From: a virus
Length of the DNA stretch: 40,361 nucleotides
IMG/VR virus record: IMGVR_UViG_3300011116_001074
Location: 1 to 40,361 of that record
Reading direction: 5' to 3' (one strand)
Positions 1 through 40,361 of this stretch are shown one piece after another. The notes under the pieces were generated by a model. It had not been told where the DNA came from. It ran no database searches and saw only the letters and a list, made by a program, of their open reading frames with translations. How positions within the stretch are numbered: the stretch's first letter is position 1; each line of letters opens with the position of its first letter. The position numbers and the translations under genes are program-made.

Positions 1-2
1 TT

Positions 3-455
3 ATTAAACACCCAATAACAGGAAGACATTTTGTTTCAGATGAACCACACCCAACTGGTATTATTAGTACATTTTTTAATGGTCAAAAAATTCCACCAAA
101 ACTAACCGAAGAACGGGATGCTTGTTACCGAAAGGTAATGAATAGTTACGGTAAATGGAGTGCCAGAGCAGCACAAGCCACTGCCAAATGTCGTAAATCA
201 AAGGGTGATGTTCGCAAAACTAAAAGTGGAGCAAACCTTAAACGCTGGGGAGCAGAAAAGTGGAAAGACACTAAATCGGGCAAGGCTTGCGGTGCAGGCG
301 GAAAAAACGAGTACTGCAGACCCACTAAACGAGTAAGTAGTAGTACTCCAAAGACAACAGGTGAAATGAGTGCTGCCGAACTAAAAAGCAAGAAGGCAGA
401 AAAGTCAAGAGTAGGAATGAATGGAGCATTTGGAAACAAGGTAACACCAGCATGA
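3..455 (+). CDS. Partial small basic Cys-containing protein, DUF5872-like (5' end outside window)
   Basis: The reading frame is open from the window edge (first full codon at base 3), so the N-terminus is missing. An ATG at 138 exists, but upstream codons encode sensible sequence (RHFVSDEPHPTG), so I treat it as internal. The visible part is Lys/Arg rich and has the pattern LKRWGAEKW, then CGAGGKNEYCRPTKRVSS and TPKT. This recalls a short phage/bacterial family I know as DUF5872, whose conserved Trp-Lys-Trp and YCRP-KRVS stretches look like this; the family name is from memory. The two Cys near the C-terminus could bind metal or nucleic acid, but no function is established. It overlaps the next gene by 4 nt (ATGA), so the two are probably translated together. 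Confidence 0.6.
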   Translation: MKHPITGRHFVSDEPHPTGIISTFFNGQKIPPKLTEERDACYRKVMNSYGKWSARAAQATAKCRKSKGDVRKTKSGANLKRWGAEKWKDTKSGKACGAGGKNEYCRPTKRVSSSTPKTTGEMSAAELKSKKAEKSRVGMNGAFGNKVTPA

Positions 456-745
456 AATCGTTTCAAGAATACCTAAACGAAACTGCGGCATGGACACGCA
501 AAGAGGGAAAGAATCCTGAAGGTGGTCTCAATGCAAAAGGTGTTGCTTCTTACAGAGCAGAACATCCTGGAAGTAAATTAAAAACCGCAGTAACAACACC
601 TCCTTCTAAACTAAAAAAGGGCTCTAAAGCAGCAAAAAGAAGAAAATCTTTTTGTGCCAGAATGGGCGGAATGCCTGGAGCCATGAAAAAACCAAATGGA
701 GAACCTACTCGTAAAGCACTATCTCTTCGCAAGTGGAATTGTTAG
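452..745 (+). CDS. Small basic protein, DUF6321-like
   Basis: 97 residues, strongly basic. The core contains WTRKEGKNPEGGLNAKGV, PGSKLKTAVT, SKAAKRRKSFCARM and a C-terminal EPTRKALSLRKWNC. This matches my memory of DUF6321, a short domain common in cyanophage-type myoviruses and some bacteria; no biochemical role is known. The first residues (MKSFQEYLNE) resemble the short acidic-amphipathic starts seen on many marine T4-like virion proteins, which is only suggestive. The ATG overlaps the stop of the preceding gene (ATGA), and both are small, basic and Cys-containing, which suggests a paired function such as DNA binding or packaging. That is inference. Confidence 0.7.
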   Translation: MKSFQEYLNETAAWTRKEGKNPEGGLNAKGVASYRAEHPGSKLKTAVTTPPSKLKKGSKAAKRRKSFCARMGGMPGAMKKPNGEPTRKALSLRKWNC

Positions 746-750
746 AATTA

Positions 751-757
751 CTAAATA
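751..757 (+). promoter_or_regulatory. CTAAATA late-promoter-like box
   Basis: CTAAATA lies just after the stop of the previous gene and 21 nt before the ATG at 779. If it acts like the T4 late box TATAAATA (-13 to -6), transcription would start near 763, giving a short leader that contains AAAGGA as ribosome binding site. The same heptamer recurs upstream of other genes in the window. Assignment is by position and resemblance only. Confidence 0.4.
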
Positions 758-778
758 CAATATAACCAAAGGAATAAA

Positions 779-1168
779 ATGAACCCAATGTTTCGATCAT
801 ATCTCAAGAGTATGCAAACCAAAAGCCAAGACGCACAAAACCCAGGACTCTGGGTGAACGGTATGCGTCAGCCGATGCAAGAAGCTGTTAAGCCAGTAGA
901 CCAAAATACCAACAGAGAAGTTACTCCAGATGAAGCAGACATGCATGCAGATGCAGCTGCAGCGCAAACCGAAACAAACCGATTAGGTTCAGAAATTGGT
1001 CACCATCCTGAAGATGCTGATAATGATGGTGCTGTTACTCCTGAAGAAAGACGGCTAAGAGCAGCGGCAGCAGCAAACGTATCATCAGATAGTTGGGCAT
1101 CTATGGCTGCACAGCATTTTTCTGGACAAACTCCTAAATATTCAGCTGGTGATTCGGATGCGTATTAA
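779..1168 (+). CDS. Hypothetical protein with one EF-hand-like calcium loop
   Basis: 129 residues, no family recognised. The central and C-terminal parts are rich in Ala, Asp and Glu. Residues 79-90 read DADNDGAVTPEE, which fits the 12-residue EF-hand loop exactly (D at 1, 3 and 5, G at 6, hydrophobic at 8, E at 12) and is followed by a helical Ala/Arg stretch. Calcium binding is therefore plausible for a structural or capsid-associated protein, but a single loop is weak evidence. The start is supported by AAAGGA 8 nt upstream. The stop overlaps the convergent resolvase stop by 4 nt, leaving no room for a conventional terminator. Confidence 0.65.
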   Translation: MNPMFRSYLKSMQTKSQDAQNPGLWVNGMRQPMQEAVKPVDQNTNREVTPDEADMHADAAAAQTETNRLGSEIGHHPEDADNDGAVTPEERRLRAAAAANVSSDSWASMAAQHFSGQTPKYSAGDSDAY

Positions 1169-1722
1169 GCTAAACTATTGAGTTTCGTATACAGACTCTT
1201 ACAAATATAATAAGAATCGACGATGTCGGAAACTGGGTTTCCGACATCTTTCTTATCTGGACTAATAGTTCCCTTGAGATCTATTCCAGTCTCCATTAGA
1301 AATGCCTGATACATCTCTTCTTTGTTTGCGTTGCCCTTGCCAGCAGCCTGCTTCTTCACAGCACTCGGAGGAATCACCTCTACTGGAATACTTAATTGAT
1401 GCAGACGATACTTCAGAACGCCAGTATTCTCTGCAATATGAAACACTTTACCCTTTGCGCCGTATGCATACCCTTCCAGGGCTATCTGGTCGCATCCTAT
1501 GCACATCTGTAGTGCCCAGTCTGATATGCTTTCAAATCTGGCAAAATCAGAGTTCCAGTCATCGAATGGATCTCCACGAATATTGGTTAGGAATAATTTT
1601 TGATTTTTCTTTACATCACTCAGAAAGTAGAATGAACATCTCTGAAACTTGAAAGGCTCTGTGGAGTTAAACACACAGATGCTTGGACTCGTCATGGAAT
1701 AATCTATACCTGCGATAATCAC
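1165..1722 (-). CDS. RuvC-like Holliday-junction resolvase / RNase H-fold nuclease
   Basis: 185 residues. The N-terminal strand IIAGIDYSMTSPSICV gives the first acidic residue (D7) of the RuvC/RNase H fold. The second is E83 in IALEGYAYGAKGK, and SDIVDSYYICK near 165-175 supplies the C-terminal aspartates (D166/D169). Such enzymes resolve branched DNA, a job done in T4 by the unrelated endonuclease VII (gp49); replacing gp49 with a RuvC-type enzyme is an inference. The start codon is GTG at 1722-1720 and no Shine-Dalgarno is visible. A CTAAATA box ends 5 nt before the GTG, so the transcript could be leaderless. It lies downstream of the protease and the 26-residue peptide. Confidence 0.8.
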   Translation of the reverse strand: MIIAGIDYSMTSPSICVFNSTEPFKFQRCSFYFLSDVKKNQKLFLTNIRGDPFDDWNSDFARFESISDWALQMCIGCDQIALEGYAYGAKGKVFHIAENTGVLKYRLHQLSIPVEVIPPSAVKKQAAGKGNANKEEMYQAFLMETGIDLKGTISPDKKDVGNPVSDIVDSYYICKSLYTKLNSLA

Positions 1723-1727
1723 AAAGG

Positions 1728-1734
1728 TATTTAG
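1728..1734 (-). promoter_or_regulatory. CTAAATA late-promoter-like box abutting the resolvase start
   Basis: On the minus strand GCCTAAATA is followed by CCTTT and then the GTG start of the RuvC-like gene. With T4 late spacing, +1 would fall on the G of GTG, giving a leaderless message. The same nonamer GCCTAAATA occurs before the genes at 2638 (+) and 21646 (-). Confidence 0.35.
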
Positions 1735-1736
1735 GC

Positions 1737-1817
1737 TTAAAACCCAAACAGTCTAGCCAGAATAACACCGACTAGAAAGCTACAGGCTGCGACTAGACCT
1801 CGTTGAATCTTACTCAT
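1737..1817 (-). CDS. 26-residue putative single-pass membrane peptide
   Basis: A short frame encodes MSKIQRGLVAACSFLVGVIL followed by ARLFGF: a basic N-terminus, then one hydrophobic helix long enough to cross a membrane. The ATG overlaps the last codons of the protease gene. It has a good ribosome binding site, GGAG, 7 nt upstream inside the protease coding sequence, which argues that it is really translated. The partner is probably the membrane-anchored protease encoded just upstream; a holin-like or inhibitor-like role would be speculation. It could also be a chance frame, since 27 codons is short. Confidence 0.5.
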   Translation of the reverse strand: MSKIQRGLVAACSFLVGVILARLFGF

Positions 1818-2574
1818 TAATCTTCTCCATCTGTCTGATCCAAGGAACGTACAGATCTACTCTTGCAGCAATCTGATCCACTACAGAGTACTCCATAATC
1901 ATAAGCGCAGATATTACTCCTGCCAGTTTACCGCCGTCCTCGAATACGGCACCACCAGAATCACCAAGCCAGATGTTTCCTTTGTAGGCAAGAAAACGAA
2001 TATACGTTGGTTGTTCTACAATGGTTCCGTAATACCAGAATGTGTGTTCATTACTAATTTTTTTAATTTTATGAGAGAATCCAACTGTTGTTAATAATTC
2101 TCCTCGCTTTAGTTCTTGCGGATCTGTCTGTAACACTGCAGGAGTTTCCAGACACGCCTCCTCTAAGAAAAGTAAACCGATATCATTTTTTCCGTAATTC
2201 TCTTCCGAGTAGTCTGGGTGCATTACAGATTTTCTAATCTTGTAGCACTGGTTATTTGTTCGGAAATACTCTAATTCAGAATCTTTAATTACGTGTGCCG
2301 CAGTAACAACTACTTTGGGAGCAATCAATGTTCCACTACCAATAAAGCGACTATTAGTGACTAAGATTTCTCCAACACATTTATAGGTATCTACACAGTC
2401 ATCAGTTACTACTGTGAAACCTGGATAACTTTCTACCTCTAGAAAGTCATCAATCACAGTTGCTGGACTAGGAAGATTGATTTTAGGTAGTACAGGCTTT
2501 GCTTCTTTGTGCTTCAAGAGGAGCACCACGAAGACTACTGCGAAACTTATTGCAGCAAGCCTGAGGTATTTCAT
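1810..2574 (-). CDS. Membrane-anchored or secreted trypsin-like serine protease (S1 family)
   Basis: 254 residues. An N-terminal hydrophobic segment (about 5-20, after MKYLR) is a signal peptide or membrane anchor. The protease domain has VVTAAHVI (His94), KNDIGLLFL (Asp131) and LGDSGGAVF (Ser206), the full S1 triad in the usual order. Cysteines at 60, 66, 110 and 141 could form disulphides, consistent with action outside the cytoplasm. Phage S1-type proteases are uncommon; targets could be host envelope proteins or phage virion proteins. It is transcribed divergently from the 669-residue gene and is followed by the 26-residue membrane peptide. The protease fold is well supported, the target unknown. 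Confidence 0.85.
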   Translation of the reverse strand: MKYLRLAAISFAVVFVVLLLKHKEAKPVLPKINLPSPATVIDDFLEVESYPGFTVVTDDCVDTYKCVGEILVTNSRFIGSGTLIAPKVVVTAAHVIKDSELEYFRTNNQCYKIRKSVMHPDYSEENYGKNDIGLLFLEEACLETPAVLQTDPQELKRGELLTTVGFSHKIKKISNEHTFWYYGTIVEQPTYIRFLAYKGNIWLGDSGGAVFEDGGKLAGVISALMIMEYSVVDQIAARVDLYVPWIRQMEKINE

Positions 2575-2608
2575 ACACTAGTATGTATACAGGTAAAGTT
2601 AAAAAAGC

Positions 2609-2615
2609 CTAAATA
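2609..2615 (+). promoter_or_regulatory. CTAAATA late-promoter-like box
   Basis: GCCTAAATA in the short divergent spacer precedes the ATG at 2638 by 22 nt. Predicted +1 is near 2621, leaving a leader with AAGGA in a good ribosome-binding position. Confidence 0.45.
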
Positions 2616-2637
2616 AAGTAGAAAAAAGGAACCCTTT

Positions 2638-4647
2638 ATGCAAAAACCAGTAAACAGTGAAACCAATCTAATCAAAGCCATTTGGAATCGTACCAATCTT
2701 AACGAACAAAATTCAAAAGGCGAAGTACTTAAAGCATTAGCAAAAGCAGCAGAGGGTATGTTTACAAAAGAAACAGCTGAAGCAGCAGCAAAAGCAGCAG
2801 CAAAGGCAGCAGAAAAGGAAGCAGCCGAAGCAGCAGGAAAGGCTATAGAACCTGATCTATTTTCTGGTATTCCTGCAGCAGGAATTGCCACTCCTACTCT
2901 GACAACTGCAGCAGGAAAAATATATTCTCCTAAGCCTCCCAAGACAACTAGTGAAGTTATGCGTGATGCAGCTGGTTTAAGATTGACTAAAACTGGAAAA
3001 AGAGCAGTTAATCAAAAAGTCTCTTTTGATCCAGCACAACCAACAGTTAGCACTTCAGCAGAACCTTATCCTACAATTCAAACAACACCAGAACCTTTAC
3101 GTACTTCTTCTGAAATTACTGGTGCTAAAGATACCTCAGGAATAAAGGTTACTGTTGGTGGCAATCAAATGTCCCCTATTTCTTATCCTGGAACAGTGCA
3201 TAAGTTTGATCCTAATTGGAGAAATAATTTATTAAATTTAGGAAGATCTGAGCCATTATTTCCAAAGGCTGCACAGACTAATAATCCTCTAGCAGTAGGA
3301 CCAGGTCAAGGAAGAGCTGTTCCTGTTATAAAGACTCAAGAACCTATTAATTCTCATAACACTCTAGCTACAGGAAAAGAGAGAACTAGTACAGGTGGTA
3401 GCAACCAAACTGATGGTGGTGGTAGTGAAGGCTATCGACAACCGACCCCACAAGATCCCATTAAAAATCCAAATGGTGATGGTCCAGGTCCTAGACCCAT
3501 TAAAGATCCAGATCCTGTTATTAAGGGTATTGAAGGAACTAAAATACCTGGTTCCACTACACCAAAAGCAAATGGCAACTTATTGAGAAAAGCTGCTGAG
3601 ATTGGTGTATTAGTAGCTGGTGCAGCAAAATTAGCTGGCGTTCCAGCAGGAACACAAGGAACACCATATGTTCCATATAGTCCATCACAAGATGATAATA
3701 ATTCTAGAACAGCTGGTGGAGCTAGCTCAGCAGGTGGAGCTGGCTCAGCAGGAAAACAATATTATTATCCAGATACTTTTGTTGGACGAGAAATTGGAAC
3801 AGAAACATCTGCATCTCCAAAGAAGCAAACTGTTGATCAGCAATTGGCTTCAACAGCAAAACAAATTACAGATAGATCTGGTACACAAAAGGCTGCAACA
3901 ACTGCCGCACCTGCTCGAGTAACTCCTGTTCAGATAACTGAGCCAGGAATTCCTGCTGGTCAATTAAATCAACCGCATGTTCAACGACCAGCAACTAATC
4001 AGGAAGACTTGAAAAGAGTTCGTTGGAATTCTGCTTCATATCATCAATTATCTCCAGAGGAAAAGAAGTTTGTTGAAGATAATGATGCTGCTCAAGGATT
4101 TGATAGGATGCCAGGTGGTAAATATCATACCGAACATCAAATGGAATCTTATACTCCAGAAAAACAAGAAATTGTTGAACACTATCGCCAACTGTTGACA
4201 CAGAAATTAATGGAACAAGAACATTGGGGTCAGGATAAAGTTAGACGTGCAATAGAAAAAGGAGTAATTGATGCTACCTCATATGCTCCAGGCAGAGAAG
4301 GCGTGGAACATATGCATTCGGCACTTGAGGGTGGAACAATTAGTGTACCACCCGTAGGTGGACATAGTGGTAAAAGAAAAGATGTAACTAATTATACCAA
4401 ACCAATGGATAGAGTTTTTGCAGGTCAGAAAATTTTTCCAGATAATCGTTCAGCACAAGCAAGTCTTCATATGATTATGAGAAGTATGGGAAATCTTCAT
4501 GGTTCACATCCTACTGGTTTTAATCCTGCTCTCCAGGGAATAGTACCACACGACCCAGCCACTCATGCTGCTCTAAACCAATTAGATCCATCAACAGTTG
4601 CTCATACTCAAAATCTTAGAAAAGCTTGGAAGCAACAATATCCTTAA
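2638..4647 (+). CDS. Large Ala/Pro/Thr-rich protein of unknown function
   Basis: 669 residues, no family recognised. Residues about 34-70 form a run of Ala/Glu/Lys repeats likely to be helical or coiled coil. A long Pro/Thr/Gly-rich, probably disordered middle follows, with a GGGSEG-type glycine stretch near 260. One mildly hydrophobic Ala-rich segment lies at about 312-335. The C-terminal 200 residues are less repetitive and end in several His-containing segments (HQMESYTPEKQE, MHSALEGG, LHMIMRSMGNLHGSH), so this part may be the folded domain. The composition suggests a virion or ejected protein, not an enzyme, but this is a guess. AAGGA precedes the ATG. Its stop overlaps the convergent ribonucleotide reductase stop by 4 nt. 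Confidence 0.8.
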   Translation: MQKPVNSETNLIKAIWNRTNLNEQNSKGEVLKALAKAAEGMFTKETAEAAAKAAAKAAEKEAAEAAGKAIEPDLFSGIPAAGIATPTLTTAAGKIYSPKPPKTTSEVMRDAAGLRLTKTGKRAVNQKVSFDPAQPTVSTSAEPYPTIQTTPEPLRTSSEITGAKDTSGIKVTVGGNQMSPISYPGTVHKFDPNWRNNLLNLGRSEPLFPKAAQTNNPLAVGPGQGRAVPVIKTQEPINSHNTLATGKERTSTGGSNQTDGGGSEGYRQPTPQDPIKNPNGDGPGPRPIKDPDPVIKGIEGTKIPGSTTPKANGNLLRKAAEIGVLVAGAAKLAGVPAGTQGTPYVPYSPSQDDNNSRTAGGASSAGGAGSAGKQYYYPDTFVGREIGTETSASPKKQTVDQQLASTAKQITDRSGTQKAATTAAPARVTPVQITEPGIPAGQLNQPHVQRPATNQEDLKRVRWNSASYHQLSPEEKKFVEDNDAAQGFDRMPGGKYHTEHQMESYTPEKQEIVEHYRQLLTQKLMEQEHWGQDKVRRAIEKGVIDATSYAPGREGVEHMHSALEGGTISVPPVGGHSGKRKDVTNYTKPMDRVFAGQKIFPDNRSAQASLHMIMRSMGNLHGSHPTGFNPALQGIVPHDPATHAALNQLDPSTVAHTQNLRKAWKQQYP

Positions 4648-6566
4648 TTTGTTAGATCAACTAGTTCGCATTTATCTCCACTACACGCAAGTGTTTGTGT
4701 GCCAGTAGTTGTGTCTACCTTTTCGTAGTTCTTGAGTTCTGACCAGTCAACATCGGTAGGAATCTTTAACAACAGAGCTTCGTACTCTTCCTTGGTGCAG
4801 TCTTGGTATGGTGCCTGACGATACGAATGGTCGCTATGTGGCAAGAAACTAATACCACTAACTTCATCGAAGTGCTTATACACCCAAGCACCAACTTCCA
4901 TCCACTCTTCTTCACGAACTGTTACTGTGATAGACGGCTTGTGTTCACACCAATACTTTTGATATGTTAACCACAACTCTAGATGATCCAGAGCAGACAT
5001 ATCATTGCGTGTCACTGATCCTACTGCTTTCATGGGGAATGAAAACACCATAACATGATCAGGCTTGGTTACATCAGGCTCTGCAGGAAATCCCTTGTCC
5101 GTCATCATCTGACACAAAGGATCCTTGCGATCTGCACGAACAGTACGAACATAATATTCATTGTGACGAGCATGAATGCCACTGGCTGCGTCAACAAGTT
5201 GTGACACTGTTCCGCTTGGCTTTACGCAGGTAATAGCAGCCGCTGCATTAATACCTAACTTCTTTGCCCATTCCGCATTTGTTGTTATTGCCACCTTCTT
5301 AAGGTCGGCAAGCAATACAGCAATATCGTCTTGAGATTCACCACGCATAATGTGATTATCCAAAATACCTGTAAGCGACACTCCCAACAGGGCTTCTTCT
5401 TCACAATTTTTTGTAAATTCGCTAGACAGGTATGGGAAGTTGGTCAGGGACGCTTGCCATGTACCAAGAATAGCGGCAAGACGACACTTGCGTGTCAACG
5501 ACTCAATGGTGTCGTCTGCACGAACAACCACCTCGGTAAGATTACAGAATTGTCGGTCACGAAGAATTATTTCACTGCACGGATTTGTTCCAAACTCGTA
5601 GGTGGCATCACGACGATCACCTAATCCCTCTGTTTGCTTCTGAGCAGCAGCACGATTGAAAATACCTCGCTCACCACTCTTGCTCTTGTACAGGGAAACC
5701 CATTCCTCCATGAAGGTACCAATCTCTGGTCGTTCATTATACACTACGCTATTATTCGCAAGTGCCCGTTGTGGATTGGCTTCCCACCATGCTCCAGTTT
5801 TTGCATCACGCATACGTTCATCGGTGAGGTTTGATAGACTGATAAGAGCAGATCGACGCACTCCTCCCACCACCACAACCTCCGCAACCTTACAGACAAT
5901 ATCATGGCATTCGATACTTGTGAGTTTGCGTCCAGCGGCACGTTTAAAAGTATCCACAGTGAACCTAAAGAGATCAACCAATGGTTGAGGTCCACTGGCT
6001 CTACCTCCGAAAGTCTTAAGCCTTGCCCCATGAGCCCGTACCTTAGAGACATCCCATTTTGGAACTTGACCTCCAATAAGTAGGGACACCAATTCCTTGT
6101 AAGCCTTAGCCCAACCAGCCTTTGAATCCTGTACAATAATTGTAGTGTCCGAATCAGTAAATTGCTCTGCAATTGTTGGTAATTTGTCAACGTATTGCCT
6201 TTCTACGGAGAATCCAACTCCTGTGCCACACATTAAAATATATAAAATTTCATCGAATGCTCGTACTCGATTAACTGCCACATACGAACAGTTGTATCCT
6301 GCCGTATGGTCTCGCTCTAGTGCTTCTCCTGCAGTCATCAGGGAGCGCATGGAAGGCATGATCTCTAGGTTAAGAACTGCTTGGCGTAACTCTTCTCTTG
6401 TTGCCTTGTCCAACTTGCATTTAGTATTTTCTTTGAGGTGACCGTCAAAGAAATGGAAATAACGATTAACGGTTTCTTCCCAGGTCTCACGACGATTCTC
6501 CTCTTCTAGCCAGCGGCTGTAGCGAGAAAGGTGAATGAATTGTTGAAATTGTGTTGGTAAATGCAT
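4644..6566 (-). CDS. nrdJ: Adenosylcobalamin-dependent ribonucleoside-triphosphate reductase, monomeric class II
   Basis: 640 residues. It reduces ribonucleotides to deoxyribonucleotides with a cobalamin-generated thiyl radical. The pattern matches the Lactobacillus-type monomeric enzyme: GTNPCSEI gives N328, C330 (radical cysteine) and E332; C341 lies 11 residues further, as in the reference enzyme (408/419); C93 in YNCSY is the redox partner; and a C-terminal ACSGDKC provides the C-X4-C shuttle (C628/C633). The stretch VRAHGARLKTFGGRASGPQP is also typical. It is shorter than the roughly 739-residue reference. T4 instead has a class I NrdA/NrdB. It is the last gene of the gp43-to-RNR run. 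AAGGAAA gives a good ribosome binding site. Confidence 0.92.
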   Translation of the reverse strand: MHLPTQFQQFIHLSRYSRWLEEENRRETWEETVNRYFHFFDGHLKENTKCKLDKATREELRQAVLNLEIMPSMRSLMTAGEALERDHTAGYNCSYVAVNRVRAFDEILYILMCGTGVGFSVERQYVDKLPTIAEQFTDSDTTIIVQDSKAGWAKAYKELVSLLIGGQVPKWDVSKVRAHGARLKTFGGRASGPQPLVDLFRFTVDTFKRAAGRKLTSIECHDIVCKVAEVVVVGGVRRSALISLSNLTDERMRDAKTGAWWEANPQRALANNSVVYNERPEIGTFMEEWVSLYKSKSGERGIFNRAAAQKQTEGLGDRRDATYEFGTNPCSEIILRDRQFCNLTEVVVRADDTIESLTRKCRLAAILGTWQASLTNFPYLSSEFTKNCEEEALLGVSLTGILDNHIMRGESQDDIAVLLADLKKVAITTNAEWAKKLGINAAAAITCVKPSGTVSQLVDAASGIHARHNEYYVRTVRADRKDPLCQMMTDKGFPAEPDVTKPDHVMVFSFPMKAVGSVTRNDMSALDHLELWLTYQKYWCEHKPSITVTVREEEWMEVGAWVYKHFDEVSGISFLPHSDHSYRQAPYQDCTKEEYEALLLKIPTDVDWSELKNYEKVDTTTGTQTLACSGDKCELVDLTN

Positions 6567-6591
6567 GATAAGTTTCCTTTTAATTTATAAA

Positions 6592-7275
6592 TTATTTAGT
6601 AAGAACATTCCAAGAGTTAGTAAACAACGGTTCAATTATTTCTCCAATAGCAGAAGCGTATTGTTGAACTTCCCATTGAGCGTGAGCATCTGAGCGTTGT
6701 TTAAATATACGAGCAAATGCAGAGAGTGATCCAGTCCACCACCATTCAGTATACGTACTTTGTGGAAGTATGGCACGTGCTTGTTCTGGTGCCACTCCGT
6801 TCTGTAACAAATACTTGTAAGTTTCTATTGCCTTTTCAATTATGCCTTCACTAATCTGATCCAATTCAATAGCCAATGCTGGATCAACAAAGTCATAACT
6901 TCCTTGCTTTGCACCATTGATTGGAGCATTTCTCCAAACAGGAGTATAGAATTCTGGAGTGTCAGTGACATATCTTCGTGACATCTCATTCTCCACCATT
7001 CCCACTTTGTGCTTGAACAATTGTGTTCTTACAAAGATAGGTGCCTTAACTCTTAGTGTGATTTGAGGATGTGCGAATGGTGTCCAGTGCTGATGTTTTG
7101 CCAGATAATTAATTAATTTTATATCTTTATCGGCAAGAGTGTCTTCGTCAACCGACCAGTCACTTTCTTTATTGAATGATACACGAGCAGCATTGACCAC
7201 AGTCAAGTCACTCCCCATATGCTCTACGTACTCAACGTGTCCATGGTCTAAAATATTAATCTTCGTCTTCTTCAT
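6592..7275 (-). CDS. thyX: Flavin-dependent thymidylate synthase ThyX
   Basis: 227 residues from the ATG at 7275. The enzyme makes dTMP from dUMP with FAD and methylene-tetrahydrofolate. The substrate-binding motif, usually RHR-X7-8-S, appears as KHKVGMVENEMS at 88-99 followed by RRYV; both arginines of RHR are lysine here. Other family features are NAARVSF and HWTPFAHPQITLRVKAPIFV. An upstream ATG at 7317 would add 14 Lys/Arg-rich residues, but it lies inside the acidic-protein gene. The ATG at 7275 has GAGGA about 8 nt upstream, so I prefer it. The neighbouring RNR supplies the deoxynucleotide precursors, so the pair forms a dNTP module. Confidence 0.92.
   Translation of the reverse strand: MKKTKINILDHGHVEYVEHMGSDLTVVNAARVSFNKESDWSVDEDTLADKDIKLINYLAKHQHWTPFAHPQITLRVKAPIFVRTQLFKHKVGMVENEMSRRYVTDTPEFYTPVWRNAPINGAKQGSYDFVDPALAIELDQISEGIIEKAIETYKYLLQNGVAPEQARAILPQSTYTEWWWTGSLSAFARIFKQRSDAHAQWEVQQYASAIGEIIEPLFTNSWNVLTK
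6593..6599 (-). promoter_or_regulatory. Possible late-type box(es) before the RNR gene
   Basis: CTAAATA overlaps the last codons and stop of thyX, and a second sequence, TATAAATT (6582-6589), matches the T4 late consensus at 7 of 8 bases. Either could give the RNR gene a transcript of its own. Because CTAAATA partly encodes the thyX C-terminus, the first match may be chance. Confidence 0.25.
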
Positions 7276-7498
7276 TTTCCTCATCCTCAAAATCTTCTTC
7301 GTTCTCTTCTTCAACATCCTCTAGGTCATCTATGTCTTCAAGATCAATCTCGAAATTTGTTACATCAACTCCTGTGTGATCTTTGGCATACGAATGAGCT
7401 TTTTCAAACAATTTTGGATCTGTTTCTTTTACGTATTCTATTAAAAGAAAACAAAAAATTAAAATCATATTTTCTGATTCAAAATCTATTTTTCTCAT
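7256..7498 (-). CDS. Small acidic protein with Asp/Glu tail
   Basis: 80 residues. A short hydrophobic stretch at 11-21 (MILIFCFLLIE) is followed by a normal-looking middle and, from about residue 50, an almost uninterrupted Asp/Glu tail. No family is recognised. The ATG overlaps the primase stop (ATGA) and the end overlaps the thyX start by 20 nt, so it is embedded in the replication operon. Acidic tails on small phage proteins often mimic DNA or bind basic partners; whether that is true here is unknown. Confidence 0.65.
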   Translation of the reverse strand: MRKIDFESENMILIFCFLLIEYVKETDPKLFEKAHSYAKDHTGVDVTNFEIDLEDIDDLEDVEEENEEDFEDEENEEDED

Positions 7499-8526
7499 AT
7501 CTTTTTCCAGTTATTGAATTTGATTTTGCCAGACAGACCAGACACGGTATTTTCTTTAATGATTTTTATTAATTCTTTTTCCGAGATACCAGCCATGATC
7601 ATGTCGTTCAGATCCTTATGCTTGATATGGTCGGGCCAAATGCAAACCTTCTTGTCTTGATCTAATAGTTTTCCTATTGTTAGCACTACTGCCTCGTTCC
7701 TTGGTTCATTATCTATAAGGTATACCAGAGATCTGGATTTCAAATGACTGGGAACATTTAAGGCATCACTAAGACCAATCATGGCAACACAATTAGGAAT
7801 GAATAGAGAATCCAACGGACCTTCTACCACATAGACGGTTCCCGTGTCTACACGATCCAGACCAAACCATCCCTTATGTTCCTGACCTTCCGTCTTAATG
7901 GTAATATACCTAGCAGTCTTGCGAGCATTGCGATCACCAGTAATACTAAGTGCTCTGCCTTGTGCTCCCACCATTTCACCCTTTTCGTTCACAATAGGAA
8001 TGACTAGACGAGAACTCTGCTCTAGTGCCTCTGCAGATTCCGAATTGATTGTTCTTGCCCAAGTTCCAAAGTCTTCTGCATAGTACAGATACTTCCATGC
8101 AGTTCTAGGAATCTTTCTAAGTTCCACAAATGTTCTGCATGGATGATTTGGTGGCAGTTCTGAAACAGAAGGCAATTCTATTGTGTATTTTTTCTTTACC
8201 TTTTTAATAGCCACTACTGATTCTGTTTTCTTTTTTGTCTTTAGTCCGTCTCCATCCTTCCAGACTTCTAGAGAATACTCCTTACACAATGAAGGAGAAA
8301 CTTTTTCTAGGAATCCGTACAAGTTACACGAAACACCGCAGTTGTGGCACTTGTAGAAGTATTTATTCTTGTTAACAAAGAAGAATCCTCTAGTTTTGTT
8401 TTTATTTTTAGAGGAGTCTCCGCAGATAGGACAGCGACAAGAAGCAAGAGTATCTTTCTTCCAAACAAACTTCTCTAGGCTTGCTCCTACAAAATTAACA
8501 AACTTTTTGTCGATGTACATGCTCAT
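7495..8526 (-). CDS. 61: DNA primase (T4 gp61-like)
   Basis: 343 residues from the ATG at 8526, close to T4 gp61. It synthesises RNA primers with the gp41 helicase. An N-terminal zinc-binding site is formed by CPIC and CHNC (32/35 and 60/63). The Toprim-type core shows VYVVEGPLDSLF (the conserved Glu) and LVYLIDNEPRNE (the acidic pair). An ATG at 8535 lies 3 codons upstream, but it abuts AGG too closely. The one at 8526 forms a 4-nt ATGA overlap with the helicase stop and has AGGA 8 nt upstream. Its order after gp41 follows T4-type synteny. Confidence 0.9.
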   Translation of the reverse strand: MSMYIDKKFVNFVGASLEKFVWKKDTLASCRCPICGDSSKNKNKTRGFFFVNKNKYFYKCHNCGVSCNLYGFLEKVSPSLCKEYSLEVWKDGDGLKTKKKTESVVAIKKVKKKYTIELPSVSELPPNHPCRTFVELRKIPRTAWKYLYYAEDFGTWARTINSESAEALEQSSRLVIPIVNEKGEMVGAQGRALSITGDRNARKTARYITIKTEGQEHKGWFGLDRVDTGTVYVVEGPLDSLFIPNCVAMIGLSDALNVPSHLKSRSLVYLIDNEPRNEAVVLTIGKLLDQDKKVCIWPDHIKHKDLNDMIMAGISEKELIKIIKENTVSGLSGKIKFNNWKKI

Positions 8527-9926
8527 ACTTTCCATCCTGTAAATTTACTTGATTTCTTGAACTTACTGTTAAATCGATCTTCATCATTATCAGGAGCATC
8601 TTGCGGATTGCTGTCCGACAACTGAGGCTGTTCCGACTTTGGAATGTCGTACAACTTCATCTTGGCTCGATTGATTCCAAGCACAAACTTACGATTAGCC
8701 ACTGTGTCGTTGTATCGATTCTTTAACTGCTTAACCATGATCTGATTAATTTCATCTAGGCGTTCTGTGGCAATTAGGGCAATCATGAAATCAGCAGTAG
8801 CAGGAAGACCAAACGATTCACTTGTATCTTCCAAACCAAAATCTGAATTACCAAACCCAACACGATTAACCTGTGTGGCTGACCAGATAGGAACATTTCG
8901 TTCTGTGGCTAATCCTCGTAGTTCTTCTGCAATAGCTTTGATATAGGTGTATGAGTTTACATTTGCACCCTGCTTCATTCTGGATGATGCACAGATATTT
9001 AAATAATCTATAAAAATTACATCAGGCTTAAACTTCTTCTTGAGCCACAACTCGTCCAATAACACACGGAAATGATTCACACTAGAACTTGCAGTAGGAT
9101 ACTCTTTAATGATAAGTTTACCCTTGACTGTTTGCTTCATGTTATCAATTCTTTTGTCGTAGACTTCTTTGCTGAGATCACGCAGGGAATCTAGTGTGGT
9201 ATCCAACAGATTTGCATCAATGCGCTCTGCAATTCTTTCTTCTGCCATTTCACAAGTAATATAGAGAACGTTCTTGCCCTGCGAGATACAGTTAGCCGCA
9301 TGATGACACAAGAACAAAGACTTGCCGACTCCAGTTCCAGCCATAACAATATTAAGAGTCTTGTTTGGTGTACCACCTGCAGTGATCGTGTTCAAGTACT
9401 CTAGATCAAACGGAACTCGTTGCTCTACCTTGTGATAGAAATCGTATCGAAGTTCAGTATCCTCTAGGTAATCGTGTCCGATGTGTGTGTCAAAAGATAC
9501 AGACAAAGCCTTGCTCAAGATGTCAGGAATAGCCGTCTTGGTTTTGTCCTTGCTCTTGCCGTCAATGATGTGGATAGATTCCATGATGCCGTTGTAGAGA
9601 GCCTTCTCCTTACAAAACTTCTCGGTTTCTTCCACCAACCAATCAATGTTGTGCTTATCCGCTTCTTCTTTCTGAAACGACTCCAGCATCTCGATGCAGA
9701 TATCGTAATCTGCCTGACTGATACCCTTATGCTTTTCTAGACAGATACTGATTGCCTCTTTTGAAGGACAACCGTTATACTGAATAACAAAGTCATGAAT
9801 GCAGGTGTACAACATCTGCACTGGGTTTCGGTGAAAGTATTCCAAACTAATGAATGGAATAACTTTCTTGTAGAAGTCTTCTCGAAAGAGAAGTCCTTCT
9901 AAAAGGACATGCTCAAAATCTTTCAT
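8523..9926 (-). CDS. 41: Replicative DNA helicase (T4 gp41-like, DnaB family)
   Basis: 467 residues, near the T4 length. It is the hexameric 5'-3' helicase of the primosome. The RecA-type core carries Walker A GTGVGKS (197-203) and Walker B VIFIDYLN (303-310), followed by a conserved WSATQVNR segment characteristic of DnaB-type helicases. The N-terminal part is the helical domain for primase and ring contacts. It starts 3 nt after the uvsX stop and overlaps the primase start, so stoichiometric translation with the primase is likely. No close Shine-Dalgarno is evident, which suggests coupling to uvsX. Confidence 0.93.
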   Translation of the reverse strand: MKDFEHVLLEGLLFREDFYKKVIPFISLEYFHRNPVQMLYTCIHDFVIQYNGCPSKEAISICLEKHKGISQADYDICIEMLESFQKEEADKHNIDWLVEETEKFCKEKALYNGIMESIHIIDGKSKDKTKTAIPDILSKALSVSFDTHIGHDYLEDTELRYDFYHKVEQRVPFDLEYLNTITAGGTPNKTLNIVMAGTGVGKSLFLCHHAANCISQGKNVLYITCEMAEERIAERIDANLLDTTLDSLRDLSKEVYDKRIDNMKQTVKGKLIIKEYPTASSSVNHFRVLLDELWLKKKFKPDVIFIDYLNICASSRMKQGANVNSYTYIKAIAEELRGLATERNVPIWSATQVNRVGFGNSDFGLEDTSESFGLPATADFMIALIATERLDEINQIMVKQLKNRYNDTVANRKFVLGINRAKMKLYDIPKSEQPQLSDSNPQDAPDNDEDRFNSKFKKSSKFTGWKV

Positions 9927-9929
9927 ATT

Positions 9930-10946
9930 TTATTGACCGTATTTAAATTCTTTTGCTGCTGCAAGTTCTAGTTGTGCCATTACGTCTGGGGTAAAAAACT
10001 TCTCAGGATCTTCATTAATTGTCTTCTCAAAAGCCTTGTCTCCGTTAGGAAGTTCAATGCGAGTTGAGACCTTCTTAAATATACCATGCTTTAGAGCTAA
10101 GTCAAGTAATCCGTAATAAAGATTTAAGCCGCTGTCGTAATTTAGTCGAACATCAATCATTTGATTCTCTTTGGTTAGGCGACTCTTGTATAACTTGCAG
10201 TGAATAATGTTGCCAATAACCTGACCTTCTGAATCCTTGTCCTTCTTCTTTGACAAGAATACAATGGTGGATGCAGCGTACTTGAGACCTGAACCTCCGC
10301 CCATTTCCTTGGTTGGAACATAGGATCCAATAACATCATATGTGTGGTTGGTCATGATGAGAGGAATTCCAGCCTTACCTAATTTCAGAGTAAGCACACG
10401 GAACGTGCTCTTGATGACTTGAGCACGAGTCATGTCTCGGACTTCCTTGCCTTCTGTTGTGTCGTTGATTTCCTTGCTTGTAGACAACATTCCCAGAGAG
10501 TCTAACACAACCATCATAGGCTTTCGCTTGGCGATATCTTGCTCTAGGTACTTGTCGGCAATGGTGATGAGTTGCTTGCGAAACTCTTCCACAGTTGCTA
10601 CAGGAAAGATAGCCACACGCTTAGAGTCAATGCCACGACTGATAAACATGTCTGAGGTAACGGCTTGTTCCGTATCAAAGTAAAGAACCACAGCATCTTT
10701 ATTATTTTCCAGGAATCGCTTCACCATGCCAATAGCAAAGTAGGTTTTGCCTGTGGCAGACTCGCCAGCCAAAGCAATAATCTTGTTGTTGGGGATTCCT
10801 CCGTAGAGAGAACCGCTCACCAATGCATTAAATGCGTAACTGCCTGTATCAATAAAACCCTTAACATCACTGCCGTCAATACCGTCTTCCACTGTGCAAG
10901 CGTATTCATTACCTGAATTCTTAATAATGTCGTTTAAAAAGCTCAT
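9930..10946 (-). CDS. uvsX: UvsX recombinase (RecA/Rad51 family)
   Basis: 338 residues, shorter than T4 UvsX (about 390). It forms filaments on single-stranded DNA and drives strand exchange in recombination-dependent replication. Walker A is GESATGKT (61-68), the Walker B strand is [11 protein letters not shown], and [12 protein letters not shown] plus the Gly-rich [14 protein letters not shown] correspond to the ATPase sensor and DNA-binding loops. The ATG overlaps the stop of the 36-residue membrane peptide (ATGA). The leader is purine-rich, with only a weak GAGAAAG as ribosome binding site. Confidence 0.93.
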
Positions 10947-11053
10947 TTTTTTTCTTTTCTTTCTCTTTTAAATTCTTCTACCGTTTCACAAAAACCAGCA
11001 ATAGCCAAACAAACGAATAATACAAAAAGAATTGTTACACAAATAAATTCCAT
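10943..11053 (-). CDS. 36-residue putative membrane peptide between gp43 and UvsX
   Basis: A short frame fills the gap between gene 43 and uvsX. It has a 20-residue hydrophobic helix ([19 protein letters not shown]) followed by a highly charged Lys/Glu/Arg tail ([14 protein letters not shown]). Its ATG comes 5 nt after the gp43 stop and its TGA overlaps the uvsX ATG, exact operon-style packing that favours a real gene. The topology would put the charged tail on one side of the membrane. Function unknown; tethering replication proteins to the membrane is one possibility, purely by context. Confidence 0.6.
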
Positions 11054-11058
11054 TGTTA

Positions 11059-13632
11059 TCATTCGAAGCAACTCTCCAAGGTACTAATTTTCTCTACACT
11101 CCATTGTATCACATCTAGAATCCTTGTCAAGGGATCTTTGAAAGATTTCTCGAATTGTAGGTCTCGATTCACATACTTATCTAGGTGGAGTTCCTTGGGA
11201 ATGTGCTGCATGAATGCAATTACTTGTTCTTTTCCGCTCACTATAGAGAATGGATTAGGTTCCTTCAAGTAAATAAATTTAATTTTATCTGCTTCCGCAA
11301 TTTTTCTGTATTTCTTCTCTAGATTATTCTTCTCCAAATAATCATTGAATAACAGGGATGCCTTCACCGCAATAGGAGTTCCCTTCTTATATACTGCCGT
11401 GGTACATTCGTATCGATCCAGACCAGACACGCTGCGAGGAAACGCAATATCCTGTATGGAAGCCTTATTAAATTTATTCCTGAAATCTTCTGCAAATTCT
11501 TGAACGTCAAATTCCGTCTTATTCATAACAATACTAATAGCGGTTTTTAATGCTGTACGCACCATTAGTGGTGTAGAACTTCTAGCCGTCTCGATACCAA
11601 CAATCTTCAGTTCAGGAATTTTTAATAATACTCCGTCTTCGCCCATGATGTTGTTCAACATGTATCGCTTCTTGGCAGTCCAAATACCCTTGGTTGAGAT
11701 GGACTCTCGCTTCATGTGCATCTTTTGCTTGTAGGCATTCATGATATTGGCAAGTTCTTGGTACTTGGCTTCAATATAAGGTTCAATCTTGTCTTCGCAA
11801 ATCTTTTGTATCACCTCGGCAATTCGTTCTTGAGACGGCATCTTGCCAGCAAATACTTTCTGGACTACTTTGTCAAGACACAGATAGATGGAATCGGTAT
11901 CTGATGCTGCCACATAGTCTTTTCCTGTGGTACCAACCATCTTATTCACAAACTCGTTCAGGGCTTTCTCGATCCAACGAATACTTAACTGCCCAGAAAT
12001 GGTGATTGCTTCTGCGATATCTAGATCGTAGTAGCGGAACCATCGGTTTCCGATGGCACCGTAAGCGGAATTAAGTTGAATCTTGCGACACAACTGAAAA
12101 TTATTATACTTGGAGATCTTGTACTCTAGAAGTTCTCGTTCCTTCTTGGTTGCCGTGCTAGGCAGACTTTTAAGTTCTGCCTTGCAGTCCAACATCTTTT
12201 CCTTGTACATCTTTCGCTCTGAATACATGGTTTCCATTAGTTCAGGAAGAAAGCCTTGCTTCTCTCGTTTAAAGTAGATGCCGTTAGAAGTGATGGCAAT
12301 GTTATTTTCTTTGGCAAACTTCTGATGATCCTCTAGACGAATAAAATTTGTTTGTGCATCATAGGATTCTGGGTGTAGAATGTCTTCAGGCTTCAGAGTA
12401 TTTCGTTTACCCATTTTGTGCTTGGTCTCTGGAGACATATTATAATTAATAATTAAGTGAGGATACAGACTGTCCAAATCGAATGCCACAACCCATTCAT
12501 GCAAGCCCACCATAGGTTCTTTAACATACGCTCCCTGAAACTGCGTGTCTTGTTCTTCTCCTGAAACCTTTAGAGGAATTGCAATCTTTTTATCGTTCAG
12601 ATGGTGGTAGATAATAGAGTCCCAAGTCTTAACCTGAGAAAAGATGTCCATGAAATTAACCTTGGCGTTGTATGCCATTGCCACAACCAGTTCCATTAAT
12701 TTCAATTTCTTGTCCAGTCTCTGCACTAAGACAACGTCTTGATTGTTGTACTCCATGAACTTCTGCCAGTCCTTGGTGTAGAAGTCCTTGATGCCATCAT
12801 ACTCTTCGTAATTGGTCTTGGCTTCGCCTAGTTCCACGCTGGCAATGTTGTTCAGGCTGTACGACTCTTGATTCGTGTACGTGAATTTAATGTACAACTC
12901 ATAGTAATCCATGGTGGCAACACCAACCAAGTCGTATACATTATGATCCTTGCCCTTGCGATTAATTATTCGCTCACGCACTTGACGAAACGGAGACAAT
13001 CGCTTCGCAGTCTTTTGGTCTATAATCTTGGCGATGCGACCATACAGATACGGAATATCAAAGAATCTGATGTTCCAGCCAGTCACGATGTCAGGATAAT
13101 TCTGTTCCCAGTACTCCACAAAACTTTCAAGCATGTCTTGTTCGTCGCCAAACACATGGCATTCCACATCAGGAATACTGAAGTCGTGAATGGCAAACGA
13201 ATGCCGAACACCGTCCATCTCCACAGTAATGGCACTCACTCGCTCATTGTATTCGGTTAGGGAAGGAAATCCGTCTTCACATTCGGTTTCAATGTCCAGA
13301 AACGCAACACGCAAGTCTGCATAATTATAAGGAATTTCTCCAGAGTATCGCTCCGCAATATACTGGGCAACATAATCTTCGTTGCCGTATATCTGAAAGT
13401 TCTCAACATTTTCGTATGTTGTAAACACTTCTCTACAGTCAGCCACATCTCCAGGTTTATAGGCTTCAAGAGGAATTCCTTCTAGTGTATGCCACTCTAC
13501 GTCACGCTTCAGGGAAGGTGTGAATAGTGTAGGCTGGAATCGAATAGTTCTTGTGCTTCGCTTTCCGTTACAGTAATAGATTTCTTTGATGTCGTTTCCG
13601 ACAAGATGAACCGATGTATAGAATTCACTCAT
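11059..13632 (-). CDS. 43: Family B DNA polymerase (T4 gp43-like)
   Basis: 857 residues (T4: 898). It is the replicative polymerase with 3'-5' proofreading. Exonuclease motif I is AFLDIETE (D113, E115) and motif II is VTGWNIRFFDIPYL. The polymerase active site has AFDLDSLYPHL (near 382-392), the KIQLNSAYG helix, and AASDTDSIYL (near 577-586), with KKRY near 653 contacting primer-template DNA. No intein or intron interrupts it. The start overlaps the stop of the DUF1599-like gene (ATGA). The C-terminal residues should contact the gp45 clamp. Unlike in T4, regA is not next door but about 22 kb away. Confidence 0.96.
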   Translation of the reverse strand: MSEFYTSVHLVGNDIKEIYYCNGKRSTRTIRFQPTLFTPSLKRDVEWHTLEGIPLEAYKPGDVADCREVFTTYENVENFQIYGNEDYVAQYIAERYSGEIPYNYADLRVAFLDIETECEDGFPSLTEYNERVSAITVEMDGVRHSFAIHDFSIPDVECHVFGDEQDMLESFVEYWEQNYPDIVTGWNIRFFDIPYLYGRIAKIIDQKTAKRLSPFRQVRERIINRKGKDHNVYDLVGVATMDYYELYIKFTYTNQESYSLNNIASVELGEAKTNYEEYDGIKDFYTKDWQKFMEYNNQDVVLVQRLDKKLKLMELVVAMAYNAKVNFMDIFSQVKTWDSIIYHHLNDKKIAIPLKVSGEEQDTQFQGAYVKEPMVGLHEWVVAFDLDSLYPHLIINYNMSPETKHKMGKRNTLKPEDILHPESYDAQTNFIRLEDHQKFAKENNIAITSNGIYFKREKQGFLPELMETMYSERKMYKEKMLDCKAELKSLPSTATKKERELLEYKISKYNNFQLCRKIQLNSAYGAIGNRWFRYYDLDIAEAITISGQLSIRWIEKALNEFVNKMVGTTGKDYVAASDTDSIYLCLDKVVQKVFAGKMPSQERIAEVIQKICEDKIEPYIEAKYQELANIMNAYKQKMHMKRESISTKGIWTAKKRYMLNNIMGEDGVLLKIPELKIVGIETARSSTPLMVRTALKTAISIVMNKTEFDVQEFAEDFRNKFNKASIQDIAFPRSVSGLDRYECTTAVYKKGTPIAVKASLLFNDYLEKNNLEKKYRKIAEADKIKFIYLKEPNPFSIVSGKEQVIAFMQHIPKELHLDKYVNRDLQFEKSFKDPLTRILDVIQWSVEKISTLESCFE

Positions 13633-14108
13633 TTATAAATGGTAGTTGGAAGGCGTACATCTCCGAACATAGTGGCATTATCGTTAATACTTTTTTCAAT
13701 TTCCGTTTGATATTCTCGGTTAAATTTCTTTACTGCTTCGTTTAATAATTCTTGAGGCACTAATTGTGTGGAATTATACTCTGCATTTGATTTATTTGTC
13801 TTGTCTTGCAGGTAGGCATAAAACAGAACCATGTAATTAATCACATCAATAATTGTATCTTCAAATGACTCATTTTCCACTGCAAGTTTACCGCTTTCTG
13901 CAAATGAAGAAAGACGACTCAATTTATCTGTGATTCGTACCAACATTCCAAGTTCTGTTGAGCAGATACCCATAGACTCGACACGAGTAAAGTTTGCGAA
14001 GGGTTCTGTGCCTCCACGACCAGCATAGTCACGATTTTTCTTGTCCATCAGTTCACGAGCACGGCGAGTAAGGGTTTCATGGATATTGAGTAGGTCTTCA
14101 CGATTCAT
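13629..14108 (-). CDS. DUF1599 / nucleotide-modification-associated domain 1 protein
   Basis: 159 residues. The segment KKNRDYAGRGGTEPFANF, then VRITDKLSRLSSF and ESFEDTIIDVINYMVL, matches my memory of DUF1599 (Nmad1). This all-helical, possibly MazG-like fold is found in phages and is proposed to act on modified nucleotides or dNTP pools. The acidic residues of the E-E-x-x-D type motif (ESFEDTIID) would bind magnesium. The gene has its own sigma70-like promoter upstream and a good ribosome binding site (AAGGAAAA), and it overlaps the gp43 start by 4 nt. It therefore leads the gp43-uvsX-41-61 operon. Exact chemistry is unknown. Confidence 0.8.
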   Translation of the reverse strand: MNREDLLNIHETLTRRARELMDKKNRDYAGRGGTEPFANFTRVESMGICSTELGMLVRITDKLSRLSSFAESGKLAVENESFEDTIIDVINYMVLFYAYLQDKTNKSNAEYNSTQLVPQELLNEAVKKFNREYQTEIEKSINDNATMFGDVRLPTTIYK

Positions 14109-14153
14109 AGTATTTTCCTTTGGTTGGTTTAATGTCTAGCAAACACTAAATCA

Positions 14154-14181
14154 AATATACCCTAGGAACAGACAAAGTCAA
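14154..14181 (-). promoter_or_regulatory. Sigma70-like promoter TTGACT-N16-TATATT before the DUF1599/gp43 operon
   Basis: On the minus strand TTGACT (14176-14181) and TATATT (14154-14159) are separated by 16 nt. A second overlapping TTGACT occupies 14181-14186. The predicted leader of about 40 nt contains AAGGA before the ATG at 14108. This is the only gap of note (91 nt) between the fibre module and the replication operon, so it is well placed to restart early transcription. Confidence 0.6.
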
Positions 14182-14199
14182 GTCAAAATTATTAAAAAT

Positions 14200-14535
14200 T
14201 TATTCCCAACAAACTGCCTGCACAGCGTCGCAGGCGACAGCACGAGTTTCTTCTGTGCCGTCCCAAACCACAGATAAAATTTCTGTTTCTTTTTGATTTG
14301 AAATAATCCGAATACTTTCTATATGTGCTCGGATTGCATTTGCTTCGGCATCAGACAGCAATCCAAGAGCAGCGTTTCGTTGCTTGTATTCAGGAGCACC
14401 TTCTAAAATTAAATCTTTGGCACGATTACGAATGGTTTGAAGTTGATTATTTAAACAAAAATCAAATACTCTTTCGTCTATTGTGTAAGACTGTCCTGTT
14501 TCTTCATCATATATTACTTGTTTAATAAAAGTCAT
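14200..14535 (-). CDS. Hypothetical tail-fibre-associated protein
   Basis: 111 residues, mainly helical by composition. The N-terminus has a short beta-like part (QVIYDEETGQSYTID), followed by helices such as RNRAKDLILEGAPEYKQRNAA and LLSDAEANAIRAHIES. No family can be named with confidence. It is the last gene of the fibre block, directly after a distal fibre protein, a position often used for fibre assembly chaperones or fibre-tip proteins; that role is inferred from position only. AGGATC gives a ribosome binding site. Confidence 0.6.
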   Translation of the reverse strand: MTFIKQVIYDEETGQSYTIDERVFDFCLNNQLQTIRNRAKDLILEGAPEYKQRNAALGLLSDAEANAIRAHIESIRIISNQKETEILSVVWDGTEETRAVACDAVQAVCWE

Positions 14536-14550
14536 TGTTGATCCTTTCTA

Positions 14551-15435
14551 TCAGAGTGCCTGCCATTGAAATGTTGGAATAATATAACTGTTTGGATTAT
14601 ATTCCACCCAAGCAAAAGTTACTCCTGCTGCACTAATTGAACTAGGTGCTGTAAATCCAGAAGTATCTACTATTGGATTATACAATCTGTAACCGCTTGT
14701 GTGATCTGGCGAACCCATAGGGTGCATATAATTTTTATGAGAAGAGTAAACAATTGGAGTACTGCTATAAGTTACAGCAATCCAAAATATACCAGCGGGA
14801 ACAGTAACTAAACCACCAGAATTAGTTACTGTATTATAAGAATAACCAGAAGCAATGGCTGTTGAAGCAGACACATAAAGACGAGTATTTGGATATCCTG
14901 TATTGGTGTCTGCTGACCAAACAGAAAAATAGCAGTTTCCTGTTATACCAGTATTTTCACAAGTAAATCTGATAGATTTTATGGTTTTTGATTTTGCCAT
15001 CATAAAAGGGGCAAAATATGTGCGGTTTGGATACACAGTAAATCCAGCGGTATCTAAAAGTGTAATATTATACGGAAGATGCCACTGGGAACGGTCTGCT
15101 CTTTGTGAGGTTACTCCGTCTGGATAAGTTATTACACGAATTGTAGACGAACCAGTAACACCAATTGGAAATACTGCTGCACCAACTGCTCCTGTATTTC
15201 CGTTCACAGAACTTATCACATTAGTGAAAGTTTGTCCGTTCAGTGCTACTGTTCCGCTGAATGTTGCACCAGAAGCACTCAATCCCGCAGAGAAAGACTG
15301 AAGCGTTCCGAAAGTTTGCTCTGTGTCGGAAGAAGCAACACCCATTGCGTCGGAAGTTTTGATTGTTCGCACAGAAGCAGTTTGCGTCACTGCATTGATA
15401 TCTAAGGCTGTTGCTGCTGTTGGATTATTTGGCAT
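14551..15435 (-). CDS. Tail-fibre / adhesin protein
   Basis: 294 residues. The N-terminal third shares the fibre-repeat vocabulary of the upstream gene (FSAGLSASGATFSGTVALNG, SSVNGNTGAVG), suggesting the two assemble in the same fibre. The C-terminal part (about 110-294), with many aromatic and Ser/Thr residues, looks like a beta-rich receptor-binding tip. A GATAAATA box lies 12 nt before the ATG and no strong Shine-Dalgarno is visible. It sits between the 740-residue fibre and the small gene at 14200. Function as a fibre is likely; the receptor is unknown. Confidence 0.75.
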   Translation of the reverse strand: MPNNPTAATALDINAVTQTASVRTIKTSDAMGVASSDTEQTFGTLQSFSAGLSASGATFSGTVALNGQTFTNVISSVNGNTGAVGAAVFPIGVTGSSTIRVITYPDGVTSQRADRSQWHLPYNITLLDTAGFTVYPNRTYFAPFMMAKSKTIKSIRFTCENTGITGNCYFSVWSADTNTGYPNTRLYVSASTAIASGYSYNTVTNSGGLVTVPAGIFWIAVTYSSTPIVYSSHKNYMHPMGSPDHTSGYRLYNPIVDTSGFTAPSSISAAGVTFAWVEYNPNSYIIPTFQWQAL

Positions 15436-15447
15436 GGTGGTTTCTCT

Positions 15448-15455
15448 TATTTATC
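15448..15455 (-). promoter_or_regulatory. GATAAATA late-promoter-like box
   Basis: GATAAATA overlaps the stop of the 740-residue fibre gene and ends 12 nt before the ATG at 15435. It matches the T4 late consensus at 7 of 8 bases and fits the NATAAATA form I recall for cyanophage S-PM2. Confidence 0.4.
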
Positions 15456-17676
15456 AGACTGGAATTGCTTTAACTAATGTTTTGAACACTGTGGATGTGG
15501 TGGCTCCAGGAGTAACTCGCAGACGCAGAAGTGTTCCACTGATATCTACAGTGTATGTTCCAAGCGTTGCTCCTGTGCTGATATTACTTAGTTGCGTGGA
15601 GGTTGCAGATGTGCCGTCATGCACAGCAAGAATTTTGGTGAACTGATACGGACCCGTTGTTCCTTTTGATCCCTGAATATCAAACTCAAAAGATCGGTAG
15701 GCGGTCTTTGTCCAACTGCCAATAGTGGTTACACCTGTGGTCGCAGTTGTAATGCTAAAAGCATCGGCGTATCCACTTGCTGCTCCGTACTGAAGAGTTC
15801 CGCTTGTGTTCAGAGTAGAGAATATGCCTAAACCATTCAGAGTCAGGGTGTTTGCTGGGGTCGAAGTATTATAAACTGAAAAAACTGTTGGTACAGGTAG
15901 AGTGCCGTCGTATTCCAACACTGCGCCACCTGCCAGTACTGTGAGTGTACTTGCGATAGTTGCTGTTGATTGTGTGTCTACTGCACCGTAGAGGTGTATG
16001 GCTCCACCTTGAATAGATACTTCTCCAGCATTATCATCCACAGTTATATGAGTGCTATTACCAGCACTAATCGTATCTCCAATATGTGTAATCGAGTCGC
16101 TGCCTCCACCACCACTTTGGTCTGCATTTATGTAAAGAGTTTTTCCATTTCCACCACCAACAAGAGGCAGAACGCTGTCTGTGAAAAACCCTGCACTTGC
16201 CTTTACTGCGTCAGAGAATGTTGCCCCTGCGGCAGAGATACCTGCACCGAATGAGTTGAGTGCGGTGAAGATGTTTGCACCACCTGCCGTAACGCCTGTC
16301 ACAGCACCCGTGAGTCCGTTGAATGATGCCACATAATTAGCGAATGTGATCGCACCAGTGGAACCATTCCATGAGTTTACAATGTTTGGCGCAGAGATAC
16401 TTCCAGAGAATGTTGCACCCGATGCACTCAATCCACTACTCGCAGTCAACAGTTTAGAAAATGAACCTGTTGTGCCACTGAATGAGCCAGAGAGTGTTAC
16501 ACCACCTGCGGCAGAGATACCTGCACCGAATGAGTTGAGTGCCGTGAAGATATTTGCTCCGCCAACAGTGACTCCTGTCACAGCACCTGTAAGACCGTTG
16601 AATGATTGAACGCCTGTGTTTGTAATCGTAACCGAGCCTGTTGCACCAGAGACAGAGATGCCTGTTCCTGCCACAGCAGCAGACACTCCTTGAACCGCAC
16701 CTGTCTTGCCGTTGAATGATGTCACATAGTTGGTGAATGTCACTGCACCTGTTGCACCATTCCATGAGTTTACAATGTTTGGTGCAGAGATATTTCCTGA
16801 GAATGTTGCACCCGATGCAGTCAGTCTACCAGTAACGGCGATAGTTTGAGTCGTATTATTTATTGATAAATTAGTGCCACCACAAACACCATTAACATCA
16901 CCTATTTTAATGATTTTGTCAGCATCAATCTGCATGTAGCGATATGTTGGATCAGTAAAATCATCCATAATAAATGAGAGACTTGTTGTTCCTATTGATC
17001 CAAAATTAACACCATAATATATCGAATCAAGTGCATTATTTGAACTAAATTTTAAAAGTGCTCCAATATTTCCAACTGGATCTGTAACACTAAGTGATTC
17101 CGTAACTATTGGATCTGTAGAAAACATAACTTTTCCACCTCCAGTTTCGTCTGTGAGTGCGGTCTTTAAGTTTGCCGAAGTTGGTGTTGCAAGAAATGTT
17201 GCTATTCCACTACCAAAACCAGTGATGCCTGTGCTTACAGGCAATCCTGTGCAAGATGTTAATACTCCTGAAAATTGTGCTGCCGAGATTGTACCAGAAA
17301 AGGTTGCACCCGATGCACTCAGTCCACCACTTGCAGTCAACAGTTTTGAGAATGAGCCTGTTGTGCCAGAGAAAGTTCCGCTGAATGTTACACCACCTGC
17401 GGCAGAAAGACCTGCACTGAAACTATTGAGTGCAGTGAATGTATTTGCTGTTGAAGTGGTTACTCCAGTAACAGCACCTGTGATGCCGTTGAATGAAACC
17501 ACATAATCACCAACTGGACCTGTTGCGCCTGTTACTCCTTGTGGTCCAGTTGCACCAGTAATACCAACTACGTTAGTACTCTGTCTGTCCCACGCCGCAC
17601 CATTCCATGCCCATGTTATGCTATTAAAAGCATAGGTGTTGCCATTACTAGGATTATTAGGAAAATTTATTGCCAT
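15454..17676 (-). CDS. Long repeat-rich tail-fibre protein
   Basis: 740 residues. The start (MAINFPNNPSNGNTYAFNSI then WAWNGAAWDR) is a common N-terminus of marine myovirus fibres. It is followed by a short GITGATGPQGVTGATGP collagen-like piece. The body repeats the elements SFNGLTGAVTGV, FTALNSFGAGISAAGG and FSGTTGSFSKLLTASSGLSA several times, a pattern expected for a trimeric beta fibre. The C-terminal 150 residues are non-repetitive and probably form the tip or a chaperone-like trimerisation part. A perfect TATAAATA box ends 5 nt before the ATG. Repeats at the DNA level may allow fibre length variation. Confidence 0.85.
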   Translation of the reverse strand: MAINFPNNPSNGNTYAFNSITWAWNGAAWDRQSTNVVGITGATGPQGVTGATGPVGDYVVSFNGITGAVTGVTTSTANTFTALNSFSAGLSAAGGVTFSGTFSGTTGSFSKLLTASGGLSASGATFSGTISAAQFSGVLTSCTGLPVSTGITGFGSGIATFLATPTSANLKTALTDETGGGKVMFSTDPIVTESLSVTDPVGNIGALLKFSSNNALDSIYYGVNFGSIGTTSLSFIMDDFTDPTYRYMQIDADKIIKIGDVNGVCGGTNLSINNTTQTIAVTGRLTASGATFSGNISAPNIVNSWNGATGAVTFTNYVTSFNGKTGAVQGVSAAVAGTGISVSGATGSVTITNTGVQSFNGLTGAVTGVTVGGANIFTALNSFGAGISAAGGVTLSGSFSGTTGSFSKLLTASSGLSASGATFSGSISAPNIVNSWNGSTGAITFANYVASFNGLTGAVTGVTAGGANIFTALNSFGAGISAAGATFSDAVKASAGFFTDSVLPLVGGGNGKTLYINADQSGGGGSDSITHIGDTISAGNSTHITVDDNAGEVSIQGGAIHLYGAVDTQSTATIASTLTVLAGGAVLEYDGTLPVPTVFSVYNTSTPANTLTLNGLGIFSTLNTSGTLQYGAASGYADAFSITTATTGVTTIGSWTKTAYRSFEFDIQGSKGTTGPYQFTKILAVHDGTSATSTQLSNISTGATLGTYTVDISGTLLRLRVTPGATTSTVFKTLVKAIPV
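16229..16327 (-). repeat. 99-bp coding repeat, copy A (fibre gene)
   Basis: This block is nearly identical to 16508-16606 and more diverged from 17399-17497, all in the same frame of the fibre gene. It encodes the unit containing SFNGLTGAVTGV and FTALNSFGAGISAAG. Confidence 0.75.
16508..16606 (-). repeat. 99-bp coding repeat, copy B (fibre gene)
   Basis: Close copy of 16229-16327, with long identical stretches from GCGGCAGAGATACCTGCACC onward on the plus strand. Together the copies provide substrate for recombination. Confidence 0.75.
17399..17497 (-). repeat. 99-bp coding repeat, diverged copy C (fibre gene)
   Basis: Same length and frame as copies A and B but with many more differences, so it is probably the oldest duplicate. 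Confidence 0.6.
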
Positions 17677-17681
17677 TACAG

Positions 17682-17689
17682 TATTTATA
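17682..17689 (-). promoter_or_regulatory. Perfect T4-type late promoter box TATAAATA abutting the fibre start
   Basis: TATAAATA is followed by CTGTA and then ATG. T4 late promoters have the box at -13 to -6, so +1 would be the A of the start codon: a leaderless fibre mRNA. No Shine-Dalgarno is present between box and ATG. Confidence 0.6.
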
Positions 17690-17691
17690 AG

Positions 17692-18069
17692 TTAAATTTC
17701 AACCCAAATTCCAATCCAAGTATATAGTCTGCCTGTATCATAATTCCACCAACGATCTCCGTCCACCAAAGTGGCTCCAGGACTAGTAGCAGATTCGTAG
17801 AATACTCCTGGACCAGTTGCACCTCGAATACCTACAGAACTAACATAGTCTTTTACTGCACCGAGTGTAGGAATTTGATAGGTTATTCCTGCAGCAATCC
17901 CAGCCGAAGCTCCACAAATACCTGCACCGATCCATATTGGTGTGATACCATATCCTTTGCCCATCCAAAAAGTATTATTATTAATATTGAAAACAGGTTC
18001 GGCTAATGTCAAACCACTTGTGCTAGTAGGATTAGTTAATCCTTTTTTTAGTGATATTTCAAAAGCCAT
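17692..18069 (-). CDS. Small tail/fibre protein with D-R-W-W...L-Y motif
   Basis: 125 residues. The N-terminal part (EISLKKGLTNPTSTSGLTLA then EPVFNINNNTFWMGKG) reads like the strand-rich attachment segment of fibre proteins. A GIRGATGPG collagen-like fragment follows. The end, DGDRWWNYDTGRLYTWIGIW, is a small module I associate with phage tail proteins; a related module closes the 106-residue protein at 39746. AGGAAAC gives a ribosome binding site. It sits between the collagen-like fibre and the long fibre. Likely a connector or short fibre. Confidence 0.7.
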   Translation of the reverse strand: MAFEISLKKGLTNPTSTSGLTLAEPVFNINNNTFWMGKGYGITPIWIGAGICGASAGIAAGITYQIPTLGAVKDYVSSVGIRGATGPGVFYESATSPGATLVDGDRWWNYDTGRLYTWIGIWVEI

Positions 18070-18093
18070 TTTATTGCGTTTCCTGTATCATAT

Positions 18094-19728
18094 TTACACT
18101 GCTTCATTCATAAATTCACCATCAAACTTGGTTGGTGGTTGTGCATCTGCGCCTTTTGTTCCTTGTGGTCCTTGAAGAGCCATAATATACACATCCAGAG
18201 TTTCTCCGTGATTAAATGTGCCTGCCGTCACAACTCCGTTTATTGTGGAGAATTGATATAATATATTATTTCCATTGTTTCCGTAATTCAAAGCTGAGAA
18301 CGACACCATTCGCATTGGAGATTGTTCGCCGTATCGTCGAATCATCAACATTCCATTGTCTACTGCCCATCCATTCAGAAGACTCCAACTATAGAAATGT
18401 CCATATGCATCAATATTATCTATGGTCGTTCTATTAACGTAAAGTATATTAGTTCCATCCTGAAACCATAGGTTTCCTGTTGGATTTCCGCTTCCGCTGA
18501 GACCATTTTGGTTGTAATAATATCGGAATCCAACTGCGCCAGTAGCACCTTGAACACCTTGTGGTCCCGTTGCACCTATAGCACCTGCTCCTCCAGTAAC
18601 ACTCACATCCACTTGTTTGCCTTTACGAGTTACTGTAATATTATCACCAAGAAAATTAATATCGTTTACCGATTTAATAATTCTGGCTTTATCCTTATAG
18701 ATGCCTACTGCACCACCACCAGAACTAGCCATCAGTCCCATGTTATGGGCGACTCGATCAGCATCACTTTTGCTCTTAATTAACGTGGATAAAAATTCTT
18801 GTATTTTTTTCGGATCAAAGGTTAATTCGTTATCCTCTAATACCAAAGGATACTGGACAGTTAATACTGGCGATTCTCCAGTAGGACCTTGAGCACCTTC
18901 TGGACCAATCGGACCCTGATCTCCCTTCGGACCTTGGTCACCCTTTGGACCCGCCTTGCCCTGAGTTCCTTGGGCTCCACGAGGTCCAGATTTGCCTGTT
19001 TTGCCGTCCTTGCCGTCCTTGCCAGAGGCTCCAGGAAGCCCTTGGATGCCCTGTGAGCCGTCCTTGCCCTGAATGCCTGGAATACCCTGTTCTCCCTGTA
19101 CGCCTTGCTCGCCCCGAACACCCTGAATGCCCTGAACGCCCTGATCTCCCTTTTCTCCCTTTGGACCAGTAGGACCGTCTACTCCCTGCAGACCCTTGTC
19201 TCCTGGATATCCAGTCCATCCAGTTTCTCCTCTGTCCCCCTTGTCTCCCTTTTCTCCTTGGTCACCCTTTTCTCCAGCAATCCCCTGTAGACCCTGAACG
19301 CCCTGAACGCCATCGTCTCCACGAGGACCTCGTTCTCCTTGAGGACCAGCCCATCCGTCTTCTCCCTTGTCACCTTTAGGTCCAGGAATACCAGTTTCTC
19401 GAACAATCTCTCGTTCTATTCTGGTTTGTGGTTCTGGGTATTGGGTTTGTGGTTGAGGACGATACTGGAACAAATTATGTAATTCGTTTCTGTTTCCTGT
19501 AACTGCTATTATGTTTCCTTTGCTGTCACGAAACTGCCCAGCAGCCACACCGACTCCGTGCCGATAAACACGATCAGGAACATCATTGTCTGTTAGAGTA
19601 AACTGGGATCCTTGAGGGTAATTTTGCCAAGATTCACTTAGTACAAAACTAGATCCATAAGAATATTGTCCTTCCACATATCCTGGAGGAGTTTCTGAGG
19701 ATTCAAAATATTTATTGAAAGGTTTCAT
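18094..19728 (-). CDS. Collagen-like tail-fibre protein
   Basis: 544 residues. The N-terminal 110 residues form a distinct domain (FNKYFESSETPPGYVEGQYS and on). Residues 113-286 are an uninterrupted Gly-X-Y array of 58 triplets rich in charged pairs (GDKGEKGDQ type), which stabilise collagen triple helices without hydroxyproline. After a helical region (about 300-350, KKIQEFLSTLIKSKSDADRV, possibly the trimerisation coiled coil) comes a short GATGPQGVQGATGAVG block and a C-terminal beta-rich head. Such proteins are trimeric fibres of phages. The ATG overlaps the stop of the fibre-associated protease (ATGA), implying linked production. Confidence 0.88.
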   Translation of the reverse strand: MKPFNKYFESSETPPGYVEGQYSYGSSFVLSESWQNYPQGSQFTLTDNDVPDRVYRHGVGVAAGQFRDSKGNIIAVTGNRNELHNLFQYRPQPQTQYPEPQTRIEREIVRETGIPGPKGDKGEDGWAGPQGERGPRGDDGVQGVQGLQGIAGEKGDQGEKGDKGDRGETGWTGYPGDKGLQGVDGPTGPKGEKGDQGVQGIQGVRGEQGVQGEQGIPGIQGKDGSQGIQGLPGASGKDGKDGKTGKSGPRGAQGTQGKAGPKGDQGPKGDQGPIGPEGAQGPTGESPVLTVQYPLVLEDNELTFDPKKIQEFLSTLIKSKSDADRVAHNMGLMASSGGGAVGIYKDKARIIKSVNDINFLGDNITVTRKGKQVDVSVTGGAGAIGATGPQGVQGATGAVGFRYYYNQNGLSGSGNPTGNLWFQDGTNILYVNRTTIDNIDAYGHFYSWSLLNGWAVDNGMLMIRRYGEQSPMRMVSFSALNYGNNGNNILYQFSTINGVVTAGTFNHGETLDVYIMALQGPQGTKGADAQPPTKFDGEFMNEAV

Positions 19729-20828
19729 GTTAAAGTTCTTGCTGCTATATTAGTATGAAAAATATTTAAATTATATACGCTACTAGTATCACCAAAATCC
19801 TGAATAGCTTTTCTGATTTGTTTGACATAATAACCTACATGTGGACCGTAAGTAGCTGGACCTCCTTGATAAACTAGACCCAATAATAAAGGAACAACTA
19901 AATTATTACTATTTTTATATAACATTATAACTGGACTACCAGAATCCCAAGAAACTAAATTTTCATGAAATATTGCATGACTAGGATTAATAAAATATTC
20001 TGGGTATGATGTGAAGAACAATTCATTCTCTGGATACGCACCAGACCGACTTAATTCGTGGATAAGTGTTTTTTCTTCTTGATCTATTATTATTACTGGA
20101 ATTCCTCCAGGATAATACCCACCAGTATATACTAATGGCTTTTTTGATGGAGGATCTGAATTATTATAAAATGAATTATAACAAAAATAAGCTATTGATA
20201 TTGGCGTAATAGAAGGATGAACATCTGTGGCAAGTCGAACAACAACCAGATCAGTATTATCGATTTCTGTGCTACCAGCAACGCTAACTCCCTTTATTTC
20301 ATTGTTTGAGTTTAAAAAATAAAGAGAATTTCCAGCACGTGGATAAAATGTACCATGCTTAGTGTGAATTAGGTGTTTTGGTGTTATTAATGCTCCGTGT
20401 CCAGTTCCGACATCTTGTGCATTACCGACATGAGAATTGGAATTAAATAAAGGTATTGCGGTTAGTGTTATTCCGCTTAACCATCCAGTGGAAGCGTAAG
20501 TTGGCGTTGGAGTATTCCAACCATTTCTATATTGTTTCGCAGAAGCACTTAAGCCAGTAATTCTTGTATCTATTTCTTTACTATAAGAAAATGAAACATT
20601 CAGATCAGTAATATTATAATCAGAACCAGACAATGTTATTGGACAATATTCGTTAGTTTGAATTACTGACGGTGGTCTGTTGTCTGTTTCTAGAATAGAA
20701 TATTTGCGTTTATCTTTAATTACCACTATAGGTAAATCTGCAACTAAACGAGGATAATAAACACCACCAATATTATATGTGTATACTGGAGTTGCCGTAC
20801 TTATAATTTCTAATATTTTTATTTTCAT
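19725..20828 (-). CDS. Fibre-module protein with trypsin-like serine protease domain
   Basis: 367 residues. A divergent S1-type triad is visible in order: ALITPKHLIHTKHG (His158 in the TAAHC position), NTDLVVVRL (Asp193) and SWDSGSPVIM (Ser296 in the GDSGGP position). The first 30 residues (MKIKILEIIS...YYPRLVAD) resemble the N-terminus of the next upstream gene product, suggesting a common docking peptide on the virion. The gene lies between adaptor/IPT genes and the collagen-like fibre, so it is probably a virion component that cuts a host surface protein or matures fibres. Substitution of a Gly by Ser in the GDSG-G motif is unusual, so activity needs proof. Confidence 0.72.
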   Translation of the reverse strand: MKIKILEIISTATPVYTYNIGGVYYPRLVADLPIVVIKDKRKYSILETDNRPPSVIQTNEYCPITLSGSDYNITDLNVSFSYSKEIDTRITGLSASAKQYRNGWNTPTPTYASTGWLSGITLTAIPLFNSNSHVGNAQDVGTGHGALITPKHLIHTKHGTFYPRAGNSLYFLNSNNEIKGVSVAGSTEIDNTDLVVVRLATDVHPSITPISIAYFCYNSFYNNSDPPSKKPLVYTGGYYPGGIPVIIIDQEEKTLIHELSRSGAYPENELFFTSYPEYFINPSHAIFHENLVSWDSGSPVIMLYKNSNNLVVPLLLGLVYQGGPATYGPHVGYYVKQIRKAIQDFGDTSSVYNLNIFHTNIAARTLT

Positions 20829-20834
20829 AAAATT

Positions 20835-21236
20835 TTAAATATAAGTAAATGTTGTTGTGGCTACACCAGATTCTGTAGTAACACTAAGAGTGACTGTTCC
20901 TACAGATCCTGGTGGAATAGTAGCTATAATTTCTCCATCATCCAATAAAGTATAAGGAGTAGCCGAAGATGCTCCAATTTTAACACTAAGCAAATATACA
21001 AAATTAGTTCCAATAATACTAATAGATTCATTGCCAGTTATACTTCCTGACGAAGGAGATATAGAGGTAATAGTTGGAATTCCTATTAACGTGGCTACTG
21101 CATGTTTAGTCGGAGAATACCACAGAGTAACATACTTGGCAAATTCTTTTAATAGGATATTAGGATATTTAAATCCTGTGTCTTTTATGTTTGCATAAGA
21201 AACAGATGATATTATTTCTTGAATCTTTAATTTCAT
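20835..21236 (-). CDS. IPT/TIG-domain small virion protein
   Basis: 133 residues. After an N-terminal docking-like stretch (MKLKIQEIISSVSY...FKYPNILLKE), residues 53-133 form an IPT/TIG immunoglobulin-like domain: ITSISPSSGSITGNESISI, GTNFVYLLSVKIG and GTVTLSVTTESGVATTTFTY. IPT/TIG domains in phage tail proteins act as spacers or weak carbohydrate binders. The N-terminus resembles that of the fibre protease immediately downstream. The start forms a TAATG overlap with the upstream gene's stop. Confidence 0.8.
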   Translation of the reverse strand: MKLKIQEIISSVSYANIKDTGFKYPNILLKEFAKYVTLWYSPTKHAVATLIGIPTITSISPSSGSITGNESISIIGTNFVYLLSVKIGASSATPYTLLDDGEIIATIPPGSVGTVTLSVTTESGVATTTFTYI

Positions 21237-21646
21237 TAGACAACTCCATCTTCAACAGACACCCTTCCTTCTAGAAGTTTCTGAGAATACGTAGTTCCTA
21301 TAGAAAGTTTTATATCGTAAAAATATTTTCCAATAGATAGAGAATCGGTAGAATTTGGATCTAATTTTACTAAAATACCACCATTTGCTGGTGATGCATT
21401 ATAATTAGTATTTAAACTTATTCCGCCAATACCACTATATCCTGTAGTAAAACCGCCAGTATAACCGTATGTTAAGCCAGTAGTACTGGCAAATAAAACA
21501 GGATAGTCTGCAGTTTTATATTTCTTAAACTGCATTTGGGCAGAATACCCAGCAAGATTTACTGCGCTGTCGTCGTCAGTTAAGTACTGAAGCCAAAACT
21601 CGAAATTAGAGCCTTTATTGATTGATAAGTCATATTTTGCGGTCAT
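21236..21646 (-). CDS. Baseplate/fibre adaptor-like structural protein
   Basis: 136 residues. The start, KYDLSINKGSNFEFWLQYLT, then DDSAVNLAGYSAQMQFKK, matches a widespread beta-sandwich found at the N-terminus of phage baseplate or tail attachment proteins (pattern: inductive hydrophobic strand, KGS-F-F, then V-L-GY-A-M-). The rest is beta-rich with a Gly/Tyr segment, ending in YSQKLLEGRVSVEDG. It is first in the fibre operon and is preceded by a CTAAATA box only 4 nt from its ATG. Probably it anchors the following virion proteins. Confidence 0.68.
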   Translation of the reverse strand: MTAKYDLSINKGSNFEFWLQYLTDDDSAVNLAGYSAQMQFKKYKTADYPVLFASTTGLTYGYTGGFTTGYSGIGGISLNTNYNASPANGGILVKLDPNSTDSLSIGKYFYDIKLSIGTTYSQKLLEGRVSVEDGVV

Positions 21647-21650
21647 ACGT

Positions 21651-21657
21651 TATTTAG
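21651..21657 (-). promoter_or_regulatory. CTAAATA late-promoter-like box abutting the adaptor start
   Basis: GCCTAAATA, then ACGT, then ATG. It marks the change from the glycan cassette to the fibre module and would drive late expression of the fibres. +1 would fall at or next to the start codon. Confidence 0.45.
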
Positions 21658-21660
21658 GCT

Positions 21661-22905
21661 TTATCGATGTACGGTTTTTCTGCTTTTAAACTTCTTTTTT
21701 TGCGCTGGAAACAGAGCAGGTTTATGATTCTTCTTTTCACTCTGCTTTGCAGCCTGTTCGTCCATTTGACGAATAGATTCCAGTTGATTGGTTTGCTCAA
21801 AGAATTTTAGATATTGACCGAGATTTGTCTGAATTCGTTCTAGTTGATCTGCTGGTATTAGATTTTCTGTAATTAACTTCTTACAGGCAGCGTATCCCAT
21901 ATGAGGTTTTCCTGCATAGAATGCAGTGGCAGCAATTTCATCTAAAATAGCATACTTGTAGACATCTTCTGAAACAAACAAGATATCATCCTTTGGGTAC
22001 GGAATATCAAGAGCCATTTTTGCGTATAAGAAAGCTAGTCGTGGATGGTTCATCATTCTGTAGACTCGTGCAATCTGGTGAAGAGGCTCTGCACGATGAG
22101 GACGAAGCTCCCACGCTTCCAGAAATCCTTGCTGAATCTCGATCCACGGCTTGTTGGCAAGACCACGACACATGGCAATACGAAAAGCTGAATAGTATTG
22201 CTCTTCTTCCCAACCACCCATCTCTACACGCTTTCTGTAGGCGACTTCTGCTTTTTCCCATTGCTGAGAGTCAAAATAGCTCTGAGCCAGATAGAATTGG
22301 TATCTTACATTGTCTGGTTCCTTGAGCAGAACTTCTTCCAGCATGATGGCATCTCGTTTATACTTTTCGATAGGATCAATACCTACATTACGTGCTCCCA
22401 TGGTACGAGCAACAATTTTATATTTTCCTTCAAGTTTTCCTATTTTTGGAGTAGCAGTTTCCGCATTTGGCTTTGTTGGATACTCGTGAAGAATGCCTTG
22501 ATACCTCCAGCCAATACCTGTGCGGAAAATCTGAGTTCTCCACCAAGTAAACTCGCCACGACCAAACGCAAGAGCAAATGCTTCAACTTCCCCTACATTA
22601 AAGGGAAACTGAAACTCTCCTTCCACATAGTCGTCGGCATCAATCATCCATGCCCAGTCTGCCTTGCCGTCACAGAGTTGTAGAGCTTCTGTGCGGTTAT
22701 CGCCAAAACTTACCCATGGGCGTTCATGAAGTTCTCCAGGAATACCTTTTTCGGCAAAGAAGTTTTTAATTAATTCTTGAGTTCCGTCTGTGGAACCAGT
22801 ATCCACAATGACCCAGTAATCCACATACTTATAGATGGAATCCAGGCATTCTTTGATAATGTGAGTTTCGTTTTTAACAATCATCGATAGGCATAATTTA
22901 GGCAT
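21661..22905 (-). CDS. Family 2 glycosyltransferase with C-terminal TPR-like region
   Basis: 414 residues. The GT-A fold starts with LCLSMIVKNETHIIKECLDS, VIVDTGSTDGT and MIDADDYVEG (DxD at 89-91), which bind the nucleotide sugar and metal. From about residue 190 the protein is helical, with repeated patterns of the kind VRYQFYLAQSYFDSQQWEKA, typical of tetratricopeptide repeats in bacterial GT2-TPR proteins. It transfers a sugar to an unknown acceptor. An 11-bp tandem repeat spans the start codon. GGAGAT provides a ribosome binding site. Its composition is closer to the phage backbone than to the AT-rich genes upstream. Confidence 0.88.
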   Translation of the reverse strand: MPKLCLSMIVKNETHIIKECLDSIYKYVDYWVIVDTGSTDGTQELIKNFFAEKGIPGELHERPWVSFGDNRTEALQLCDGKADWAWMIDADDYVEGEFQFPFNVGEVEAFALAFGRGEFTWWRTQIFRTGIGWRYQGILHEYPTKPNAETATPKIGKLEGKYKIVARTMGARNVGIDPIEKYKRDAIMLEEVLLKEPDNVRYQFYLAQSYFDSQQWEKAEVAYRKRVEMGGWEEEQYYSAFRIAMCRGLANKPWIEIQQGFLEAWELRPHRAEPLHQIARVYRMMNHPRLAFLYAKMALDIPYPKDDILFVSEDVYKYAILDEIAATAFYAGKPHMGYAACKKLITENLIPADQLERIQTNLGQYLKFFEQTNQLESIRQMDEQAAKQSEKKNHKPALFPAQKKKFKSRKTVHR

Positions 22906-22922
22906 AATTTAGATCTCCAGTG

Positions 22923-23708
22923 TTATGTATAATGAATTTGGTTAGAAAGTTTTTTAAATGTTTCCATAATTCCGTTTTTTAATCCAATAAATTTTATAGA
23001 TGGTATATCGCTATTACCACAATAAAATTCTAATTGAGTTTTATTTTCTAAGATAATTGATGTTTTGTGTGTATCCAAGGAATTAATCATATTGGCTATA
23101 GTCTTTAAAGTATATTTTTCTTCATAACAGCAATTTATATCCTTTAACGGATCCTTATTGTTTATATAATATTCTACTATAGAGATTAGGTCTTGCATAT
23201 AAATAAAATCCATAATTTTATTGGCATGAATAATCATTGGTTCTTTTTTAATGTATCTAATAATATTAGCTTTGATAAAGCTGGTGGATAGTTCATTCTC
23301 ATCAAATACACCAAATATTCTTAGATTATAAAAATTTTCTGTATTTTGTACAGATTCTGCTATTTTGGTTTTACTCGTTCCGTAAGGAGTATCTTTCATA
23401 AATGTTTCTGCACCAGAACCAAATGATATTAATTTTTTAAAGTTATGTTTATTAATAAGTAAATTGTTATACATTGCTACATTTTGATGAAATATAGAAG
23501 AATCATCTTGACGTAATCTACTACCACCCACAATAGCAGTATGCAAAACCACATCAAAGTGTCTTTCGTTAAACCATTCGCAAGTGGCATCATAATTACT
23601 CAAATCAAAATTTTGTCGTGTTATTGTGGTTATATTATGATTGTCTTTGAACTTACTATAAAGACTTTTAGCAATATAACCGTTTCCGCCTGTTATTAAC
23701 ATATTCAT
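22923..23708 (-). CDS. NAD(P)-dependent nucleotide-sugar epimerase/reductase (extended SDR)
   Basis: 261 residues. A Rossmann start, MLITGGNGYIAKSLY (GGxGYIA), and the catalytic pair YGTSKTK (YxxxK) define an extended short-chain dehydrogenase. SFGSGAETF supplies the upstream catalytic Ser. The overall look is that of the RmlD/GDP-fucose-synthase type, which reduce or epimerise 4-keto sugars. Next to an acetolactate-synthase-like enzyme, it could do the final keto reduction of a branched sugar (as YerF does in yersiniose synthesis); this is inference. The ATG overlaps the TPP-enzyme stop (ATGA). Confidence 0.82.
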   Translation of the reverse strand: MNMLITGGNGYIAKSLYSKFKDNHNITTITRQNFDLSNYDATCEWFNERHFDVVLHTAIVGGSRLRQDDSSIFHQNVAMYNNLLINKHNFKKLISFGSGAETFMKDTPYGTSKTKIAESVQNTENFYNLRIFGVFDENELSTSFIKANIIRYIKKEPMIIHANKIMDFIYMQDLISIVEYYINNKDPLKDINCCYEEKYTLKTIANMINSLDTHKTSIILENKTQLEFYCGNSDIPSIKFIGLKNGIMETFKKLSNQIHYT

Positions 23709-25471
23709 TTCATTATTTCTTTCATTTCTGTTGTATCAAGATACGGAAACATATTTTCTAACGACGTTGATACAATTTTGCCTTCAGCATCTTTAGAGCT
23801 CTGTACTCGTGGAATTAATAATTGATTTTCTGTCATCATAATTTCACATAATACTGGACCCTCTGTATTTAAAACTAAATTGATATTATCTTCTAGTTCT
23901 GTGTTATTTGATAATTTAAAAGTCTTGAATCCATATGCTTCTGCTAATTTTGTAAACTTAGGAGAGCTAATTCCACTTTCGTTATTAGAACCTATGTAAT
24001 TTCCGCTGAATAGATTGTCTTGCATTAATGTTATAGCTAAATAACCATTATTATTTAATACAAAAATCTTCAAAGGTATATTGTTATGAATTACTGTTTG
24101 TAGTTCTTGAATATTCATTTGTAAACCACCATCACCAGAAATAAGAATAATATCTTTTTTAGGATTTGCATAATATGCTCCAATAGCTCCAGGCAACCCA
24201 AATCCCATAGAACAACAAGCACTAGAAGTAAATAATCTATTGTTGCCATTCATTTGTAATGATTGCATAGTACAAGTATAGCTAGTTCCCATATCTGTTA
24301 CTATTATATTATTATCAGTTAAATTCGATGATAATACTTCCATAAAGTAAAAAGAATTAATATTATTAATATTTGTTTTATATTCTGGTTGGAATACTGG
24401 ATATTTTTGTTTCCAGGATTGGGTTTTATTTATCCAATTGTTCCAGTTTGGTATACTTTCATTTTTTAATCTTAATAATATTTTGGGAAAAAATACATTT
24501 AAATGTTCTACTATAGGATAATCTATTTTAATAGTAGGTTTTTTTATTTCGTTTTCGTCTATATCAACCATTATTTTGATCGATTTTGGTGAAAACAAAT
24601 CAGATCTATAACCAATATTAGGAATAGACATTCTGCTTCCTAAAATTAATAATAAATCTGCATTTTGAACTGCAAAATTTGCTGCACGTTCTCCTAATAA
24701 ACCAAAATTTCCAACAAATAATGGATCTTGTTGATTCATTAAATCTTTAGATATCCACGTAGATATTACTGGTATTTGTAATTTGGTTTTTAATTCAATA
24801 AATAATTTTTCTGTTTGTGATAAATGTATGCCATTACCTGTAATAATAACAGGAGATTTAGCTTTTAAAATAACATCAATTATGTCTTCTAAATTATATT
24901 CAATTGTGATGTTTTTTATTTCAGTATTAATTTCTTTTATGTTTATTTTACTATTTTGTATATCTAATGGAATATCTAACCATACTGGACCTTTTCTACC
25001 AGACACTGCAATATTATAAGCGGTATCCAAATGAAATTGTAAAGTATTTGGATCTGTTACTTGAACTGCATATTTAGTGATGGGTTTTACCATACTAATA
25101 ATATCGCATTCTTGTACTCCTAATTGTCTTAATTTTATATTTTCTAAACTATTAAGAGATTGATTTACTGGTACTTGACCAGAAATTATAATCATTGGAA
25201 TAGAGTCTTGATAAGCACCCAACACACCAGTAATAGTATTAGAAGAGCCAGGACCATTCGTAACTAATACGCATGCTGGTTTATTTGCTATTCTCGCATA
25301 TCCTTCTGCTGCCATGGCACATGCTTGTTCGTGATAATTACAGATATATGTAAATGGTTTTTCTCTAACGGAATTTAGTAAATGAGCAGCTGCTCCTCCA
25401 GATACTGAAAAAATAGTATCAACACCTTTAGATAATAGATAATCAAATATATAATCAGAAACTTTAATCAT
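23705..25471 (-). CDS. Thiamine-diphosphate enzyme, acetolactate-synthase-like (O-antigen cluster type)
   Basis: 588 residues. It has the full three-domain layout of acetolactate-synthase relatives. The N-terminal PYR domain holds the catalytic glutamate E48 (NYHEQACAMAAEGYAR) and the TNGPGSSNTITG loop. A central domain follows, and the C-terminal PP domain carries GDGGLQMNIQEL to LNNNGYL (about 445-475), the thiamine-diphosphate/magnesium motif. It could be amino-acid metabolism, but it lies inside a sugar cassette and resembles enzymes of O-antigen loci. Of these, YerE transfers a two-carbon unit from pyruvate to a 4-keto-3,6-dideoxy sugar. I therefore infer branched-chain sugar synthesis. 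It is very AT-rich and overlaps both neighbours. Confidence 0.85.
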   Translation of the reverse strand: MIKVSDYIFDYLLSKGVDTIFSVSGGAAAHLLNSVREKPFTYICNYHEQACAMAAEGYARIANKPACVLVTNGPGSSNTITGVLGAYQDSIPMIIISGQVPVNQSLNSLENIKLRQLGVQECDIISMVKPITKYAVQVTDPNTLQFHLDTAYNIAVSGRKGPVWLDIPLDIQNSKINIKEINTEIKNITIEYNLEDIIDVILKAKSPVIITGNGIHLSQTEKLFIELKTKLQIPVISTWISKDLMNQQDPLFVGNFGLLGERAANFAVQNADLLLILGSRMSIPNIGYRSDLFSPKSIKIMVDIDENEIKKPTIKIDYPIVEHLNVFFPKILLRLKNESIPNWNNWINKTQSWKQKYPVFQPEYKTNINNINSFYFMEVLSSNLTDNNIIVTDMGTSYTCTMQSLQMNGNNRLFTSSACCSMGFGLPGAIGAYYANPKKDIILISGDGGLQMNIQELQTVIHNNIPLKIFVLNNNGYLAITLMQDNLFSGNYIGSNNESGISSPKFTKLAEAYGFKTFKLSNNTELEDNINLVLNTEGPVLCEIMMTENQLLIPRVQSSKDAEGKIVSTSLENMFPYLDTTEMKEIMK

Positions 25472-25857
25472 AATTTATAAACAAAATTTAAAGTATCATT
25501 CCAATTCTCAAATCGATAGGCATTATCATCAACATATAACATTGCTCTTGGTTTTTCTGAAGTAATATCACTAATATAATCTAATATATTATGTTTAAAA
25601 AGCCACTCTTCTACTAATTGTTTTCCAGTTTTTCCATTTACTAAAGGTCTGTCTGGTTTTGCTTTAGCAGTAAAAATAATAATTTTATATTGTTTAGATA
25701 AGGTTTCTATTGCTTGCAAAGAACCAGGGATTGGTTCTCCATAGCAAGTTCCATCGTGCCATCCTTTATTAGCACAATGAATCACCCCATCAAAATCAAT
25801 AGCTATGTTGTTTTTGTCATTTTCGAAGCCTGGAGGAAATTGTATGTTATTTTTCAT
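25468..25857 (-). CDS. Small HAD-superfamily hydrolase
   Basis: 129 residues. Motif I is AIDFDGVIH (DxDG), motif II is IIFTAK, and motif III/IV is KPRAMLYVDDNAY, the usual small HAD phosphatase arrangement with no large cap. It probably removes a phosphate from a small metabolite, perhaps a sugar phosphate or nucleotide by-product of the surrounding pathway. Context, not sequence, suggests the substrate. Both ends overlap neighbours, so it is a fixed member of the operon. Confidence 0.82.
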   Translation of the reverse strand: MKNNIQFPPGFENDKNNIAIDFDGVIHCANKGWHDGTCYGEPIPGSLQAIETLSKQYKIIIFTAKAKPDRPLVNGKTGKQLVEEWLFKHNILDYISDITSEKPRAMLYVDDNAYRFENWNDTLNFVYKL

Positions 25858-26530
25858 TTTTATGAATCGTTAATAAAATTGTTCCAGAAATCACACCATC
25901 TAATTCTTCTGATACTTGTTTTATAATTTTTGCAAATCCAACATCCCCTGGTATTGTGACACAATGAGATATTCCATCAATATTTCTTATCATGCCACCT
26001 TTAAGAAATACAATTAAATCTTCATCTTGTTTATTATTAATTATGCTGATATCATTTATAGTTTCTATTGTTATAGTGCAGTTTGCGAAATGATAAGTAT
26101 TACTATTATTTATTTCGGGTTCATTTATCCATAAACATTGATTGGTTTTTAATTCCTCAAATGTACTATCTTCGTATGGTTTATGAGAACGACCATATTG
26201 ATCGTTTAATCTAACTAAATCATGCTTATCTTTTGGTGTTTCGATTTCAAATATCCAAGCACCCTCATCGGACAATGCTTTAGTAGAATGAAATAATCCT
26301 CGTCTTATCATAACTTTATCTAACGAGTTTAATACACGACTATCTGCTAAAAATGATACTTGAGCTTTCCCGTCCAATAAAACTAATCCAGTAGTCTTTT
26401 TAGGATGACAGTGCATAGAAGTGCTTTGATTGGGAGCAATATATAAAAACCATAAACCAACATCTTCATTTTCGTAGGCTAAGTATTCAAATCCCCATGG
26501 TTTTTTTACAATATTAACATCATAACTCAT
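25847..26530 (-). CDS. Cupin-domain protein (sugar isomerase-like)
   Basis: 227 residues. The start KPWGFEYL and MHCHPKKTTGLVLLDGKAQV recall mannose-6-phosphate-isomerase-type cupins, with H-x-H metal ligands and a later His in GLFHSTKAL. A second, weaker cupin-like half may follow from about 140 (TYHFANCTITIE, VTIPGDVGFAK), so a bicupin is possible. It could isomerise or epimerise a sugar in the pathway or simply bind one. The TAATG overlap with the upstream PfpI-like gene shows tight coupling. Confidence 0.72.
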   Translation of the reverse strand: MSYDVNIVKKPWGFEYLAYENEDVGLWFLYIAPNQSTSMHCHPKKTTGLVLLDGKAQVSFLADSRVLNSLDKVMIRRGLFHSTKALSDEGAWIFEIETPKDKHDLVRLNDQYGRSHKPYEDSTFEELKTNQCLWINEPEINNSNTYHFANCTITIETINDISIINNKQDEDLIVFLKGGMIRNIDGISHCVTIPGDVGFAKIIKQVSEELDGVISGTILLTIHKNEK

Positions 26531-27078
26531 TAACTTTTAGTTCTTTCATTATGGACCTGATAACCAACACGTAACCACTCTCCCATAAAATCGTAATGGG
26601 GGCAAGATATAATATTGCCATCAATTACTACAGGCTCTCTGCTGTAAGTAGCACCTGCATTTTCAATATCAACATCAATAGAATAATAACCAGAAACTGT
26701 TCTGTCCTTTAGTATCTTAGCAGAAATTAATAGTTGTGCGCCGTTACATACCGAAAGGATTGTTTTATTCGCTGCATTCCATTCTTGTACAAATTTAAGG
26801 ACTCCCTTTTCTTGTCTCAATTTCTCTAATGCCTTAACTCCACCAGGAATTATTAAAAGTTCGTAATTATTGAGGTAGTTTTGCCGTGTTGTTTCGTCTT
26901 CAAAAATTATAGTCTCAACATCACATAACATATGAGTGCCTAAACTACCCCAAATCTTACCAGCTTTATTAGCCATCAGTGTCACATTAAATCCCGCTTC
27001 CTTTAAACTATAAAAAGGATAAATCAATTCGTGATCTTGAAATTTTTCCCAAGTAATAATTAATGCGTTTTTTACCAT
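26530..27078 (-). CDS. DJ-1/PfpI-family protein
   Basis: 182 residues. LIIPGG near 75-80 and the nucleophile elbow SVCNGAQLL (C111) define the DJ-1/PfpI fold, and E17 (QDHELIYPFYSL) sits where the conserved Glu of the family lies. The residue after the Cys is Asn in place of the usual His, so protease or deglycase chemistry may differ. Members are deglycases, glyoxalases or amidases. Inside a nucleotide-sugar operon it may act on a reactive keto-sugar intermediate, which is speculation. It overlaps the dehydratase gene. Confidence 0.8.
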   Translation of the reverse strand: MVKNALIITWEKFQDHELIYPFYSLKEAGFNVTLMANKAGKIWGSLGTHMLCDVETIIFEDETTRQNYLNNYELLIIPGGVKALEKLRQEKGVLKFVQEWNAANKTILSVCNGAQLLISAKILKDRTVSGYYSIDVDIENAGATYSREPVVIDGNIISCPHYDFMGEWLRVGYQVHNERTKS

Positions 27079-28022
27079 ATAAATTTATCCTTATAATATT
27101 CTACTATATTTTTAATTTCTGTATCAAAATGTTTAACTGGAACCCAACCAAGAGATCTTAATTTAGAATCGTCTAATGCATATCTTACATCCTGTCCGAC
27201 TCTATTGCAAGAGAAATCTATGTATTTTTCAATATTTTTTTCATCTATATTATTTGAAATTAATATTTTCTTTACTGTATCTATGTTACTTTGTTCAAAA
27301 CCACCGCACACATTGTATATTTCGTTAGTAATACCACATTCTATTATTTTAATTATTGCAGAGGCAGTATCAGCAGCATGAAGCCAATTTCTAATCGGAG
27401 ATCCTCCATTATGCAATGGTATCTTTTTTCCTAGATGAAGATATTTGCAAACTTTCGGTATAAGTTTTTCTACATATTGACCAATTCCATAATTATTTGT
27501 TGGTCTCACAACAACATACGGAATAGCATATGTCCTTGCCCATGCCAAAATTAACATATCCGCTGCTGCTTTAGTTGCAGCATAAGGGTTTGATGGTTTT
27601 AGTAGATGAGTCTCTGTGTGTGCGCCTTCTTCGATATCTCCATAAACTTCATCAGTAGAGAAGTGAAGGAGAATTGGTTTTTTTCCACTTTCTTGTCTGT
27701 AGTTCTTTATGAGTTCAAGGATATTATGAACTCCATTTATATTTGAGTGGACAAAATCATCGCTGTTTGCGATAGAGTTACCAACGTGAGTTTCTGCCGC
27801 AGTGTTGATGACGTAATCACAGTCATACAAAAACTTCAAATCATTGATATCGCAGTGTACAAAGGAGAAGTTTTTGTGTTGTTTAAACTCTTCTAAAAGT
27901 TCATCATTGGCGGCGTATGTGATCTTATCAACTCCCTTCACATACCATCCCCTTTCTAAACATTGTCTAGTTACATAAGAACCAATAAACCCCAAACATC
28001 CTGTCACATATACTATTTTCAT
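27072..28022 (-). CDS. NDP-glucose 4,6-dehydratase (RmlB-like)
   Basis: 316 residues. The extended SDR carries VTGCLGFIG (cofactor loop 7-14), AAETHVGNSI, FSTDEVYG with the TDE catalytic trio at 123-125, YAATK (Y147, K151) and RPTNNYG...QYVEKLIPK, the RmlB signature for dTDP-glucose 4,6-dehydratase. The product is an NDP-4-keto-6-deoxy sugar, which would feed the E1-type 3-dehydrase encoded at 30421. The nucleotide (dTDP, CDP or other) cannot be read from sequence. It is part of the overlapping cassette operon. Confidence 0.88.
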   Translation of the reverse strand: MKIVYVTGCLGFIGSYVTRQCLERGWYVKGVDKITYAANDELLEEFKQHKNFSFVHCDINDLKFLYDCDYVINTAAETHVGNSIANSDDFVHSNINGVHNILELIKNYRQESGKKPILLHFSTDEVYGDIEEGAHTETHLLKPSNPYAATKAAADMLILAWARTYAIPYVVVRPTNNYGIGQYVEKLIPKVCKYLHLGKKIPLHNGGSPIRNWLHAADTASAIIKIIECGITNEIYNVCGGFEQSNIDTVKKILISNNIDEKNIEKYIDFSCNRVGQDVRYALDDSKLRSLGWVPVKHFDTEIKNIVEYYKDKFIW

Positions 28023-28024
28023 GA

Positions 28025-28870
28025 TTATTTTTTTTCTATAAAAGATATATTATGATTGAATGTTTCTTCACTAATACCACGTCTTGATCTAAATATAACT
28101 GTTTTGTCTGTAACTCTATCTCCCGAATGGGTAATATGAAAAGGTTCCAAAATATTATTATAATTTAAAATACATTCTTCTGGATTTCTATCATGATTCA
28201 GAATATTTAAATTCAATTCTCTAGCAATTATGCTAAATAAGGTTTGATCGTGTCTTCCAGTTCCTAAACCATTAGGACATGTTCCATCGTCCATGAAGTT
28301 TCTAATTTCTTTAGAAAGTTCATATAAAGGATTAATGTATTTTTCCTTCATCTCTTGGCACAATCCCTGGAATCCTGCATCTATTCCTAACGTGTTATCA
28401 TCAAGAATCCATTGTTTATCTGGAGTATTTAGGTTTAATTTATTAATTATATAGCCTGGAGTCATCCATTTTATAGAATGACCACAATCTGTTAGGAAAT
28501 ATTTATGTTCTTTGATATGATCAAATAGGCTATTTAGCGGTTTTAAAATTGTACTTCCTGAATCAAGATATAAAACATACGGAAACATATCTAATGCTTG
28601 TTTTATTACAACTGCTTTCCAAGAAAAAAGACCTTTGATCCATCTACCATTATTGCAATGTATAGGAGTTATTATTAGTGGATGTACCTTTTCAACATCA
28701 TAAATACTAACTTTATTAATAGTTTTTAGTTTATTTATTTGTTCGGATGTTAATCCCAAATCAAATACCGCTATTTGATTTAATTCGTTTTTATTGTGCT
28801 TGAATATAGAACCTATTAAATTTAATAATACTGGGTAGTGGTTGCTGTCTGCTGCTGTACAAAAATACAT
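28025..28870 (-). CDS. Glycosyltransferase-like protein (GT8/DUF1647-like)
   Basis: 281 residues. The start, FCTAADSNHYPVLLNLIGSI, and AVFDLGLTSEQINKL are typical of GT-A proteins annotated as GT8-like or DUF1647. VLYLDSGSTI takes the DxD position, with Ser between Asp and Gly, and GRHDQTLFSIIA is the usual C-terminal acceptor/catalytic segment. The sugar and acceptor are unknown. AAGGATT precedes the ATG. It lies directly upstream of the dehydratase. Confidence 0.72.
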   Translation of the reverse strand: MYFCTAADSNHYPVLLNLIGSIFKHNKNELNQIAVFDLGLTSEQINKLKTINKVSIYDVEKVHPLIITPIHCNNGRWIKGLFSWKAVVIKQALDMFPYVLYLDSGSTILKPLNSLFDHIKEHKYFLTDCGHSIKWMTPGYIINKLNLNTPDKQWILDDNTLGIDAGFQGLCQEMKEKYINPLYELSKEIRNFMDDGTCPNGLGTGRHDQTLFSIIARELNLNILNHDRNPEECILNYNNILEPFHITHSGDRVTDKTVIFRSRRGISEETFNHNISFIEKK

Positions 28871-28873
28871 ATA

Positions 28874-29653
28874 TTAATCCTTCCATTCTATAATAGTGTT
28901 AGTAGTTCCCCAATAACCAGTTATTAAATTTGATATGTGAATAGGAAAATTTTCTTTTGGTAAAGAATTTATATATTTCCACCTTTTATGAATTTGTTCG
29001 TGTCCACTATACCATGCATCTTTAAATTTAACATCCTTTTCAAAATAATAATTAAAGTGTTTAAATGTAGGTGTTAGTATTTTGGCTGGTTTGTGTTCAC
29101 AATTAAATAAAGTTGGTGGTTCATGGGTTACAAAATGTTCACCTTCCCAATCCCAAATACGGCGGATTCCGCTAGAGCCTGCCCACTCTCCTACTGCGCA
29201 TAAGGTTTTACCACAATAACATTCTGACAAAAATGCTCCTACTTTAATATTATTTTCGGACATTTCCTTTTCTGCTTGATTCATTCCTTCTGATGTCCAC
29301 TGTTCATCAATATCGAATTGCCAAAGAAAACATCTATCTGTTATTTTTTTTACTTCGTCAATTGCACGATTAACTTGGTGGTCTTTAGAATTCCAAAACC
29401 CATTTGAAGAAACATATATTAATTTTGATTCTTGTTGTGATAATTCTTCTAAAAATTCTTTTGTTCCGTCTATACTACTCCCATTATTGTGATATTCTGG
29501 AGGCATTTGCTTACACCATTTAGTGCTTCCGTTTGATTGAGAAGCACCTTCAACGACAATCCACTTATCACAATTATTCAATATAAATCTAAATTGGTCG
29601 TTGTGTAATAAATGGTGTAGACCATTAAAAATAATACTAAAAATAATTCTCAT
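28874..29653 (-). CDS. Glycosyltransferase-like protein (GT17-like)
   Basis: 259 residues. The pattern WIVVEGASQSNGSTKW, IDGTKEFLEEL, KDHQVNRAID and LWQFDIDEQW (DxD) resembles GT17 N-acetylglucosaminyltransferase-like proteins common in marine phage and bacterial glycan loci. A C-terminal HFNYYFEKDVKFKDAW segment is typical of the group. Strong ribosome binding site AGGAGA inside the preceding gene's end. The assignment to GT17 is from recall of the family pattern. Confidence 0.68.
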   Translation of the reverse strand: MRIIFSIIFNGLHHLLHNDQFRFILNNCDKWIVVEGASQSNGSTKWCKQMPPEYHNNGSSIDGTKEFLEELSQQESKLIYVSSNGFWNSKDHQVNRAIDEVKKITDRCFLWQFDIDEQWTSEGMNQAEKEMSENNIKVGAFLSECYCGKTLCAVGEWAGSSGIRRIWDWEGEHFVTHEPPTLFNCEHKPAKILTPTFKHFNYYFEKDVKFKDAWYSGHEQIHKRWKYINSLPKENFPIHISNLITGYWGTTNTIIEWKD

Positions 29654-30407
29654 CTATATCTCCTAATGATTTTACTGTTTGAAATTTTGAACCATAATTA
29701 AACGTTTCTGCTGGACTCCATACTACAAAATGTTTAATATTAGCTATCGTCCATTTATTCATACACAGATGAAGAGGACCTGTATTAACTGCAATTATGC
29801 TTTTAACATTTTTTGAAAGTTTTGCTATTTGTACAACAGATAGATTATAATCCATAGTACAAGGAACATTATTTACTTTTCTTGTTGTGATAAATTTTTT
29901 ATTTGTTGCTTTTAATTTTTGAATTAAATCATCACATTCCTGTTCAAAATTTGGAAAAGGTATACTCATATTTTGACTATTTATGAATAAATATTCATAC
30001 ATTTCGTCATGAATACATGTCTCTTCTAGAGTCTTTTGATTATAAATTAAATCTTCTTTTGAAGTAAATGGACATTCAATATTCATTATCTTAGATAATA
30101 ACTGTGCTAATATTAAAAAGAATGTTCCTTGGTCTGAATCTTTTCCGTATAATATAGCAGAATCTCTACAAATTTGTCCATAGTCGTAAGCACCTATCCA
30201 AGTATTTATTGGCAGTTCTTCAGAATCAAAAGCATTTACTAAATCAACTCGATCATCGCCTATTAATTCTTTTAATTGACTATGATATTCTGATTTACAT
30301 AAAAAATTAAATTTAATATTATTACGTTTTGTAGCATTTATTAAAAAATGCAATGCTTCTATACAATCGCCTAAATGATAATAATTATAACAATTAATAA
30401 TTCTCAT
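29637..30407 (-). CDS. Heptosyltransferase-like protein (GT9-like GT-B fold)
   Basis: 256 residues. The start NYYHLGDCIEALHFL, with Gly-Asp before a helix, and SIIAVNTGPLHLCMN match the N-terminal and nucleotide-binding ends of ADP-heptose transferase relatives, though the protein is short. A role in LPS-type glycan assembly is plausible. A strong promoter (TTGACT-N16-TATAAT) ends only 5 nt before its ATG and there is no Shine-Dalgarno, so it may be read from a leaderless early transcript. It ends in a 17-nt overlap with the GT17-like gene. Confidence 0.6.
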   Translation of the reverse strand: MRIINCYNYYHLGDCIEALHFLINATKRNNIKFNFLCKSEYHSQLKELIGDDRVDLVNAFDSEELPINTWIGAYDYGQICRDSAILYGKDSDQGTFFLILAQLLSKIMNIECPFTSKEDLIYNQKTLEETCIHDEMYEYLFINSQNMSIPFPNFEQECDDLIQKLKATNKKFITTRKVNNVPCTMDYNLSVVQIAKLSKNVKSIIAVNTGPLHLCMNKWTIANIKHFVVWSPAETFNYGSKFQTVKSLGDIDENYF

Positions 30408-30412
30408 ACTAT

Positions 30413-30440
30413 ATTATACTCTATTTATTAAAAAAGTCAA
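30413..30440 (-). promoter_or_regulatory. Sigma70-like promoter TTGACT-N16-TATAAT inside the glycan cassette
   Basis: TTGACT (30435-30440) lies in the last codons of the E1-type gene and TATAAT (30413-30418) just after its stop, 16 nt apart. The next ATG follows the -10 box by 5 nt. It would transcribe 30407 downwards through the sugar genes. The same architecture occurs before RNase H. Confidence 0.68.
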
Positions 30441-31758
30441 GAAGAACTTTCTCAATATAATCCAATTGTTCGTCTGTAATAACTGGACTAGTTCCTAAAA
30501 AGAAAGTATCTGTTGTTATTTTTCTAGCATTTGGAAAATTATTAATCACATCTTTTTGATTCATCATTCCACTATATGCGGGTTGTAACATAATATTACC
30601 AGCAAAATAAGGTCGTGTTTGAATTTTATGGCTTTCAAAATGATCAACAATATCTATTCTTTTAAACGGACTTCCGTCCTTAATAGTTATTGCGAATGCA
30701 AACCAAGAAGGATCAGATCCTTCTGTTGCTTTTGGCAAGATAAAGTACTGATCATATTTTGAAAACATATCAAATAAACGTTTATGATTATGTTTTCGTA
30801 ATTCTATAATCTTAGGAAGTTTCTTTAATTGAGCTAAACCCATAGCTGCTTGTTGGTCTGTTGGTTTCAGATTGTATCCAATCTCATCATAAACATATTT
30901 GTGATCAAAAATTTCATTAGGTAGCGCAGGAAGCCAATTTGAAAATCTATTTTTGCATGTTCCGTTTTTAAGGAAATTTGCTTTTTGACCAACACAATAA
31001 CATCCTCGTCCCCATTCACGAAAACTTCTTGTTACAATCTCTTGTTCGTGTGTATTACAAGCAACAAATCCACCTTCTCCCATGGTGATATGGTGTGCAG
31101 GATAAAATGAACAACTAGTCATCTCTCCAAAAGAACCAAGTGGTCTTCCTTTATAGGTACTTCCTAATGCGTCACAACAATCTTCTAATAGCAATAAATC
31201 ATATCGTTTAATGATGTCCATCAATTGATCCATGTTAGGAGGATTACCTAATACATGAGCAAAGGTTATTACTCTACATCCTTCTTTTGCTTTTTGTTCC
31301 ACTTGTTCTAGATTCAAATTTAATGTATCTAGATCAATATCTACAAATACTGGTTCAAACCCTACTTGAAAAATAGGATTAATTGTTGTTGGAAATCCAG
31401 CAATTGGTGTTATTACTTTAGTTCCTTTAGGAAGATTATATAATCTTTTTGATGTAAGAGCAGACATCATAATAAGATTAGAACTACTACCGCTATTAGT
31501 AAGAATACCAAAATCCTTTCCAACATATCGTGGGAATAGTTGTTCAAAACGAATCCCATTTTGACCAAGAACTAACCACCCGTTTAGTAATGCTTTAGTA
31601 GATTCTGTATATTCTTCTGCTCCAAAATAAGGGCCAGCATATTGCACCCAGTCTTGTCCAGGAATCCACAACTTTGTTGCATTCTTTTTTTCTATAAACT
31701 CTTCAATTAATTTTAAAATTTCTTCCATATTATTACAACTGAAATATTGCTGCTCCAT
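30421..31758 (-). CDS. E1-type NDP-4-keto-6-deoxyglucose 3-dehydrase (RfbH/DdhC-like, PLP + [2Fe-2S])
   Basis: 445 residues. It belongs to the DegT/DnrJ aminotransferase fold but has the hallmarks of E1: SFYPAHHITMGEGG puts His222 where aminotransferases have the PLP lysine, and C195, C253, C255 and C268 form C-X57-C-X1-C-X12-C, matching the E1 iron-sulphur motif except for the last gap (usually 7). The enzyme removes the C3 hydroxyl of a 4-keto-6-deoxy sugar and normally needs an E3 reductase, which is absent here and may come from the host. It leads to 3,6-dideoxyhexoses such as those of O-antigens. A later ATG (31728) is also possible; neither has a clear Shine-Dalgarno. Confidence 0.9.
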   Translation of the reverse strand: MEQQYFSCNNMEEILKLIEEFIEKKNATKLWIPGQDWVQYAGPYFGAEEYTESTKALLNGWLVLGQNGIRFEQLFPRYVGKDFGILTNSGSSSNLIMMSALTSKRLYNLPKGTKVITPIAGFPTTINPIFQVGFEPVFVDIDLDTLNLNLEQVEQKAKEGCRVITFAHVLGNPPNMDQLMDIIKRYDLLLLEDCCDALGSTYKGRPLGSFGEMTSCSFYPAHHITMGEGGFVACNTHEQEIVTRSFREWGRGCYCVGQKANFLKNGTCKNRFSNWLPALPNEIFDHKYVYDEIGYNLKPTDQQAAMGLAQLKKLPKIIELRKHNHKRLFDMFSKYDQYFILPKATEGSDPSWFAFAITIKDGSPFKRIDIVDHFESHKIQTRPYFAGNIMLQPAYSGMMNQKDVINNFPNARKITTDTFFLGTSPVITDEQLDYIEKVLLDFFNK

Positions 31759-32341
31759 TACGAAGTGACCAATTCTCCCATAATAGCGTAGAAGAGGTTT
31801 TTAGTTCGTGATAATTTGCATAGTTTTTAATGTCATTTATATCATCTAGTGCAATTATTGCATTTTTGGTCAGAAACGGACAAACACATTTTAATTCTGA
31901 TTGTCCAGAAAAAGGAGAACCATCTATTAAAACAAAATCAAATTTTATATTATATTGATTGACAATATCTTCTATTGCATTTGATTTGTATTGTTGAGAC
32001 ACGGATATACACTCATCATACCAAGATCGTATTAATTCTAAAGGATACATATTTAAATTAGTTGGTGTTGTTTTGTAGAATAATTCTACTTCTGACCACG
32101 ACATCCAAGAATCAACTAACGTAGAAGTTCCATTTATTCCAATACCTCCTTTTTTTAATAAATTCATCTGATGAACATATACTCGGTCTGGGTGATTTTC
32201 TATACTAAATAGTTTTTTAGCCTTTATACATTGAGTAGATCCTTCTCCTGTACCCCCACCAATTTCTAAAGCAGTATCACAATTTTCTGAAACTGTTGTA
32301 ATAAATTTACCAAAATTATCGTTTATTGAAATTTCTATCAT
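31733..32341 (-). CDS. Class I SAM-dependent methyltransferase
   Basis: 202 residues. Motif I ALEIGGGTGEGST (24-36) binds SAM, IENHPD matches the acidic end of motif II, and FVLIDGSPFSGQ and IIALDDIND form motifs IV/VI, recalling the CmcI/TylF-type sugar methyltransferases. In this cassette it most likely O-methylates a sugar. AAGGAAAA gives the ribosome binding site. It overlaps the E1 gene by 26 nt. Confidence 0.8.
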   Translation of the reverse strand: MIEISINDNFGKFITTVSENCDTALEIGGGTGEGSTQCIKAKKLFSIENHPDRVYVHQMNLLKKGGIGINGTSTLVDSWMSWSEVELFYKTTPTNLNMYPLELIRSWYDECISVSQQYKSNAIEDIVNQYNIKFDFVLIDGSPFSGQSELKCVCPFLTKNAIIALDDINDIKNYANYHELKTSSTLLWENWSLRNGAAIFQL

Positions 32342-33013
32342 TTATATTTTCCTTTTAAAAATATACCTATCACCAATATTTCCACCAGTATGTTTTGATT
32401 CTGTATAATTATAAATTTGTTTTTCTAGTATAAAGTGTGAGGTCAAAATATCTAATTGATCGGTATTATGTCTCAAATCTAATATAAGTACTCCATCATC
32501 AGATAAAGAATTACTTAACAAATCAATATATGTACTAACTGGATAATGCCATCCACAGGATAATAATGAAAATATTACATCAAACTTAATATTAAACAAA
32601 TCTTTATAATCTGTTGTTTCATATAAATTAAGTTTATTTTCTTCTATTCCATTTAAAGTTATTGTTTCTTTTGCTGCCTGCATACTATTATAGAATTTAT
32701 AATTTTTGTGAATTCCTGAAATTTCCTCAACATTTAATTCAGTTTTATCCAAAAGATAGATATTTGTTGATTTGTATTTTTTATACAATAGAATATTAAT
32801 CAAACCTAATCCACAACCAATATCTAAAGACCTATCGCAATGAGTGGGGAGATATTCCTCAATCATATTAAAATCTTTTTCTATCATCAAATTAATAGCA
32901 TTATCAATTTCTGATTGAGTAGATTCTTTAGTTAATTCGTATTCAGTAGTTAATCTAGTTCTTTGTGGAAATAAATATTGTAAATAGTCTCTATTAAAAT
33001 TGTTGATATTCAT
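32342..33013 (-). CDS. Class I SAM-dependent methyltransferase
   Basis: 223 residues. Motif I is SLDIGCGLGLINILLY (62-77), followed by IYLLDKTEL, DVIFSLLSCGWHYP and DGVLILDLRHNTD, the standard order of a Rossmann methyltransferase. The N-terminal part is helical. It ends directly against the next methyltransferase, suggesting two methylations in one pathway. Substrate unknown; sugar modification is inferred from context. Confidence 0.82.
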   Translation of the reverse strand: MNINNFNRDYLQYLFPQRTRLTTEYELTKESTQSEIDNAINLMIEKDFNMIEEYLPTHCDRSLDIGCGLGLINILLYKKYKSTNIYLLDKTELNVEEISGIHKNYKFYNSMQAAKETITLNGIEENKLNLYETTDYKDLFNIKFDVIFSLLSCGWHYPVSTYIDLLSNSLSDDGVLILDLRHNTDQLDILTSHFILEKQIYNYTESKHTGGNIGDRYIFKRKI

Positions 33014-33014
33014 A

Positions 33015-33860
33015 TTAATCCTTGGATTCGTGTATATTCATTCCCCAATCATTTAGATTTGGTATATTGTATTTTTTTATATTTTCTTTTATAAATTTAT
33101 ACTTATAACTAGTTTTAATATCATGATTATCGTAAATTTTAGGACTAACCTTTAAAGGAATATCAAATTTTTCATAAGACCAATCAAAATTATTAACAGA
33201 AGCATCATATGCTGTTACTGGTATAGTTTCTGTGTTATATTTATTTCTTGTTATATAGTCTGTAATTTTCCAATAATATTGTTTAACTGCAACTGTTGGC
33301 TTGTCTAACCATTGCAAGTGTGCTATGAATAAAGCAGGAGCATTAATCCTTCCTTGTTTCGAAGGCACAGGCAAATGCTCAGAATGCATTTGCATTGATT
33401 TAAATATACCTCTACTATTATATGAGGCAACTCGATCTTTTAAATTATATTTCCAAGGACCATCAGTTCTGATTTGATTTTTATCTGTATATTGAACCCA
33501 CTGCAAATGAAGTAATGTATCTTTATTGTTTTCTAAAATTTGATCCAATTCTTGTTTTGACAGGGTACCATCTAGATATTCATCAGTATCTAAACATATA
33601 ATTTTTCCAGAATGTTTAAAAGCTTCATCATATAAATTTTGTCTTGTATTTGATTCTGTCGAAAGTTCGGTATCTGTTTGATTGCTTGGTAATACATTTA
33701 ATATATTATATTTTTCTTTATTTTCCATTAAATATTCATATGTTCCATCTGTAGAACGATCATCCATGAATACAAATGCATCCGCATATTTTTGCCAAAG
33801 AGGTAACATTTCTTTGATAAGAAAAAGCTCATTTCGTGTCATAGTAATCTGAATTATCAT
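33015..33860 (-). CDS. Family 2 glycosyltransferase
   Basis: 281 residues. TMTRNELFLIKEMLPLW, FMDDRSTDGTYEYL and IICLDTDEYLDG (DxD at 91-93) give a clear GT-A family 2 enzyme. No TPR region is present, unlike the gene at 21661. The C-terminal half carries many aromatic and basic residues, as expected for acceptor binding. The ATG overlaps the stop of the GT10-like gene (ATGA). Confidence 0.82.
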   Translation of the reverse strand: MIIQITMTRNELFLIKEMLPLWQKYADAFVFMDDRSTDGTYEYLMENKEKYNILNVLPSNQTDTELSTESNTRQNLYDEAFKHSGKIICLDTDEYLDGTLSKQELDQILENNKDTLLHLQWVQYTDKNQIRTDGPWKYNLKDRVASYNSRGIFKSMQMHSEHLPVPSKQGRINAPALFIAHLQWLDKPTVAVKQYYWKITDYITRNKYNTETIPVTAYDASVNNFDWSYEKFDIPLKVSPKIYDNHDIKTSYKYKFIKENIKKYNIPNLNDWGMNIHESKD

Positions 33861-34711
33861 TCAATGATTCCTATAATTCTTTCTATAATATTTTCACAAT
33901 ATTTCTTAGCTTCTTCAAAATTTTTATTAATCTTATCTAAATTTTCTTGATAATACTCTTCTGTATATTTTGTTACTATAATGTTTTCTGCTTTAATCCA
34001 GTAACTTGTATCAAAATACTCTGATATATTTGGACATCCCCAATAAATAGGAATTGTTTTTGTGATTAAACAGTCTATAAGTTTTTCTGTGAAATAATTA
34101 GGTTCCTCAGAACTTTCAACAACCACAGAATACATTGAATTAAATAAATGAATTTTATCATCATTTGGTAATTGATTTTGTGCTAATACACCATATTTCA
34201 TGAGTGGAAATCTGGTAGAAGAGAAAAAATTTAATTTGCCCTGTATCTTGTCTTTAAGACTCCATATAGTATGTCTAACACTATAACCAGGTTTACCTTC
34301 AAGATTTCCACAAACCATACTAATACTATTATTCTTTACTAATTTACCTAATTCTTCTGTATATTTTCCAGGAGCATCTGGATGATGTGGTGATTTATTT
34401 AGCCAAGTAGTTCCATAAGGCATTTTATATGCATTAGAACATGATTCTAATACTCTAGGACTAGAAGTAATAATAGCAGTATAATAATCTTTATTTTTTA
34501 TAACATGATCAGCAGTTTCCACCCAACTTGATGTAGATGGTTCGTTACAATGAACAAATATTTTTTTTGCTGCATCCGAATAAAATTTAACTTCTCCGCC
34601 TGGTCTTTCGTTTTTACCAAATCGAGTAAAGTGAATTTCATAAAATTCTGAAAGATCTGGTATTTCAGATTCTTGTATAATGTAATCTGCATTAAGAACT
34701 AATGGTTTCAT
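33857..34711 (-). CDS. GT10-like (fucosyltransferase-family) glycosyltransferase, copy 2
   Basis: 284 residues from the ATG at 34711, which overlaps the upstream stop as ATGA; an ATG 5 codons earlier exists. The C-terminal signature YSVVVESSEEPNYFTEKLID then TIPIYWGCPNISEYF is that of alpha-1,3-fucosyltransferases (GT10), which use GDP-fucose or related donors. The N-terminal half is less conserved. It is adjacent to a second GT10-like gene with little similarity outside the motif, so the two probably use different acceptors. Donor is not known from sequence. Confidence 0.8.
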   Translation of the reverse strand: MKPLVLNADYIIQESEIPDLSEFYEIHFTRFGKNERPGGEVKFYSDAAKKIFVHCNEPSTSSWVETADHVIKNKDYYTAIITSSPRVLESCSNAYKMPYGTTWLNKSPHHPDAPGKYTEELGKLVKNNSISMVCGNLEGKPGYSVRHTIWSLKDKIQGKLNFFSSTRFPLMKYGVLAQNQLPNDDKIHLFNSMYSVVVESSEEPNYFTEKLIDCLITKTIPIYWGCPNISEYFDTSYWIKAENIIVTKYTEEYYQENLDKINKNFEEAKKYCENIIERIIGIIE

Positions 34712-35565
34712 TTTAATATATTCCATAAATAATCATCAGCAAGTTTCATATCTCTAACTAATTCTAAATTAGCATTTACTGCTCTTAATTTAGATTCATA
34801 TAATTCAGTAGTTAATGATTCCATAATTTCTTGTTCTTTGCCAACTTCTAGCATAATTATACCATCAGATTTAAAGAAGTCAAGTAATTTCTTTGATCCC
34901 CAGTAAATTGGTATAGTTCCTGTAGCAAAACAATCAGTAACCTTTTCGGTCCAGTATGAATCGTAGACTCCATTCTCCATAACAATACTAAATCTATAAT
35001 CTTTTAAACCATCGATTTTAGTGTTCCATGGATTTTGATGATCTATTACAGTTCTTGATGTTCCGTGTGCTCCACCAAACACACTAAAACCAGCGTCTAG
35101 AGCTAGTCTTGCAATTCTATGTCTATGAACATGCCCCTCAGTCATTAGTTTAGGTGAACAAAACATTGAACATAATTTAGTTTTTGTGTACACTTCCCAT
35201 TTGTCTTTAGGTACCCAAGGATAATTACTTCCGTTAGGACAATAAACAAATCGTTTATCTAAATTAATTAGTTCTTGGTCACATGTAAAGATTTTTGTAT
35301 AATAATTTTCAAATAACATTTTGTAATTATGAATCAAAAATGCGTATACATTAGGAACAATATACTTGGATTCGCATACCCATCCAAAACGTTTTTCTTT
35401 TGGGGTACTATCTGGTTGCATTAATAGACCTTGATCTATGTGTACAATCCAATCGCCCATGCTAGTAACCCAATCAAAATCTTTTGGTTTTATGTTAGAG
35501 CAAGACGAGTATTCTGGGTCAAACGGTAATCCTATGCCTCTTACTTTGTTCCTGGGCTCTGCCAT
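34708..35565 (-). CDS. GT10-like (fucosyltransferase-family) glycosyltransferase, copy 1
   Basis: 285 residues. The GT10 signature is FSIVMENGVYDSYWTEKVTD then TIPIYWGSKKLLDFF (192-231). The N-terminal half is Trp/Tyr rich (DWVTSMGDWIVHIDQG), which may shape the acceptor site. The gene begins inside the end of the glycosyltransferase at 35541 and overlaps copy 2. Two tandem GT10 enzymes suggest a multiply decorated glycan. Fucose itself is not proven. Confidence 0.82.
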   Translation of the reverse strand: MAEPRNKVRGIGLPFDPEYSSCSNIKPKDFDWVTSMGDWIVHIDQGLLMQPDSTPKEKRFGWVCESKYIVPNVYAFLIHNYKMLFENYYTKIFTCDQELINLDKRFVYCPNGSNYPWVPKDKWEVYTKTKLCSMFCSPKLMTEGHVHRHRIARLALDAGFSVFGGAHGTSRTVIDHQNPWNTKIDGLKDYRFSIVMENGVYDSYWTEKVTDCFATGTIPIYWGSKKLLDFFKSDGIIMLEVGKEQEIMESLTTELYESKLRAVNANLELVRDMKLADDYLWNILK

Positions 35566-36179
35566 GCTATAAGTTCCTCATTATATCCTAATTCACGTAA
35601 AGATTGCTTTTTAGATTCCACATCCGCTAAACCCATAAGAATTACTGTATTCTCGTTCTCATCACCAGGCCAAACACAATACTCTGGACCAATAAATTTC
35701 ATATGAAAGTTTTCCTGTCCATGAAATTTTTGAAGAATACCAATCAATGCTTCATGATCAAACCATTGTCCTCCAGCTTCTATTTGACGAGCCATAAACA
35801 TCCAGTGCTGGAGAAAATCTAATACTTTGCTATTAAATGCTAGGTATATTGGAGACGCTTTTGCTGCATGAAGCTTGGTTGTTGAGCAAGCAACAGCAAC
35901 GTCAGTTGTTCCAGTAAATAGATCAAATACATCTGGTGTTTTACGAATATAAGAATCAATATCAAGCCATACCACTGGTTCTTGTTTTTCTACTAGCATT
36001 TTATAAATGAATTGAGGTTTGCTCAAGCAATTCTTTTGGTATGATCCTAAAGATGCCTTTTCTCGTATATCGGCTGGCACTTTAAAATGTGCCAACTCTT
36101 GTTTTAAACGTTTTGCATGATCGCTGTAATATGTCGATCCTTCTAAATCACTATAAAAACTAATCACTTGTGTTTGCAT
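35541..36179 (-). CDS. Putative nucleotide-diphospho-sugar glycosyltransferase
   Basis: 212 residues from the ATG at 36179. A longer frame to 36317 exists, but its extra 46 residues (Cys/Arg/Ser rich) lie over the regA gene and look like out-of-frame translation. VISFYSDLEGSTYYSDHAKR, EPVVWLDIDSYI (DxD) and GQWFDHEALI form a GT-A-like pattern seen in phage and capsule glycosyltransferases, but I cannot place the family. It starts 2 nt after the regA stop, so the glycan cassette is continuous with the clamp-loader operon. Confidence 0.68.
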   Translation of the reverse strand: MQTQVISFYSDLEGSTYYSDHAKRLKQELAHFKVPADIREKASLGSYQKNCLSKPQFIYKMLVEKQEPVVWLDIDSYIRKTPDVFDLFTGTTDVAVACSTTKLHAAKASPIYLAFNSKVLDFLQHWMFMARQIEAGGQWFDHEALIGILQKFHGQENFHMKFIGPEYCVWPGDENENTVILMGLADVESKKQSLRELGYNEELIAWQSPGTK

Positions 36180-36181
36180 AA

Positions 36182-36592
36182 TTAACCATTTCCTATATGA
36201 TACTTCACACACAACTCCCAATCTTTTTTTTCCTTGTGAGGAATAATCTTTAATTGAGCCAGAGTAAGTTGAGGTTCTTTGTATTCGTCTGGATCTACAG
36301 CAATCACCAGTCCCCATTCCACCAAAAGCTTAACTATAAGATTTCTACGACCAATATCTGAATCTGATATGTCTGTTTCCAGACCATCTAGATCCAATAA
36401 TTCTTTAAAGTGCATAATAGCATATCTGCCACGCTTGTGTAGAATATGACAACTCTGAAATAATTTCTTTTCCTTTTTAGAGGAAACACCCATGCGAGTC
36501 AGGGTTTCTCGAACCTTGAGAAAATCGTCTTTGCTTTTAAGGGTAATTTCCACACCTAGTCCATCAAATATATCATTATCATCAGTTTCCAT
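36182..36592 (-). CDS. regA: RegA translational repressor
   Basis: 136 residues as drawn. From VEITLKSKDDFLKVRETLTR on it follows T4 RegA closely, including QSCHILHKRGRYAIMHFKEL and a C-terminal KYHIGNG. T4 RegA (122 residues) starts where codon 14 lies here; that codon is GTG at 36553-36551, with GGA 6 nt upstream, so a GTG start giving 123 residues is a real alternative. RegA binds early mRNAs near start codons and blocks translation. A TATAAATA box lies 45 nt upstream. In T4 the next gene is 43; here it is a glycosyltransferase. Confidence 0.9.
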   Translation of the reverse strand: METDDNDIFDGLGVEITLKSKDDFLKVRETLTRMGVSSKKEKKLFQSCHILHKRGRYAIMHFKELLDLDGLETDISDSDIGRRNLIVKLLVEWGLVIAVDPDEYKEPQLTLAQLKIIPHKEKKDWELCVKYHIGNG

Positions 36593-36636
36593 ATCAAATT
36601 CGCTTTACGTTAAATTAATTCATACAATAACATAAG

Positions 36637-36644
36637 TATTTATA
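36637..36644 (-). promoter_or_regulatory. T4-type late promoter box TATAAATA before regA
   Basis: A perfect TATAAATA on the minus strand in the 56-nt gap between gp62 and regA. It would give a leader of about 40 nt and could keep regA, and the glycan genes behind it, expressed late as well as early. Confidence 0.5.
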
Positions 36645-36648
36645 CGAA

Positions 36649-37032
36649 TTAAAGTTTGGCTCCGCCCTGATCCAAAAGGCTACGAATCTGTTTCCAGTCA
36701 TCCTCCGACAGCAAATCCACCACTTCTCTGGCTCTGGTATCCGAATACCCGTACAATGCTTTCAGGGCATCAATACGATCATCTTGTTCAGGCTTCAGCC
36801 ACTTACTAAACCGCTTTCGTGGACGAACCGAAATACGAAGATAATCAAACTGAAGTTTCTTGTCAATATTACCGTGACGATTCATCGTATTTGCGTAAAA
36901 AATGGTGTCTGAGAAGTAGGATAATCCACGATTAGTCATGTACGGAACATACTCTTTTTCGCATAGATGATCCTGGTCCATCAAGGGAACCTTGGATTGG
37001 TTTATAGAATTAAGGAAAACGAATGGATCCAT
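36649..37032 (-). CDS. 62: Clamp-loader small subunit (T4 gp62-like)
   Basis: 127 residues, much shorter than T4 gp62 (187). DPFVFLNSINQSK at the start and DTIFYANTMNRHGNIDKKLQ are typical of gp62 relatives. The C-terminal RAREVVDLLSEDDWKQIRSL is helical. It forms the clamp loader with four gp44 subunits. The TAATG overlap with gp44 fixes the pairing. The identification leans on gene order as well as sequence. Confidence 0.85.
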   Translation of the reverse strand: MDPFVFLNSINQSKVPLMDQDHLCEKEYVPYMTNRGLSYFSDTIFYANTMNRHGNIDKKLQFDYLRISVRPRKRFSKWLKPEQDDRIDALKALYGYSDTRAREVVDLLSEDDWKQIRSLLDQGGAKL

Positions 37033-37994
37033 TACTTCTTAAACCCACAAGTCATCATGACTTCCACCATGAAAGCACACATATTGATCTCCTGATCGCT
37101 CACAAAACTAGCCTTGTATTGATACTCCGCAATGATCAAAACCGCCTGTGGTATGGTGGAAGGCTCTAGGAAGTCGTATAGGCTATCGTAGACCTTCCTA
37201 AATAGATCCTGTGGAACATGGTTCGTATTGTTTGCCACCCATTTTCTGACCTCATTAAAGTTCTTCTCTTTCATAAACCCCATCAGTTGCTTTACATCCA
37301 GTTCTCCTGCTGTGCTCAAAATACCTACATCAATGGTTCCTGCCGCAGAGTATCGTTGAAGTTCGTTTAGAACACGACGAAAATCTGGAAAGAATTTCAC
37401 AATGACTTTAGATAGAATCTTTACGTCATAGGTAATCTCTTCTGCTTCCAGAATACCCTGACATCGTTCTAGGAACTGCTTGGCTAGTTCTGGTCGGTCT
37501 TTGTGTGCAAAGTTAAAGTCAATACCTGTACAACGAGAATGAATAGGCTCGATGATACGATTTTTATAATTGCATGTAATTATAAAGCGACAAGTCTTAG
37601 AGAACTCTTCAATGGCTCCACGAAGAGCAGGCTGAATACTATTCACATTAGAATAATCAAACTCATCCAGAATAACAATCTTCTGATTTGCGTCTTCTGA
37701 CAGAGATACCGTACTTGCAAACTGACGAATCTTTGTTCGCAGAGTATCAATATTTCCGTCTTCAGAACAATTGATAATAATAAAGTCTGCTCCTAGTTCG
37801 TTGCACAGGGCTTTAGCCACGCTAGTTTTACCTAGACCTGGCTTGCCCGACAGCATAAGATTAGGACAATCCTTTGAGTTTACTATATCCTGAAAAATCT
37901 TTTTGATATTTGCAGGAAGTACACAGTCCTGAATGGTTTGTGGTCTATACTTCTCGACCAACAAACCAATCGCATTATTTGCAGTTATTATCAT
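37032..37994 (-). CDS. 44: Clamp-loader AAA+ ATPase (T4 gp44-like)
   Basis: 320 residues, the T4 length. Walker A is GKPGLGKT (50-57), Walker B is VILDEFD (107-113), and the arginine finger is in HSRCTGIDF. The C-terminal part is the helical collar. It loads the gp45 ring at primer ends using ATP. It lies 3 nt after gp45 and overlaps gp62, exactly as in T4-type operons. Confidence 0.94.
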   Translation of the reverse strand: MIITANNAIGLLVEKYRPQTIQDCVLPANIKKIFQDIVNSKDCPNLMLSGKPGLGKTSVAKALCNELGADFIIINCSEDGNIDTLRTKIRQFASTVSLSEDANQKIVILDEFDYSNVNSIQPALRGAIEEFSKTCRFIITCNYKNRIIEPIHSRCTGIDFNFAHKDRPELAKQFLERCQGILEAEEITYDVKILSKVIVKFFPDFRRVLNELQRYSAAGTIDVGILSTAGELDVKQLMGFMKEKNFNEVRKWVANNTNHVPQDLFRKVYDSLYDFLEPSTIPQAVLIIAEYQYKASFVSDQEINMCAFMVEVMMTCGFKK

Positions 37995-37997
37995 GGA

Positions 37998-38684
37998 TTA
38001 TTCGCTGTATGTGCTGGTGTTTTCCATGGCAATCCAATACTTCAGATCCAGGTTCTTGTGCGTGAATTGCGAGATCACAGTCTTGCTGATTTCCACGCTA
38101 TAGTCACCTTCAAACAACTTCAGATTATCCAACTTAAAGTTGAATGAGAATGTTGCTTCTTCTGGATTGCTGCCTACTGGCAGAGTAAACACATTAGTGG
38201 TAGGATCCTTTAGATCCTTGACTACTGCTAATACTTCACTGCCCTTAGAGATAATACAGAGATCGGAAAGTTGAAGAGCAGCACCTGATCGTTGAAGTTC
38301 ACGGAATTGATCTGCCATCAGGTCAAAGGTAATAGCAACGGCTGGAGTCTTTACTTGCTTGGTTGGATACGTCAGAAGTGCTGGATCAGCAAAGTAATAC
38401 TTTACCGAGGAACCATTAACACCTGTTACTACCACACACTTCTCTTCAAACATAAATTCAGGATCTTCAAGAAGAGAAACAATACCAAGAAACTTGTTCA
38501 GATCCCAAAGACCAAACTCGGAATCAAATGTTTCGTCTACGATGGCTTCTGCCATCACGTTCTTGCTTGGTGAAATTGTGGAAATTTTGTTTCCCGCCTT
38601 CACAAACAAATTAGAGTTAATACTGCTGAAATTCTTTAAAATATTAAACGTCTGCTTAGAGATACTGGTTGTTGTACTTGTCAT
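37998..38684 (-). CDS. 45: Sliding clamp (T4 gp45-like)
   Basis: 228 residues, the same as T4. The PCNA-like fold is suggested by the length and strand-rich composition, with FNILKNFSSINSNLFVKAGN at the start and NLDLKYWIAMENTS near the end, and by the T4 gene order 45-44-62-regA. The trimeric ring holds gp43 on DNA and in T4 also activates late transcription, which fits the late boxes in this window. AAGGATG is the ribosome binding site. Confidence 0.92.
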   Translation of the reverse strand: MTSTTTSISKQTFNILKNFSSINSNLFVKAGNKISTISPSKNVMAEAIVDETFDSEFGLWDLNKFLGIVSLLEDPEFMFEEKCVVVTGVNGSSVKYYFADPALLTYPTKQVKTPAVAITFDLMADQFRELQRSGAALQLSDLCIISKGSEVLAVVKDLKDPTTNVFTLPVGSNPEEATFSFNFKLDNLKLFEGDYSVEISKTVISQFTHKNLDLKYWIAMENTSTYSE

Positions 38685-38698
38685 AATATAGTCATCCT

Positions 38699-38878
38699 TT
38701 ACTTGTTAAATCTTTCAAAACTTTGGTAATCTTCATCATCACTATTGTGTCCGTGTCGTAAATCATTCAGCCACTTTCTTGCGTCTGGACGATGTTTAGT
38801 TTTCTTCGCTTTCTTTCGTTCCTTCTGTAAGCGTTTGAATTGTTCATACTCCGATTCTGGTTCTTGTTCGTTTGGCAT
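38699..38878 (-). CDS. 59-residue charged protein between RNase H and the clamp
   Basis: A short frame exactly fills the gap: its ATG touches the RNase H stop and its stop lies 14 nt before the gp45 ATG. The product is hydrophilic, with an acidic start (MPNEQEPESEYEQF), a Lys/Arg-rich helix (RLQKERKKAKKTKHR) and an acidic end (NSDDEDYQSF). No family recognised. T4 has the RNA-polymerase-binding gene rpbA just upstream of gene 45, but this protein is less than half that size and I see no similarity. Confidence 0.65.
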   Translation of the reverse strand: MPNEQEPESEYEQFKRLQKERKKAKKTKHRPDARKWLNDLRHGHNSDDEDYQSFERFNK

Positions 38879-39715
38879 TCAAAATTCCTCAATACTTGGA
38901 AGGAGCTCCTTTAACTTGTGATCAATAAAATAATTAAACAATTTTTCTCGACCTTTTCCTTGTTGTTCTTGGTATGAGTCTAAAATACTCTCTTCTAATG
39001 CTTTGGGAATAGAAGACAAATCAATCATCGTTTTATTCCTTATATAGTTGGGCATATTGTAAAAAGAAGATTCTTCTGATTGTTTCTTTAGTGCCTCTAA
39101 TCGTTTGGCTGTCATTACTGTTTGACGTTTTCCGTCAGTCATAAAGGTGTCATCGTCAGACAGCATATTAGGAACACCGTCAGAGGAATCGCCTTTGATA
39201 ATATGTTCTAGTAAATATCCACGAGGATCTGCACACTCCATAAATTCTTTCTTGTTTGTGCTGTATTGCTTTACATTAGGAAAAATCTGAAGTTGCTGAA
39301 AGTCTTTATCGTTAGATAAAATCATAATCTTTTCTTGTTGAGCAAACCGCTTGGTTAGAGCAAAGATAATGTCGTCTGCTTCTGCTCCCTGGATACGAAT
39401 ATTAGGATACGGAAAGATCTCTTTGATTTCATCTCGAATAACGTCTAAAATAGAATACACTTCTTTCCATTGGTCTGCTGCTGCTTCTTGTGTCTTCTTA
39501 CGATTCTGCTTGTAATGGGGAAACCATTGTTTTCTCCAATAATGAGAACTGTCGTTACACACCACTAACTCGCCGTATTCACGAAACATCATTCGGTATT
39601 TACGATATGAATTAAGCACAGTATGACGAATATAGTCTTCGTTAAAGTTATCTGTGTCTTTAGCAGCCTGAAATATGTTTGCTAAAATTATTTGATTATT
39701 GTCAATAAGAAGCAT
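38879..39715 (-). CDS. rnh: RNase H / 5'-3' exonuclease (T4 Rnh-like)
   Basis: 278 residues, near T4 Rnh. LLIDNNQI supplies the first metal ligand (D5), WRKQWFPHYKQNRKK is the helical arch, GAEADDIIF and LSNDKDFQQL carry further metal ligands, and HIIKGDSSDGVPNM is the H3TH DNA-binding part. The enzyme removes RNA primers from Okazaki fragments. A near-consensus sigma70 promoter ends 6 nt before the ATG and no Shine-Dalgarno is seen. It leads the 45-44-62-regA operon. Confidence 0.9.
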   Translation of the reverse strand: MLLIDNNQIILANIFQAAKDTDNFNEDYIRHTVLNSYRKYRMMFREYGELVVCNDSSHYWRKQWFPHYKQNRKKTQEAAADQWKEVYSILDVIRDEIKEIFPYPNIRIQGAEADDIIFALTKRFAQQEKIMILSNDKDFQQLQIFPNVKQYSTNKKEFMECADPRGYLLEHIIKGDSSDGVPNMLSDDDTFMTDGKRQTVMTAKRLEALKKQSEESSFYNMPNYIRNKTMIDLSSIPKALEESILDSYQEQQGKGREKLFNYFIDHKLKELLPSIEEF

Positions 39716-39721
39716 AATGTA

Positions 39722-39749
39722 ATTATATCACGTAAAAAACAAAAGTCAA
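39722..39749 (-). promoter_or_regulatory. Sigma70-like promoter TTGACT-N16-TATAAT before RNase H
   Basis: TTGACT (39744-39749) and TATAAT (39722-39727) are 16 nt apart, and the ATG comes 6 nt after the -10 box. Transcription would start at or beside the start codon. It would drive the clamp operon. Confidence 0.72.
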
Positions 39750-40066
39750 TAAATTTGTACCCATTGTTCACTATTTGCATCAATTATATATTTGTACAAT
39801 TTGGCAGTGCTAGGATCCCACCATTCGTCCCCTTGAGAAACTTGACTTGGTGGAGTGACAGAACTAAAGAATGTTACTGCGGTTCCTGCTCGTTCTGATG
39901 CTAGGGGTTGCCATCCTGACAACTTATGCTCTGGGGATTTGCAAAGATCTGGAGCACGTTCCGCAATGTACGCTTCTCCCTTTTTGTATACAATATCGCC
40001 TTGTGCGTATTGAACGCATTGACCGTCTGCGCCACTAACTCGAAATATTCCTTTGAAATTAGCCAT
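39746..40066 (-). CDS. Hypothetical protein with SH3-like start and D-E-W-W...L-Y module
   Basis: 106 residues. The first half (GIFRVSGADGQCVQYAQGDI, then VYKKGEAYIAER) looks like the small beta domain found in phage tail proteins (a carbohydrate-binding-type pattern). The second half ends VSQGDEWWDPSTAKLYKYII, the same module as the tail protein at 17692. This suggests a virion or fibre protein located next to early replication genes. The ATG overlaps the end of the 89-residue gene. Confidence 0.65.
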   Translation of the reverse strand: MANFKGIFRVSGADGQCVQYAQGDIVYKKGEAYIAERAPDLCKSPEHKLSGWQPLASERAGTAVTFFSSVTPPSQVSQGDEWWDPSTAKLYKYIIDANSEQWVQIY

Positions 40067-40328
40067 TTAATATTTCTTTAAAATCCTCTAGGGTATTTAT
40101 CATAACTTTAATCTTTTTTTTACCAAGATATTCGTAGGCTTCTTTTAGCTCTTGGTCTTTTCCAGAATGTGCTAGTTTCAATTCATTAATAAATGGATCA
40201 AGTATCTTAGACATTTTTTTCCAATGAATATGACTTATGTCTTCAACTTCCAACCAGCCTTCGTGGTCAAATTTAGTAGCTTCGTCTTCACATACTGCAA
40301 GATATAATTCATCAATTCTTTCGTTCAT
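40059..40328 (-). CDS. Hypothetical helical protein
   Basis: 89 residues, charged and mainly helical (NERIDELYLAVCEDEATKF, KKIKVMINTLEDFKEIL). No family recognised. The frame has no stop up to the window edge, so an upstream start outside the window cannot be excluded; the ATG at 40328 is chosen because it forms an ATGA overlap with a possible preceding gene. Confidence 0.55.
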   Translation of the reverse strand: MNERIDELYLAVCEDEATKFDHEGWLEVEDISHIHWKKMSKILDPFINELKLAHSGKDQELKEAYEYLGKKKIKVMINTLEDFKEILNG

Positions 40329-40361
40329 TGTGCACAGATATCCTTCGGTTTTCTTTCGGAT
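40325..40361 (-). CDS. Possible 3' end of an upstream gene (edge fragment)
   Basis: One frame is open from the window edge to a TGA that overlaps the ATG at 40328, giving ...SERKPKDICAQ. This would be the C-terminus of the preceding operon gene. Only about a dozen codons are visible, so it is no more than a possibility. Confidence 0.2.
   Translation of the reverse strand, partial: SERKPKDICAQ

Follow-up and report, generated by a model that had tools for sequence, protein, structure and literature searches.

Our main point is less a single protease than the interval between the adaptor-like gene and the collagen-like tail fibre gene of a T4-like phage, an exchange site with its own putative docking tag; a candidate serine protease is the most surprising cargo of that site. 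We propose, with a probability of about 0.55, that this protein is a swappable tail module combining a docking segment with a divergent S1-like protease that would cut a host surface protein. A fuller version, which we put at somewhat under even odds, holds that the protease is active and mounted on the tail through an interchangeable docking tag, such that the cutting of host surface proteins would be one exchangeable entry function beside glycan lyases and adhesins. The first ~50 residues would constitute the docking segment, common to the adaptor-to-fibre proteins of this phage group, and residues ~112-345 a divergent chymotrypsin-fold (S1-like) protease, probably kin to a secreted-looking planctomycete-type bacterial protein. 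During assembly, the docking segment is predicted to fix the protease to the adaptor/baseplate-fibre complex; on contact, the protease domain, facing the host, would cleave a receptor or a surface layer made of protein, whereas the modules that relatives carry in its place may cut or bind glycans. In this account we infer the S1 fold, catalysis, the direction of gene transfer, the virion location and the substrate.

The window analysed here comprises positions 1 to 40,361 of the IMG/VR record IMGVR_UViG_3300011116_001074 (Table 1). It belongs to an uncultured T4-like phage, whose DNA polymerase shares 47% identity with cyanophage gp43 and which also encodes UvsX, a DnaB-like helicase and a clamp loader. 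As a test of a cyanobacterial host, psbA was sought in seven large relatives (118-157 kb) and not found, and the only cultured phage found to carry a homologue of the adaptor, close to baseplate wedge genes, is the Pelagibacter phage HTVC008M. The T4 late-promoter motif TATAAATA occurs at a frequency no higher than chance. Between the tail and replication genes lies a long run of sugar-nucleotide/glycan genes on the minus strand (22923-36317; epimerases, a thiamine-diphosphate enzyme, a cupin), which is partly very AT-rich, and the genes adjoining the glycosyltransferase vary between relatives.

Table 1. Features of the tail-fibre locus and the second trypsin (positions in the window)
Feature	Coordinates	Strand	Evidence
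Second trypsin, 254 aa, canonical, membrane-anchor-like N terminus	1810-2574	-	Pfam Trypsin 3.6e-14
Collagen-like tail fibre, 544 aa, downstream edge of interval	18094..19728	-	Pfam Collagen 1.7e-30; PHROG tail fibre families
ATGA overlap, protease stop/fibre start	19725..19728	-	Sequence
Putative S1-like serine protease module (P0001), 367 aa	19725..20828	-	ORF; L002 homologue; planctomycete homologues L124, L142
Protease-like domain, ~residues 112-345	19794..20495	-	Co-linearity with planctomycete proteins; four-sequence alignment
Ser296 codon, candidate nucleophile, within SWDSGSPV	19941..19943	-	Invariant in 4/4 aligned sequences; inside 31-residue run identical in L002
Asp193 codon, candidate	20250..20252	-	Invariant in 4/4 aligned sequences
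His158 codon, candidate general base	20355..20357	-	Invariant in 4/4 aligned sequences
N-terminal anchor-like segment, protease residues 1-50	20679..20828	-	Held-out profile E=6.2e-5, residues 1-56
IPT/TIG protein, 133 aa, same N-terminal anchor (residues 1-38)	20835..21236	-	Pfam TIG 9.7e-13; anchor profile E=3.2e-6
Adaptor-like conserved protein, 136 aa, upstream edge of variable interval	21236..21646	-	phrog_1084 9.7e-18
Conserved glycosyltransferase/TPR protein, upstream of adaptor	21661..22905	-	Pfam Glycos_transf_2; L019 copy 99% identical

The preliminary description, made from the letters of the window, had delimited the protease gene correctly, and the neighbours that it named (adaptor/IPT on one side, collagen fibre on the other) and the ATGA overlap with the fibre are all seen in the locus. 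The adaptor-like protein has a second, weaker match to phrog_3304, 'L-shaped tail fiber protein assembly' (3.9e-8). That the protease frame is coding is supported by a 75% identical homologue in the same gene order in the IMG/VR contig L002 (8409-9503) and by a dN/dS of ~0.40 for the pair.

To characterize the interval, 80 loci were gathered through the conserved upstream glycosyltransferase and their downstream genes catalogued. Between adaptor and fibre these relatives carry either no gene or one to a few, and MK[LIV]K[IV] is the start of most of them. Seventeen such N termini from other loci, with this phage and its close relative excluded, were made into a profile of ~50 residues, which recovers both the tail protease and the IPT protein, so that the previously claimed resemblance between their N termini is borne out by sequences from elsewhere. 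At E<=1e-3 the profile matches 45 of 8,087 ORFs, a count of ORFs rather than of independent genes, some being from overlapping loci of one contig, and every match begins at residue 1-7. In the loci that include the adaptor gene, all the matching ORFs start where the adaptor ends, give or take a few bases, or further downstream; in L007 and L008, where the adaptor lies outside the stretch covered, the three matches are upstream of the fibre. When each of eight locus groups was left out in turn, the proteins were recovered every time, the weakest at 6.8e-4 and the best listed at 2.3e-18, the latter with a close relative still in training. A control in which residues 5-60 were shuffled while the MKxK start was kept reached at best E=0.19. 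Together, these results tie a short N-terminal segment to a single place in the tail locus. Several relatives have ORFs of 46-93 aa that consist of the anchor only. In L025 a 45-aa ORF (11668-11805), related to the 791-aa anchored protein that L027 encodes but truncated, stands ahead of a complete 1041-aa anchored gene, as would be expected had a module been lost with only its anchor left behind.

That this segment acts in docking is suggested by analogy with other tail-anchored modular receptor-binding proteins, which likewise possess an N-terminal segment common to tail modules and occupy a site of the tail-fibre locus that varies between relatives. In the Klebsiella phages KP32, KP36 and phiK64-1, modular receptor-binding proteins/depolymerases are docked by a conserved N-terminal anchor (PMC6872550; PMC8262889). 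The present system would resemble these in its short conserved docking segment, its exchangeable C-terminal enzyme and its several modules per tail; it differs in carrying a protease-like domain in place of a polysaccharide-degrading one and in the sequence of its anchor, for which we claim no homology. Because the ~50-residue N terminus belongs to a position-locked family of interval modules, and because pectate-lyase tailspikes sit in this interval in relatives, the presence of the protease in the virion, proposed earlier, is better supported than could have been known from the window itself. Receptor processing at the tail tip, likewise proposed earlier, would be a reasonable supposition.

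The same evidence bears on whether the protein could instead be a soluble enzyme outside the virion, acting for example in the infected cell or after lysis and merely placed in the fibre operon. A precedent of sorts lies in the window itself, whose second, ordinary trypsin is encoded near the ribonucleotide reductase, far from the tail genes, and has a membrane-anchor-like N terminus. However, this trypsin lacks the N-terminal anchor of the interval modules, which the tail protease bears, and the tail protease has no apparent signal peptide; we therefore consider a non-virion role improbable. The second trypsin is 83-98% identical across seven viral contigs and finds no match among 50,697 phage records. 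It shares an S1-type triad with the tail protease, but is canonical, and Smith-Waterman alignment of the two yields chance-level similarity.

Between adaptor and fibre, the relatives encode giant, hydrolase-like or TIG-repeat proteins, or none at all. The interval is empty in L021, L031, L033 and L041; elsewhere it holds proteins of 401 and 511 aa (L032), 566 aa (L028), 1041 aa (L025, L027), ~2040 aa (L023, L030; with TIG in L023) or 2513 aa with 10 TIG domains (L008/L020), as well as pectate-lyase tailspikes (L026, L030; PF22442 1e-26, PF12708) and a tailspike-like protein (L023) that are all devoid of the anchor. The anchored 401- to 1041-aa proteins have no Pfam or PHROG match. The 2513-aa anchored protein (L008:208-7749, equal to L020:11671-19212; also L007:1-5034) has a C-terminal region of ~1600 aa without a Pfam match, whose C-terminal end, judged by eye, is similar to anchored proteins of 511-571 aa in L011, L028, L032 and L026; it looks like a large glycan-active enzyme. 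The cassette genes have a GC content of 32-33%, against 46% for the fibre and 41% for the polymerase, and between the window and L002 the protease and IPT genes diverge at a dN of 0.17-0.22, against 0.04 for the adaptor, 0.02 for the fibre N terminus and 0.004 for the glycosyltransferase. These variable contents, the AT-richness of the cassette and its faster divergence than the neighbours make up the pattern of a module exchange site.

The gene order also raises the alternative of a maturation protease, whose substrate would not be a host protein but the protease itself, the IPT protein or the collagen fibre, cleaved as the tail is assembled. The gene is co-encoded with both potential partners, following the IPT gene on the same strand after a 6-nt gap and overlapping the fibre. 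Self-cleaving ends of phage tail proteins are known from the Peptidase_S74-type chaperones. An 'autocleavable' part has also been described in depolymerases (PMC6872550). Nevertheless, the fibres of L006, L007 and L008 have an N terminus 89-91% identical to that of this phage, while other sequences stand in the place of the protease, whose gene is absent ahead of the fibre in the stretches covered and finds no match elsewhere in their records; fibre maturation thus seems independent of it. Moreover, the protein has no Pfam match to the self-cleaving chaperones, nor was a C-terminal domain of the S74/G2 type found. A role in maturation is hence improbable, and the swappable module directed at the host remains our preferred reading.

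Turning to the protease domain, the triad residues lie where the preliminary description had placed them: H158 in ALITPKHLIHTKHG, D193 in NTDLVVVRL and S296 in SWDSGSPVIML. Their order is S1-like, as is their spacing of 35 and then 103 residues. A generic three-box S1 pattern, composed after sight of the tail protease, was applied to a set that includes 855 ORFs of at least 250 aa and picked out nothing but the tail-protease family and the genuine trypsins encoded by these phages; it matched none of 200,000 shuffled versions of the protein. The L002 homologue, the only other phage copy found, keeps all three residues, and its longest run fully identical to the window protein surrounds the Ser box. 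Searches with the protein alone in phage records and viral contigs gave no matches, the alignment of the two phage proteins found no homologue in genome contigs, and a plasmid search returned chance matches only; a degenerate DNA pattern for SWDSGSPV retrieved the known contig plus chance matches in viral (L017) and cellular genomes (L102-L110). Proteolytic receptor processing at the tail tip was earlier described as unusual for a T4-like phage, which holds within the collections covered: no other phage protein like this one occurs among the 50,697 phage records, or in IMG/VR save for the one contig. We likewise found no tail-mounted trypsin-like protease of a T4-like phage in the open-access literature.

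Beyond phages, a profile of the two phage proteins was run through 392 planctomycete genomes. The best match, a 460-aa open frame in L124 (P0003), comprises two co-linear segments with a per-genome HMMER E of 0.0036, a value that by itself is not significant across 392 genomes. In the first, RAGTLVSPRHIVFAAH is aligned to the His box; in the second, LPMLHLDQEEKALVRDL...ASFAETLIGGDSGNPAFLI is aligned to IPVIIIDQEEKTLIHEL...AIFHENLVSWDSGSPVIML. BLASTP of the tail protease against this protein gives 47.4 bits and E=3e-10 as a single pair over query residues 116-312; allowing for the size of the translated genome set, we estimate ~2e-3. A second relative, L142 (P0004), reached via L124 and not via the phage protein, extends the alignment. 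The bacterial sequences are 23-25% identical to the phage ones; the triad of His, Asp and Ser does not vary among the four, the DQEEK segment and DSG[SN]P are common to both groups, and the planctomycete boxes are canonical (SPRHIVFAAH, GGDSGNP). When only L124 and L142 are used to build a profile, the phage proteins rank first among 8,087 ORFs, at 8.7e-8 and 1.8e-6, with the next unrelated ORF at 0.16; being the converse of the first match, this result is not wholly independent of it. The planctomycete proteins (L124:1363-2742 and L142:1501-2718, both on the minus strand) differ from the phage ones in that they start with a signal-peptide-like stretch, have a different N-terminal domain and keep the canonical boxes AAH/AKH and GGDSG; both are secreted-looking and resemble a divergent S1-like family with SPRH...AAH/AKH and GGDSGNP. 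The specificity of the three-box pattern, its failure on shuffles and the invariance of the triad in two bacterial homologues at such low identity indicate that the triad did not arise as a motif by chance.

Assignment to the S1 family proper is a subtler matter. The tail protease has no match in Pfam (including PF00089 and PF13365), NCBIfam, PHROG or PDB sequences, and L124 has none in Pfam. Against a panel of HtrA (DegP/Q/S) and trypsin proteins, hhalign brought the triad into register over 180 columns, with E=0.019 and a probability of 2.5%, and 2 of 150 shuffled controls scored as well. AlphaFold models reached a pLDDT of 25.7 with the two-sequence alignment and 29.7 with a domain alignment including the phage's own trypsin, an input that is partly circular and in which MAFFT placed Asp193 two columns off. 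With its bacterial relatives absent from Pfam and the hhalign match weak, membership in the S1 family is argued by the canonical boxes and their order rather than by a profile match. The original designation as a divergent S1-like serine protease is thus supported by the motifs, by their order and spacing and by the canonical H and S boxes of the bacterial homologues, but not by a significant S1 profile match or a confident structure. If the marginal profile match, the lack of any family or structure match and the uninformative models were taken at face value, the three boxes might have arisen by convergence in a binding protein rich in beta structure. Yet the bacterial homologues carry the SPRH-AAH and GGDSGNP boxes in register, and the order and spacing of the triad are those of S1 proteases; we thus deem such convergence very unlikely. 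Further features shared with the chymotrypsin/HtrA proteases are the G-x-L-[IV]-[ST]-P-x-H and DSG[SN]P boxes and a helix-like C-terminal end.

Whether the putative protease is catalytic is a separate question. At the oxyanion-hole position before Asp-Ser-Gly (Gly193 of S1 proteases), both phage proteins have Trp294 where both bacterial homologues have Gly, and Thr-Lys stands before His158 where small residues are usual (Thr-Lys-His for Ala-Ala-His). These two substitutions make catalysis uncertain, and because of Trp294, the strongest rival to our reading, ahead of a maturation protease or a non-virion enzyme, is an inactive adhesin: an S1-like fold, docked on the tail, that would bind a protein of the host surface but leave it uncut. 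Adhesion-type domains (TIG repeats) do indeed occur among the modules of relatives at the same site. However, the triad is kept both at 75% identity in L002 and at the far lower identity of the bacterial homologues, and the Ser box falls in the longest identical run of the two phage proteins, of 31 residues, both of which speak against a pseudoprotease; we consider it unlikely, at roughly one chance in five. Human mesotrypsin has Arg at the oxyanion-hole Gly position and is nevertheless active, and hence Trp294 is compatible with catalysis by the tail protease.

More generally, the anchor provides a short sequence tag for finding further unrecognised tail modules, and already flags several large proteins that have no Pfam or PHROG match. 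The virion-borne enzymes of tailed phages in the literature cited here act on polysaccharide or peptidoglycan. If our reading of the tail protease is true, protein cleavage would join the phage entry toolbox, mounted where relatives mount lyases or adhesins, and this would point to hosts with protein as their outermost barrier.

Follow-up and report, generated by a model that had tools for sequence, protein, structure and literature searches.

A gene cassette for a probable C-branched 3,6-dideoxy sugar in T4-like phages

The probable product of a run of phage genes built around a 4,6-dehydratase, a 3-dehydrase and a YerE-like ThDP carboligase is an unusual sugar that bears an additional carbon branch. 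The genes lie at positions 22,923–31,758 of the window, a 40-kb piece (40,361 nucleotides) of a virus record; because it is a fragment, genes absent from it may lie elsewhere. We consider it quite probable that this phage encodes the central steps of a pathway leading to a nucleotide-linked 3,6-dideoxy-4-C-branched hexose. A dTDP-3,6-dideoxy-4-C-branched hexose is the most likely product, its branch and its nucleotide both being predicted. A few bacterial O-antigens and antibiotics are known to contain C-branched 3,6-dideoxy sugars. We found no description of phage C-branched sugars in the open-access literature, and a 2025 review pointed out that viruses have yet to be explored as a source of such enzymes (PMC12247030).

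Results

The genes at 22,923–31,758 form a tight minus-strand run of unbroken open reading frames, with overlaps or gaps of no more than about 17 bases. The four genes named in a preliminary description of this DNA, encoding the dehydratase, the 3-dehydrase, the TPP enzyme and an SDR, were all found in place within this single run. Genes for a DJ-1/PfpI protein, a cupin and a HAD protein, left unnamed there, also belong to the set. Since about 16 other viral contigs hold the same syntenic set, and many more hold the E1, RmlB and SDR genes together, the combination is not due to chance. Three further minus-strand genes within the run encode a putative glycosyltransferase (28,025–28,870; no Pfam or PHROG match, suggested by the look of its sequence and its position), a putative glycosyltransferase-like protein (28,874–29,653; no family match, suggested by position) and a putative GT9-like protein (29,637–30,407; no family match, suggested by the look of its sequence). 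Upstream on the same strand, 31,733–36,317 encodes methyltransferase-like, GT2-like, two GT10-like (fucosyltransferase family) and other proteins (PF05175, PF13704 and PF00852, several of these matches being weak). The downstream end of the run is a minus-strand GT2 glycosyltransferase with TPR (21,661–22,905; PF00535), with a homologue located close to the SDR gene in a number of related contigs. A late-promoter scan (TATAAATA) gave no more matches than chance.

The gene at 27,072–28,022 (minus strand) encodes an RmlB-type NDP-glucose 4,6-dehydratase. It matched the RmlB model TIGR01181 at 301 bits and the CDP-type model TIGR02622 at only 70 bits (cut-off 278), bearing out its earlier description as RmlB-like; because 301 bits is below the RmlB equivalog cut-off of 365, we regard it as a divergent relative of RmlB. 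Motifs that distinguish dTDP/UDP-type from CDP-type dehydratases have been tabulated (PMC8987622), and the protein carries the [ST]DE...YxxxK signature of dTDP-glucose 4,6-dehydratase. Its T123, D124 and E125 (TDE) recur in 120/120 viral relatives, whereas RfbG references have K there. The sugar nucleotide would be dTDP rather than UDP.

At 30,421–31,758 (minus strand) lies the gene for an E1-type (RfbH/AscC-like) NDP-4-keto-6-deoxyhexose 3-dehydrase, which scored above the NCBIfam RfbH cut-off (NF011936; 473.9 versus 423 bits) and matched PDB 3bcx at 367 bits. H222 replaces the PLP-binding Lys, and His occupies this position in 127/127 viral relatives, all of which also keep the [2Fe-2S] cysteines (C195, C253, C255 and C268). 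The E1-type assignment therefore held up, and the ordinary aminotransferase that had been set against it was rejected. Across the loci, 3-deoxygenation fell to E1 in 154 and to a His-type enzyme lacking Fe-S in 16, and none of them had only a Lys-type aminotransferase. Characterised E1 enzymes act on CDP-sugars; here, E1 appears to be paired with a dTDP/UDP-type dehydratase.

Judged by sequence and modelled fold, the product of 23,705–25,471 (minus strand) is a YerE-like ThDP carboligase of the JanthE branch. It holds all three TPP-enzyme Pfam domains and the ThDP motifs E48, G446-D447-G448 and N474. Sequence matches were strongest to JanthE (PDB 8rph, 388 bits), followed by PpYerE (249) and AHAS (244); in the fold search the top six hits were JanthE (E 5e-63, TM 0.94), compared with about 1e-49 and 0.86 for AHAS. 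The AU test rejected grouping with AHAS (p = 1.4e-8 and 2.6e-9), with long-branch caveats applying to both the AU and the support values. Moreover, the AHAS arginine (RFDDR), which aligns to JanthE P293, is P284 in the window and Pro in 17/17 close viral relatives. Acetolactate synthase, the identity against which YerE had been proposed for comparison, is thus rejected by tree, fold and residue. JanthE (PDB 8rph/8rpi/8rpj) is the nearest solved structure by both sequence and fold, at ~33% identity; its V121, P293 and Y297 are common to the window enzyme, which differs in having canonical GDG instead of CDG, Leu at JanthE Y268 and Arg at JanthE K567. JanthE and YerE join acyl anions to ketones, and YerE and ErwE work on CDP-4-keto-3,6-dideoxyglucose (PMC12247030). 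As a YerE-like carboligase, the phage enzyme is predicted to accept ketones and to bind FAD.

The remaining genes of the set, all on the minus strand, would serve the donor or the new branch. The SDR (22,923–23,708; Y109/K113, S98) matched Epimerase (PF01370) at 60 bits and RmlD at 32 bits, so that the SDR family stands while the earlier label "RmlD-like" is loose. We propose that it reduces the new branch ketone. The DJ-1/PfpI-family protein (26,530–27,078; PF01965 and alignment, C111 and E17 conserved), whose gene also adjoins the closest bacterial carboligases, is proposed to act in donor supply. The cupin (25,847–26,530) aligns with N-terminal fusions on related bacterial carboligases (L003, L008, L015 and L070); its model (pLDDT 91.6) has a cupin fold, and a fold search returned only generic cupins (oxalate decarboxylase, phosphomannose isomerase), from which no function was legible. 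The HAD-like phosphatase (25,468–25,857; sequence and PHROG 1238 match), of a family also found beside an HpcH aldolase and a carboligase in other phages, is proposed to dephosphorylate the donor. The extra DJ-1, cupin and HAD genes make plain pyruvate, which would give a two-carbon branch, unlikely as the donor and hint at a different one.

As described previously, the window has neither an E3 reductase nor a nucleotidyltransferase. E3-type reductases (PF00175) were found in 0/36 contigs including the window, all of them fragments, and a motif scan of 80 bacterial carboligase loci found no E3-like open reading frame. Since the E1 homologue SpnQ draws on general ferredoxin or flavodoxin reductases (PMC8987622), the missing E3 seems a smaller gap than was thought. 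No NTP_transferase was found in the window, and only 1/36 related contigs had a nucleotidyltransferase.

In T4-like phage contigs, E1, RmlB and SDR constitute a fixed frame. All 60 complete frames, made non-redundant at 97% on E1, included a ThDP carboligase (43 YerE-like, eight aKADH2, six split transketolase and three both). Loci found by E1, and hence unbiased by the carboligase, had one in 55/59 cases when counted only with at least 6 kb downstream; two of the four contigs lacking it at the locus hold one elsewhere. RmlB accompanied split transketolases in 22/22 loci and aKADH2 in 66/70, and SDR accompanied aKADH2 in 68/70; the SDR family is conserved across the YerE-like, aKADH2 and transketolase cassettes. 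In viral loci, the carboligase is linked to the predicted 4-keto-3,6-dideoxy sugar route. Donor-type genes adjoining the carboligases encode PanB, acetaldehyde dehydrogenase with 4-hydroxy-2-oxovalerate aldolase, HpcH aldolase, NeuB and DHQ synthase. The three carboligase superfamilies are the ones reviewed as proposed agents of sugar C-branching (PMC12247030). We lean towards the view that a plug-in glycan cassette is common to aquatic T4-like phages, in which the fixed frame is joined to one exchangeable carboligase slot with its own donor genes, yielding a different C-branched dTDP-sugar in each phage.

Cultured phages held no close carboligase, their best matches resembling bacterial ilvB. 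E1 homologues at 44% occur in S-H68, S-B05 and RN05-S; S-SM2 and P-TIM68 have aKADH2 at 38%, in a different context. The photosynthetic-host signature psbA was absent from 24 contigs; gp43 and gp44 resemble cyanophage proteins, gp44 being about equally close to those of pelagiphages and Methylophilales phages.

Proposed pathway and alternatives

The RmlB-type enzyme, with its family and catalytic signature, would dehydrate host dTDP-glucose to dTDP-4-keto-6-deoxyglucose. E1, which has the requisite active-site residues, would then strip the C3 hydroxyl via PMP and the [2Fe-2S] cluster, with electrons presumably drawn from host ferredoxin or flavodoxin reductases. The YerE/JanthE-like enzyme would decarboxylate a 2-oxo acid and couple the resulting acyl anion to the ketone at C4, leaving a tertiary alcohol that bears a keto branch; the family assignment favours this chemistry, and the substrate is predicted. 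DJ-1, cupin and HAD may make or tailor the donor, as suggested by their position and by the donor genes that are interchanged among sister cassettes. The SDR would reduce the branch ketone, and the neighbouring glycosyltransferases may attach the sugar to phage fibres or to a glycan of the host surface. In related phages, the dehydration, 3-deoxygenation and reduction steps would be fixed, while the carboligation step and its donor genes would be exchanged as a unit.

The preliminary description had likened the set to the yersiniose route, and the 3,6-dideoxy C-branched sugar and the YerE-like logic survive, given a carboligase outside AHAS and the E1 residues; the CDP chemistry lacks support, and a plain two-carbon branch from pyruvate appears unlikely. 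A true yersiniose pathway, with a CDP-sugar, a pyruvate donor and a cytidylyltransferase and E3 encoded elsewhere, would suit an RfbH-type E1, whose known substrate is a CDP-sugar, and related bacterial carboligases often lie with RfbF (35/66 loci) or RfbG (37/66). Neither gene, however, occurs in any of 17 close viral carboligase loci, no G1P cytidylyltransferase exceeded the cut-off in 35 related contigs, several of them >100 kb, and the dehydratases are invariably TDE rather than TDK, on which grounds we reject a CDP pathway for this set. Together with the extra donor-type genes and a ThDP enzyme closer to JanthE than to PpYerE, this makes the yersiniose pathway improbable. A plain 3,6-dideoxyhexose might instead be made by E1, RmlB and SDR, with the carboligase serving an unrelated donor and acceptor, perhaps as the Omnitrophota cupin fusions do. 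The closest bacterial carboligases (45–52%) are cupin fusions, mostly beside DJ-1, that adjoin radical SAM and GT9 genes and are unlinked to E1 or to a 4,6-dehydratase of the window's type; thus, the window's branch may use another acceptor. E1-homologue clusters in the cultured cyanophages S-H68 and RN05-S likewise have no annotated ThDP enzyme. Yet the presence of a ThDP enzyme in every complete frame, with three unrelated superfamilies exchanged at one slot, is hard to explain unless it acts on the frame's product, and we judge an unrelated acceptor unlikely. It is also conceivable, if only just, that the DegT gene encodes an aminotransferase and the carboligase gene an acetolactate synthase, as two unconnected host-metabolism genes, one for amino sugars and the other for branched-chain amino acids. 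The general annotation of the two families would read them so, and acetolactate synthase is the best NCBIfam name for the carboligase, though under cut-off (375 versus 538); the His and Fe-S cysteines of the one protein and the tree, fold and Arg-to-Pro change of the other contradict this.

Discussion

In yersiniose A/B and erwiniose biosynthesis (YerE and ErwE with E1/E3, RfbF and RfbG), dehydratase, E1, carboligase and SDR are likewise clustered. Unlike those systems, the window has a dTDP/UDP-type dehydratase, extra DJ-1, cupin and HAD genes and a phage genome around them, and lacks a cytidylyltransferase and E3. In actinobacterial antibiotic clusters, aKADH2 and split transketolases are the proposed sugar-branching enzymes. 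Both superfamilies fill the slot in sister phage cassettes, where E1 and a 3,6-dideoxy frame surround them, whereas the window uses the YerE-like family. SpnQ of spinosyn biosynthesis is an E1-type [2Fe-2S] 3-dehydrase acting on a dTDP-sugar without a dedicated E3 (PMC8987622), as is proposed for the window; its substrate, by contrast, is 2,6-dideoxy, and its step is not followed by a carboligase. Host-recognition regions of T4-like pelagimyophages and cyanophages carry genes for glycosyltransferases and deoxysugars close to those for fibres (PMC7029224), and we found no C-branching pathway described in that report.

Swapping of the carboligase and its helpers would let viruses alter the sugars they place on cells or on themselves. 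The loci are a source of numerous new carboligases, among them split transketolases, for which coupling to ketones is only proposed in the literature. A compact, widespread phage version of this chemistry would tie surface-sugar diversification to phage biology, by way of altered receptors, exclusion of superinfection or decoration of the virion, and, if the exchangeable cassette is real, phages would harbour a pool of unknown branched sugars in which selection favours variation.

A probable dTDP-type sugar gene set in a continuous phage gene run

A minus-strand gene run extends from 36317 to 21661, with gene ends that overlap or nearly touch. It contains all four genes from which the preliminary description had proposed a yersiniose-like route to a 3,6-dideoxy, possibly branched-chain sugar: E1 (30421–31758), an RmlB-type dehydratase (27072–28022), a YerE-like ThDP carboligase (23705–25471) and an SDR (22923–23708). 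Between dehydratase and carboligase lie three genes unnamed in that description, encoding DJ-1/PfpI (26530–27078), cupin (25847–26530) and HAD-like (25468–25857) proteins. The kind of route had been read correctly, whereas the proposed nucleotide was wrong and the branch probably so.

The E1 candidate scored above the curated RfbH cut-off, and its top solved relative was the Yersinia E1 (3bcx). A PLP-site histidine and four cysteines set E1 apart from aminotransferases (PMC8987622). His222 and the four cysteines were retained in 127/127 viral relatives in an alignment of all those with at least 50% identity, which argues against an ordinary aminotransferase. Among 191 RmlB–carboligase–SDR loci, counts of which are partly redundant (204 RmlB-bearing loci collapse to 141 clusters at 98% identity), 154 carried the E1 type, 16 only a cysteine-less His-type relative, none a Lys-type aminotransferase alone, and 21 no such enzyme, some of these being ended early by contig ends. 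At the compared locus L092 (6333–7472) and 15 similar loci, an Fe-S-less His-type DegT enzyme replaces E1 in complete branching cassettes. One such enzyme was closer in sequence to E1 than to ColD, and the type is perhaps a reductase-independent 3-dehydrase.

The earlier analogy to CDP-sugars failed at the dehydratase, which scored 301 bits with the dTDP-glucose model versus 70 with the CDP-glucose model. According to a published table, [ST]DE marks dTDP/UDP-glucose dehydratases and [ST]DK CDP-glucose dehydratases (PMC8987622). The window protein and 120/120 viral relatives carry Thr-Asp-Glu; in the RfbG references from bacteria, the motif ends in Lys.

Most hosts produce dTDP-glucose for rhamnose. 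A dTDP route would be fed by this host supply, which would explain the absence of a carried nucleotidyltransferase; an NTP_transferase occurred in one of 36 contigs. No NAD_binding_1 (E3-type) protein was encoded on these 36 contigs, which are fragments and include the window. A regular-expression scan, which some could escape, found no E3-like motif in 80 bacterial loci. For SpnQ, which acts on a dTDP-sugar, general reductases suffice (PMC8987622).

The carboligase is YerE-like and probably pairs with a cupin

The top solved relative of the carboligase was JanthE (8rph; 388 bits), followed by PpYerE (249) and E. coli AHAS (244). In a fold search with its AlphaFold model (pLDDT 91.7), the first six matches were all JanthE chains (E = 5 × 10⁻⁶³, TM 0.94), with AHAS next (E ~1 × 10⁻⁴⁹). 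AHAS was split from the YerE-like group in the tree (SH-aLRT 99%), and constraining the phage clade with AHAS was rejected (p = 1.4 × 10⁻⁸ or 2.6 × 10⁻⁹), upholding the YerE-type assignment over a true acetolactate synthase. The AHAS-conserved arginine (RFDDR) is replaced by Pro284, and JanthE likewise has proline (P293). JanthE, YerE and ErwE couple acyl groups to ketones, and CDP-4-keto-3,6-dideoxyglucose is the substrate of YerE and ErwE (PMC12247030; PMC12188165).

The 80 bacterial loci comprised 66 with carboligases mostly 39–45% identical and the 14 closest at 45–52%. RfbF (35/66), RfbG (37/66) and E1 (33/66) were common among the former, with family names confirmed for two loci. The 14 closest, none with E1, RfbF or RfbG, form a group of cupin::carboligase fusions, read directly in loci L003, L008, L009, L015 and L070; a recognised DJ-1 neighbour was present in 8. 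These fusions suggest that the phage cupin and carboligase are probably a functional pair predating the phage cassette. Loci with cupin::YerE-like carboligases (Omnitrophota and others) mostly have DJ-1 adjoining, and their neighbourhoods also contain radical SAM and B12-binding genes as well as glycosyltransferase genes; this arrangement is a bacterial module without prior characterisation. In L003, an altronate/galactarate dehydratase-type gene adjoins the fusion.

Genomic setting and possible glycan targets

The linear window of 40,361 bases is probably a fragment of a virus genome. Its replication genes are of the T4 type and encode a DNA polymerase, a DnaB-like helicase, a ribonucleotide reductase, a clamp and a clamp loader. 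The polymerase is at most ~47% identical to those of cyanophages, and the clamp loader is ~54–55% identical to counterparts in Synechococcus, Pelagibacter and Methylophilales phages. Since psbA was absent from all 24 related contigs, several of them >100 kb, a cyanobacterial host is not established.

A simple hydropathy scan detected no membrane-spanning stretch among the operon proteins, so the product is presumably used by soluble glycosyltransferases, which may act on either a host glycan or neighbouring collagen-like fibre proteins. Action on host glycan has been proposed for pelagimyophages (PMC7029224). Consecutive minus-strand genes (33857–34726 and 34708–35565) encode a pair resembling GT10, the fucosyltransferase family. 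Directly downstream of the glycosyltransferase run, 15454–17676 and 18094–19728 (minus strand) encode two large proteins of phage fibre type with collagen-like Gly-X-Y stretches, which are possible glycosylation targets. Lying between fibre genes, 19725–20828 (minus strand) encodes a 367-aa protein of trypsin-like appearance (TGHGALITPKHLIHTKHG, SWDSGSPV) with no PHROG match. A 669-aa low-complexity protein rich in Ala/Pro/Gly, also with no PHROG match, is encoded at 2638–4647 on the plus strand, opposite to almost every large gene.

An interchangeable carboligase slot in viral cassettes

In 17 viral loci with carboligases of at least 50% identity, E1, RmlB and SDR were each found in 16, DJ-1 in 15, cupin in 17 and HAD in 13, and RfbF and RfbG in none. 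Across all viral E1 loci, E1, RmlB and SDR were constant and the intervening genes varied. By Pfam, this slot held the carboligase with DJ-1/cupin/HAD, with PanB, with acetaldehyde dehydrogenase and 4-hydroxy-2-oxovalerate aldolase, with HpcH aldolase (plus HAD, or plus SDR and DHQ synthase), or with NeuB (with or without HAD); other loci held aKADH2 alpha/beta or a split transketolase.

All 60 complete E1–RmlB–SDR clusters, a set non-redundant at 97% for E1 that mixes E1-found and carboligase-found loci, contained a ThDP carboligase (43 YerE-like, 8 aKADH2, 6 split transketolase and 3 with two types). For E1-found loci only, with at least 6 kb downstream, the figure was 55/59, and two of the four exceptions had a carboligase elsewhere on the contig (those of L240 and L210). 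Reverse searches recovered RmlB, SDR and E1 at 22/22, 20/22 and 16/22 split-transketolase loci and at 66/70, 68/70 and 43/70 aKADH2 loci, respectively. A 2025 review lists the same three ThDP superfamilies for sugar C-branching, with ketone coupling by split-gene transketolases as a proposal only (PMC12247030).

This interchangeable slot is the more striking pattern surrounding the window's gene set. Several partner genes are makers of known or plausible 2-oxo acids, and the reported donors of ErwE are 4-hydroxy-2-oxo acids. From gene content, we infer that slot variants draw on different donors and so would make different sugar branches. In the cultured cyanophages S-SM2 (L345) and P-TIM68 (L346), a fused aKADH2-like 'transketolase' gene adjoins Zn alcohol dehydrogenase, kinase and nucleotidyltransferase genes, a different and culturable setting for phage ThDP carboligases.
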